This document shows positions 1 through 64,000 of a DNA stretch of 64,000 nt, piece by piece. The translations under genes and the position numbers were made by a program. The number at the start of each line of letters is the position of its first letter. Positions within the stretch are counted from its first letter, which is position 1. The stretch comes from Selaginella tamariscina (lineage: Eukaryota > Streptophyta > Lycopodiopsida > Selaginellales > Selaginellaceae): assembly GCA_003024785.1 (NCBI GenBank), contig PUQB01000031.1:372001-436000 (forward strand), read 5' to 3'. The notes under the pieces are model-generated. The model did not search any database and was not told where the DNA came from. It worked only from the letters and a program-made list of their open reading frames with translations.

Positions 1-742
1 TACAACTTAACCCAACCAACAGGCAGCAGATCAGCTCCAATCTCACCAATAAGATTCTCGGAACCGGACACCGGAGTAAACAGTATTCAGGAGGTCATGC
101 TTGAAGGGATGTCAAAGAAGCTACCAGTGTTCAAGAGAACAAATTCGTGGCTAAAGAGAAAAGGCAGTCGTGATCCAGGCGTACTACATGTATACAGGCC
201 AACTACAAGTACGATTACTTCACAACCGTATTCAGTCACCGAGCCTTCAAGCTCCCCGGCTCCTTCTAGTCATCCGATGCTACACCATTCGAGTCCCGGC
301 TGTATGTATATGTGTGTGTGGTGCACGTCATTGGTTATTTATGCATACATAGGTGGTGTGTATGTATGAATGTAATTTATTTATAGCTTGTGGACATCGC
401 CTGTCCGTATGCATGTGAATACTGTCTACATGTATGAATGTATGCATGGGATATACATGTGGTATATAAGCGACGGATAAGTATGTTGTTGCAGGCGAAA
501 CTCTCGGTCGGGGAAGAAACTGGTTACCTTTCCAAGCTTTTCTGGTGGGACAATTCAATCGGGTACTGGTTCAAGACTCGTGCCAAGTAGTGGTCCGCTC
601 CCTCAGCCGCAACCTTTGCAAGCTCCTTCTATTGATCCTTTGTATAAGTCCGGTCCACTGAATCCGACTCCATCCCCTGGTACTTCACCTTTGTCACCGC
701 CTCGTCACAAGCTGCCTCCTCCACCTTTAAGTTGTACAGGTA

Positions 743-776
<34 letters not shown>

Positions 777-1189
777 TACACACGGACTCGAGCGTATCTT
801 ATGTACTTGTATTTAATGTTATGTAGCATAAGGTAATAATCAATATCGTATGTATACATTAATATACACGTCTGTATGTATTATACGGATGCACAAATAC
901 GCAAATGCATATTTAAACCATTCAATAGTTTCAGGAGAGGAGCCGAAGAAAAACACTGGTGGTGCTCAGACATCAAAGCTTATACCCCATCTGCCCGTTG
1001 GCAAGGCCACATCAGTTGCACAGTCAACATCCACATCAGCAACACCAAACACATCATCATCACAGTCATGCTTCGCCACTCCCTCCACCGCCTCTTTCAC
1101 AGTCGTTTGTGAAGAACGGTAACAAGATGCTACGCAAGAATGAAGAGAGGGTCTCCCCTCTGCCCCTTAGTCTCTCCACCGCACACTAA
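1..1189 (+). CDS. 3' part of an unrecognised Ser/Pro-rich protein gene (partial, enters from the left edge)
   Basis: The frame is open from base 1, so the gene starts outside the window. Three exons fit GT-AG splicing: 1-305, 495-739 and 935 to a stop at 1120-1122. The protein is rich in Ser, Pro, Thr and Gln, with a basic patch (KKLPVFKRTNSWLKRK) in exon 1 and a Pro-rich stretch (PSPGTSPLSPPRHKLPPPP) at the end of exon 2. A second frame in exon 3 (PPPPLSQSFVKNGNKMLRKN, stop near 1189) looks at least as protein-like as the first, so the C-terminus is uncertain and a frameshift near 1080 is possible. No domain is recognised and the sequence looks intrinsically disordered. The exon-2/intron border is followed by a CT/CA microsatellite. 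Confidence 0.5.
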
Positions 1190-2307
1190 ACGTAAGAAAA
1201 CATAAATGTATTAACTCTTTATTTATATAATTATATATGTATATATGATTCTCTCTCTTAAACGTATGTATCTACATGTAATGTATGGTATACACACACA
1301 TTTTACTGTTCATTTAACATAGACTGAATAGTATAATATTATATTATTATTGCTTCGTGTTCGTTTAGTTCTATATTTACTATTGGATTTGAATAAATTA
1401 TTAACTAACCCAGTTTTAAACAATATTAATTATATTATTATCATATTAATGAATATATTTATGTGCAAATTTAAAGATATATTAATTATATTACTGTTGT
1501 TTGCATAAACGCACATAGTATATAGAGTAATATTACTTTAATAATAACAGTAATCATTTAATAGTTAAATTACAGTAGTTATATTAAAATGTATATTACT
1601 AAATATACATTAAACTTTAATTAATTTAATTTAATTTAATAATAAACTTTTATAATCTAGCCTAAAATTAAATAAGCATAGTATGACCAAGAAAATAAAT
1701 AAATTGTGTGTGTGTGTGTTATTAGATTATTAATAAATTTGACTCATAATTAATTTTGATATTTTCAAAACTACATGAACAATGTAGGAATTATATAATA
1801 CTACAAGGTTAGTTTAATATTTCTTCTTAAAATAATTAGCATCCTTTTTTTAGAGATGCCAAACAATGTATAAATTTTGTTATTATATATATGAAAGTGA
1901 TATATAAAAAAATATATATAATTAAGAATACAAAATTAATCAATATGTATATGTTTATTGTAGATTTGTTTATTAGCAATTTGTTCCAAAATTAAGATCT
2001 AAATAATAATTATGTAATAATATTTAAATAATTATTATTATGTTAGTTATTTGTAATTTTACCTTTACATTCAAAAATATGAAATTACATTGGAGATACA
2101 TTAGAAAACATAGAAATATAATATTATTTGCCTTACATACTATTTTAAATTTATTTATTAACTATACTACGAAGTCACATAATAATCCATCTAATATATA
2201 ATTACGATACTCATATAAACTGGTAAGAAGATAGCGTATGTATCTATAATTATTAAACAAAAAGCTCCCAAAAACTATATATATACCAAGTAGATGACGA
2301 CATTTTC
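1190..2307. other. AT-rich spacer without a recognisable gene
   Basis: This is AT-rich sequence between the 3' ends of two genes facing each other (the Ser/Pro-rich gene on plus and clathrin light chain on minus). It contains poly-A/T tracts, a short TG run near 1707 and no convincing ORF. It presumably holds both 3' UTRs and polyadenylation signals. Confidence 0.6.
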
Positions 2308-3255
2308 TCACGCAGAAACTTCAACAGCCGGCGTTGAAGGAACATCTGACGCAGCCTCGTTTTTCTCTTCAGTACCCTCTGTACCTTCTGAAAACATAAA
2401 CACCAAAACTAAGAAAATCACAGCTTTAACTCTCTTTATATATGTATTCTATGTATAAGGTGTGTGTGTGTTTGTGATTCACCATTCTTAGGAGTATGTA
2501 CTCTATGTATAAGGTGATTCACCTTTCTTAGGAGGACGTATTCTATGTATAAGGTGTGTGTGTGTTTGTGATTCACCTTTCTTAGGAGGAGGAGGAGGCG
2601 GCGGTGGAGCGGTCTTCATGTGAGCAGGAGGATTGTGCTTGAGCTTCACAAGCACCTGTCTCATCCGCGTCAAATCTGTACGCTTGCCTGTGAACACAAT
2701 ATAGATTATTAGTATAAAGATAGTTTTACAGCAGCTCTTACTAATGCATAAATTACAGCTACAAACGTGGCTGATCGAAACGAGAGAGTATCGATCGAAA
2801 CGAGAGAGTATCGAACTAGGCTATGCTTATTATTAACTATATACCTGGTTTAGGACCCTGGTTGAAGACGACGGTCACCTTCTTCTTGTCCTTGTCTTTG
2901 CCTCTTTTGCTCTCAATGCTTGGGAGTTCAGTTGGTATCAGTTCCGAGACTGCTTTCCAGTAATGCTTATCAGCGTTCTTGTGAAAATGCTCCTGGTTTG
3001 CTAGGAAAACCTGGAAAACACTCACAATTATACATATGCCAATAGTGTGCGTATATATGTATTACAACCTTTTCCTTGTCGCGGTTGTTGTTCTTCTGCG
3101 CCTCACAATGAGATTTCCTCTTAGCGTAGAAGTTCTCTTTGTACTCGTCAGCCTCCTCAATTATCTGTGCAAGTCTCTCCCTTTCCTTTTGCTCCTTTTC
3201 GGCCAATCGTTCTGCGTTCTGCCTGAAAAATCTCGAGTTCTTATGTACGTACGTG

Positions 3256-3344
<89 letters not shown>

Positions 3345-4023
3345 CCTTCTCCATTCACGAAGCAGGTGGCCTTCTTCAGGCTCCATCTCCTCTGGGGGAG
3401 GAAGAACAGCACTATTACCAGAACCGTAAGTGGGAATAGGCTCCTGAATGAATTCATAGGCCCCTTGATCGTCATTAGCTGCATAATCGTGACCATTTAA
3501 ATCGCTTGCCGGCGAGAATGTACTGAAATCCTGCCTGAAAAACCAATATAACAGGACGCCGTTGTATAACGTTCATATAACATAAAACAAATTGCTACAA
3601 TATTAGTGGTAGTTATACAATTATATAAATGAATACCTATTTTATACCTCTCAGAATTGAATGACTCATCAAAAGGTGACGGGGAATCGATACCAACACC
3701 GTGCTGGCTGTCGAACCCGTTTTCGAACGAAGGTGGTACATATCCTGGTAAAGGTAGAATCATATAGAAACATGTACAATCGTGTGTGTGTGTGTGTGTT
3801 GGACATACTTAAAAACAGCACAAACCTTCAGGTACATCTTCAACGTGCTCATAGCCATCGTCATCTTCTTCCTTGGCATCTTCACCATAGTGAGGCGGCA
3901 TGCGAAAGGAATCATCAAACCTTGCTGAAGATAGACGTGGGTCGAACGTATTGAAATCATTCTCAAATGGCTTGGTCGAATCACCAGGGTTTCTTCACTC
4001 TCATAGTGTTCGTAATCTGCCAT
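2308..4023 (-). CDS. CLC: Clathrin light chain (7 exons; one-base frameshift in exon 1)
   Basis: This is the regulatory light chain that binds the clathrin heavy chain on coated vesicles in endocytosis and at the trans-Golgi. Exons on minus: 4023-3826, 3744-3648, 3534-3346, 3222-3069, 3010-2845, 2687-2577 and 2387-2308. The joined length is 995 nt; one added base gives 332 codons, typical of plant CLCs. Diagnostic pieces are an acidic N-terminus ([13 protein letters not shown]), the [16 protein letters not shown] coiled-coil entry, [30 protein letters not shown] and the C-terminal [20 protein letters not shown] before a Pro run. The annotated ATG gives [12 protein letters not shown] and then leaves the frame that carries the family sequence ([19 protein letters not shown]). 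One C missing from a C run near 3988 explains this. TTTTCTACAG directly precedes the ATG, so a 5'-UTR intron is likely. Confidence 0.93.
2449..2592. repeat. Tandem copies of an exon end plus splice donor in clathrin light chain intron 6
   Basis: A unit that on the minus strand reads as the last codons of exon 6 (CCTCCTAAGAAAG) followed by its donor (GTGAATCAC) occurs about three times, near 2478-2495, 2512-2533 and 2567-2592. The copies are separated by stretches reading TCTATGTATAAGGTG(TG)n. Only the copy next to the intact Pro-coding run is needed for the family sequence. The others lie in the intron and offer duplicate, partly mutated donors. Confidence 0.75.
2774..2815. repeat. 20-bp direct repeat in clathrin light chain intron 5
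   Basis: The unit GATCGAAACGAGAGAGTATC occurs twice head to tail. It lies inside an intron and no function is evident. Confidence 0.7.
3256..3341. repeat. (TA)n-(GA)n compound microsatellite in clathrin light chain intron 3
   Basis: About 11 TA units are followed by about 32 GA units, starting after TACGTACGTG. The same TA-then-GA design is found at 5022-5092 and, on the other strand, at 26520-26594. Confidence 0.95.
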
Positions 4024-4718
4024 CTGTAGAAAATTTAACTTTGTCATTGATTTTCACGCAGAAGAAATGTGTGCAAGGAAAGTCATACAGTCACTATATC
4101 TTAGTTCACAAATCTTTATATAGCTACTATACGACTATGTTTTCTTCAATGAAGTTATCTATAAATATACCACCTTGCTGTGTGTATAATAGTCTGTATA
4201 TACATAAAACAGTAAATACAATACTGAGCATATGGTATTTTACTTGAACATTTCATTAACTATGATCTACTTATTGAAATCACCAAAAGGGTCTATACAC
4301 CAAAAAAAATGTACATAAATACAGATAAAAACCATCTAATCGGTTGAAAAATAAGACAATAAGCTTCATATATTGCATAAGTGTATCAAAAACTAAAACA
4401 GACATTACAGGAGAGAATGCAATAAATCGACAATTTCATACCAAAAACTAAGATTTACAATTAAAAAACAAGGATTAAGAGATAGATTACCACAGAGAAG
4501 CTGGATCTGCTTAGAACTTGACTAGATCGGGAAGAACACCCGCAGATCTACACCTTCACTCTCCAATACCCTAAAAACCCTCAACCTATTCCCAACCCTT
4601 GCCTCCATTTAATCCTCACCGTTAAAGTTAATATTCTCAAGGGTAATTAATCGACAAATATTCTTAGAATCCTAGATAGGAATATGTCGACGAATATTCG
4701 TTAGGGTTCTTGGCAGCT
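4024..4718. promoter_or_regulatory. Shared spacer between divergent clathrin light chain and prefoldin 2 genes
   Basis: Clathrin light chain runs left and prefoldin 2 runs right from this ~700-bp stretch, so it must hold both promoters and 5' UTRs. The part next to the clathrin start appears to be a 5'-UTR intron, with its acceptor TTTTCTACAG immediately upstream of the ATG. AAACCCTCAACC and AAACCCTAA-like stretches lie at 4570-4580 and around 4702. No TATA box could be assigned with confidence. Confidence 0.5.
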
Positions 4719-5021
4719 ATGGCGGAGGCGGCCGAGGGGGAACCCGTGAACGAGCAGGCGGTGGCGGCCAAATGGAGCACGATGAGGACGGAGATGAACC
4801 AGATGCATTCGAAGATCACGGAGCTGGAGATGGAATTGAGCGAGCATGCTCTGGTAATCTCTGCGATCAAGCCCCTCGATCCGTCCCGGAAGTGCTTCCG
4901 TATGATCGGCGGCGTCTTGGTTGAACGAACAGTCGGTGAAGTTCTCCCCGCCGTGCAGGTGTGTCTGTGCGTGTGCGTGTGTGGAACCGGGAATTTTAAA
5001 CATAATGTATGCGATAGTGTT

Positions 5022-5097
<76 letters not shown>

Positions 5098-5992
5098 AGG
5101 AGGGTCTAATATACAGTGTAGAAAATTTCTGTCTCTGTCTACATACATATATAGATAGACTTAGATTGGAATATTGTGTGTAGTTTGTTTAGTTTTTAGA
5201 ATGAAAGAGGTTCTAATTATGACATGGAGTTTATAAACATACAAGTGTCCGTATATAATTTCTCTACGAGGACTAAATATATTACATACATATTTGTACG
5301 TATAATAACTCACAAGAGTACAGAATTCCATATATTTATGCTAGTTTAAAAGATATACTGTGGATTATATATATAACGGATACATGCAAGTATACACAGA
5401 GAGCACTGTGTGTATGCATACCTGCAAGTTTAAATTGAAATATGAGTACACATTTTATTCAATTCTAAGAATAAAAGAGATTGTAATTGTGAATACGGGA
5501 GAATTTGAGTTTATAAAACACAAACTTGTGTCTGTATGTGTATATACCGGTGTATATATATACATGCAAATACCATACGTATTGATACATACCTAGGAGT
5601 ATATTGCATATGCAGGGTGACCACGCAAATGTCCACATATTTATGTGGTTGGCTACACATCTATGTATACATACATCTATTGCGATATAGTCCTGCCTAC
5701 GATATATTATATAATAGCGTATACAGTAATGTATATTTATATATACACTATATGGTTAATAATATGTAGTATGCAGCGGAACAAGGATGGAATTGAGGAC
5801 GTAATTAAGCGGTTGATCGAGGTCTTGGAGAAGAAGAGGAAGGAGATATCCGAGTTTGAGACTAAGTACAAGATTAAGATTAGACGAGCGGATGAGATTG
5901 GTCCAGAGGAACAAGAAGAAGGGCACAAGAACAAGCAGCAAAAGCAACAGCAATCTCAAGGTGGTGTGTTAGTTGGTGCTACTTCTTCGTGA
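4719..5992 (+). CDS. PFD2: Prefoldin subunit 2 (two exons)
   Basis: This is a beta-type subunit of the hexameric prefoldin co-chaperone, which passes unfolded actin and tubulin to the CCT chaperonin in the cytosol. Exons are 4719-4958 (80 codons, ending AVQ before GTGTGT) and 5777-5992 (starting RNKDGIEDV after TATGCAG), 151 residues in all, the usual size. The first coiled coil (EMNQMHSKITELEMELSEH), the beta-hairpin core (DPSRKCFRMIGGVLVERTV) and the second coiled coil (VIKRLIEVLEKKRKEISEF) are in the family order. The C-terminus is Gln/Lys-rich and ends GVLVGATSS, as in other plants. No frame problem was seen. The ATG at 4719 was chosen because it starts MAEAAEGEPVNEQ, which fits the family N-terminus. 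Confidence 0.95.
5022..5092. repeat. (TA)n-(GA)n compound microsatellite in the prefoldin 2 intron
   Basis: About 12 TA units are followed by about 23 GA units. It lies just inside the 818-bp intron. Confidence 0.95.
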
Positions 5993-6194
5993 GTCGTTTT
6001 TTTACTTATTGTTTACGTCTTACATTTTAATTCTTAGTTTAGCATACTCTTTATTGTGCTTTTGATGTATTAAGATGTAGATGAGTCCTGTGTTTACCAT
6101 CGTTGCCACCTGATTCTCTTACATGTATCAGAATGTGTGTACAAGAGAAATATACACACTTATATTCTTAGAATATTATTACTTATATTCCTAG

Positions 6195-7137
6195 AATATT
6201 ATTAAAAAGGAAAACGAAACTTATAATACCCGGTATGCCAAAGCGTCAGAGAACGAATCTGATAGAGCGCGTCAACGAGGTTGCAGAGTGCTTGCAATGT
6301 GCAGCGTTCCTGGTGCGCACTACGGGTGGGAAAGCTGCAGCTCACGACGTCCTTGATTGTGTTTAGAGTGGCCATGGAGGTGGGTGCCATACAAGGTGGG
6401 GTGACACCAATGCGCATGAACTCATTGCTGATTTACGTGTTGGCACGAACTTGTTGTTGTCGTCCAAGGATTCTACTGGAAGAATCCCGAGAACAACCTG
6501 GTATGTTCTCGAACTAAAAGACAACTTGTAACACATTCTTAAATATTTGGATTTCCAGGTCACAAAACACTTCTTGTACTTGTTTATTTCAGTTAAGAGA
6601 CTGGTCTACGTCCTCCTATGTGACTGGAACTCTCAAGGCTCATGGAAAAAGCTATAAGAAACAGGTTAGCTCAATACTTTGTTTTATTGACATCACTCAT
6701 CTGTTTCTTGCGTTGTTCTACATTTGAGTAGGCTCCATTGTGAACGTAGGCTCAAGCAGTTCGTTAGGTGGAGGAATGTTTACGGGAGAGCTTTGTGCTC
6801 AACCATTGTCAGTGATTGACGAGTAGTGCATGTAAGGCCAAGGTTCACTGGGACATACTTCAATGATTTTGGGACTCATGCTCAAACGCTGGTGGCCAGA
6901 TTTAACTTGAACCTTCTGTCGGTATTCGGGGTGAGTTCACATAGGTCCTTATTCTACCCTTCAAGAGGATCAGTTGTGATTTGTACGAGGTCCAACTGCA
7001 TGAGGCCTAGGGGCAGCAAAAGAAAGCGGTAGGAAGCAAAGGAACCATTATTCTGGTAAGATAAGGCCAGGCACCCTCAATGGGGAGAGCCACGGTGGGC
7101 TGCAGCAGTGCCATGTGTGCGGAGATGAGTGAAGGGT
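6195..7137 (+). pseudogene. Exon-like remnant, identity unknown
   Basis: A plus-strand frame starting at 6235 reads MPKRQRTNLIERVNEVAECL and, after an in-frame TAG near 6364, continues as DTNAHELIADLRVGTN and SSKDSTGRIPRTTW. A further segment, 6592-6663, is bounded by TTTATTTCAG and a GTTAGC donor and reads LRDWSTSSYVTGTLKAHGKS. Codon texture suggests former coding sequence broken by stops. I do not recognise the protein. The rest of the stretch up to 7137 gives no clear frame. Confidence 0.25.
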
Positions 7138-8720
7138 GTTGGCAAAAAGGAGGCTTCGTACAGAAACAGGTATCCTAGAATATACTTAGATATTCTCAGA
7201 TTTGACATTGCATTTTAACATTGCCAAACTAAGTTATAAATAATGTGAAAAGATGTTAGATTCAAGTGAATGTTACCATTCACATCTACTGGCGAAAAAG
7301 GACGTGTTTAATGAAGTTTAGTTAGTTAGACCTATCACATACCTATAGGCGTTGAGGTGCATAATTCCTTTTATAGGCAATCAACAAGTGATAAGCCTCA
7401 TTGTTGCTAAGAACATGCCACTATAGAAAATATGTGACATCTAGATTTAATTAAAAAAAACCCAATTGTAAACAAAGTACATATGAAAATAAGGATTCCA
7501 ACTCTTCACCTTCTGAAAGCATGTGCAATTGCAACATAAAGACTTGGAAATGGTTATGACTTACGAGACAATAAATTTCCATATGCTCCACTTTCATACC
7601 ATTAATGTCCTTTAAACTTTTTAGTTCTTCTTTTACTCTTTTTGACAACTTGTTGGGTGTTGTGACAAAACATCCGTTGTAACTTAGCACTCGAGTAGCC
7701 CATATTCCTCTTAGTGACAATGGAGTTTTCTACCTGAGTGTGGTAGTTGGCTGCACATTCGGTCCTCTCAGTGGCAACAAAGTCTTCTCTTTTAGTCGTA
7801 CTATTGCTTGTTTAACTCTTCATCCTACTTATAAAAATGTAACCTTCTCAACTATTAAGTTTGTTTCTTTATAAAAAGACCACACATGAGGCGTTTGGAC
7901 AACCTATATGAACGATCCATGCATAGGGATGTTTGTGACATGTGGAAAGTCAAGGGCAAAACCATATCATTTGGTGCATATGTTTAATGTTTTCAAAAGC
8001 CTTTGTATAACATCTTGTCCCAAGAATCCCAGAGCAAGAACACATTGTGGATACCTAATGAGGCGATTGCAAAGAGTACCTTCCTCTTCTATAATGCCCA
8101 AATACTTCACATGGTTGAACTTTTTAATTCCTTATATAGCCTAGTTCGTTGGGTGCACCTGGCTTTTTTCCACCTCTTGGAATATAAGTTTTTTCCTTTT
8201 AAAATTTGGAATCACTTGCTTTGCATAGTGTGATTAAAATTCATCAATGTTGTGCATTCTAATCACACTGTTTAGACAAGAACATTAGTCAATGAGAGAC
8301 ACAAACTTTCTTGTTGATAATTTACATTAGACTCTATTAATGAGCATATCCTTGGAAGCTTCAAATCTTGTAAACCTTGCTTTCAATGGTGCCTTCACCT
8401 TCCCAATTTGCAAGATGACATTCATGAGATATAGCATTGTGGCCTCCAATAACGGTACATGCTTTGTTAATTGTGCCCTCTTTTGTTCTTACATGAATCA
8501 CCTATGAATTGTTTGTGGTTAGCATGTTTTCCCAGCTTTTTGAGGACTACCCTTTTCAGAAAGTGGTCATTGACCATGGCTATGCTTGAAAGAGCTAGGT
8601 GTTGTAGAAGATGTTTTCGTTCCACTAGGTATATGGCGAGAAGCAAACCCATTTAAATGTCAGTGCCTTAGTTGAGGGATCATCTTCTTAAACAAACTTT
8701 TTTCTCTATTAAAGTTTTAT
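7138..8720 (-). repeat. Dispersed decayed repeat, copy 1 (remnants of minus-strand coding sequence)
   Basis: This stretch is clearly similar to 25067-27310 in the same orientation; for example, 7700-7790 and 25590-25710 share a run around GCACC-TTCGGTCCTCTC-GTGGCAAC. On minus, broken frames read like old protein, e.g. HLLQHLALSSIAMVNDHFL and ILKGKNLYSKRWKKARCTQR, with many stops. It is a dead mobile-element type, most likely a transposon of unidentified class. No terminal repeats or target duplications were found. Confidence 0.5.
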
Positions 8721-10240
8721 AAACAAGAAAAATGGTGCCTATATAATTAATATGATAGTTTATAAATACTTATGAATGCATTTGGAGAATTATAATATTA
8801 TTATTAACTAGCTAACATGAAAATATATTGTATATATGATTTTATAAGACATCATATTTATAATATATTCATATAAATGTATATATTCATAATTACTTCA
8901 CAAAAAAAAAAAAACTTTTACATTAATCCAATGACTGTAAATATTATTGATATTTACATCCTTTTAGTTAAAGTAAGAACAAAAAAATCTCAATTATGTC
9001 TCTCACACATACTCATGTAAAAAAGCATTTCATAAGTTTAAAATTTCCTAATGGTACTAAAAATTTTATAACAAAATGAAACCAATAGAAAAGGTAAAAT
9101 ATATAAAGTGGTGAAAACAAAAAGTAACTTGTAGTATTGAGATCTACAAAATTAATGGTTCATTATAAAGTGTTAGTTAAACTTGATATGTAAGGTGTTA
9201 ATTAGACTTGATATGTGATGCTATTTAGGAAATATAACTTAACTTGGTTGAAGTCGTTAAGTAAATTACTTAGTAAAATTAAATTTATAATTTAATTTTA
9301 TATTAGTATATTTACCTTACCAAAGGTTTTTACTTAAATGTGGAAATTTCATTATCCGCCGTGGTAGAGGAATGGACATTAAATAAGAACATTATTATTT
9401 ATCTTTAGTTTACTATGTACTAATTAATGTTAATTAATTTTATTAATACATACTCAATAAATACAAATGGTGATCTATCCTTTTTCTTTTTTTAATAATT
9501 AATTTTATTTTAAATAACAGAAAAGTTAAAGTAATGAAATTTAAAATAAATTATAGTGTTGGGATGGGAAACTAAATATTTAAAGAATGTAAAAAATATT
9601 ATGTAAGGTCCTTGCAATGGATCTCCTCTTTTAGTAACTAATTCTTTTATATTTAAAATTAATTATTTCTATTTAAAGCAATATATATATATATATATAT
9701 ATACACAATTAACTCTTCCTAATTTAATAACTATTCTTTTGTTTTCTTAAATAAATAAATAAATATTTAAAAGTATGTTTCAATATATATATGATCAACT
9801 TTAAATTAAAATATTCGTAATATTTTATCCAATGGAATGAGTTAGATTTAATTTAAATCTTAAACTTTATAACATATTATTATCTATTTATAAAATGTCT
9901 TAATTATATCTTATTAAATGATATAATACATCTTAAATTGGATAGTTTAAATTTTATTTCAAAACTTAATGTAACAATCATCCAAATTAATTGTTTAAAG
10001 TATATGATCAATTTAAGTTAAAACCAAGAATAATTTATCTAATTGAATTAATTAGATTTTTATTTCAATCTTAACTTTTTCTTAAAAAAAATAATAGTGA
10101 AAATTCAATTATGCTTTTAATATATTATAGAGATATGTTATTTATTTAAAAATGCTATTCAATCATAATACCTAGTAAATTGATTTCAATAATAAATTTA
10201 ATAATCATAAAATTTTAAAATATTCTAATAATATGGGTTC
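8721..10240. other. AT-rich stretch, nothing recognised
   Basis: This is very AT-rich sequence with poly-A/T runs and an AT microsatellite at about 9681-9702. No frame or repeat border could be supported. Confidence 0.6.
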
Positions 10241-10599
10241 TCGATGCTAAAGACTTATTTCTTTATCGATAACCAATATGTTGCTTTGGTAAAGGTTAGA
10301 GACATTCATAAGAAGGGCATAAAATTAATAAAAACCTTGAACATATGTTGTGTGGAAGAAAAATGGATGGAAGTAGATTTTCAATACACATTTTATATTG
10401 AATTTATTATACATATAATTATAAGCTACAACATGTATATTTAAATTAAGATTTACATTTGCTCTTATATTCAACTTAAAATTTAACATTTGCTTTATAA
10501 TGAGAAAATAATTAAAACAAATATACATGTAGGACATCCAATGAAGCTTTGTATATAAAGTCTTCTTCTCTAGCATGTATCATATGATATTATCCAAAA

Positions 10600-12480
10600 T
10601 GTTGTATGCCACCCTTATTTCTATGTTTGTGAAAGGGTAACATCCACTAGCCTTTTCCAAGATCTTCTTTGCCGCATCAATTTGGATTGATACTTTTTTT
10701 TATGTTAATGGTTATTTTGTCTTATGAAGGCAACATGATAAACATGTTAATGACACCATCTTTGTTTTTTTCTACAAGGGTCATCTTCATGCTTTCAAAG
10801 TGCATATTCAATTTGTCAATGGCTTGTATTAAAGGGAGAAGAAAAATTGATTTTACAAGGTCATGTCCTTTGGAGCACACACCAACACTTTTTCCATAAT
10901 GAAATACATGTCTTTCTTTTGGCCATTTACATGTAGATCAATGTCTTCGATTACATCTAGGTCCCCATAACAAGCTTGCACACAACATCAAAAAGTCCAC
11001 CATGATCTTTTACATTTGATTTGTAGACATTCACTGTCATAAGTTATTTTACAAATAAGCCACCCATTTATTTGTCAAGTAATTATTAATTTTGAGGCTT
11101 TCCTGCAAATTTGCAAAGGTAGACTCAACTCCAATTCACCCTTCCCTCTTTGCCATCAGAAGCACCCTATTCGAGAGGGCCTCCTTTGTTTTAGCCTCAG
11201 GCAAAGGCTATTATTATTTAAATAGCCTTTTTCTTGGTTGACCCTAACGAACATTGTCCTTATGCGAGATGAAGAACAATTCATCATTTGTTATTCCTTT
11301 AGTGTTCCTTATTGTGTAGCCCTTTGCTCCTATTTGTTGTGGACCCTTGGAACTTTTTGCTTCATCCTTAGGTCATTTCTTTTTCTTCTCTAGTGCAACC
11401 ACATATACCTCATAGTGCTTTTTCAAAACATTCATCCATAGGTTGAATGTTTTGTCATTGGTCATCAAAATGGGCATAAGATTCTGTGAATTCAATATGT
11501 CAAAGCTGGACATGAACATGTGATGGAAATTTGACAAAACCACATATTCTTGCGAGAGAAAGAGTCATTATTAACCTAATAAGAATATAATATACATACT
11601 TTTAAATTTGATTTGCATGGTTGCAGTCGTTTCATATCATCTTAGACTAATACTATTAGTGAATGAGTGTTTCAAACTTGTCTTCATTTTTCTTGTTATG
11701 TAGTTTTGAAAGCTCCAATAGTGTGGGTCTTTTCTTATTTTCATTCACTAGACAATAATCCTTAAAACTGAAATTGTCACTTATCTCCTTTCTAACCTCA
11801 TCCACCTAGTCCTTATCAGCTAGGAAAAGTTAAAGTGCTTACTTAAAGATGAGAATATAACCATGGACCTTCTCATTTAACCATTGCTACATGACTTCTT
11901 TTCCTTTTGGCACATCCTCTTCTTTAGGATATGTGTATACAGGATCATCCTTATGAACAACTTGAAAATCAAGGAAATGTATCACGTCTACAACTTTTGG
12001 AACCAATGGATTGTTATGAATTGTCTTTGTGAGTCTGATAAGCCTCAGCTGGTTGATCTGAATATGGTTGTAACACTAGTCTATTGTGCATTTGTAGATT
12101 AGGATACTAAAAGAGGTCATGTGATTGGCATGATAGTACAATTGCCACAATTTATTGTTTTCTGCCAAATGATCAATCCTATCTTTAACCACATTATGTT
12201 TTCTCTTTTCTCTAATGGATTTCTTTAGCACTTCTTGCAAGATGATTGCGAGTTGATTGTTCATTTTTGGCAAATCATCAAACTCCCACTCTTTATTGAT
12301 CTGGTTCAAACCCAATAGGTCTAGAGCCATATTTTTCCCGATGAACTTTTTTGCTACCTCCAATAATGCTGTGAATACAACACTTACTAGACCATAGCGC
12401 ATATAATTCTTGATTGGTGAGTTGTAGGTTGAGAAGTAATCCACCTTTTCAACTATGATGACTATCTTAGCATTCATGTC
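10600..12480 (-). pseudogene. Decayed mobile-element-like coding sequence on minus
   Basis: Long minus-strand stretches look protein-coding but are interrupted. The best is a 133-codon open stretch at 12477-12076 (ALLEVAKKFIGKNMALDLLG, EWEFDDLPKMNNQLAIILQE, RKHNVVKDRIDHLAENNKLW). Further on, near 11460-11260, MTNDKTFNLWMNVLKKHYEV is followed by stops and then AKSSKGPQQIGAKGYTIRNT. The composition (Lys/Asn/Leu-rich, helical) is unlike the cellular genes here. I do not recognise the family; a dead transposon or retroelement protein is the likely source. The 12480-12890 stretch next to it has no frame. Confidence 0.35.
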
Positions 12481-14382
12481 ATTGCAAATCTCTTACTTAG
12501 TTTGAATGATAGAGCCCTCAATTGTCATTTCTATTGTCAATACCAAATCCTTGTTCAAAGAAATCCCACTTGACCATTAGGAACTCCATTCAAAGAAGAA
12601 ACAGTGTCACATGTATATGTGATAATAAGTTGGATGTCACATGTTACAACACCTAAGATGTGCATATGACATGTGTATAGATGTGTTAAGACACATGCAA
12701 GCAAATATGTTTTAGATTAGTTAGTACATGGCAAAATTATGAAACTGACCCTCAAATTAAATTAACCCTTGAGATTTATACATTATCAATCATACCTCTA
12801 GTTCTCTTTAGCTTTATGTATTATCAAACTAACCCTCTGGATGTCAATATATATAATATAAATAATACAAAAAATCAATATATACAAGACTACAATGTCA
12901 GAGTTTTAACCCGAAGGGCCAACACGTGGTAACACGTGGCTGCCAAGTGGCGTCATCACCCTATGTGAGCAACGCTAAGTCTTCCAAGATAACCCTAAGA
13001 GTCTGACTTAGAAGCTCAATTAGGCAGAAGACTTAGAGTCCTACCCTAAGTCCCCTAGAATGACCATCCCCTGAACCCTAGAGGATAACCCGAGTAGACT
13101 TTAGGATCCTATCCCAATAAATCTAGACAGGCTCATATCCTAACCCCACAAAGAGATGTGTCTCACACATACCCCATGATAAAGTTAAAGCATCGTCACT
13201 TACCCCTTGAGGAATCACCCTCATCCGGGAGTACAACCCCTTTAGGGCGACAAGGGGTACCATGAATCACGACTAATCCCTAAGGGTTTGGGTGGCCAAG
13301 TCATACCCTAGACCTAGGGCTAGTACTTAGTGAGGACACGAGTGTGCGATGTAGGCAGACTCGAGTGTTCTACTAAGCAAACTCCTTAAAGCTAGGTTTG
13401 GATAACCCTAAGTACATGACCTTGCATGTGTTTCACAAAAAGGCTCCTGCTAACAAGCTTAGGTTGTTCAACCCTTGGATTCTAAGGATAGCCAAGTGTG
13501 CCTAAGCACACCTAGTTATGAGACATAACCTCCCTTGAGCAACTGCCCAAGGCTTAGCACCTTAGCACGAGCACAAGCATGCATGTTTGTCAGAGTATCC
13601 AACCCCTTGGTGACCAACCCACGACATAACCCCAAAAGGCGTGCCTTGGGCGTTGTATCGTGTGATGTCTAGTCCAGTGTCACATCTCTATGTGACACTA
13701 ACTTCCACGATGTGCGCTATTATGCCATAGCCCTTAGATTCGAGAGTTGCATCAAGTGCCACAAACGTGGCTCTTAAATGCCAACTCTAAATGCCACAAA
13801 AGTTGACTAAGGTCAACCCCTTAGTGAACTCTCAAGAACTAGGTAACGTGAACCTGTCAAATAAGATTCCACGCTCACAATTGAACAATGACACAGATGT
13901 GCCTTGCTTGGTTGTGAGTGCTACACCTAGCTTGACATAGAGGAGGAGGTTGGAGACAAGCCTCTACCTCTGCCTCTTGGAACGTGCAATCCGACAAGAC
14001 CTCCCAAACATGGATTCGCCAACGTTAAGGGTAAGTTATCCCGAAGGTGGGACGTACCCCTGTCATCTAGAAGTTAGGGCGGCACAATAGAGGGTTGTGC
14101 CTTGAAGACACAAGCTAGAGCTTGCACCAGGAGAAGAGTAACAAGCTCAGTCATGAACCCAGGAACTCTCACTCCTATATACTACCTTATTTATGTGACA
14201 AAGCCCCCCCCCTATTTTCTTGTTTACATAGTGGGCTGGCACAGAATCTCACTCCCATAGGAAATATACTTGGTGAGTTAATTAATGACTCTGAGGGGTT
14301 TAGGGCGTGGGGTTAGGTCAACCCTAGGGGTCTATCTACCCATATTCAACTTGCCGAACTCACCGGAACCACCCAAAAACCT

Positions 14383-17097
14383 CACTGGAAAATGTAAACC
14401 CCTAGTTTTTGTCATTTTTAAGGTAAAAACATCTCTAGAAAATAAGCCTTTATTTTTGTAAAAAACAGTTAACATACTAGGAGTGGAACGTTGATTTGTT
14501 TTTTTACATAGTTAATATACCTTGTAATATTATTTTGTTTTTACCCTTGTTTATATAGTAATAATTTCTGTTTGTTTTCTATATAATTTATTTTATTTAA
14601 TTTTAAATTTATTTATTGATTTTAATTGTGCTTAATAAAAACTCTTTAACTTTCATTAATTAAATTAAAATAATAAACATTATTGATTTCTGGTGATCTC
14701 TCTGTGAATCCCCTCTCTCTCTCACACACACACTAGTCCACCTTTCGGAAGCGTTTCTTCATGCGTGAGGTTCTGCATTTCAAAGCGGCCCTATGAGTGA
14801 AACATCATCCAAACAGTGAGCAAAATAAACAATCAAGTAAGACGTATCAAGCATGTACATTTGTGTATATAAGTATATACACGTACATACTTAAGAATAA
14901 ATACATAATGAAATAAGAAATGCAATACTTACACATAGGCTTTGGTTAACATCTTCTCGGACTCCTCTCTATTCTTCTCTTTGTAAACAGGGCCGACCGC
15001 ATGAATCACACGCGAGGCCTGTAGATTAAACCCTCTGCAAGAAAAATATATTAAGTAAAGTTAATAAACATAAGACCTACAATCTAAATAGAAACGTAAA
15101 CTTTCAAATTAAGTATGTGTATATGTAATAATAATAATAATAATTAATGAATCGATAAACAAACAGACATTGTTTACCTTGTGATGACAGCTTGCCCAAC
15201 CTCACATTTGATACCTTGAGGAGCTACATCAGGCAGCTTTTGACAAGTATCAAGTAATCTAGGACCGGCAAAACGATGAATAGCTGCAAAAATAATCAAA
15301 TATTTATGAGGATGACTTACATAATCTTTAATAAATAAAAAACTTACTTCCATCAACACCATAGCCTGCATTGCATCTTGCCACCTGCATATGACAAATC
15401 AATAGCATGTAGAACAACAATAAAGTGATACAAAGCCACACACACACACACACACACACAAGTGTACAAGTGCACATGCACGTGTACGTCCGTATGCTCT
15501 CTCTCTCTCTCTCTCTAAAAGCTGTTGTGTATTACATACAGATGTGCAAAACACAAAAAACAAGTATATATGCATGTCACTTAGATACCATATTCATCCT
15601 GTCTTTTTTTTCTAATTTTTTAGACTTATAAACGTGTATGTCTGTCTGTGTCTGTGTATAAATGCATATATAGACTTAAATGATAATTTGCTTATATGCA
15701 TAGACAGGAATTATAACTGTCTGAACTGTCCATACATACAGTGTGTGTGGGTGGGTGTGTGAAGAACAAAAAACTTACGACTGCATCTGTTTGTCCATCG
15801 ATGAACCAGAGCCCTATATCTTTCCAGATAACAAGAGTGTTGGACTCGGACAGCTTGTACTTGACCGCTCCAGTGAGTGGCTCCGGAGGCGGAGGTGGGG
15901 GAGGGGTCAATTTCTCCCCACTGGGACAATCGAAATTGGTCTTCTCTGGGGCCTACCACCCATTGCACAGCTTATCCTTGTTGGGATTGCGACATTGAGC
16001 CGGAGTGTCAATGGTAGTGTATAACCATGAATCCACTCACAGATTGAGTGGCCACCGTTGATATTGCACAGTGCCATATCTTGGAGAGCTAAACCCATGC
16101 CGCCGGATCTGCGGAGCACTCCGCTTCACAGAAAAACCCTAAAGCATATTCTAGGATCCCCTGTTTAGGTTATTACATGTAATATTTTATATAATATTCT
16201 ATAAATAAGTAGAAGAACAATAACTGTATAATGTATATATATACTAAGAGTTTCATAAATATCTATTATAATTTAAATATGTGAGTCTATACATCTTACA
16301 GACATTATTTATATATGTGTGTAGAGAGGGACAAAGAGAGATGAATTTATGCATGCACACATGCTTGTATATATATACACACACGTGTTTACCTTCAACA
16401 CATGCTAGTGTCCATGCACATAGTCACAAATTTTTAATTAAAATATTAAACCACTAAACCACATTATAAAACTCAGAGACAAAAAACAACATGGGCACAT
16501 CATATACACATCCACAGACACACACACACATATATGGAATTAAACATTCATAGGCACACCATTTCAATAGATTGCAGAATTTATAATGCATCTCTCCTCT
16601 TTTGTCTCTCTCTCACACACACACATACCACATAAGTTAAACATTATAATTCAAAATGAAATATCTTTTGTTAAGCCATAATTATCGAGTTTGCATGGAG
16701 GATGTATGTGTGTGTATAGTATAAATATAGGTGTGCGTTCCTATATAATTCAAAATAAAATAAATTTTATTATGAATATTAAACTAAATAAATCTTTTCT
16801 TTTTATCCTTATTTACAAAGTAGAAAACTATCCTTAATTTAGTTATAAAGTATAACTTACTATCAAACTACATATGCCATGGTGAAATAAAAACATAATC
16901 TAAATAAGAAATAAATAAATATTTTTTCATTGTATTTTAATGAATTATAACATAATTTTATACATGTTACAAACCTAAAAACCAACCCTTGTTCTTGGAC
17001 CCTTAGTACTTCCCTAGTATGTTAGTCAAAAATTTTTTACTCTAGTATTTATAAAATTAGGCATAGTTTTTTTTTGTTTATTTTACATTTTCCAGTG
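14383..17097. mobile_element. Non-autonomous CACTA-type DNA transposon carrying macro-domain exons
   Basis: The left end is CACTGGAAAATGTAAACC and the right end is the reverse complement of CACTGGAAAATGTAAAAT, giving a 16-bp perfect terminal inverted repeat beginning CACTG. It is flanked on both sides by CCT (14380-14382 and 17098-17100), the 3-bp target duplication expected of CACTA elements. It sits inside the LTR at 12896-17323. The 2.7-kb interior has no transposase; its only recognisable content is the broken macro-domain gene at 14.9-15.9 kb, which suggests gene capture. Confidence 0.8.
14928..15945 (-). pseudogene. Macro-domain (ADP-ribose-binding) protein gene fragment
   Basis: Minus-strand exons rebuild most of a plant macro-domain protein: about 15945-15778 (VKYKLSESNTLVIWKDIGLW, FIDGQTDAVV), about 15386-15351 (VARCNAGYGVDG), about 15286-15180 (AIHRFAGPRLLDTCQKLPDV, GIKCEVGQAVITR) and about 15036-14940 (GFNLQASRVIHAVGPVYKEK). 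Macro domains bind ADP-ribose and related metabolites. Three things suggest a dead copy. A TAG lies upstream in frame near 15950, the conserved Asn-rich loop (NAANERMLGGGG in relatives) is reduced to ARCNAGYGVDG, and the C-terminal third is missing before the element's left end. It lies wholly inside the CACTA element. Upstream minus-strand codons (15907-16119) may be captured sequence of another gene. Confidence 0.7.
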
Positions 17098-17328
17098 CCT
17101 AACTGGGACACGAAAAACTAGGGTAAGAATTTTCTAGATGGAAGTGCTAACTTTGCCGAAAGTTTCTTGTAAATACCTAATGACACTCGGCCGACCATCA
17201 CTAGATATCCAAGTGCACTAAGCGGGCTTGTTTCTTTTACACATAGGGCTTATCAACATAGTATAGTAGGTAACAACAATCAACGTCCAAAGTAAAGGGG
17301 AGTCATAGTAAAAAACTATAACATATAA

Positions 17329-20300
17329 TATTACAACAAATGATAAATATATTATTTCATGCTAAAATATGTAACTAACATTGCATATGTGTGTGGGTGT
17401 GGGTGTGTATTATTAAGAGGGCTACGTATGGAGGGCTGTATAAAGGAGGCATTTCCCAAGTGACCCACTTTTCTTACCAGCTCTGTTCAAACTATTAAAG
17501 AGATGCTTCTTTGCTTGCTTCTATCCTTGAAGGTTCTAAATTAAGATAAAAAGAAAAAAAAAAGAATAGTCACTAGTTAAACCATATTAATAAATTGTTT
17601 AGAAATTCTACTCATTTCAAAAATATATATACTTAGAAAAACGAAAAGTTAATACTCAAAACTAATATTTAAATTCTTAAGAATTTATTTATCTTTATTG
17701 TGGATTTACACCATTATTCAGTATCTACTCCTTCGTTAAGCCATCCCCCATTATTTGAAAGTCTATTTGCTTATCATACTTAGACTTCCTTTTGGCATCA
17801 AACTCCTTCCATCAAAAGGGAGAGAAAGGCTGCGTGTATAAAGTTTACCTCTCTAAGAAACTGAATTGTGATTTCATTTCCATGCATAATAAGCTCACTT
17901 TTGGTGGGAAGCTCCTTAAAGCATTATTGTTCAAGTTTAAGACTTGATGAAATGGTAATAAGGTGAAATATAATATTTATAAAATGATTTGAATTACCTT
18001 TAAATTGTCAAATTGCCAAATGATGACGAAATGAATGTCAATAGTTATTAGAAATGTACACCTAATATTAAACATCAAGTTGTGACACATGCATGTATAT
18101 GCACATAAAAAACACGTATGTGTATGATTTAAACAATAAAAATAAAATCAATATCAACAATACAAATATATTACATTTAAGTATAAACTACATGGGGTGT
18201 ATTACAAAAAACAACTTACAAGTAACTATTTATTTTTCTCTCTCTACTTGTTATTGATTTAAAATTTTGCCTATCTCTTTTAGTAATGAAGTTAGATTTT
18301 TATTCGAAATAAACAATTCATAAGCTATTCAATCTTTGTAGGCAAGTATGTCAAACTATGTAATAAATAAATAATCCCAAATCAACAAATACAAACATAC
18401 ACGCACACACAGGTATACTTACTAATTGAAATCTATAGTAAAAATAATAAAGGGCTTTTCAAAGAACATTCTCATATTTGAAACCGTTATGAGCCAAATT
18501 TAGTATATGCAAAATGCAAGCTAAATATGTGAGTATATTTTTAATACATAATAATACAAGCTTCCTTGATGAAATATGGTTTCATAGTGAAAAATAATTG
18601 ACATTAAGAAATATTAAAAATGTTAATTTATTAAGGTTACAAATTTAATGATGACAGTAATAAAGATGTAATATATTCCTTAGAATTTATTTTCAATTAA
18701 TCACAATTAATCATATCATTCTTCTTTTAACATAAATTATTCTAAAGAATATTGGTATATTAAATATTATATATTTATTAATAATACTAATTAAAAATTT
18801 TTATTAATTATTACTAATTAAAATTATAAAGAGTCCCATTTTTATTTGAGGTGCTCCATCACTTGTTTATTGTTTTTTGCAGGCACTAGAACTTTAAAAA
18901 ATCCATTGCATTTCTCACAATAATCTTATCGACTATTATCAAATTAGGCAATTAGATTCTTGATTTGTTTATGGATATTGGAAAAATGTTTTTTATTGGT
19001 GCGACAATAAAGAGAAATATTTTTAAAGTGAAGATGAATCTGGTACTTTGTTCACATGAGAAATATAATATTGGCAAACCTGCTAGAGTCAATGCATTTC
19101 ACACAAACTTTTGAGCCCAAGAAAGAGCCAAACTTAACATCAAGTATTGGTGCATAATTGAGAATGAAAAGGAAGTAAATAATAAGGTAAATGATAATAA
19201 TGATTAGAAAGACAAACAAGAGGTTTTCGAAAAATAGGCATGAAAAAAAAAGTTTACTTCCCATAAACCAAATGGTCCTAAATATTATGAACTTCAAAGT
19301 AGTCAAAAATTCTTTGTTAAAGAAAAGAAAAAAATGAAAGCAACCTGAAACATAAAAGGGTATTAATAAATAAGATCTGAAGAAGAAATGACACACAAAA
19401 GAAGAAGAAATCATCCCGCAATACAACTATAAAAGAATACTAAAGAAGGAAGCAATCAATTGACTTGCCCTTCAACATGTCACAAACATCAAGAACAAAA
19501 AAAATAAAGGTGATGTTCCAAAAAATAAATGAACAAATATTATATAGATTGCTTTAGTTATAAATTTACATGTGTATTTTTTGTACAAATGCAAATAACT
19601 AATGTATATATATTTTATGAATGCATGTGTAAAGTACATTGGTTTTCACTTGATGCTTCATATTTTTCGATAAGTTATTTAATATAAGATTACGAAACTC
19701 TGTGATGAACATACTCAATTAAGTATCATTGTTATTTCATTTTAATAGATTCTTTCATCTCAATTTAAATCACTTCTTATACCCTATCATAAATAATATT
19801 TTTCATATATCTTATATTTACTTTAATGTTGAAGATTTACATTGTCAACACCAAAAAGATATATTATTAAAAAAATATTATTACTTGGCACCAAAGTGAG
19901 GTTAGAAGAATGTTTTCTGTGTAATCTATATAGTTGTGGGGTGCAACAAGTGAAATAGTGCACAAAATAGTCATCCCCATGTAGAAGCTTGTTTTAAAGA
20001 AATAAATGGGGAATATAAGTTAATAAAAAATTATTGTAAGGAAATAAATAATAATAATTCATTTATTACATTCATATGCGATTGTTTTAATTTTTTTAAT
20101 TTAATATTTACAGGTTTATTATGGGTCGACAATGCCTCGTATTTGCTACACATCATAAATATATTAATATATTCTCATGATGTGAATCATATTTCACCTG
20201 CAATTTTAAATAAATAAATTATATCTTTTTACTATATAGTTTTTATTTATATATTTTGAAATCTATATAAAATATATTATATTCATTAATATATATATAT

Positions 20301-20526
20301 CAATATATCTTAAAATACACATTACTAATTTTAAAATTAAAATGTAAAGTTTTAGAACGGATCTTCGTGTCAAATTTATAAACTTACATTTAAAACTTTA
20401 AATTATTAGAATTCCTCGTATAATAAATTATATATTAATATCTTAAAAATACCATAGTATACATGCTACCTACGTACATGGACATAGATATATTATACGC
20501 ATATATTAATTATTTCTAACATGATA
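17329..20526. other. AT-rich intergenic DNA, no gene recognised
   Basis: This is low-complexity AT-rich sequence. A Phe/Leu/Ile-rich 124-codon open stretch on minus at 19052-19426 is only the reverse of A-rich DNA. About 20040-20460 has a diverged second copy at 33450-33780, part of the duplicated ZIFL neighbourhood. Confidence 0.5.
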
Positions 20527-20681
20527 CTAGTTTACACGTTCCTCTGCTAAAGGTTTGTTAGTCGAACGTGGTAAAATTGGTTCAAAAGTGGCCACGATGA
20601 CCAGTGTGGCGATGACACCGTGGAAGAAGAACAGCAACTGATTACCTACAATTTTCTTATTTAAATAAATAAATAATTAAC

Positions 20682-20750
<69 letters not shown>

Positions 20751-21406
20751 CAATATGTAGATATATTCATATGACACCATTTTCTAAATAATATTATAAA
20801 ATGAAAACATATAAAATAATTATATTTTAATGAAAATATATGTTTACCAGGAAGAATGTTTGTATCACGGCGAGATTGAGCCCAAGAGAAACTGGATTAT
20901 ATTAATATACAACCATTAGTTAAAAAGTCATGGTTTTTCTTTTAAAAAGAATTTTTAATCCCGTTATAAGGTTTGAATTAATTTTTTATACTTTATTGTT
21001 AATAAATAATAAAATACTTTATATTTTATATTTATACATGGTAATAATTTACGTATATACACACGCACATTAGCACATAATACACATATATACACAACAC
21101 TTACACAATGCCTCCAACTGCTGGACCTAAAGCTCTTCCCAAAGACACGAAACTTGCAGAAATCCCATTTGCAGTCCCTCTTTCTGCTTGTCTCTAATAT
21201 TAATTAAATTTGTTTAATACAAAAATTAAAATACATATAAATTTAATTTAACTAATTAAACTTTGTCTATATCTTACCACACAATTGTTTACAAGCATGA
21301 ACGCGGATGTTGTTGTTACTGACTGTAAATCGGTAAACAAATCATCAACTAGTACATTATATTAATATACTTAATCTTTATATACGCAGTGTGTGCATGC
21401 GCGCGC

Positions 21407-21452
<46 letters not shown>

Positions 21453-24400
21453 TCTTACAGATAAGCAAGTTTTCACAATAGATGTCATTATCACAACGAA
21501 GAGGCATATTTTAGTGTGTCGAAGACGTTGTATAAAAGGATATGCTACTAATGTAGGTAAAGCTAGAACCTGTAAAATATTAATATTAATTAAATCAAGC
21601 TATCTAAGATAATAATTTTATATAATATATATGTTATATTATATTGAAATTAAATTAAAAAATAATTAATAATGTAATGTAACTATAGTAAATATGTAGA
21701 TTACCTTAGTAATTAAAGTATATACAAGGCTAATCCTATAATTAGAAGAGTATGCGGATGTAGTTGAAGAAATATACTGATGTGATCGAAAAAATATATA
21801 TATTTTTTTAAGGAAACTGGGATAACATTTATATTGACGTTAATATTTATATATACAAGTAAAAAATATATTCTTTATCATATTTAAACTATTATAAACT
21901 CATAATAGATTATCTTAATTATAAAATTAACTCTATATATACCTTAATTACTAATGTAACTTACGTATTTACCGTAGTTACGTTACAATAGATAATATAA
22001 TATATTCTCAAAATGTATATACTGTACTTACTGCAGTACCACGAGCGACTATAATCGGTCCCAATCTATTTGTTATTGGTGGAAATATAGTAAGCTGGAA
22101 AATTAATAAACAAGCACCTGAAAAAAAAAAAAACTAAATTAGCAAAAACTTTAATTAATTTAATTAATTAATTATCTTGTAAACCTGTTATTGCAAGTAT
22201 GAATCCAACATCTTGAGTTGACAATCCAAGTCCACCAGGACTAACAGCCCACAATGAGAAGGTCTATACAAAATTATATAATAACATAATGTATTAAAAT
22301 AAAATTATTAATATATACATTAATTATAATGTAATTATTAATTAATTTATAAAATACATTAATATATAAATCACCTCACTATAGGCAATCTCATGAAAGG
22401 CCCATATACAATATAAAGCATTAGAAGTTAAAAATGGATAGTTTTTGAAAAGCGAGCTATGTTGGTTCGTTTCCCTGTTAGTTTTGCCATGCTTGTGAAG
22501 AGTTTCCTAAATATAAAAAAGAAATCAGAAAATAAATTAATTTTTAATATAATGTAACTACGGTAGATACGCAGGTTACCTTAGTAAGTATATGTAATTA
22601 AGGTATATATGAAGGTTAATTTTATAATTAAAATATTTTATTACAGATTTATAAGATAGTTCAAATATCATTAAGATTATATCTTTTACTTGTATATATA
22701 AACCTTAACCTGAATATAAAGATATCCCCAGTTTCCTTATTTACTTGTGTTGTTACTATATATATTAATTATGGATGTAATTAATATATATATGAAGGTT
22801 AATTTTTATAAGCTGTATATACAAGCATTTAATTCTATAATTAAAATTATTTATTATCATATTTGAACTATATTATAAACCCATAATAAATTATTTTAAT
22901 TATAAGATTAACTTTTGTATATACTTTAATTATATACACTTATTAAGGTAACTTATGTATTTACCGTAGTTATCACACTAACAAAATAATTTCATATGTA
23001 ATAAAATATTTAATAATTAAATAATAAGTAACTTACAGGAAGTCGGATAACACAAAGTAGTAGAATAAGCGCATACACTGAGACTACCAAAGGTGGAAGA
23101 AAATACGGAAAACTGTGGATTCAATAGAAAAATATATATTAGAATGTATATTTATTAAAAATAATTTACCTTTCAAATATAGTATTTGTAAATAAACGGG
23201 ATATTTGGTAGCAGGCTGTAAACAACAAAGTTAATAAACATGTAAAATAAATATAATTAATACTAATTAATAATATTTAATACCTGTGATAAATATCCAC
23301 CAAGAGAAGGACCAATAACGAGGCCGAGACCCCACATTGAACTAATCTGTCATAAGTATAATTAAGTTTAAATTAATTAATTAACTTAACTCACAAGTGA
23401 CAAACTGAAAGCTCGCTGCTCGTCACTCACAATCTCCGCTGCATATGCCTAAGTAGAAATTATGATATTACGTTAATAAATAATATTAACACACACACAA
23501 CACACACACACACATTATGGTGTAATTATCATGTATAAGATAATATGCTATTAGTTAATTTAACTTACATTTACAGTTCCAAATAGTGCACCAAAACTCC
23601 CAAGTAAAAATCGTGATGTAATAGCCATAGAGAAAGTTTTGCATAAACCGAACCAAGTATTGAACACCAGACTGGAACATCAAAAAATGTATATATAAAA
23701 ATAAATAATATACAATTAATATATATTATATATAATCACTTAGGAAAATTTCATATATACCCCTAAAATTTGTCATATTTATATCTATATTTCTTTAAAT
23801 TTTATATTGACATATTTACCTTGAAACTTCAATTTAAAATTAAATATATTTTAAAATTTTAATAGAAATTTATAATTAATTTGTGTTTGATTATATTAAA
23901 AGGCAACAATTTTTAAAAATATGCCATTTCTTAAACATTTGCTGTTAAGATTTATTAAACACTTAATTAACTTCATTTTATTTTATTTTAAATATGTTAT
24001 GATTTAAATATACATTTTTAATTAACTATTGTTATCTTAAATTCAAAGTATAATGATTAAAATATGTAAATTTAAAATTTTTCAGAAGGATATATGATAA
24101 AACTTTAGGGCACTTTCACAGTGTATATATATATTTATAACTTACATTGAAGCCATTCCACACACAATAACCGGTTTTCTGCCATATCTGTCAGCTATGA
24201 TCCCCCAAGGAATACTGGCAATAGTTCTTCCAACCATAAAAGAAGAACCTGTATTATATAAAATATTTATAATTTGTATTAATATCATTATTATCAATTC
24301 ATATTTAATATGAATTAACTTTACGTTATAACATACAAATAAATATGTCTTCAGAGATAAAATATTTGTCTTTATGTTTAATTGAATATCAGATATCAAT

Positions 24401-24970
24401 CTTAATAATGTTTTTAAGAATATATATGTTCCAAGAATATTCCCACATATAGTATGATATATTTACCAATGAATCCTGCATAATATCCAATGTTCTCAGG
24501 CTTTCCGACGTGGAAATCTTTCACCTAAATAAACATAATATAATTAAAAATTATTTATGGATATAAAAATTAGCATTTACCATGAAGTATAGATAAGGAA
24601 AGAGGATTTGAATAGGAAGAGCTGCATCAAAACAAATAATTAAGTATAATAATCTGATTTTTTACTATTACACACACACACATATATACACGTTCATACT
24701 ATTGCAAAGCATAAGATTTGCAACAATAAACAGTATCTCCTTCGGAAGCCGTTTTCCGGAGCGAGGAAGATGTGCACCAATTCTACTCTCTTGTTCATTG
24801 TCGAGTAATGACTGAAAATAAAAAGGAAAAAAAAAAATTAGATAAATATTTAAAGGATCAGTAAATATATATTTAATTTTAATATAAAATCGTAAAAAAA
24901 ACATTGAATTTAAATGTACTACCTTAGTAATTTCATCAGAAGAGCTTGAAGAGATTTCCTTGTTGTTCAT
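20527..24970 (-). CDS. ZIFL: ZIFL-type major facilitator superfamily transporter (18 exons)
   Basis: This is a 12-helix MFS carrier of the plant zinc-induced-facilitator-like group, whose members sit in vacuolar or plasma membranes and move K+/H+-coupled substrates, affecting Zn and auxin handling. Exons on minus begin 24970-24923, 24811-24700, 24621-24581, 24524-24467, 24248-24146, 23671-23569, 23448-23395, 23346-23284, 23215-23170, 23112-23037 and 22506-22375, then 22263-22185, 22117-22032, 21569-21459, 21322-21278, 21193-21105, 20891-20848 and 20645-20527, about 470 codons. Signatures are FMVGRTIASIPWGIIADRYG with RKP (helix 2-3 loop), SRFLLGSF, MWGLGLVIGPSLGG, HEIAYSEV, FVSLGRALGPAVGG and FSWAQSRRD. 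The CPGC-type cysteine motif seen near the N-terminus of many ZIFL proteins is absent. No frameshift was seen, unlike the receptor gene in this window. Confidence 0.92.
20682..20749. repeat. (TA)n microsatellite in ZIFL intron 17
   Basis: Near-perfect TA repeats, interrupted once by ATTATATATAA. The tract lies between the last two exons. Confidence 0.95.
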
Positions 24971-25066
24971 ATTTTCTTCTTTGGTTGAATTTAAAGAAGA
25001 CAAATACGTCCACACTCTATTAAAATATATACTGAAAAGTGTCCCTTTTTAAATATTGTTTTATTA

Positions 25067-26518
25067 TATTGTGTTGGCAAAAAAGAGGATGCGTGGGACT
25101 TAGTCTAGAATATACCTGAATATTTCTTAAAATATCCTCAAATATTCCATAAAATGAGGACTTAAAATGCAGCTTAAAAATGCTTATCTTAGTTATAAAT
25201 AATGCAAAGAAATAAAGACCATTATTCAAGTGAATACTTCCATCCACATCTACCAATAAAAAATACATGTTGGATACTTTGACTTTAACAAGTTTAGGTG
25301 TCAATAATTAGAGGTGCATAATTCCTTTGACATATAATAAACCTCAAATTGGAAAAAGTATGTGATGTCTAAGTTAAGTTTAAGAACGCGACTATAAACA
25401 AAGTACATATGTATTCTTCACCTTTCACAATGGAAACTTAGAAATGGTCACCTTCACTATTTGATTAACTAAGGAAACGATAAACGATTCTTGCATATTA
25501 CATTGCTCCACTTCCATATCACTAATATGTCATTTGAACTTTTTGGTATTCTTTTTCTGCTCCTTTAATAACTTGTTTGATAAAATGTTCATTGTAACTT
25601 GGCACCCTAGTTCTAAGTGGTGACAGAGTCTTCTCTTTGAGTGTGGCAGCTGGCCGCACCTTTGGTCCTCTCGGTGGCAACATAGTCATCTAAGTTAGTC
25701 GTACTTGTGCTTATTCAACTCCTTCTAATGGCCTTATTATATGGAATTATTTGCACTGGTTTTATCTTTCATCAAAAACCTTCCAAAAATCAGCAACGTG
25801 GACATAAGTTTATAAAAATTATGCCACGTCGAAAAAAGATTCTTTCACCATATAATAAGCACCAACAGATTTATGCCGGTTCTTTAATAGTCCTAATTTA
25901 TGCCGGTTCGGCTTGCAACATATTCTACATTGGTTCTTGGAGGTATATACACGCAATATAATGTATGTGGCTAGAGCGTGTGTGTATGTATATATTTGTG
26001 TGTAAGAATTCCTGTCTGCGTAATCATATATGCACATCATCTTATTGTGTTATGTATGTGTCTATGTGTGTATGTATAAGTCTCTGTGCGATACACATCG
26101 AAATTGTTTGAAACAGTAGCTTGGGTACCTCTGTTACGTGTGTTGGTGTGTGTGTATTTAAGCTGTATTATATATATAGATATGCCGTGTCATATGTAAA
26201 AGTGTCCATGTATAATGTGTTGTGTGTGCGTGTGTGTGTGTTCTTTGTATATATGTAAATGTGTATGGAGATATCCATATATAATGTGTGTGTGTGTGTT
26301 CTTTATATATAAGGAATATTTGTGTTAATATTATGCTTATATATATACTATGCGCTTTCGTGTGTGTGAGTGTGTGATTCAGATAGAAATCCCTGTGTAT
26401 TCCTTCATATATTCCCAAGCATGTCTGTATATATATACGTATGTGTGTGTTCAAGTTGTTGAACACCTGAATGTTAACATATAGATAAGTGTATGTTCAT
26501 AAGCTGTGTATGTATGCA

Positions 26519-26596
<78 letters not shown>

Positions 26597-27310
26597 ATTG
26601 TGTACATGATGGATCCGTTTTCCTCCAAGACGGAGCAGTACAATTGGTCAATGTTTTCTGGTCAACTTCATAAATATCGTGAAAGAACGAGAATCCCTTC
26701 TCTCTCAACACCTCAAGTGCGTCGAGAATGAGATGATTTATAAGGTGCAGTTATTGCAGAGAGAAGGTGTCACATAAGCCTTCACTCTCCTAATCAGCAT
26801 TGCCTATGTGGCACAAGAATTCTTTACAAATCCCTTACACATACGTCGACTTTTGAAAAACCCTTGTAAATACTTCCATATAATAAGGCCGTAACTTAAA
26901 TCTCACTTCCTGTAAGTTTGTAACCTCCATAGTTGTCAAGTTTGTTTCTTTATGAACAAGCTAAAGCTTGGACAACCTCCATAAAATGATGCTTGCATAG
27001 GGACGTTTACAATAATTAGAAGAATGGGGACAAAACCACATCTAGCAAACATGTTCCACATTCCCGAAGGTATTTATATAATGCCTTGTGCAAAAGAATC
27101 TAGGAGTGGATAAATGTTGCAGATACCCAATAAGGCAACTATAAAGAATCCCTTCCTCTTCTGTGTTGTCTGAACACCTCACCTAAATCAACTTTTTGAT
27201 CTTGCATATAGCCTAATCTGTTGGGCGTACCTCTTTCTCCTTCTTTCTAAAATTCGGAATTACCTACTCTGCATAGTGGATGTCGTGGCGGTGTGAGTGG
27301 AATTCATCAG
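25067..27310 (-). repeat. Dispersed decayed repeat, copy 2, with microsatellite-rich insertion
   Basis: 25067-25740 and 26760-27310 match copy 1 at 7138-8720 in the same order and orientation. Between them, 25740-26760 holds TG/TA-rich low-complexity DNA, a (CT)n-(TA)n tract at 26520-26594 and a short plus-strand coding-like piece (VKERESLLSQHLKCVENEMI, about 26672-26730) of unknown origin. The element class was not recognised. Confidence 0.45.
26520..26594. repeat. (CT)n-(TA)n compound microsatellite
   Basis: About 20 CT units are followed by about 17 TA units. On minus this reads (TA)n-(GA)n, as in the two gene introns near 3.3 and 5.0 kb. Confidence 0.95.
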
Positions 27311-27339
27311 TGTCATTCAATCCAATTGAAGTCATGCAC

Positions 27340-28030
27340 ACCATGCATAATATCCCACCCTTTCTTTGCATGTACATATATATATCGTGACAAAATACAT
27401 CGTGTATGATGCACATCTTGCAACCACATGTGTATGTGTTTGTCACCATATGCATGGAAAATACAAACAATATATATATGTAAAGATCTTATAGTGATGT
27501 TGATCCATGTGTTTCTTTGTATATATAGATTAATAAAGATATAGGCAATGTATATCCATAATATGCATATATATGTATGGATGTGATAAATGATACGTTG
27601 TGATGAGTAATAATGAAACAGGTGGGTACAAACATTTGAGGCTCATTCCCTAGTGTTGAGCCTGTAAGAAGAATAAACTTTGCATTTAGAAACCTTCCTT
27701 TGGCCTCCTTTAATTTATGTGGAACTACTAAGCTAAAGCATGATCTTCATGAATCCTTATCTACAAGTATCATGTCTTTAAAAAAATATGAAAATAATTA
27801 ATATGTTATAAGTAACAAACTGCACAAACATATTTATATTCCTAAGTTAGATTGTACATGTATATAAATAAGAATGGACATACAAGTACAACATGAAATG
27901 TGTGGTTTGAAAGAATAAATAACTTTTACAATAAGCATTATAAGAAATATATAAGTTACTGGTTTACACATGATGGATGTATGTCATAATGGTGTAAGCC
28001 ATTCACACCAACTCTAAGTGAAATATATTC
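27340..28030 (-). pseudogene. Decayed fragment of the cytokinin receptor gene (exon 13 region)
   Basis: About 27340-28015 aligns along its length with 57345-57815 of the receptor gene in the same orientation, including the introns. 27598-27777 matches exon 13 (57744-57558), with shared runs such as GAAGAATAAACTTTGCATT and ATGAATCCTTATCTACAAGT. The copy carries many substitutions and has lost the splice donor context, so it is not functional. It ends at the solo LTR. A segmental duplication of the receptor locus, later disrupted, explains it. Confidence 0.75.
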
Positions 28031-28034
28031 ACAC

Positions 28035-29003
28035 TGTCATAGTTTTTACTATGACTCAACCCTTTACTTTGGGGTTTGACTGTTGTTACCTACCGAGTTG
28101 TGTGACGAACCGTAGATGTAGTAGGAAACAGGCCCACTTAGTGCACTTGGGTATCTGGTGATGGTCCGGCCGGGTGTCATTAGGTATTTGCAGGAAACTC
28201 TAGGTGAAGCTAGAACTTACCTTCTAGAAACTCTCCCCCGGTTTGACGTAGGTTTTCCGTTAAATATAGCTTGTCAAAAAGGGTTAGGGACACCCCTAGG
28301 GTTGACCTAACCCTAGGGTTGCCCTAACTCCACGCCCTAATACCCCCCCCTAGGGGTTAGGTTTAGGGTTAGGTTAGAACAACCATTTTCTCTAAGGGCT
28401 GGCATTTTTGTGCCAGCCCACTTACTCATTTAGGTAAACAGGGGGGGGGGGTCCGTCACATAAATAAGGTAGAGTGTATGTAGTGAGGCTTCCTGGGTTC
28501 AAAAGAGAGCTCGTTAACCTCCTACCGGTGCAAGCTAAGCTTGTGTCGTCAAGGTGCAACCCTCTGTTGTGCCGCCCAAACTTCCACACGACAGGGGTAC
28601 ACCCACCCTAGGGTTAGACTATCCTTATCGTTGGCAGGATCTTGCCTTTGAGACAAGGGCACGTCACTTCCAAGGAGTTAACCAGATTCCTTGGTCCGAA
28701 AACCTGCTCGCAAGCTCAAAGGTATTGCCCGAGTTCACGTTCCGCAGAACTAGTGGTTGAGGCCTTGCTCCGGCCGCCTCAACCACGCCAAGCTAGGAAC
28801 AACACCTATAACTCGGCCAGTCCGTGCATCCTGATTCACAAGGTGAGTCTCGTTCGTGGACTTGGTCACTTAGGGTTTTAGTTCCTAAGGGTTGGGTTCC
28901 TAATACGGGTTACTTTACCAGATTCCGTGGGGTTTCCAGAGAGGGGATTCCAGGGTTGGCACCTGGCAAGCCGCCTTTGTGGCACCAGGTAAAAACTCTG
29001 ACA
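28035..29003 (+). mobile_element. Solo LTR with perfect 5-bp target duplication
   Basis: It begins TGTCATAG and ends CTCTGACA, so the ends are the inverted pair TGTCA/TGACA. CACAC lies immediately on both sides (28030-28034 and 29004-29008), a perfect 5-bp target duplication. Inside are a C8 run, a G10 run, a GTGCCAGCCCACT box and a TATA-like CATAAATAAGGTAG near 28460, probably the LTR promoter. The LTR at 12896-17323 is a longer relative in the opposite orientation. Confidence 0.85.
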
Positions 29004-29009
29004 CACACA

Positions 29010-30187
29010 AACCTTTAATTTTAATTTTAAAATTACATGTCTTTCATATATAAATTTATTTATTTTTTGAAGTAAATGTTTTAAAGGCATGTCATTTACA
29101 TATAATTTCTCATTCCTGAAAGCCTTGTTTCTTCATTTTATCAAACATTTTGAGTTAAGCATGACCTAGTCCATTCTATGTATATCATATTGTTCCCAAA
29201 ACAATAATTCAATTTGGCATCTCATCGTGGTCAATTCCATGTTACTATGTTTTGTGATATCCATTATGGTGTTTACCATGAATGTGTTTAGTATGCCCAC
29301 TCAAGCATGGATTCTTCTACTTGTGTAGATACATAAACATATATTAATCCTACATTTAATGCTTACTTTGTACAAGCATGCAAATGTCACATGTTTAATC
29401 CGGCTTTATAAGTGTTCTTAAAGACAATTAAAGACAACAACATAGAGAGCTATTTAACTTAGTTGCAAACTTAGTTATGCATCCATGCCCAACTTGACTA
29501 GCTCAACCCAAACAAGTTAAATTATTTTGCCCAGTTGAATTTGAAATCAGGCTTAAACCAAACTTAATTACAAATTTAATTGGGCCTTCATAATTAGTCT
29601 AAATAACTTAAGTCAAACAAACCAAACTATTTAACTCACTTGAATTTGCAATCTAACTTAAACCAACCCTAACTATAAATTTTGTCAAAACCTTTGTGGC
29701 AAAGTGGAAATGAGTTTTTATTGTCGAACTCAATCTGAGCTCAAGCCATGGAAAGGCTAAATTTTGTAGGAAATCGTCCATATGTAATACTTATGCCGTC
29801 GTTAGCCAACCTTAGGGCCGTGTCACATGTGGGCTCTTTAGCCAAGTTGGCCACATTGGACACATATCTGGCAAGTGTCACATGTACTTGCCAACAGTTC
29901 AAATTGGCTAATTTAGCCAGATTTTTCACACCCTCCGTAGTTGCCTACGTGGCTTTACCAACAATAGGTTATGCGAGAATGTTGCAGTGTCAAGGTTAAC
30001 AATAACAACTACATGATTATGACAAAGTGCCTCAAAAATGAATAATAAGCTTGTGCCAACTAGATGATTAGAAAACAAAAACAACAAAACATATAATATA
30101 ATAAGTTACTCTGTCTTGGCACACACACACCACACACACACACACACATCCAAGTGTTATCACTCTCATCTATATATAGAGGTATCG

Positions 30188-30232
<45 letters not shown>

Positions 30233-30435
30233 TATAGGTAGCATTGTGTATATACAACCACGTATATACACATAAATCATTAAGGCATCAAATAAAGATA
30301 AAATCCGTACAAGTGTATTCTACAACAATGAAAAAAAATATTATTCATTTCTTTTTTGCTCCACTGTACAAAACAAATAAATAAGTTATGTTCCCACACA
30401 AATACAACCACACACATATACCTTAAGAGTTGATG
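29010..30435. other. Intergenic DNA with short repeats, no gene recognised
   Basis: 29740-30000 is open on both strands because it is built of TTAGCCAA/TTGGCTAA-type inverted words, possibly the body of a small DNA element. A CA run and an (AT)n tract lie at about 30120-30236. Nothing else is supported. Confidence 0.45.
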
Positions 30436-31500
30436 TCAATACTTTCGATGTACTTGTCTAAGGTGTTTCTCATAGCCAAACCATCCCTTGTTCTAGCTCG
30501 AGACCTTTGAGGTAAGTAACTTGCATCATGGTTGTAATGTAGTGGATCAAACTCCTCATAAACTTTTCATTTTTATCAATAATGATGTTGTGGAGTAAAC
30601 AACAAGCTTGAACATTATTCGATAAAAAGCTTGGTTTTGACTTGAACGTCTGCAAATTAATTGCCATTGTGCCTTTAACAAGTTAAATGCCTGCTCAACA
30701 ATAATCCGTGTAAATGAATGAAGAAAATTGTACCTTTCTTTTCCACGATACATATGTAGATATGGAACTAGCAAAGGTCTTGAACAATCGTATCCTCCGT
30801 CAGCAATGATGTATTCAGGGATATCTCCAAAAGGAGTTTGATACAACTCACCATTACATATAATACCGTCTCTCTAAGCATGACAAGCATCTGATTTTTT
30901 CCATATTTGTCTATCAGGTGTAGCTCCCATCCAACCTGCATACACATTTAAAAACTTTGCCCGACTATCAACAATAGCCTGCAGTGTAATGTCGCTTTGC
31001 CCTAGCATACTAGTTCTTAGAATCATCATTAGGTGGACATTCAATGTGTATGTGGGTGCAGTCCATTGCACCAACACAGTTTGGAAACCCTTACAATGCT
31101 TGAAAATTTACCTTGACTTTCTTTAAGTTCTCTTCATCTGGCCACTCCAAATGCTTATCTCCTTTGTATATATAAAGATGTCACGAATTTCTAAAGATAT
31201 TTCTGAGTTGTAGATGTTGCAATTGCAAAGTTTACTACAATAGTGCTCCAATGATCTCCAGTTACCAAACATTTAAGTGCAATAGCTATTTGTTTTTTTA
31301 CTTCATTTCTTATGCCCAATAATATTTCAAGACCAGGTGGATGTTTAATTTGTAAATCAAGACATACTAAATCACAAATATTGAAATGTTTCATATGAAA
31401 CCTTGAAAGTTTGCTTTCAACAAAGTGGGTCAATGAAAACCATCTCATTTTCATATTATAACCACCAATGTAATGACCTTGGCTTAATGTAATAAATGCC
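30436..31500 (-). pseudogene. Decayed PIF/Harbinger transposase
   Basis: Minus-strand pieces in the right order match a Harbinger-type DDE nuclease. 31454-31191 carries the helical N-terminal region (RWFSLTHFVESKLSRFHMKH, ALKCLVTGDHWSTIVVNFAI). About 31080-30880 carries the first-Asp region (NCVGAMDCTHIHIECPPND in one frame) and an Asn-Val-x-Ala-Gly-Trp motif. 30846-30556 carries FGDIPEYIIADGGYDCSRPL (second Asp region) and FTRIIVEQAFNLLKAQWQLI (the Glu helix). Frame changes and stops throughout show it is dead. No terminal repeats were found. It is not closely similar to the Harbinger transposase at 36.8-52.8 kb. Confidence 0.75.
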
Positions 31501-32440
31501 TACTCTTTGACCAATTAATTGTTTTCTACTAATAGCTCTAGAAGCAAATGACGAAGCAAGGAGGAACATTATCTTATTCATATTACTTGTAGAACCATCA
31601 AATAAAAGTAATAATGAAGAAAGAAACTCTAAATCTTCAACACATATATCAGGTTTTACAAGTGCAAGTTGTCACATTTGAAGAAGTGAGAGAATAGCCT
31701 TATAAACTCCTCCAATCACCATTAATAAGAACACTAAGAATTGCTTCTTCATTTGATCTTTCATAAAGGAAATATTAAATTAAATTAATTTTAGAATTTC
31801 TTGAATTTGATGCCCCTTAGACACTATGACATGGCAAAAATAATAAAGTGATGTGGCAACATCACATGTGATATCAACATATTTATTTGTTTTATCAGTT
31901 AGCCCATCTATCCAAGAATGTTACATGTGACATCAAGATCTTATTTTTGTAGCTTACTAGAACCTTAGTCCCATCCACACTTTAGGGTTGTGAAAATATT
32001 TGCCATGAAAGTTAGACCCACTTTCCACTAGCAGGTGGTTATTGATAAATTATTTATTCTATGGGCAATTTAAATTTCCATTTGCAAGTTATTTAAAATA
32101 TAATATTTACATGACACCTACATGGCATTTATGTGATCCTATATAATTTTTTGGTGATAACCAAATAACCGAGCAATTTTGTCCGATTATATGGTTATCA
32201 TACATAAAATGGTAACATGTGTATAATAATTTAATATTAATCTTTCTTTAATCATTAGAATGGATGTAACATTTGCTGATTATGTGGAGACTTCTATAGA
32301 GTTACCGATGGTACTGCCCATTAAAGACGCCACAGCCTGTGATGTTTATTAATCAATTTTCTTTGTTGTTTATTTTTTTTTATGAATCCAATATGCATGT
32401 GTTCTCTTTTTTAATTTTATTACTTCTTTTCTATTTGTGT
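31501..32440. other. Intergenic DNA, no gene recognised
   Basis: This is AT-rich DNA downstream of the Harbinger remnant. It contains several ACATGTGA/TCACATGT words at 31840-31930, and nothing codes convincingly. Confidence 0.5.
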
Positions 32441-32445
32441 TGTAG

Positions 32446-33225
32446 GAGATCCCGAGTGATGTATGTAGGACAAAAGGAGACACAAGGACTTCCGTACAAA
32501 AGGTACTGATAGTATTCATATTATTGTCTTATACATGTCGTGTAGGGGTGAACACATTGGACATGTTTCAATAGGGGTTGTCCAAGCACATTTATGTATA
32601 ACAAAAGGCATTTGAAGATGGATTTTCCCATTGATGAGTTTCATCAATAATGTATTATGCTTCTAGACCTCGACCACTCGGGTATGTTTTTCTAAAATCA
32701 TCACATTTATACTTGTATACAAGTCTTTCCAATATGATCTTCTTTTCTGTTGTAGAGACGATTCACACATGAAAAAAAACAAAGAAAGAGAAATGAGAGA
32801 TTTTGTGAAAGATATTCACTGAGGACGGAGGTGTTCATATTTGTGTTGTTAATTCTTCTAAGTACTTCGTTGAACAAGAATGCGCCTTTAGACAACAGCC
32901 TGCTGAGGTAACACACACACACACGTGCAGACATATAGGTGTGTGTTGGTGACGTAGAGTTCTATATGCATGTAATTAAATATATCATGGTAAAGAGAGA
33001 CTAGGACACACACACACAGACATACATGTGCATATTGGTGACATAGAGTTCTATATGCATATAAATCTCAAAGAGAGACTAGGACGCACACACACAATCG
33101 TATACATACTAATGTTGTGATTCTGTAAGGATCAGGCAGAAGTTGCAGAAGAGGCTACATTTAACAGAAACATAATCCCAAGTAGTGATCATAAAGTATT
33201 TGAATGGTTACGATCGTCTGAAAGA
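32446..33225 (+). pseudogene. Possible spliced gene fragment, unknown product
   Basis: Three exon-like pieces have plausible GT-AG borders: about 32446-32501 (EIPSDVCRTKGDTRTSVQK), about 32757-32908 ending VNSSKYFVEQECAFRQQPAE, and about 33132-33224 (DQAEVAEEATFNRNIIPSSD, HKVFEWLRSSERV). The second piece has stops in the frame that links to the third. No domain is recognised; it could be a captured or dying gene fragment. The following 33240-33272 is a TA tract. Confidence 0.25.
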
Positions 33226-33241
33226 GTCAAGATTTTGGGAA

Positions 33242-33275
<34 letters not shown>

Positions 33276-33449
33276 TGATCTATCTCTATATGTGTGTGTA
33301 AAGCATATAAATATTTTATATATTTACATAATAAATAAATCTAAGCCACTATGTGTTAAACGTGTATTGTTAAGTTTTTACTTAGCTTCTGTTTTAAGGG
33401 TAAGTATGACATATATGAAGCTACATATACGTATGAAATAGGAGGTACA

Positions 33450-33893
33450 TAATTTAATAAAAAAAAAATTTCTTAATTAATATTATTATGTTACATTCAT
33501 ATGTGATTCTTTTATTTAATATTCATGTCCTTTCAATGTTTTATATTTAATAAATACGTTAGTATATTTTAATCATACTAATCATATTTCATCTATAGTA
33601 CAAAGAGATTATATCTTTCTATTATATTCATTAAAACACATTATTATTTTAAAATTAAAATGTAAAGTTTTATAAGGGGATTTTTTATTTTCATATAAAA
33701 TTTATAAGTCTATATTTAAAACTTAAAATTTTATTATAAATATCCACATCACCTGCCATGTCACTTTATATGATGTGGAAGAAAGTGATGCGGCAGGTTT
33801 CAATTTAAATAATAATAAAATATTAAATTAATGAACTATTGTTACTTACACGAGCGACCATAATTGGTGGAAATATAGTAAACTGGGAAATTA
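33450..33893 (-). pseudogene. ZIFL pseudogene, downstream part
   Basis: 33450-33780 aligns with the 3' flank of the intact ZIFL gene (20040-20460). 33840-33893 then aligns with exon 13 (22032-22117), sharing GGTGGAAATATAGTAA. Exons 14-18 are deleted. The copy stops exactly at the Harbinger element and resumes after it at about 53655. Confidence 0.75.
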
Positions 33894-34336
33894 GGGTGTT
33901 TCGCACCACACTTAACTTAACTTGAGTGGGTTTAAGTAAGGGAAAATGGATTTGTACTCGCCCTTAAGTTGAGTAACCACTTACTTAACTTTTTTAAGGG
34001 TTTGACCACTAAGGGCAGTGCTTTCGCAACCTCCCCTTAACTTAACTTAATTTAAGGGAACAGTGAAAATTTGCAAAGAAAATTTAAAGGAGGTGGGGGG
34101 GTCCCTTAGCCACCCTTAACGACCCACGAGGCTCGCCACCCTTTTCGCCACCTTCTTATAAAAAATAAAATTTTACATGTGTAATGTGCATTTTTTTTAT
34201 GTAAAATATATATTTATATTTTATATTTTTTATTTTAACATATATAATTAAAATAAAAATAAAAATAATATGAATTTCTCATTATTCTTAGTATATTCTT
34301 AGTATATTCTAAGTATATTCTCCTTCTACCCTAATT

Positions 34337-34395
34337 TCTATAGGTTTCTGCGCATCTCTGTAGGTTTCTGTGCATCTCTGTAGATTTCTGTGCAT
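34337..34395. repeat. 20-bp tandem repeat ahead of the Harbinger ORF
   Basis: The unit TAGGTTTCTGTGCATCTCTG occurs about three times with small changes. It lies where the 5' UTR of the Harbinger gene should be. Confidence 0.8.
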
Positions 34396-34435
34396 TGGGA
34401 GAGGAAGAGAAGAATTCAGGAGAAATCGGGAGAGA

Positions 34436-37311
34436 ATGACAAAAGAGCAAGCAGATCAGGTAGTCTTCTTTTCTTTCTTCTTCTTTTCTTGCATTCATTT
34501 GCATCAGGAGGCGGCCATAGAGACTACTAGCTTTATTCGAGCTCAAGGGGCGGCCCAAAGCCCGACTGCAATTGCTGTCGGGCTTTCAGCCGCCCCTGGC
34601 TGGGATGGCATGAGCTCGACCGGCATTGGCCGAGCTCATGGGCCGGCCGAAAGCCCGGCAGCTACTGCTACCGGGCTTTCTGCCCACCATAGCTATCAGG
34701 CACATGGGCCGGCCGAAAGCGTGGCAGCAACTGCTGTCGGCTTTCTGTCCACCATAGCTACCGGGTTCATGGGCAGGCCGAAAGCCCGGCAACAACTGCT
34801 GCCAGGCTTTCTGCCCACCATAGCTGTCGGGCTCATGGGCTGGCCGAAAGCCCGGGCAAGTGCTATCGGGCTTCCTGTCGATTATGGCTGGGCTGGCTTG
34901 AGCTCGGCCAGCATTGGCCGAGCTCATGGGGCAGTAGAAAGCCCGGCAGCGACTGCTACTGGGCTCTCTCCTGCCCCTGGCTGGGATGGCTTGAGCTCGG
35001 CCAGCATTGGCCGAGCTCATGGGGCAGTAGAAAGCCCGACAGCGACTGCTTCTGGGCTTTCTGTCGCCCCTGGCTGGGATGGCTTGAGCTCGACCAGCAT
35101 TGGCCGAGCTCATGGGGCCACAAAAAGCACGGCAGCTACTGCTGCCAGGCTTTCTACCGCCCCTAGTTGGGCTAGCTTGAGCTCGGCCAGCATTGGCCGA
35201 GCTCATGGGGTGGCCCAAAGCCCAGCAGCTACTACTGCCGGGCTTTCTGCCGCCCTTGGCTGGGTTGGCTTGAGCTCGGCCAACATTGGCCGAGCTCATG
35301 GGGCGGCCCAAAGCCCGACAGCAACTGCTGTCGGGCTTCCTGCCGATTATGGCTGGGCTGGCTTGAGCTCGGCCAGCATTGGCTGAGCTCATGGGGCAGT
35401 AGAAAGCCCGGCAGCGACTGTTGCTGGGCTTTCTGCCGCCCCTGGCTGGGATGGCTTGAGCTCGGCCAGCATTGGCCGAGCTCATGGGGCAGTAGAAAGC
35501 TCGGCAGCGAATGCTGCTGGGCTTTCTGTCGCCCCTGGCTGGGATGGCTTAAGCTCGGCCAGCATTGGTTGAGCTCATGGGGCAACAGAAAGCCCGGCAG
35601 CTACTACTGCCGGGCTTTCTGCCGCCCCTGGTTGGGCTGGCTTGAGCTCAACCAGCATTGGCCGAGCTCATGAGGCGGCCCAAAGTCCGGCAGCTACTAC
35701 TGCCGGGCTTTCTGCCGCCCCTGGCTGGGCTGGCTTGAGCTCGGCCAACATTGGCCGAGCTCATGGGGCGGCCCAAAGCGCGGCAGCAACTGCTGCCGGG
35801 CTTTCTACCTCCCCTGGCCACCCACAAAGCCCAACAGCAAGTGAAAGAACTCGGGTTAGGTCAGCTAGGTATGTCCGGTTGAGGAGACAACAACAACCTT
35901 CAAGGGTGGTGGGTGAAACAATTGACATTGGTGAAAATGAGGGCAAGGGCCAGGGTTTTGAAGAAACTTCACATGAGATTGAGGGGCAAGCAAGAAGCAA
36001 ACAGCCTCGGTCTCGGAATTGGACAATGGACGAGACAAAGACGCTTGTGGAGTTGAAACGACAAGAGTTCATGGCTAGGTTACAGATGTCAACTAGGCAA
36101 CTTGTCAGTGTAACAGCAAAGAGACAGATTGCAAAAGAAATGCAAGCACAAGGTTTCGACGATCATGATGGAGAACAATGTCGTAAAAAGTGGGAGAATT
36201 TAATCAACGATTATAAAGTTATTCACGACCACAATAGGAAGTCGGGAGCTGCTGCATATTCGAGCTTGTCGAATCTAGAGAAACGACGCCTTAGATTGCC
36301 AAACATGGACTTGGACCTGTTTGATTTATTGGATTCATTTCAAGGTGACCGAAGCTGCATGACGCCCCAACACGTAAACGACTCTGAAAATGATCCACCG
36401 ATGACTCTAGTTTCACAAACAACTTCCACAAGTGCACCTTTGACTACTGATCACTCAGATGATGATGGAGATGGTGTCACTGTGACGAGAAGGCAAGCAA
36501 AGAAGGGAAAGTCTAGTTTGGTTGAACCGGTTAATGAAGGTACAAATGTACTTCGAGCCCAGGTTAAGATGAGGAGCCGCCAATTTGAGAGGACAGTAGA
36601 GTTGAGGAGGGAAAAGAACGCTTCTATTGAGAAGTTCGCATTGGCTATGACACGAATTGCTGATCACATTTGTGACAGGGCAACAAAGACTAGATTAGCA
36701 TGGGTGCATGTAGGTTTATATATTTATCATTTGCAAGCTTTTATTTGGATTATGTTAATGCATTTTTGTTTGTTATTTATAATATCGATTATATTATTTT
36801 TTCAGGACCGTTTAATAGGATTAGCCTCGACCATGGCTGGAGATTTTTTTATTCAATTCATCATGAATGACTCGGATTCTGATTCGGATGCTGAAGATGA
36901 AGAACGTGACAATTCAGATGATGATGATGCAGTAGTTCAGTCCATGCGGAGGTCAACACAAGCTGCAATTGATAGGTCTTCTCCTTCACAGTGGGTTCGA
37001 CTACGGAGTGAGGCATGGTGGGACACTTTTATGATGTCACACTATGATGATGAGAGGTGGATAAAACTTCTTCGAATGTCACGGAGAACCTTTGTTATGA
37101 TTTGTAATATATTAGAGGATGACATCTCAAGGCGGGATACCCACTACAGAGAAGTTGTACGAGTGGATATTAGAGTTGGAGCTACACTTTGGAAGATGGT
37201 GAGAAACAGTGACTACATGGACATTGGTGAGAGGTTTGCTATTGGAACTTCAACTGTTATGGCTGTGTTTGTATAGACGACAGCAGCTATTTGTCGACGT
37301 TTCTGGTATAA
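34436..37311 (+). pseudogene. Harbinger gene, 5' half: repeat domain, Myb/trihelix domain and N-terminal transposase
   Basis: One frame runs from the ATG at 34436 through the 93-bp repeats, a trihelix/Myb-like DNA-binding domain and the N-terminal part of a Harbinger transposase. The DNA-binding domain spans about 36008-36320 (SRNWTMDETKTLVELKRQEF, QCRKKWENLINDYKVIHDHN). An acidic linker (NDSDSDSDAEDEERDNSDDD) follows, then WVRLRSEAWWDTFMM, RTFVMICNILEDDI and MDIGERFAIGTSTV. The frame is broken by CGA-to-TGA changes in repeat units (35384-35386 and again near 35570) and by a TAG at 37274. An intron at about 36710-36806 (GTAGGT...TTTTTTCAG) is likely. PIF/Harbinger elements usually encode the Myb-like and nuclease proteins separately; here they share one frame. 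The rest of the nuclease lies at 51921-52815. Confidence 0.75.
34600..35830. repeat. 93-bp GC-rich minisatellite coding for 31-residue repeats
   Basis: From about 34830 the spacing between successive AGCTCATGGGGC-type landmarks is exactly 93 bp (34921, 35014, 35107, 35200, 35293, 35386, 35479, 35572, 35665, 35758). Before that come diverged, shorter units. 93 bp is 31 codons, so the plus frame of the transposon ORF runs through; the reverse strand is also open. Each unit holds two inverted repeats: GAGCTCGGCCA...TGGCCGAGCTC around a 4-bp loop, and AAAGCCCGGCAGC...GCTGCCGGGCTTT. GC content is far above its surroundings. Confidence 0.9.
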
Positions 37312-37818
37312 ATGCAAGTTGTAACTAAAATGGGCATGGCTATAGTCCCATTTCCTTAATAATTAGCAATTTTAGCTATTTAATTAGCATTTTCTAATAT
37401 TAAAGGAATATTCTTTAGAATATATGTTTGAAAATAGAATATTCTTTAGAATATTCTATTTTGTATTCTACCCTTTAATAAATTATAGCATTCATTGAAA
37501 AAAATTAATAACATTATAAAAGTAGAAGGTATTAAATTATATAATATATTGCCTAATATAACAATTAAGGAAGAGCATAAGAGGTACATTATATAAATAT
37601 TGATGTTGTTATTAAAATATTAATATTTAAATATAACATTATTAATTAAAAATTTGTAGTAGTAATAATATATATATAAAATCCTATAATAATATAGTCA
37701 ATCTTCCATATCATTTTTTAAATTTATATAGTTAAGTATACAATTTGGTACTATTATTAAAGAGTTTATAATAATTATGAATATTAAATATATGATATTT
37801 TATAATTTTGTAATTGCT

Positions 37819-40800
37819 TTAAGCTTCAGAAAACATACATTCCCTTGCAGTTTTGTTAATCGTGACTTTATCAACGCTTCTTGACATCCACCCATATCGA
37901 ATGGATTTAACATTTATAAAACATGCTGGGTCTTTTTGATTGGGAGACCATGTTTTCTCTAGGCATCCATTATATCTTTCGCTCTCCTTCTCGTGTCGCC
38001 TTTTTTGTGGTTTGAACCATGCAACCTTAACAATACTATTTTTTGTGATTACTTCAGGTGTGTCGATAATTTGACCCATCCAAATAGGCTGATTATATGA
38101 CGCATCTGGAGTAATGAGAACCATCATTAGTTTTTGAAGATCCTGGCAACAATCAAAGTATGCTTTAGGTTTTTGGTTCCTTTGTCCAACAAAGTGTGGG
38201 GTTTGCACTTCCACATCACTACTGGCTTCTATGTCGTCTATGCTCAGTGATGTCATTTCAATCTCCTCTCGCCACCTTGTTTTAGGCCAGAAAGGGTGTT
38301 GCAATTCTGTACTTGTGACAGTAGGCCCTTCCAACTCTCGAACAACAGTCTCCCAATAGTCGACCACATGCTTATATAGTTCTGAGTAACCAGTTGCCTT
38401 ATCAGAATTCTTTGGCATCGATTTTTGAACCCATGCCACATATTTTTTGATGCCATCAATAATAACCTCTTGTTCCTTGAGCTGGGCACTCAATGGAATA
38501 GGGTCTGGTTGTCCTTCTGGGAGAAGTGGCTTTCCATCCTCTCCACTTTTGAAGAGCATTAAGCCCTCTTTCGGTAACCACTCCTGCTCTGATGGCCGTA
38601 ACTTGTACTGCATAATAGGTATACCATCTCGTATGGAGAAAAAGAATTGTAGCGGCACAAGGTGACCAACTAAAGAATCACTCCCTTCTTTTATATACTC
38701 CTTGAGAAATTTTTTGAAGTCTGGCACCTCAGTCACAAGCAAAGCACAACTTTTTTTGGAGATGCAATTTTCAAAAAGATTCATCATATGCGGTAAGGTA
38801 AGTGCACTTGTCCTTTTTTGTAGAGTTGGAGACCTTGCTGAAGAACGCATCAATATCTTCATGAGTGTGACCAACCATAAGGAAACTGAGCGTGATTGTT
38901 TCAAACACACCTTTGGCAACAAGCATTGACAAGTATGCTAGCACATATCTAGAAAATAAAAGTAAGTATGAGCTTGAGAAACCCTTAAGTAAAATGATTT
39001 ACCTATTTTTGTTCTCGCCTGCACAATTATCCATCTGTAAAAGCAAATGACGAGGAAGCTTATTTGATGTTGAGGACACATGTACACTATTTGAGCTAGA
39101 TCCCTCCACTGAACCTGAACTCTCAACAGGGCCATCTGTGTGCAGGTTGCTGACAATGCCTCTCATATTCCCAAGTAGCCTCAAGTGCAGACGTGTTCAT
39201 GAGAGCATTATGTAAAGGTTGAAGGTGTTGTTTCTTCACTTTGAGATCACTGATAGGACTTGTCTGTGAGTGGGCTTCAAGGTTTCTGAAACACATGGCT
39301 AACGACCCAATAGTGAAATTGGAGTCGCTAGACCAATGTGGAAGTGAAAAGTGTCCATATGACTCACAACCGTGTCCATGTGTTAGCACACCTGTCAATG
39401 AAATCGGAAGTTTCATGACATTTCCAAGGCACTTTGGTGTTGCAAAGAGCTTTGGAATGCTGGTCTTTGAATGATCCATCTTGTCATGGATCAAGCACAG
39501 GTACTCTGATGGGCGTGACACAGAAAGCATGCGGTGTGCATAGTACTGAGACCGGCAAGTTTGTTGTGCAATCATGTGGGCCTCCATCTTCTTTGAATGG
39601 TAGTGATCTCCACCAAGGTTTTTGCACAAGCCTCTGCAGCCTTCAATGATGTACAAGTGTCACACTTAAAAAGCTAGAGTGTTTTGCAATCTCCACATCC
39701 TTAAAATGAGTATTCCATATGTTGTTGAAGGTACCAGTGCAGATTGCTTGGAGCCCCATCAAACTGAGGCACTTGTTCACATGTTCACACAGTTTCAATT
39801 GAGTGTAGATTGAAGGCAAAACCTTGAGATTTTCCCTGACCCCTGCATTTGTGGTTCGGCATTTGTGAGGCATCCTGTCTGCATTTGCTTCCACAAAAGC
39901 CTTGAGTATCTCTATGGCTGCCATGATGTGAGAGCGGGTTTTGACCAAGCGAGTGTTCCCATGAACTGAGGTTCGCGCTCCATCTAGCCACTCATCCCTC
40001 CGACGGTAGAACGTGGTCTTTGGGATCCCGTATATACTGTACCAAGCTTTGAAGCAGATGGCCACCTTATTAAATACCATGGATGTACTCTGATAACCTG
40101 TGTCCGAGGCCATTCCATCAATACACCCAGTTAGTGCAGCATATACAAACTCATGCCTTTGCTTTTGGGTGAGCATACGAAAGACATGTCTACATTGGGT
40201 AATTTCATTCCGGTCTGCCATCTGACAACACTTCTTCTTGCAACAGTCAATCGTGGAAATGCTCGTAACACTTTCGGAAGATGTAGATCCATCTTTACCC
40301 TCTTGCTGAAACTTGCAGGGGAAGATCTACAACCCATGAATCGCCTTTTTCTTACAATAGGACCAATGCAAGGAACCTCTTCAAATATGAGTTGTTCTTC
40401 CGGGTTGTTATTGAAATCCAACCCAGAATATGTTGAACCATCTTGCCGTCTTAATTCAGATGTTCGCCACCTCACGAGGGATCCAGGATACAATGTGCCA
40501 TTAGGTGAAACCTCTGTCACAACTACACCCACGAAGTCGGACCCTAGTTTCTCTTCTGACACTGCTTCCATTGGATTTATAGCTGTGATGATGCCTCTTC
40601 CGACTTCAATCTCACGAAGAAAGAGAATCACCTCATCCATCACAGCAGGCAAGCCATCATCTGGTAAACTCGTGCTACTATTTGTTTGTGACTCTGCATA
40701 TTCTGTGTCAGCCTTGACTTCATCCAAATTCCACAATACAGGAGAACCCTCCTCAAATTCCATTCCCAGAACCTCAACATGCTTGTAAATGGTGTTCACC

Positions 40801-41880
40801 CATACGTACACACAAGATCCTTGGGCAATATTGTGACATGATGCATTATTATCTCGAACTTCCACAGTTCCAGTGCCAACTATCTCGTTGTTCCGAAGAA
40901 GACATACTTTATCTCCAGTATTAAACATATTGTCCTGCACATAAATAATTGTATTATTTATGATATCTGTTTATGCAATATTTTAAGAAATCTGAATTAC
41001 GGTTACTTAATAATATGCATATGCAATAATACATAATTATGTTTAGAGATAATATCTCATGTTTGATTAATACAACTGATGGGCGGGATTAATCCCGCCC
41101 ACGAATCCCTCCGACGAGGAACGGTCGGCGGGATTAATCCCGCCGCCGACTCAACCCCTTCGGAGAGAGTCGGCGGGATTAATCCCGCCGGACTCCCCCG
41201 ACAGGAAGAGCGCGGGATTAATCCCGCCGCTCTTCCTTCGGAGGGAGTCCGGCGGGATTAATCCCGCCACAATTCTTACGACGGGAATGGGTGGCGGGAT
41301 TAAACCCGCACATAACTCTCCAAAACTATGATTTCAAAGAGATCTCGGATAAATCCTGTCCCCAAATCCTTAAAACAGGGATGTGGTGGCGAGATTAATC
41401 CCGCCACCCCTTCCTGCCTCCTAAAATGGTTGGCGGATTAATCCCCGACACTCTTTTAATAAAATTCTGGTAACTCTTCATCAGTTGAGAAGGTTATCGG
41501 CGGGATTAATCCGCCACTCTTTTTCAGTGGCGGAGAAGCATTGCCCGAGAGATGGTGGCGGGATTAATCCCGCCACCTCTTCGAAGAGGCGAAAAAGAAA
41601 TGGCCGGATTAATCCGCCGCCCCGGTTAACCTAGAATATTAAGTTAAAAGGATATTTAAACGGGATAAATCCCTAACGGAATATATTATAATCCTAATGC
41701 ATTCCTAAACCCCTAAATTGTAATTTTAAGAGAGAATGTAAGAGAGTGAATCTTTATAAGTATTTTTAAATTTGTTTATAATACTTACTTGTAAACAGCA
41801 CTGAAGGCGCCGTGCTTTCCTATAAAGAATAGCACCCAATTTAATCTCGCTCCTGAGATGATCACTATGAAGAAAAAGAA
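37819..41880 (-). CDS. DUF7869-like, RNase-H-fold-type candidate transposase of the 14.6-kb element (frame broken)
   Basis: Minus-strand exons: possibly 41880-41790 (5' exon ending at a GTAAGT), 40940 to about 39004, and 38947-37819. In order: a small N-terminal module (NTGDKVCLLRNNEIVGTGTV); a Cys-rich stretch (DCCKKKCCQMADRNEITQCR); MLTQKQRHEFVYAAL; a region with ARTSVHGNTRLVK; the first likely catalytic block (EYLCLIHDKMDHSKTSIPKL, about 39500-39440); LQMDNCAGENKNR at 39040-39002, then YVLAYLSMLVAKGVFETITL, SFLMVGHTHEDIDAFFSK (about 38946-38850); and a 300-residue C-terminal part (WLPKEGLMLFKSGEDGK, ATGYSELYKHVVDYWETVV). The DNC-x-GENKN and GHTHEDID blocks are the hallmark of the widespread proteins annotated DUF7869. 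A transposase role is inferred from acidic residues, context and terminal repeats. At least four frame changes are needed. Confidence 0.65.
41078..41680. repeat. Palindrome array 1 (about 13 copies of an 18-bp dyad)
   Basis: The perfect palindrome GGCGGGATTAATCCCGCC recurs every ~40-60 bp, near 41085, 41132, 41174, 41252 and 41556, with shortened or mutated copies near 41214, 41294, 41389, 41431, 41499 and 41604. The degenerate ends (CGGATAAATCC, ACGGGATAAATCCC) also belong. The spacers differ from one another. It lies upstream of the DUF7869-like gene. ORFs across it (GGINPA repeats) are by-products of the repeat. Confidence 0.95.
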
Positions 41881-44800
41881 GATCTAAAGAGTGAAAAATA
41901 CAGAAATGAAGAAACCCTTGCCGGAGAAAGAACCAGATCTGAATTTGAGTGGGAAATTAAATGCATTTTCAAATTTACATGTCAGACCGACAATACATAT
42001 GTCAGAAATTCAAATTTTTTAAAAAGAACAGAAAATAAAATTTAAGATGAGTTGACACAAATATCCGACACTCTGACATATATACTCTCCAGTTCCAATG
42101 AGTATTTTAAAATTGCATTTAATGTTATTCAAGTGATTCAAGCTGTTTAATATTACGAAATTTTAGACTATATTCTACATTCTTAGTATTCAAGTATATT
42201 TATATTATATATATATATAATATATACTTATACAATAAATAAATTGATATATTATTATGTATCATTTAAAATATATTCATAGTCTGTTTATTATTATTAT
42301 TTTCTTAATTACTCGAGTATTTAGTTTTCATTTCCTAGTATCAATGGGATATTCTTTATTATTTTATTAATATTTGAAGAATATTCTAATATTAAACCTG
42401 ATTATCATAATTAAATTAGTCTTGTTCTTAATTATTGCAGTAATTATTCTACATTTGTATATATTAATGGGATTTTCTCAATTAATTTGTTATTATTTCA
42501 AGAATATTCATGTGTTAAACCTTATTATCAATATTAAATTAATATATATTATTAAAACTATATATGACTATATATTAGATTGATGTATTTATGTATAATT
42601 TATATGTTCATAGTGTGTATATTAATATCATTTCCTTAATTACTTGAGTAATTAATCTTCTTTATATTAATGGGATATTCTTTATTATTTTCTTATTATT
42701 CCAAGAATATTCCAATATTAAACATGATTATGATAATTAATTTAGTTAATTATTTGAGTACTTAATTTACATTTGTATATATTAATGGGATTTTCTCAAT
42801 TAATTTCTTATTATTTCAAGAATATTTCAATGTTAAACCTTTTTATCAATATTAAATTAATATATATTATTAAAACTATATATGGCTATATATTAGATAA
42901 AATCATATATTATTATGTATAATTTAAAATATGTTCATAGTGTGTTTATTAATATTATTTTCTTAATTATTCGATGTTTGTTTTGCACACATATATAAAC
43001 ACAATCATAAATTTACACACGCATTACAAGAACTTACACACATATGCACACACATGCACAACCCTAAACCAAACTGAAGAAATATGTTGCTTCTTTATTG
43101 AAAACATCATGTTCAACGCATGTATGATATATGTACTCAATCTGTGTGTATGTAACACATTGAATTTACATGTGTAATATTTATATTAAGCTTGTTGGGA
43201 GCAAACCCTAAACCCTAAACCCTAAACCCTGTGTATACATGTGTGTACAAAAATAATTTTTCAACACTCTCTCTTCACACCATGCATGATCCATCCTAAA
43301 CCCTAAACCCTAAACCCTAATATGTAACACAATGAATTTACTCATGTAATATGTATGTATGAATACAATCGTTCATGAGGAAGTTAAAAGACCTGTATTT
43401 AGGATACTTGATATTTGCTTGTACATTGTGTTCTGTGTGTATACACGTGTGTATGTATATATGTGTACTCTGTATGTATATATGTGTACTTTCTCTTCTC
43501 TCATACATATACACCATGCATGATCCATGTTAATATGTACTGTTCTCTTCTCTCAAACATACACACCATGCATGATCTATAATATGTACTCGGTCTCTCT
43601 AATATTATGTACTAATATGTATGTATGTCTGTGTGTATAATACACACCATGCATGATCCTAATATGTACTCTCCTCTCTTCTCTCATATACTATGTATGT
43701 ATATCTGTGTATAATATGTGTAAGTATATATGTGTATTATAATATCAATGTGTACAAAATAATTTTCAACACTCGCTCTTCTCTCATACATACACACCAT
43801 GCATGATCCATCCTAAATCCAAAACCCTAAACCCTAAACCCTAAACCCATGTAATATGTATGTATGTCTGTGTGTATACACGTGTGTATGTATATATTAT
43901 GTGTATTAATATATGCAATGTGTATGTATGTATTGATACACATGAAACTTTAACACTCTCATGGACACACACATGTTAAATCCCTGCATGATTTATATTT
44001 TTGGGGTGTATGTGATACACCCACGCACACACACGCGCTAATAATATAATGAAAGAATATTCGTTTAGGGCGAATCTATATTTTATTCTTTTTAGGGTTT
44101 AAGTATATTCTCAGAAGGAATATTCTATTTAGGGTTAATATATATATTTAATTCCTTTAGGGTTTAGTATATTCTTAGGGTTTCAAGAGGCGGCAGCTGT
44201 GAAATCGGCGGCGGCGGCTGTGCACACAGGTGAGATCTGTGTGTGTGTGTGTGTGTATATATAGTATGTATGTATAAATGTATAGGAGTTGCATATAATT
44301 TATGTGTACCAGTATCTATAAATTTGTTTTTATTGATCTATCTCTCCCACACACACGCACACTGCTTACATATATATATATATATATATAATCATGCATA
44401 TTAACAAATAGTATACAACACTAGTTTATATATATGCTTATATATTTATATGGGTTATTATCTATATACACACATATATATATGTGTGTGTTTATCTGTA
44501 ATTTTATTTATTTATTAGTTTTATCTCTCGCACACCACACGCACACTCCTGTGTATATATATGTGTGTGTGTGTTTGTTTATCTGTATGATTTTATTTGT
44601 TTCGCTCACACACGCATACACACAATATACATATACACATATATATATAACCTATATCATATATACATACATATTTATGTGTACCAGTATCTATTAATTT
44701 TTTATTGATCTATCTCTCCCACACACACGCACACTGCTTTACATATATATATATATAATATATATCAATGCATATTAACAAATAGTATACAACACTAGTT

Positions 44801-45131
44801 TATATATATGCTTATATATTCACAGACTCTCTCTCTTTCTCTATGGTTATATATCTATATACACACATATATATGTGTGTGTTTATCTGTATAATTATTA
44901 TTTATTATTTTATTTTCGCACACACACGCACACTCCTGTGTATATATATGTGTGTGTGTGGTTTGTTTATCTGTATGATTTTATTTGTTTCGCTCACAGC
45001 ATACACACGATATACATAACACACATATATATACCTATGTACACCACATATAATTGTACCAGTAATGTATAATTTATTTATTTATCTATCTCTTGCACAC
45101 ACACGTACACTCCTATACATACATACATACA

Positions 45132-45176
<45 letters not shown>

Positions 45177-45235
45177 TATATATATGTGTGTGTTTTATCT
45201 GTATAATTTTTTTTATTATTATTTTTTCTCTCGCG
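41700..45235. other. AT-rich core between the two palindrome arrays
   Basis: No gene is seen. It contains a ~310-bp tandem duplication (about 42355-42600 and 42665-42930, sharing TATTAATGGGATTTTCTCAA), a ~400-bp tandem duplication (about 44280-44690 and 44690-45060, sharing GTGTACCAGTATCTAT), telomere-like runs, and many TG/CA, TA and CTCT tracts. Short ORFs are low-complexity artefacts. It separates the divergent genes and is the obvious place for promoters or an origin-like region. Confidence 0.7.
43203..43848. repeat. Telomere-type CCCTAAA runs
   Basis: Three short runs of three to four CCCTAAA units lie near 43205-43230, 43296-43320 and 43812-43846. CCCTAAA is the plant telomere repeat (Arabidopsis type). 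They lie inside the 14.6-kb element, at least 12 kb from its ends, among near-repeats containing CACACCATGCATGATC. Confidence 0.9.
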
Positions 45236-45239
45236 CCCC

Positions 45240-46775
45240 TCGAGCGGCGGGATTAATCCCGCCGCTATAGGTTTATGCCTCGCAGCGGGATTAATCCCGC
45301 CGCTATATGGTTGGGCCATGGCGGCAGGATTAATCCCGCCGCCAAGGCCCTTCACGCAGGCTATGGGCGGCGGATTAATCCCGCTGCTCTAGGACAAACC
45401 GAAGAGCGGCGGATTAATCCCGCCCCTGGCCTGCGTGAGGGGCCTCGGCGGCGGATTAATCCCGCCGCTCACCCATGCCTTGCGCGGAATGCGGCAGGAT
45501 TTATCTCGCTGGCAATGGCCTGTATGAAGGCCCTAATGGGCGGATTAACCGAAAAGCCTGCATGAAAGATCCTGCACGGAATGCTAACCGAAGAGCCTAC
45601 ATGACATGTCCTGCGCGTAAGGCGGCGGATTAATCCCGCCGCCCAGGAATTCACGCAGGACATGAACGGCGGGATTAATCCGCCCACGCTCATGCCCTTC
45701 GCGGAGGGCGGCGGGATTAATCCCGCCGCTCAGGCACTTCCGCAGGATATAAGCGGCGGGATTAATCCCGCCCCACCCATCCCTGTTCAAAATGCCGCAG
45801 CCAATATATATGTGTGAGCGCATGATTTACGAGAGGGCGGCGGGATTAGTCTCTCCGAACCTTCATTACCCGGTGGCGGATTAATCCCGCCACCTTCTTT
45901 TTCCTCCATTGGTATGTTGAATCAATCCCGACTAACTCTGTCTGAGACGGAGAAGGTTTACAAAATACCAATGGAGGGAACTGAGAAGGGTGGTGGGATT
46001 AATTTCACCATCCCTTACATGGTGGGCGGGATTAATCCCGCCGCGTACGCATGCCCTGCGCGGAATCGGGCGGGATTTATCCCGCCGCCATTGGCCTGCC
46101 TGAAGGGCCTAGGCGGCGGGATTAATCCCGCAAGATTTCGCACAGGGCATTGGCGTTCGGCGGGATTAATCCCGCCGACTAAGGCCCGAGTGAAGGGCCT
46201 GGGAGGCGGGATTAATCCCCGCGCGCAATGCCCTGCGCGGAATCGGGCGGGATTTATCCCGCCGCCATTGGCCTGCCTGAAGTGCCTAGGCGGCGGGATT
46301 AATCCCGCCCGATTCCGCGCAGGGAATTGGCGTCCGGCGGGATTAATCCCGCCGCATAGGGACCGAGTGAAGGCCCTGGGCGGCGGGATTAATCCCGCCG
46401 AGTCTTCAATGCCTGTTGGAGAATGAATCCCGCCACCCTTCTTTTTCTCCATTGGTGAGTCGGACCAATCCCAAACGTTTCTGTCTGAACGTAGAAGGTT
46501 TACAACATACCAATGGAGAGAATGGGAAGGGTGGGAATTCATTTAACCATCCCTTACATGGTGGGCGAGATTAATCCCGCCTCCTTTCTGGAGTCACTGA
46601 AGGGGTGTGAGAAATAAATCCTGCCCAGTTCTCTCTGAGACCGAGAAGGGTGGCAAGATTAATTCCGCACTCCCGTTCAAGGCCTCCAGAAAGGTGGCGA
46701 GATTAATCCCGCCCACTCTTTCAGGAGGCATTGAAGGGGTGGCGAGATTAATCCCGCCGCACCTTCCATGTGAAT
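45240..46775. repeat. Palindrome array 2 (about 30 copies of the 18-bp dyad)
   Basis: The same palindrome GGCGGGATTAATCCCGCC recurs from 45245 to about 46760, typically every 40-46 bp, some copies perfect and some reduced (GGCGGATTAATCCCGCC, GGCGGGATTTATCCCGCC, GGCGAGATTAATCCCGCC). Spacers are partly related to each other (CCTGCGCGGAAT, TGCCTGAAGGGCCT, CTTTTTCTCCATTGGT), showing amplification of longer units. It lies upstream of the ParB-like gene. Reading frames through it (GGINPA-type peptides) are artefacts. Confidence 0.95.
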
Positions 46776-46872
46776 ATATATGTGTATTAGTATATATAAG
46801 TTGCATATCTCATTTTATTTACTTTTATCATCTTATCATAATATTTCGAGTAAAAGCTAGGAATCTATGTAA

Positions 46873-46959
46873 AACTGTCCAGAGCTCACATTTGTGGTGG
46901 TTCTAAAACGAAATGTTATCTTTCTTTTGCACTAACACAAATGTGAGCTTCGGACAGTT
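46873..46959. other. Hairpin-forming inverted repeat between array 2 and the ParB-like gene
   Basis: AACTGTCCAGAGCTCACATT plus TGTG (46873-46896) is matched by its reverse complement at 46936-46959 with two mismatches, leaving a 39-base loop. A 24-bp stem with a short loop in a likely 5' UTR or promoter could be a small-RNA precursor, a tiny inverted-repeat element or a protein-binding structure. Confidence 0.6.
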
Positions 46960-47101
46960 AATTACGTCTACTTCTCTCTGTGTATTATTTTTGTATATTC
47001 GGGTTTATACAAGTGTGTGTGCGTTTTTATATAATTTGTATTTATAGTGTATTATTTTGCAGAAGGACGATTTGATCAAACAAGGAGATCGAGTCATTAG
47101 T

Positions 47102-50100
47102 ATGGAGTCGTCGTCAAATTCTGGGTAAGAATTAAAATAAAATCTGTTATACTCGGATACTTGAACTAATCATTTTTGTATTCAGATGTGGAATTGAGGT
47201 GACATTAAAGACAAGAGCAGGAGAAGAGATGGGCAGGGGGATTCTGGAATCAACTTGGCCATATTTTAAGATAAATGGGAAGCGCATTGGAGCAACCATG
47301 GTGCTGTCAAATTAACCTCTGTCACATCTCATGGACAAGCAAAACAATGGAAAGTAGATTCGCTAGTCAAGCACCCGAAAGCAGGCTGCGAACCCAGATT
47401 GGACGATGCTCGACAGATATGCCTTGTTCCATCCAATGTCACGTTCTCGGATCCAGAGGTCGTCAGTTACAACATTAATTTCGGGTGGTTTTGTCGACTT
47501 GTGGATAATGACGTTCACGTGTTCACTAATGATGTTGACCTTGGAGTTCTTCTTCAACTCAACGAAAGCCCATCTATGGAGGGGATCCATCTGGATGTCT
47601 ACTTCGAAGATCTTCAGACTCATCGAGTAGGTGTATTGTCAGGAGATATTGCTTCACAATACAGAAAATCAGCAAGTGGAGCAATCTTCCCTCTTCACAT
47701 TGAAGAAGAACACAGCGACATCATAAGGAGATTGAGAAGGGGCTCGGTCTCAGGTTCTCTACAGATCACGTTCAATTTGCTTAGGAAGCTTCGGGAGCTG
47801 GAAGAGTGTGCCGAGAACACTAGAACAGCTGCAGTCGGGGATCACACATGTTGATTCGGATCGCAAAAGAAAATCATCAATCGTTTTGTCAGCTGCACCT
47901 GTGGCATCTCATGCTGCAATAAGTCACAAGGAAATGATGTTGGATGATAAGATTTATCCTTGTAGGGTTAAATATTGCAGCGTCAACCCAAACTTCAATT
48001 ACAGGCCACTCAACCAGGAACGTGTAGCTGAGCTCATGGAGAAGATGAAGGACGACAATTCTTATACCGTTCCACATAATGCTGTTTTGTGTCCATACTA
48101 TGAAAGAAGGAAGGGCGCTGACAAAGTCTGGATCACAACACCAGAACAACTCATGAAGATTCAGACGGAGAATAAAAATCTATCAAGTACTACATCATTA
48201 GTGGCCAGCACACAATAACGGCAGCCCAACGACTTCTCGAGAACACAACAAAGGAACGATGGCAACAAAACTTTCCGAGCATACCCGTGAGAAGCTGACA
48301 AAAAGATCGGCGTTTTTAGCTAAGCCGAATCTCACAATCGAGCAGTACCATAAGTTATCGGCGGAATGGGACGCTGCCGACACCAACCACTACAACAGCA
48401 AAATATGGGAGAAGTTTAAACACACGCGAGCCGTGTGGGAATCTCTTCAGCGACCACAAAGAGCTACCGCAGGGAATACACAATCTGCGGAATACCGGGT
48501 AAGCAAATTGTTTGGGCGGGATTTATCTCGCCGGTATATTAATCTGTCTTTTTTCAGAGAGTTGAAGAAATTGCAGCAGTTGATTTTGCCCAGGTGGGCG
48601 GGAAGGAAACATCCTTTCTGATGATGTTGATTTCTTGCCCCGAAGATAGGATCTTTGCCAAATGGTTGGGGATTATGGAATCCTTTTCAAAAGGAACACT
48701 GAAGAAGAAGCAGACAAGTGAAGGGGAGCCCTCAGAAAAGTCTGCAAAGAAACCCAGTAAGACGCCGAAGGCTAAGTCTGTTCAATCTACAAAGGATGTA
48801 GACAACGATTTCAAGCTCACATGGTTGAAGCCTTTAAATGGAACAACGATGGAGGAGATGGAAGTCTTGGCTGATTTGGTGATCGATGGCAAACTACAAA
48901 TTAATAACAGCAGCCCAACCTCTCCTTTTCATCTCAAGGCAATGGAGTTGAAGACGGTCAGGCATTTCAAGGAGTGGTTGGGAATACACTGCCACAAACT
49001 GGGTTGGACCTCGACTTCAACATATGAAGAGGTCAGCAAATATTTGCATGTGACGAACGATGATATGCTTGTCGAATGGGTGAACCAATCGGAAGATCTA
49101 GGCAAGAATCTATTGCACGCCAACGCCAAAAAGGAGAACATTGGGATGACGCCTTCTCTTATGGCAGTCCTTCAGCAGCGGAGAACCGAATTGAACCTTA
49201 TAAAGGAGGATGCTACGAATCACGACAAGCCCTACAGATGTTTGTTGTTAGATTCGGAGACTTTATGGGGTAACATCACTGCTTGTAGGAAACCGTTTCA
49301 ATTGTTCGTGATGGATCGGCGGGTGTCAAAAAATCTTTCGACAGATAGGGCACTAGAGGATCTGGTGGAGAAACTTAGCCGTGCAAGCATATACATAGAA
49401 GGTATTTATTATTGAATTCATGCTTGCGCTCTTCACTGATACCTACTTTTTCAGGTATTTATTTCTTGATTCTTGCTCATGTCACCGATACTTTTGCCTT
49501 CGCCTTTCGCCAAGAAGAATAGACATCGTTGGACAGGATTTTATATGAACGATGCTAATCCCAAGTGCATTGATACCGTTGTTCACTTGGTTGTTAGGAA
49601 TGCGCCAAACAATTTCAAGCTTCCAAATGACTGGCCAGGCATCTGTTTGCACTCCAACGGCCCTGAACCTCCATCCGATACACCGATAGGTATGAGTGAC
49701 GTATTCGGCAATGTACGTTATCCAAACATTACAAGTCAAGCGGCACGGAGCATCGTCAACTTGATCAGGGGTCCTCACAGTGATGCGTGGGTTTTTGACT
49801 ACTGCACTAGGGGGTCCGTCTTGAAGGAGTGTTACCTTCGGCATACATGTGTGTTTGCCGTTGAAAGGATAAGACCATGGTTGAGGACCTGAACAAGTGG
49901 ATAGATTGGGTCTCAACTGAGTACCCCAACGATCCATAAAGGCGTATTTGAGAAAGTTCCCTCCAGATAAGTGCGATAGCTCTGAAGGTGAATCTGGTTC
50001 AATCTCGGAGTCTGAGAACGAACTTCAATCAGATATTAGACCGGAAGTTATCTCGAGGAGTACAGAACATTCGCACACTCCAGGACCCATGGAAACATCA

Positions 50101-50168
50101 ATAGAAGATGCAGAAGATCTTGAACCATCTCACAAGCGGCTTAGACCTTCTTCGCCTCACAGAAGGTA
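47102..50168 (+). CDS. ParB-like domain plus DNA-methyltransferase-like domain protein of the 14.6-kb element (frame broken)
   Basis: Reading begins near 47102 (MESSSNSG) with introns at about 47125-47186 and 48499-48557. In order: a small module (GRGILESTWPYFKINGKRIG); a 150-residue segment (SDPEVVSYNINFGWFCRLVD); a ParB/sulfiredoxin-like region with VNPNFNYRPLNQERVAELME (47980-48040) and YYIISGQHTITAAQRLLENT (48190-48252); a helical tail ending RAVWESLQRP; a Lys/Ser linker; and a C-terminal region with DAWVFDYCTRGSVLKECYLR then CVFAVERDK (49785-49880). The last has the shape of the AdoMet-binding motif I of DNA methyltransferases (D-x-C/F-x-G-x-G-S, then an acidic strand end); a Gly seems mutated to Arg. 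ParB-methylase fusions are known in bacteria and phages. An acidic Ser-rich tail ends at 50168. At least four frame shifts are needed, so this copy is probably dead or badly sequenced. Confidence 0.5.
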
Positions 50169-50454
50169 ATAGCGAAGAAGAATTGATAATGAATTGATAG
50201 AGTGATGAATAGTTGTAAATGAGTGTAACATAAGGCATTTTTGTATATTTCTTTTATATTTGTACAGAAAATAAATTCTCAAGGATTAATGAAGCTTTTA
50301 GTTCAAACATGGGTCACACATTAACAAGGTAAATAATATACCTTGATAATTTTAAGGTCAGCTAATTATCATTTTGCAGATGTAATGAAATAATTGAGAA
50401 CATGGATTTTCAGCATTGCCATGAGGTAAGAGAGGGGTTTGGCGACAATTTCTT

Positions 50455-51631
50455 GTGCCACATGTCAGAATGACAGAGTTCATGCAGGAAATGGATAATA
50501 ATGCAGCTCAAAACATCGTTACCATGGGGGCCACTTCATCATCATTTTTATTGGCTTCAGTTCCGAAATCAATTTCTTCAGCGCATGCAATATCTGAATC
50601 TTGTAAGGATGATGTACAATTAAATGATGAAGGGATAGGCAACGAATAGTGGCAACGGATAAATGTGAAAGGGAGCAAACAAGTGATTTGCAAAGTATTC
50701 AAGAGGCAACGCTATCTCATGTTACTCATGGCCATATTGTGTTGTTGGATGTCAATGGTGTTCTGCTTCATCGACAAAGGCCCAGGATAGAAAAAAGAAA
50801 TCAAACAAGGAGATTTCATTCCTTGTCATGGTAAATTTCGATATGATATTATTTTTCGTCCAGGGTTGGATCGTCTCTTTCAAAAGCTTAAGGAGATGGG
50901 TGCGCTTGTGGGGATTTGGTCATGCATGCAGATTCATAACTTAACACCGCTGTTGAATTTACTTAAGAAACATTGTAGTGTTGCAGAAGAGGTGATTCGT
51001 AAAGATTGGATTTTTGACCAGCGAATTGTTATAACCTCTCGAATTTCACAATATAAGAAAGGAAAGCAAGCCATACTTCTTCAAGAATGAAAGAATAATT
51101 GGGACTCATGGGGAGATCAGTCGCTTAAGGATAATGAAGAACGCACATATGTTAGTAGTAGACGACTCTCCTCAGAAGGCTATGCTCAACCAAAACATTG
51201 CTTGTATTCATCCAATCACTTTCGATCCATATTCTGATACCGATATCATGGATGAGCTAGTGAACTACTTGGATACGTGCCTCAGAAAGAAGAATCTCGA
51301 AAATTTTTGTGAGCAGTATCCACCGTATCATACATTTCCTGAAGCTTTTCTTTCTCGTGATATTGAATTTTATAAAATGAAGGATAGCAACCGGGCGCTT
51401 TATAATATTATTCTTAAGGAACGTCAGTTTTTAGATGAGCCTTTATGCAGACCTTCTCTTATCACATCTTATGTATTAACAAGGATGGCAACTCCCAATT
51501 GCATTCGTGAGAGTGTTAAGTGGTGGCAACAACATCAAGATATTGACCAAAATGATTTGATTAATCCGGAGAGTGATGATTTAGACAAAATGAAAAGATT
51601 TCTTTGTATGATAGAAAGAAAGTATTTATAA
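50455..51631 (+). CDS. NIF/FCP1-like HAD phosphatase (captured gene; frame broken)
   Basis: The C-terminal-domain-phosphatase-like (NLI-interacting factor) HAD fold is recognisable. GHIVLLDVNGVLLHR (50730-50772) is HAD motif I in the D-x-N-G form used by many plant members, so the usual second Asp is Asn. IIFRPGLDRLFQKLKEMGAL (about 50848-50907) and VGIWSCMQIHNL match motif II. MLVVDDSPQKAMLNQN (51152-51200) is the DDSP motif IV, followed by DIMDELVNYLDTCLRKKNLE and a plant-specific tail ending MIERKYL at 51631. Frames change between motif I and the GLDRLF piece and again near 51080; some of these may be introns. It follows the ParB-like gene on the same strand and lies just inside the right end. 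It may be host-derived cargo. Confidence 0.6.
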
Positions 51632-51920
51632 AAAAATTAACATGTTGATAAGAAAATGATTTCATTTGTAATTATGTTTGATAGTATTTCTTCATTATTG
51701 TAAACTATTTTTAGAATAATATGAATATTCTAAGATATTTTAGGAATATTCCTTACTAAGTAAGGTTATTGAAGGATTAATTAATTAATTAATTAATATT
51801 TAAGGCTTAATTACATATTAATTAAATGATTAATTAATAATTAAAACTTAAGTATTAATTAGTAATTTATTTTATATTCCCATTTTCACGTATCATGCCC
51901 ACTTTAGTTACAACGTGCAT

Positions 51921-52815
51921 ATAAGGTGGCATTTCCATCGACGGAAAATGAGGTTCGTGAGATGGCACATGAGTTCCAAGATGTGACACACACTCATTTA
52001 ACAAATGTTGTGGGGCCATAAATTGCACACATGTGGAGATACTTCAGCCTTCTACAAATGACCGGACGGACTACTTGACAGGAAGCAACGGAATAACATC
52101 ATTGCAAGGGGTTGTTGATGCACGTAAGGGTTTATAAATGTGAATGCTGGATGGCCAGGTGAGCAAGTTACATTCATTTTAATTATGTTTGTGTAATGTT
52201 TTGGTATTTGCAGGTAACGTGCATGATATGCGAGTTTGGAAGAATTGCTCACTTCATCAAAAGATCATTGATGAGATTTATCTTCATGGACCTTTGGAGG
52301 CTGCTCATGTTGATTTCGTGAAGCCTTATATTTGTGGGTGATAAAGGATATCAATTACAACCATTTTTAATGGTCCCATACACAGGCATGTAAAGTTAAT
52401 ATATTATAACATATTTAACTTGAGTTTTTATAGGTGTTCATCTTAATCTTGGTCAGGAGACCTTCAACAAGGAGCTTACTAAAGCACGATTGGTGGTTGA
52501 GCAAACATTTGGCCTTTTAAAGTAAAAATTTCGTTGCCTGATTATAAGTTGAGAGTTCACCTTCCACACATTCCGAATACTGTGAGTGCTTGTGTATTCT
52601 CTACAACATCCTCATTGATGAGGGCGAAGTGAATTATGAGGCAACTTTACGAGCAAGGGAGCAAAGAATTCGGCGACGTTAAGAAAGAGGGAGATGGTGG
52701 AGTATGATGATCCTTCACAAGATCCTCGAGAACTTGGTGAGGTAACTACACATGCTCGCACTATTAGATCAACTCTTGAAAGCTCATCTTATTTTTGGGA
52801 CGCCATTTGTTAGGC
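51921..52815 (+). pseudogene. Harbinger transposase, 3' half
   Basis: This continues the transposase interrupted at 37311. Pieces in order are KVAFPSTENEVREMAHEFQD, the first-Asp region NVVGAINCTHVEILQPSTND, GVVDARK, INVNAGWPG, NVHDMRVWKNCSLHQKIIDE, the second-Asp region DKGYQLQPFLMVPYTG, and the Glu helix FNKELTKARLVVEQTFGLLK, followed by a tail ending near 52815. The HDMRVW, DKGY and ARLVVE motifs are typical of the PIF/Harbinger DDE_4 nuclease. Introns lie at about 52155-52213 and 52386-52432. One-base losses (for example in the G run near 52015) and a TGATAAAG at 52339 break the frame. Confidence 0.8.
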
Positions 52816-53650
52816 ATTAATTTGGAAATTGTTAATTTAATATTTTCTTTATTATTATTTTTTGTTTTACCACAATAAATATCATGTGTTAAAAATAAAT
52901 GTGAAATATAAAAAGGATGTATACTAGAAATAGAATATATTTAGTATTTTTTTGTTAAATAAATAAAAATATGAAATGCAAATACATGTATACACACATG
53001 TTAACGCACATGCATATATATATATATAATATTTTTCATGAAGTTTTACTTGTTTAAACATATCCAAAATATATAAAATTTAATTATCTATAGAATGTAC
53101 CCATATACAATATTATATATAAGTATATAATTTCATCTCACCATATTTTTTATTTTTTATAAGTAAAATTACTTTAAATGTTAATAAAAATTAAGGGTGC
53201 ACATATTATTTAAATAATAAATATATAAATATTTTTAAAGTGGTTAAAATATTTATTACAAATTGAAAATAAATTTTATTGCAAATTGAAAATTATTTAA
53301 AAATATTTATTAAAACTTGACATAATAATGTTATATGAAATGTAGATATGTTAAGTTCATTAAAAATAATTAAGTTAATAATCTTAACTTAAATGTAAAT
53401 ATAAAGTATATTATATTAAAGGCAATATTCGAATTCATGACCCTTAATATTTTTACTTAAGTATCTATGTGAATCCATTGCCCTTAACCAATCTCTTAAT
53501 TTAAGTAAAAAAATTAAGGGTTGATGAGTGTGAATCAATTGCCCTTAATAAATTCCCTTAATTTAAGTTAAGGGTTGGTACGAATTAAACCCTTAACTTT
53601 TACTTAACTTATGCATGTTAAGTTAAGTTAAGTGTGGTGCGAAATGACCC
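52816..53650. other. Harbinger 3' region and right subterminal repeats
   Basis: This is AT-rich sequence without genes. From about 53440 to the right end it contains many CCCTTAA/TTAAGGG and CTTAACTTAA words, mirroring 33894-34080 at the left end. They are probably transposase-binding subterminal repeats. Confidence 0.6.
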
Positions 53651-53654
53651 TTTA

Positions 53655-54950
53655 GTACCTGACATGAAGGTTAAAAATAAGGGGAGGAGAAAAACAACAC
53701 TTTAGAATAACTTTCATTAATTATCTTAGTAAAGATTAAATATCTTGCACACACACACGTGTATACATAAACACGTATACATAAGCACATGCATAACAAT
53801 AAATTTATAAAAATTAATAGAGGCCGAGACCCCACTGTCATAAGTGTAACTAAGTTTAGAATTAATTAATTAATTTAACCCACAAGTGACAAATTCAAAG
53901 CTCGATTCTCGTCACTCACAATAAATTTAATATTAACATATGTACTATATGGTTAATTATCATATAATTATTAAAATAATATACTATTAGTTAATTTAAC
54001 TTACATTTACGGTTCCGAATAGTGCACCAAACTCCCAAGTAAAATGGTGATATAACGGAACCAAGTATTGAATACTAGACTAAACATCAAAAATATATAT
54101 ACAAATTATATAAATAAATAAATATACATATCTCATATATATATATATATATATATACACACCTTTAACCTTTGAGATTTATATTTATTTACTTCTGAAA
54201 GCTTTAATTTAAAATTTTATGCATTTTGAATTTAAAAATGAAATATATTTTTACGAATTCAATAAAAATTTATAAATAATTTGTGTTTTATTATATTTAG
54301 CTAAACAATGCAACTAATTAAATATAGGTATTGCAATATAATAAAATTATTTTAAAAAAATATGTCATTTCTTAAACATTTGCTACTGTGATATTTTATC
54401 AGTTACTATCAAATACACTTTTATTTTATTTCATTTTAAAAATATATATTTTTAATTAATCACTATTATTTTAAAGTCAAAATACAACTGTCTTCTTCTG
54501 TGTACCATATTTGTAATACATTAACTGAAAAATTGAAAAATTCTATAATTTATGTTCTTAATAATCTTACTAATTTTACAAATGGCCAGTAATAATAATA
54601 TTATTTTTGCTTCTTAAAAGATAAAAAACTAAGAAAAATACTATAATGTTACGTAACAATTATCACTTTACTAATTATTCATGTACTATTAATTGTACAC
54701 TTAATAAACCTAATTATTTCATTCACAACTATATTATATATTAAAAATATATTTTTAGTTAGTATTATTATTTTTAAAAGAGTATATATTTTTTATATAT
54801 GTTTATTATTGAAGTTTTTTCAAGAGTATATATGTAATATTAAAAGATATAGATAAATATAAAACTTTTAAAATGTATACATAAATATGATAAATTTCAA
54901 GGGTATAAATGTAATTTTCCCTTTAATTAATATATGTGTGTGTTATATAT
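53655..54950 (-). pseudogene. ZIFL pseudogene, upstream part
   Basis: 53819-53860 matches exon 8 of the intact ZIFL gene (AGGCCGAGACCCCAC shared), with part of the exon deleted. 53880-53925 matches exon 7 and 54000-54080 matches exon 6. 54150-54950 matches the long intron 5 (23750-24130), with extra sequence. Exons 9-12 are missing between here and the left part. Together with 33450-33893 it forms one deleted ZIFL copy, oriented like the intact gene. Confidence 0.8.
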
Positions 54951-55691
54951 ATAGATAGTAGATAAAGAGAGAATATCTATATAAAAAAACGTGTACCTGC
55001 TTTCACACACACGTTTAAACGTTTTAAACGTGTATGGTGAGTGTACATGTCTGTCTCTCTCACAGACACACACACACACACACACACACTATTAAACGTG
55101 TGTATGGTAGGTGTACGTGTAGTGCTGTCTCTCTCTCTCTACACATGGACAGGGGAGTTTAATCTACAAATGTTATTTGGATCAAGTATATACACTCGCA
55201 AAGGCCCAAAAGGCAGCCTCAGTGCACTCAACCATGCGCACTGGGAAATCACGTCAAAGCATATAATATACAAATGCCTCTTCCCTAAATCCTCCCCAAC
55301 TACACATTTTCACTTTGTTTTGCTTACCCAGGTGTTCGCTAAAACCTTCAGCCACACTCCGAGCAAACAAATACATCCCAAAAACCTGTACACACAATCC
55401 ATATTTAATCTACAAACTCTGTGTGTGTGCCTGCGCGCGTGTGCGTGTGTTTTATATAGCATTAAACATATATATGAAAGACACTTATATATAAAGCACA
55501 CAACACAAGATACATATATTACATGCAGGGTATTGAGTTTATGTACAAATTAAGATAATATATCGCACACACACACGTAATATAGACATATACGTACTTA
55601 CCACCGTATGTTGTGACACTAAGGATTTGACACCACAGTGAAGAAAAGAATTGTTCTTAAACAGCGGGTTTTGCGTCAAATCAGGTTTCCT
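54951..55691. other. 3' flank of the cytokinin receptor gene
   Basis: The stretch contains CA/TG and CTCT tracts and an open stretch at 55041-55553 that looks like low-complexity read-through. The receptor 3' UTR must lie in the right-hand part. No gene is recognised. Confidence 0.5.
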
Positions 55692-58274
55692 TCAAGTGGT
55701 TGTTCTTGTCACTGGTGTTTTGTTGTTTTCCTCTTCTCTATTAAACGACGGATCAAAGTACTTAGCCACGGCTTTGTATAACTGTTCCTCCTCAAAGGCT
55801 TCGAAACGTACCTAAACAAGATTTACAAAAGTTAACAACTTTATAATATAAATGCAATGAGACATAGAAGTATTATATATAGATTTTATTACTATGTTAT
55901 TAAAATATATATAGAGAGAGTTATAACATCACACTTCTAGCATTACTGTTGATTATTATAAGATAATTACCTTCGTATGAATCTCTTACTAGTTTTTGTT
56001 TGTTAAATACACATTAATATTATAAAATTTTATATTAACTAGCTATATCAACTATACCGATGTTATCTAATATATAACTATATAAGCTCACTATTGCATT
56101 ATAGGGAATGCATTACAGCTACATATAATTATATAGTCTATCTATATTGTATTTAATAATAATTTAGTCATCTATTCTTATCTTATTTCGATCTGCGCGC
56201 GTGTGTCATGCACTATGATAATTAAATCTTATTTGTGTATACAAGCTGAAAAAACCATGGTATATATATAGTATTGTAAGCCATGTCTATCTTCATATAA
56301 TCTACAGTAATATTCATATAACATATAAAACAACAGCAATGACACGTATTACTCCATTTATGTTATATATTTCATACTATCCCCGACCTACGACCTATCT
56401 AGACTTTTACGTATTAATAATACGAGCCAGTTTCTTATCGATGTATCAAGTTATGTTAGTTTAAGTCGTTAACCATACATGTATTGCTAGAAGATTTATA
56501 CTAATTTAATATGTTAGTTCAAGTCTTACCCGTCCATGCCGCATTTAGTACATTCGTCCCTTGTTGCTTGGATTAAATCTGCTGTCATTGCCAAGATTGG
56601 AATCCTCCATTTGCAGTCTTTGCCTTCTGCTTCCCTAATCTTTCTAGTTGCCTCAAACCTGAAATACAACAGAAGCAAACACAATAACTATGTGGTGTTC
56701 GCTACAAGAGAGAGAGAGAGATAAGTATATACTTATAGATGGTTTGTACAGACCTAGATACCTCTGTGTATATCACACCCATAATTTCGCACAGGTATCT
56801 ATGAGTGTGGTACAAAATAGATGGCGTATGTATCCATATATGTATTATACGTATTCAGAGAGTGCATAAACATAAACATACGTACCGTCCATTTCAGGCA
56901 TTTGCACATCCATGAAACAAGCGTCAAATTCATGAGAAGGTTGAAGCCTGGCAATGGCAGCTTTCCCACTCAACACACTCTACACGAGCACCGTACTTAG
57001 TAAGAGCCCAGCAGCAACACGCCGGTTCACTTTGTTGTCATCAACGACGAGGATTTGCTTCCCGGCCAACAGGCTATGCAACCTTGAGCCTTCTGAGAAT
57101 TCCCGGCCATTTATCCTCTTGCTCCCGTACCCGAATACTTTCTCCAAGAAGTTTGCAAATGAGCTCGCTCTCACCGGCTGCATGGCATGTTCAAACATTA
57201 AGCAAAACAGACACGCCCATGCACACTCCCTATAGATATATTGTCCCTCTCTCTGTATATGTAAGAGACAGTTACTATTGTTTATCGTTTATCATATTCT
57301 ATAAAGAACCATCTAATATTATGAACACACACACATGAATTTGTTGGTACCCGCCCTCTCTCTGCATATACATATATATCGTGACAAATACATCATGTAT
57401 GATGCATGTCTAGTGTATGTGTTTGTCCATATTTACAAGAAATACAAACATATATATATATGTAAAGATCTTACACGTGCTGTATCCAGGTGCCTCTGTA
57501 TACAGGCAGTGTGTATACATAATATGCATATGTATGTATACATGTGGTCAACAATACCTTGTGATGAGTAGCAATGAAACCGGTGGGTGCAGGCTTTTGA
57601 GGCTCGTTCTCTAGTGTTGAGCCTGCGAGAAGAATAAACTTTGCATTCTGAAACCTCCCTCCGGCCTCCTTTAGTTTGTGTGGAACTACCAAGCCAGAGC
57701 CTGGTCCCCATGAATCCTTATCTACAAGTACCATGTCCACATTCCTGTTTTAAAATAGATGAAAACAATTAATACGTTATCAATGGTTCCAAGCGCAGGA
57801 TGGATGTATGCCGTAATGGTGTGGAGCCCATCCATATAAGCTACATATACGTATGGAATAGATGTAGGTACGGTATCTAGTAATTATGTGTGGAATGAAT
57901 GCAAATGTACGTACGCATGTAAATTCTTGCAGGACTGTATGCAAGCAAAACAAATAAAACGAATGGAAAACAATGTACTGAATGTAATGTATGATATGTT
58001 CTGACGGGGAATTGTAAGAAATAACGTATCTATGCATACAGGAACGTATGGTTTCTAATGTATAATGGAGTAAATGCATCCATACATGCACGCATGTTTA
58101 CCTTCCACATACTGTCGTAGCAAAAAGCAGATCATAAGCCACTTCCACTTGTATTCCTAATCTTTGCAAATGATATCTCGTAATCTGTGCCCTAACAGGC
58201 CTTCCATCCACCACAAGTGACCTCATGCCTATTGATATTCAAATTAGATATCTATATAAATCAAATACATATAT

Positions 58275-58316
<42 letters not shown>

Positions 58317-61300
58317 CACACCACAACACACACACACACACACACACACACTCTTACAGGAAATGAATGGCTTGATATTAAAAAATGAAAGACCCTACCT
58401 TTAAACGAGGAGGTCAAGCGTGCAGCTTGGGAATGCTTGGGACTAATGTGCGGGAACATGGAAGGTTCGGGAATCTTCATTTCGCCTCTCTTGAAAGGTA
58501 CCGAGAATCTAAATGTAGCTCCAACACCAGGTTGGCTAACAAAGTCCATACTTCCAAGCATAAGCTCCACCAAACACTTGCTTATGCTTAAACCAATCCC
58601 TGTTCCACCGTAATTCCTCGATGTAGAACTGTCTGCTTGCATAAACGGGGTAAATACCCTGTTTGGGCTATCAATGGTATCCCACTCCGGTGTCTGTAGT
58701 TACATGCAATGTTAGTCTCTGTACATGCTCATATCCTATATCAGTATGACTACATTCATAGACCTTTTCACAAGCATGCACACATACACACGCACGCACA
58801 CATGCAATAGCTCTTACGGAAGCATTTTTAATATACCACACAATGAATAATATAAATTAAATCACACACCTTCCACATTAAAGACCACTCTAACATCTGA
58901 ACTATCGAGGGACTCTCCGTTGGTGACACCACTGACCAGATTTTGGAAGTTTTCCCAACATAGCCTCCTATCCGCTGCCTGCAAATATCCATATTGAATT
59001 TTAGTTTGCTATCTATATATGCTATGATGCATATCTGTACTATGAATGTAAGTATGTGTATGCATATATCCTTATGCAGATATCTCTACCAAATACAACT
59101 TAATTATGTCTACTATAATCTGATAAAATATGAGTACGTGTGCATGTACTATATATGTAAGCATATATCGTATACATATTGTAAGAAATGATGTCCCGCT
59201 TACTTTGACGCCACTCAATGTGTTACAAGAGTCAACAAGATCGTCGTCCTTAAAGGATTTGCACATTTCTTCTTCTAGGTGAACACAAACAAATATGTGA
59301 CCTCGTTCTGTAAACTGCACACACCAAGGAAACCAATCATTATAACATATGCATGTATAAAATAAATATATTATACCAATAGACACATTCTAAATTATAC
59401 CAGGTATCAAAGACGACAATATATAAGCAAGTACATATATTAAACCCCTCCATATTCATCAAAGCGACTTACCTTTACGGAATTACCGACAAGATTAGTG
59501 ATAATTTGATGAAGCCGAGCAGGGTCACCGACCAAAACATCGGGTACTCTTTCCGAAACGAAGACAGCCAGCTGGAAGTAAAAAGTTTAAAGTAAATAAA
59601 TAGATAAAATAAAATAAAAACAGCAAGCGTCATTCTGTATATAGTATTATGTTATGCATGTGTCGATACGACTAAATGTATATCGAAGACAGAAAAGCAC
59701 ATATACATACATATGCATTATGCATGGTACTGAGTTCACATCTGTATGTTGTCAGATATACATATAAACACATAGACACACATATATGCACATATTGTGT
59801 GCATGTGTTTAGGTATATATGATCACGACGGAATATATCATATATGTTCCAAGTTTCACATGCTTGGATACATTTGTGTATGTATATATCTATACAATTA
59901 AATACATGTGTGTTTATAGATATTTGTCTGCTTACCTCGATTCCCTTATCCTTTATTTCTGCGGAGAATAAGCAGAGGATATCATCGAGAATGGTTCTCA
60001 AGTCGAAAGGCACCATCTCTAGCTCCATTCTACCGGATTCAATCTTTGCTTGGTCTAAAACCTCGTTAATTAGCTTAATCAGCTGCTTTCCGCTTTCATG
60101 TGCTGTTCCTGCATAGTCCCGTTGAGTTGAGTCCAGATCTGTGTCCATTAACATTTGAAGCATTCCTGTTTGTAGTAGAAAGTATTTCAGTATAATATAT
60201 ATATATACATACATATAATAGTTCTACCATGCAACAGCTATGGTATAAAACAGGTATAAATTGATATTTAACTGCCTACCCAAAACGCCGTTCATTGGTG
60301 TTCGGATTTCGTGAGAAACGGTTGCCAGAAACTGAAAAAGACATGAAACAGAAACATCATAAGCGTACAAGTCATAACCAAATAACAATCCAACAATATA
60401 ATCCAGAAATGAGATGACTAGACAACTACATACTTATGTATAACTATTAGTCATTATAGAACAATAAGTATATTGTTAAGTTATAGTTATATACCTATCA
60501 CTCGTTATATATAATTATGTGCATACCTGTGACTTGGCAATATCAGCAGACTCAGCCATCACTTTCAAATCCTCCATCCGTCTAAAATCTTCCTCCACTT
60601 TATGTATGCGATTGATGGCAGCATACAAAATATACCACACTAAGAATACAATGACCAATATTCCAACGCTTGTTGTTATCGCTGACCATGGAAGTGGCAG
60701 AGGATGATAGAATCTAAAAGGATTAAAAGACATATAAAGCATATGCGTGCATATATGTATGTTTGTATGTTTATATTACCTGCAGCGAATTTCATGTCTT
60801 CGAACAGGGTCACGAAAATCTAATCTTGTCACGTACACATCTTTGCCTTCCAGATTAGCATGAGGGCCATACATCAAAAGTGGAGTAGACTCGTTCGTGA
60901 CATCATAGACGTTAACTATAATTGACTGGCTTCCAGCAAGCTGTTTCAGCAAATTCATCACAAGCAACTCAAATCAAATGCACCTCCAACATAACTGCAT
61001 CATAACACAAGTTAATAACATATATGCGCGTGTACGTAAGTCTGTATGTGTATGTGATACATTCTATCACACACACACACACGTGTGTGTGTGTGTGTTG
61101 TGTGTGTGTTGTTGTTGTGTATATACGTAGATGTCATACATACCCAGCACTGGCTTCGATACGTTCTCGCTCAGCAGCATCTTCGGGTAAATCCGTTTTA
61201 TATACAGTAAATGTGACCACAATGCCGAGGTGATTCGACTCGAGGAGCTTCATTGGGCTTGTCAACACACCTTTCCCTGACGATCTAGCTCGGAGTATAT

Positions 61301-62263
61301 TATCTCGATCTTCCTGCAAGATAAGAGAATTGTGTATAAATTTCGTAAATACACATGCACATATGTATTATAGTATGCATGGCATACCTTTCCAGAGAGC
61401 ATGTCAAGAGATTCCAAGTAAGACAAGCTATTCTGTGTAAAAACTGCCGGAGCATACTCTTCCTGCGGACTTTGTACTTCTTTGGTGGTCATTGTTCTGA
61501 TTTGCCAGCCATAACGTTTCTCGAAAGCTTTACGTTCCGAGTGAAAAACTCGTTGTGCATATGCCACCCCCGTCATCAGCGGTCTCTCAAATGCCGTCCT
61601 CTTTGTATATACTGCAAATGTTTCCTGTATACAACCAGTATGTGTTAGTCTTCAGAAAACCCACGAAGAATACGAGAAACCCACCTGATCGAGAACTGAA
61701 GGATGTTTTCCGAGGTGGAAAGTCCTGAGAAGAGCAGCAAGAGCTTTAACGTGGTTCATGCTAGCAGTGAATTGATCTTGAAGCATCCAGGCACGCTCGT
61801 CGCACATGTTCTTCAGCTGTTCTTGATGCCGCTTGGTGAAATCCGTGCTCATAGACATACATGCCCAGACCGCAAAGCAAATACCGGATAGAAGCCATAG
61901 AAGAAGTAGAGGCCCGTACCACTTCTCACCTATCTTCCTGGATTTCGACGCCGGAATGCCACGTGAACTCGGACTGGGCGCCAACCATTTAGCCGAAAGC
62001 TTACCCCTGCTGCTGCTTGTCCCATTGGGTAATTGATGCTGCTTGCCGCAGCTATCCATGGAAGAAGCGCGATTGAAAACCTCCTTGACAACCGGAACTT
62101 GACACATTGTCGTAAATCTCTCACACGCCGGCCATGGTTCTTTCTCCGGAGCCAAACTTAGTCCTGATCTGTATGAATATGCTAGGAACTTTTCGCAAAA
62201 AGTGAAAGAACTTACTCGAACTCCGTTCTTGGGGAGATCCTTCCGCATTTGTGAGCCCTGCAT
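55692..62263 (-). CDS. HK3: CHASE-domain cytokinin receptor histidine kinase, AHK3-like (16 exons; several frameshifts)
   Basis: This is a membrane hybrid kinase (ER and plasma membrane): the CHASE domain binds cytokinin, and phosphate passes from His to a receiver Asp and on to HPt proteins. Exons on minus: 62263-61685, 61624-61388, 61313-61144, 60994-60780, 60713-60527, 60331-60280, 60165-59936, 59571-59473, 59314-59204, 58978-58870, 58693-58398, 58228-58102, 57744-57558, 57177-56886, 56658-56531 and 55811-55692, about 1,048 codons. Order: TM ([17 protein letters not shown]), CHASE ([37 protein letters not shown]), TM ([15 protein letters not shown]), H-box [14 protein letters not shown]-box LVGNSVK, G1 DTGVG, G2 [11 protein letters not shown], a degenerate receiver ([13 protein letters not shown]) and a true receiver ([29 protein letters not shown]). 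Frame losses occur in exons 4, 11, 14 (twice), at the 14/15 join and in exon 16, most at runs of four bases. The start is the first ATG in the CHASE frame; one at 62303 is in another frame. Confidence 0.9.
58276..58351. repeat. (CT)n-(CA)n microsatellite in receptor intron 11
   Basis: About 19 CT units, then CACACACCACAA and about 12 CA units. The tract lies between exons 11 and 12. Confidence 0.95.
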
Positions 62264-63200
62264 TTGGATCGTTGAAGAGTGTAAACATGCGGTTTTTCAG
62301 CATTACCAGTTGAGCCGATACTCCAGCGGCCAAAGAAAGCTCTTTTATTCCCTAATCCTGTTTCTTGATTTTAGACTGTAAAGGCTCACTGTTCTTGAGC
62401 AGCAAATGTCAACCTGTTTCTAGAGACGAAATGCGCCCATTTGGGGGATTATCAGCTGTGCCACACTGAAAATATTTCCCTAAACCTGTTTCCTAAGCCG
62501 ATTTCGGGGATTTTTGGGAAGATCCATTGAAATCCTTTACCTACACCTGTTTCTTGAACACGGAAAATGCGACATTTTCCGCAAGATCCTTCCCCGAAAC
62601 CTGTTTCTTGACGCAGATCCGCAGAGAATGCCGTTTCCGGAGCCCCGATCCTAGAAAAGAACCTGATCACTTGTATTTCCGCCACAGATCTTTGCAAAAG
62701 AACCTGATCTTGTCCGAAAGACTGGATTTTTGAGCGATCTCTCACATTTTCAACACAGATCCGCTTGCCGCTTCGCCTAGAAACATGCCCAATCCAGCAT
62801 TCTCTATACAGAAACCTATGAAACTCATCCCCAGCCGATCAATCGCTCCATCTCCATGAAGAAAAACTTAGCGAAAATAGAGAGCATAAAAAAGAATATC
62901 GTGATCACAAATCCGCCTTCTTCATTCTAATCTACAACCTAGACACTGATTCTTCATTCTTTTACATGGATAAGGGAGTGAGCGGTATATAACTTAACTG
63001 TGGTTAACTGTGAAAGAGTCCTCAGTTAACTTAACGAAACCCTAATTTAAATCACGCGTAATTAATTGTGGTTAACTGTCCATATCAAAATTGCCGACAG
63101 CCACGCAGGCTTTATTGTTTATACTATGCTGCGCATCATGTCCGCCCGTGATTGGCTGGTATAATGTAGCTTCAAAACTTTGGACTTTAATAATGGATTA
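62264..63200 (-). promoter_or_regulatory. Likely 5' UTR and promoter of the cytokinin receptor gene
   Basis: This is the region upstream of the receptor start. 62340-62720 contains several copies of a short word, CCTGTTTCTTGA or close variants (near 62356, 62413, 62484, 62545 and 62599). An out-of-frame ATG at 62303 would open an upstream reading frame ([20 protein letters not shown]) overlapping the main start. GTGGTTAACTGT occurs twice near 63000 and 63070. No TATA box could be assigned. Confidence 0.35.
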
Positions 63201-64000
63201 ATAATGTAATTAAACATTTAAATAACAATGTGGGTTGATCATGCTGTTAGTCTACCATTTGTGGTCTATGATGCTTTTTGTCAAACGGGTATAGTTTGCA
63301 CATTACGTCTTCCCATGGATAAGTTAAAAACATAGAAAAATTTGAATATATTTTTTAAGATTCTTTGTGTCTTAGTCAAACTTTCACTTAATCATTGTTC
63401 ATTGTATGTGGCATGCCACGTCTATCACATGTATGATGACGTTGTGAGATTAAGGATTTTTTTGCCACGTCAGAATGGTCAATATGAAGCTAAGAATATC
63501 CCATTATTTTTAGTCAATGTTACCGTTTGATGTATATTTGATGAGAACGACTACAACATGGTACTGACGTGGTTTCCACGACAACAAAGGACATACTTTG
63601 ACCTAGAAAAGTGCTGACATGGACGCTAAGTGATTAATCCACGTCATTCAACTTATTTTAATTAAACTTTGAGAGGAATAGAGATGTTGATAGATTCCTT
63701 ATAATGTGTTGTTCCTGATTTAAAAATTAGTTTTTTCCTTTTGAAATTTACTGTGAGTTTATATTGATGACCTGTCCCCCATATTGGTAGGCATATAATT
63801 TCACTGTGATAGTATTTTTAGTTATATTTAATCAATTATATTCTACATAGTGGGGGAGAGTTTTAGCATATTCCAAAAGATGTGGGACCAGGAGAGGATA
63901 TTCCTTTTGTATCCTAGTCCAACAAAGGGAGCTTGGAGTGTAGCAGAGAGAGTGGTTACAACATCACATTCATTCATTGGTATGTGAATCTTTACAAAGT
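63201..64000. other. Intergenic DNA at the right edge
   Basis: No gene is recognised. Several CCACGTC/GACGTGG-type words lie at 63415-63650 (GCCACGTCTATC, GCCACGTCAG, GACGTGGTTTCC, CCACGTCATTC) and could be remains of a small repeat or ABRE/G-box-like sites. Confidence 0.4.

Follow-up and report, generated by a model that had tools for sequence, protein, structure and literature searches.

The stretch of DNA that we analysed, here called the window, comprises 64,000 nucleotides of contig PUQB01000031.1 of Selaginella tamariscina, and within it lies a unit of 14.6 kb in which a DUF7869 gene and, on the opposite strand, a gene with ParB-like and methylase-like motifs are arranged around an AT-rich centre (Table 1). 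A third gene, overlooked in the original prediction, encodes a NIF/SCP-type phosphatase domain, which was recognized in a read-through composite (E 4.5e-10, 39.9 bits against a cut-off of 21.8). At several places the gene pieces lie in differing frames, so that this copy, in its sequenced form, is broken. No Rfam family and no tRNA was found when the window was scanned.

Table 1. Features of the element and its borders (positions within the window; by eye, motif recognized by inspection)
Feature	Positions	Strand	Basis or remark
Whole element	37312..51920	.	14,609 bp; inverted ends, flanking ATAA, flanks joining in one reading frame
Target-site duplication, left copy	37308..37311	.	ATAA
Left terminal inverted repeat	37312..37338	+	27 bp
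Subterminal GAATATTC motifs	left 37406..37456 (3 copies); right 51723, 51744	.	10 of 12 copies in the window
DUF7869 gene, proposed transposase	37822..40931	-	pieces in different frames; Pfam PF25273, E 1.1e-44 on read-through composite
Candidate catalytic E (VGHTHEDID)	38858..38860	-	same motif in L012 and L014
Putative 54-nt intron in DUF7869 gene	38949-39002	-	
Candidate catalytic D2 (QMDNCAGENKN)	39029..39031	-	aligned with QIDGGPENAN and QIDGGSENAN
Candidate catalytic D1 (IHDKM)	39483..39485	-	aligned with ISDGM of L012 and L014
N-terminal part of DUF7869 protein	40296..40931	-	second half with weak similarity to Transposase_23 (TNP1/EN/SPM domain)
Palindrome array 1, upstream of DUF7869 gene	41082..41619	.	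10 copies of GGCGGGATTAATCCCGCC, <=4 mismatches
AT-rich centre, degenerate repeats	41620..45245	.	
AAACCCT (telomere-like) runs in centre	43203-43230, 43295-43320, 43812-43848		
Palindrome array 2, upstream of ParB/methylase-like gene	45246..46758	.	27 copies, <=4 mismatches
Gene with ParB-like and methylase-like motifs	47102..49892	+	pieces in different frames; motifs by eye
ParB-like region (RPLNQERVAEL ... YYIISGQHTITAAQRL)	47943..48290, approximate	+	by eye
Putative 59-nt intron of ParB/methylase-like gene	48499-48557	+	
Single palindrome	48515..48532	.	2 mismatches; inside the putative 59-nt intron
Methylase-like region	49222..49892, approximate	+	by eye
Gene with NIF/SCP-type (CTD phosphatase-like) domain	50727..51631	+	pieces in different frames; Pfam PF03031
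Right terminal inverted repeat	51894..51920	-	27 bp, 2 mismatches against left repeat
Target-site duplication, right copy	51921..51924	.	ATAA

Where does this unit begin and end? Its two ends match each other in inverse orientation at 24 of 26 inner bases, or over 27 bp with two mismatches when the outermost A/T pair is counted, and the best match among 60 random pairs of 100-bp stretches lying 14.6 kb apart was 19 of 26. No third copy of the end was found within the 64-kb window at up to 7 substitutions. Two features of cut-and-paste TIR DNA transposons, terminal inverted repeats and a target-site duplication, are present. The outer T can be assigned to the flank or to the element, so that a 5-bp duplication, TATAA, is also possible; we favour 4 bp because the element end is then symmetrical, and the length, 4 bp or at most 5, is read from one insertion only. 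When the element and one ATAA are removed, the flanks join in a single frame, reading ...TTAAICRRFWY to the left of the junction and KVAFPSTENEVREMAHEFQDV... to the right. Because the flanks with one ATAA restore one frame of an older gene, it follows that the element was inserted here and that 4 bp were duplicated in the process. The left flank carries a Myb/SANT domain (Pfam, E 2.6e-10) and the right flank a DDE_Tnp_4 domain (E 1.1e-7, above cut-off, in a hand-pieced composite; two shorter composites gave no such match), and by these predicted domains the host site is an older, broken PIF/Harbinger transposase gene. The empty-site reading frame, absent from the original prediction, is the strongest evidence for the unit. 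That prediction had described inverted ends of about 27 bp with two mismatches, ATAA on both sides, and one large element with two gene sets diverging from a repeat-filled centre; these observations are confirmed, and its interpretation is partly supported. The restored reading frame gives good support to this unit, a single element bounded by inverted repeats and a 4-bp duplication, whose two gene sets diverge from a repeat-rich middle. The motif GAATATTC, 10 of whose 12 copies in the window lie inside the element, may provide subterminal sites for the transposase.

The predicted DUF7869-like gene was upheld by a read-through composite that scored 152.8 bits against PF25273 (gathering score 26); singly, its two pieces reached 25.8 and 15.4 bits, under that cut-off. 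Pfam, which labels DUF7869 as of unknown function, lists no other family for the left-gene protein; the name DUF7869 was not found in open-licence literature, and the first ATG of the gene was read at 40928. The second half of the N-terminal part weakly resembles Transposase_23 (PF03017) below cut-off (E 0.016; whole ORF, E 0.097). The GHTHEDID pattern had 10 matches in prokaryote contigs, and tblastn with the composite gave E 7.6e-11 for contig L014 and E 8.9e-7 for L012; a further candidate, L008, was dropped as a relative (E 0.06). L012 and L014, the only two scanned with Pfam, both have DUF7869, and in these contigs of only 5 and 6 kb the 27-bp ends and the 18-bp palindrome of the element are absent (best, 10-11 mismatches of 27 and 6-7 of 18), an absence of little weight in contigs so short. 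Among viral contigs, part of the DUF7869 protein gave 25 pattern matches and no relatives, the GHTHEDID pattern gave none, and the DNC..ENKN pattern gave four stretches with a sole tblastn match (L004, E 0.60); no plasmid matched a 3,769-base section taken from the left gene region.

Three acidic positions are kept in the element and in the two eukaryote-like contigs L012 and L014, which had originally been picked by pattern for the VGHTHEDID motif; the gap from D2 to E is 38 residues here and 37 in both contigs. Two alignments, A2 and A3, each with 6 rows made up of short stretches from three genes, served for the models; an 8-row alignment, A1, had been discarded because its fragments were misplaced. 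These low-confidence models have an RNase H-like strand order, with the acidic residues placed as in RNase H-type transposases. Their best structural matches were Argonaute/PIWI and Cas9 chains, none of them significant; a BFVD fold search likewise gave nothing significant (best E 0.059), and PDB sequence searches with three composites gave nothing meaningful (best E 0.48 and 0.71, and none up to 0.1). The predicted role of the DUF7869 protein as transposase has indirect support from its acidic residues and modelled strand order, and the protein is most likely the DDE-type transposase of the element.

The gene on the opposite strand was predicted to be ParB/methylase-like, a reading that we retain at the level of motifs; as a profile-supported identity it was dropped, all profiles lying below cut-off. 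In the right-set protein no ParB or methylase profile of Pfam or NCBIfam exceeded its cut-off, and the methylase-like region matched neither collection. DUF6551, presumably a ParB-like family, fell below cut-off on the second ParB-like motif (E 0.06), as did the Pfam matches Herpes_BLRF2 (E 0.13) and DUF658 (E 0.14) in the ParB/methylase search and two NCBIfam models (E 0.0043 and 0.023, scoring near 16 and 14 bits where 622 and 583 were required). At the catalytic position of the methylase-like region, where we would expect a DPPY-type motif, this copy reads DSETLW. Part of the protein gave one pattern match and no relatives among viral contigs and nothing among phages. There is a hint that an N-terminal domain may be common to both large proteins: BLASTP aligned them over 40 residues (E 4e-4), shuffle tests of the two supposed N-terminal repeats returned 0/1000 for one but 468/1000 for the other, with 221/1000 between the two, and Pfam found Transposase_23 in only one of the two proteins.

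Both divergent gene sets are preceded by arrays of GGCGGGATTAATCCCGCC, an 18-bp palindrome of two back-to-back GGCGGGA/TCCCGCC halves, which are not placed at the element ends. As predicted, the palindrome belongs to the element: 13 copies inside it are exact and 38 have up to 4 mismatches, with none elsewhere in the window; at 5 mismatches 39 copies lie within the element and 3 beyond it. Shuffling the bases of the element 200 times gave a mean of 0.03 copies at up to 4 mismatches, and never more than 1. Neighbouring copies in array 2 are spaced at 33-46 bp in 21 of 26 distances. Together with the divergent genes, the arrays suggest a system of self-recognition.

We consider, with a probability of about 0.68, that the locus holds a large cut-and-paste transposon moved by its DUF7869 protein, with the ParB-like protein perhaps acting on the element's own promoter arrays. 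After binding at the ends and at the subterminal repeats, the transposase would excise the element and insert it into a target site with a 4-bp stagger. The ParB/methylase-like protein would bind the palindrome arrays and methylate them or, should the whole family share the altered catalytic motif, only occupy them. Through such binding both promoters would stay active, or under control, in the face of host silencing, and the phosphatase-domain gene would be accessory cargo. Because its reading frames are broken, the present copy would need an intact copy elsewhere in order to move.

Other explanations bear on separate parts of this reading. Frames broken at several places, as in low-accuracy assemblies, might point to an assembly artefact or to a chance pairing of unrelated inverted ends, but the restored frame, the duplicated ATAA and the inverted ends all fit together to the single base, and we give this explanation hardly any weight. 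DUF7869 might instead be cargo or a domesticated protein in an element moved by another, unseen or external, transposase: the protein exceeds 1000 residues when read through, with several extra regions, in a broken copy, and Pfam assigns its family no function. However, no transposase profile exceeded its cut-off in the 10 ORFs scanned among the element's 14 stop-to-stop ORFs of at least 120 aa, where only Transposase_23 appeared, and the conserved D, D and E with the strand order of the low-confidence models fit a DDE enzyme, so that we find the cargo explanation improbable. The palindromes could also be sites of a host factor, tying expression to dividing cells, with the ParB-like protein not being the binder; their half-site resembles, as we take it, E2F sites, and the arrays stand upstream of both gene sets, away from the ends. 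Yet the full palindrome, at up to 4 mismatches, is kept in 38 copies in the element and nowhere else in the window, and one copy sits in the putative intron of the ParB-like gene. Because of this restriction and this intron copy, an element-specific binder fits at least as well, and we regard the host-factor explanation as rather unlikely.

To which class does the element belong? Sola1 target duplications are of 4 bp, as is the ATAA found here, and the element may be a Sola transposon of the Sola1 type from a land plant, with DUF7869 as the Sola1 transposase domain under another name, an assignment to which we give a little less than an even chance. ParB-methylase cargo has already been reported in algal giants: Sola1-1_Ec32, a giant Sola1 DNA transposon of the brown alga Ectocarpus, has a ParB-like and amino-methyltransferase accessory gene opposite its transposase (PMC12477816), an arrangement that the present element, judged by motifs, would share; the present element differs in its size (14.6 against 21.5 kb) and its land-plant host. 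Sola1 is also listed from Physcomitrella (PMC9033089), and dictyostelid Sola2 elements are, by description, similar in having short TIRs of 12-13 or 21 bp, duplications of 4 bp that are AT-rich, a large transposase (888 aa in one element) and foreign cargo, although that cargo is Fanzor1 and not ParB/methylase (PMC3627910). These accounts weaken the predicted assignment to an unrecognised class. The likeness to Sola is one of published descriptions, however, with ParB and methylase recognized here by motif, and such cargo also occurs in other algal transposons, so that it does not fix the superfamily; moreover, the passages on Sola1-1_Ec32 mention neither palindrome arrays nor a phosphatase gene, both of which are present here (PMC12477816). 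Among the literature matches listed, only PMC12477816 concerned a ParB-methyltransferase gene of a transposon. Membership in Sola1 would be compatible with the proposed mechanism and would decide the classification. We think it doubtful that DUF7869 defines an unnamed transposase superfamily, of which this land-plant member would mark or shield its promoters with its own ParB-parS-like system through the palindrome arrays; in plants, the AMT1 pathway of adenine methylation has reportedly been lost.

Termini of the CACTA type and duplications of 2-3 bp characterize CACTA/EnSpm elements, whereas the ends of the present element start with ATGCAAG and are flanked by ATAA. The N-terminal part of the DUF7869 protein bears a weak, sub-threshold likeness to the TNP1/EN/SPM domain (E 0.016). 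Giant EnSpm elements with several genes have been reported in red algae (PMC12477816). KDZ elements (Zisupton and kin) are likewise large and carry accessory genes, but Zisupton duplications are of 8 bp (PMC12730594), against 4 bp, at most 5, here. PIF/Harbinger, with duplications of 0, 2 or 3 bp (PMC12730594), was rejected as the identity of the element, whose duplication is of 4 bp and whose DDE_Tnp_4 and Myb/SANT domains sit in the flanks. The sole Pfam family of the left-gene protein, DUF7869, also separates the element from KDZ. VANDAL21 has a MULE transposase and longer duplications, and VANC is not known to belong to the ParB-like proteins. In Arabidopsis, VANDAL21 and VANC nevertheless offer a parallel, in that a short motif repeated in noncoding DNA is recognized by a protein that the element itself encodes; this binding has been shown for VANC and is proposed here (PMC10398659). 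If the reading that we prefer is true, a domain family to which no function is assigned would be recognized as a transposase and tied to a concrete element with its ends and duplicated target, and the bacterial-type ParB/methylase module of a plant transposon would gain a candidate DNA site in the 18-bp palindrome. Plant transposons would then have, besides VANC, a second and independent route of escape from silencing, built from apparently unrelated parts.

What delimits the element in this window? At either end lies one arm of a 27-bp inverted repeat; the arms differ by two mismatches, as the original prediction had it, and match at 24 of 26 positions, beyond chance, as 60 random pairs reached at most 19 of 26; the end sequence occurs only twice in the window even with up to seven substitutions allowed. 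ATAA, also foreseen, adjoins the element at both ends, and when the element and one ATAA are removed in silico, a single frame spans the flank junction. This frame belongs to a PIF/Harbinger element: the left flank contributes a Myb/SANT domain (E 2.6e-10) and the right flank DDE_Tnp_4, for which a pieced-together composite protein scores E 1.1e-7, above the cut-off; two shorter right-flank composites did not match DDE_Tnp_4. The element is an insertion, and we place the probability that it is a transposon insertion at about 0.95. Because the PIF/Harbinger element that it splits carries its own stop and frame changes, it is a transposon within a dead transposon. On this single insertion the target duplication is 4 bp, for which TATAA may be an alternative.

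Features of the element, the surrounding window and two related contigs
Feature	Position	Strand	Note
Prefoldin subunit exon	4680-5048		Pfam E 1e-14
Older broken PIF/Harbinger transposon (Myb/SANT, DDE_Tnp_4), split by the element	35573-37311 and 51925-53100		
Element	37312-51920		14,609 bp; inverted ends, ATAA flanks
DUF7869 gene	37822-40931	-	proposed transposase
Palindrome array 1	41082-41619		10 copies of GGCGGGATTAATCCCGCC; upstream of DUF7869 gene
Palindrome array 2	45246-46758		27 copies of GGCGGGATTAATCCCGCC; upstream of ParB-like gene
ParB/methylase-like gene pieces	47102-49892	+	motifs by eye
Third gene, NIF/SCP phosphatase domain	50727-51631	+	E 4.5e-10 on composite
CHASE, HisKA, HATPase exons, host gene	58244-61648 (58-62 kb)	-	Pfam E 1.1e-9, 1.9e-8, 2.2e-11
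Contig L012, DUF7869 genes	2-781; 2551-4658	-; +	
Contig L014, DUF7869 gene	146-1692	-	

The window has the appearance of land-plant chromosomal DNA, judging from the CHASE, HisKA and HATPase exons, a domain set that we take to be of the cytokinin-receptor type, and from AAACCCT runs. These telomere-like runs lie in the AT-rich centre of the element (43203-43320 and 43812-43848). A minisatellite-like G+C-rich repeat (34364-35760; 61% at 35-36 kb), open in several frames, stands just before the Myb/SANT region.

The right-hand gene had been described as ParB/methylase-like, a reading that agrees with motifs recognized by eye but was not confirmed by Pfam, PHROGs or NCBIfam profiles. Its pieces contain RPLNQERVAEL and YYIISGQHTITAAQRL, which resemble ParB, and LLLDSETLW followed later by WVFDYCTRGSVLKECYLRHTCVFAVE, which resemble an amino-methylase with the catalytic motif preceding the SAM motif. 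The sole profile hint is DUF6551 (E 0.06), presumably a ParB-like family. Because the catalytic motif is altered, any methylase encoded by this copy may be inactive. All three element genes have pieces in different frames at several places, and these breaks may represent either decay or assembly errors. Two putative introns in the element genes are very short (54 nt at 38949-39002 and 59 nt at 48499-48557); such lengths are short for a land plant and could hint at an origin of the element in another host. The N-terminal parts of the DUF7869 protein (40296-40931) and the ParB-like protein (47180-47560) are weakly alike; the likeness concerns one of two supposed repeats, which in the DUF7869 protein weakly resembles the TNP1/EN/SPM domain. 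The DUF7869 genes of the two related contigs look eukaryotic; both contigs are filed as Bacteroidetes MAGs. L012 has a further ORF that is gag/zinc-knuckle-like by eye and without a Pfam match.

The palindrome arrays of the original prediction are borne out, in that GGCGGGATTAATCCCGCC occurs within the element in 13 exact copies and in 38 copies at up to four mismatches, and at that tolerance is absent from the window's remaining 49 kb, where three copies appear once five mismatches are allowed. In the array upstream of the ParB-like gene, 21 of the 26 neighbour distances are 33-46 bp, and one palindrome lies inside the putative 59-nt intron of that gene. A separate motif, GAATATTC, has three and two copies near the two ends and five in the centre, so that 10 of its 12 copies in the window fall within the element. 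The arrangement of the palindromes in promoter arrays is striking.

How might such an element work? The DUF7869 protein is quite probably its transposase and would act on the element ends, with cut-and-paste at a 4-bp stagger suggested by the duplication. Because the palindromes lie ahead of both gene sets and not at the ends, they point to expression control. ParB binds palindromic parS, and binding of the palindromes by the ParB-like protein would be the simplest link between protein and arrays; the protein might also methylate them. We advance an action of this protein on the arrays tentatively, at somewhat less than even odds. In VANDAL elements, silencing is lifted when VANC proteins bind to motifs that recur in the noncoding parts of the element (PMC10398659); an element-borne protein and a repeated noncoding motif recur here, with binding by the ParB-like protein conjectural. 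In unicellular eukaryotes adenine methylation accompanies permissive chromatin, whereas plants are reported to have lost the AMT1 pathway (PMC12695648), so that an adenine methylase carried by the element would face no competing host system.

To which class does the element belong? The ends do not fit CACTA, KDZ has an 8-bp duplication as against ATAA here, and PIF/Harbinger does not fit either. We judge the element to be a genuine DNA transposon, large and nested, whose transposase is likely the DUF7869 protein. The original prediction recognized no class, but Sola1-1_Ec32 of Ectocarpus offers a precedent: the opposite strand of this 21.5-kb element encodes a 1104-aa protein that combines ParB with an N4C/N6A methyltransferase (PMC12477816). 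It is the nearest published element that we found. Sola2 elements make AT-rich 4-bp duplications (PMC3627910), of which ATAA here is reminiscent, and Physcomitrella is among the listed sources of Sola1 (PMC9033089). The gene combination is thus not without precedent, and the element may represent Sola1 in a plant. We regard it as a probable variant of the giant transposons with ParB-methylase genes that have been reported from algae.
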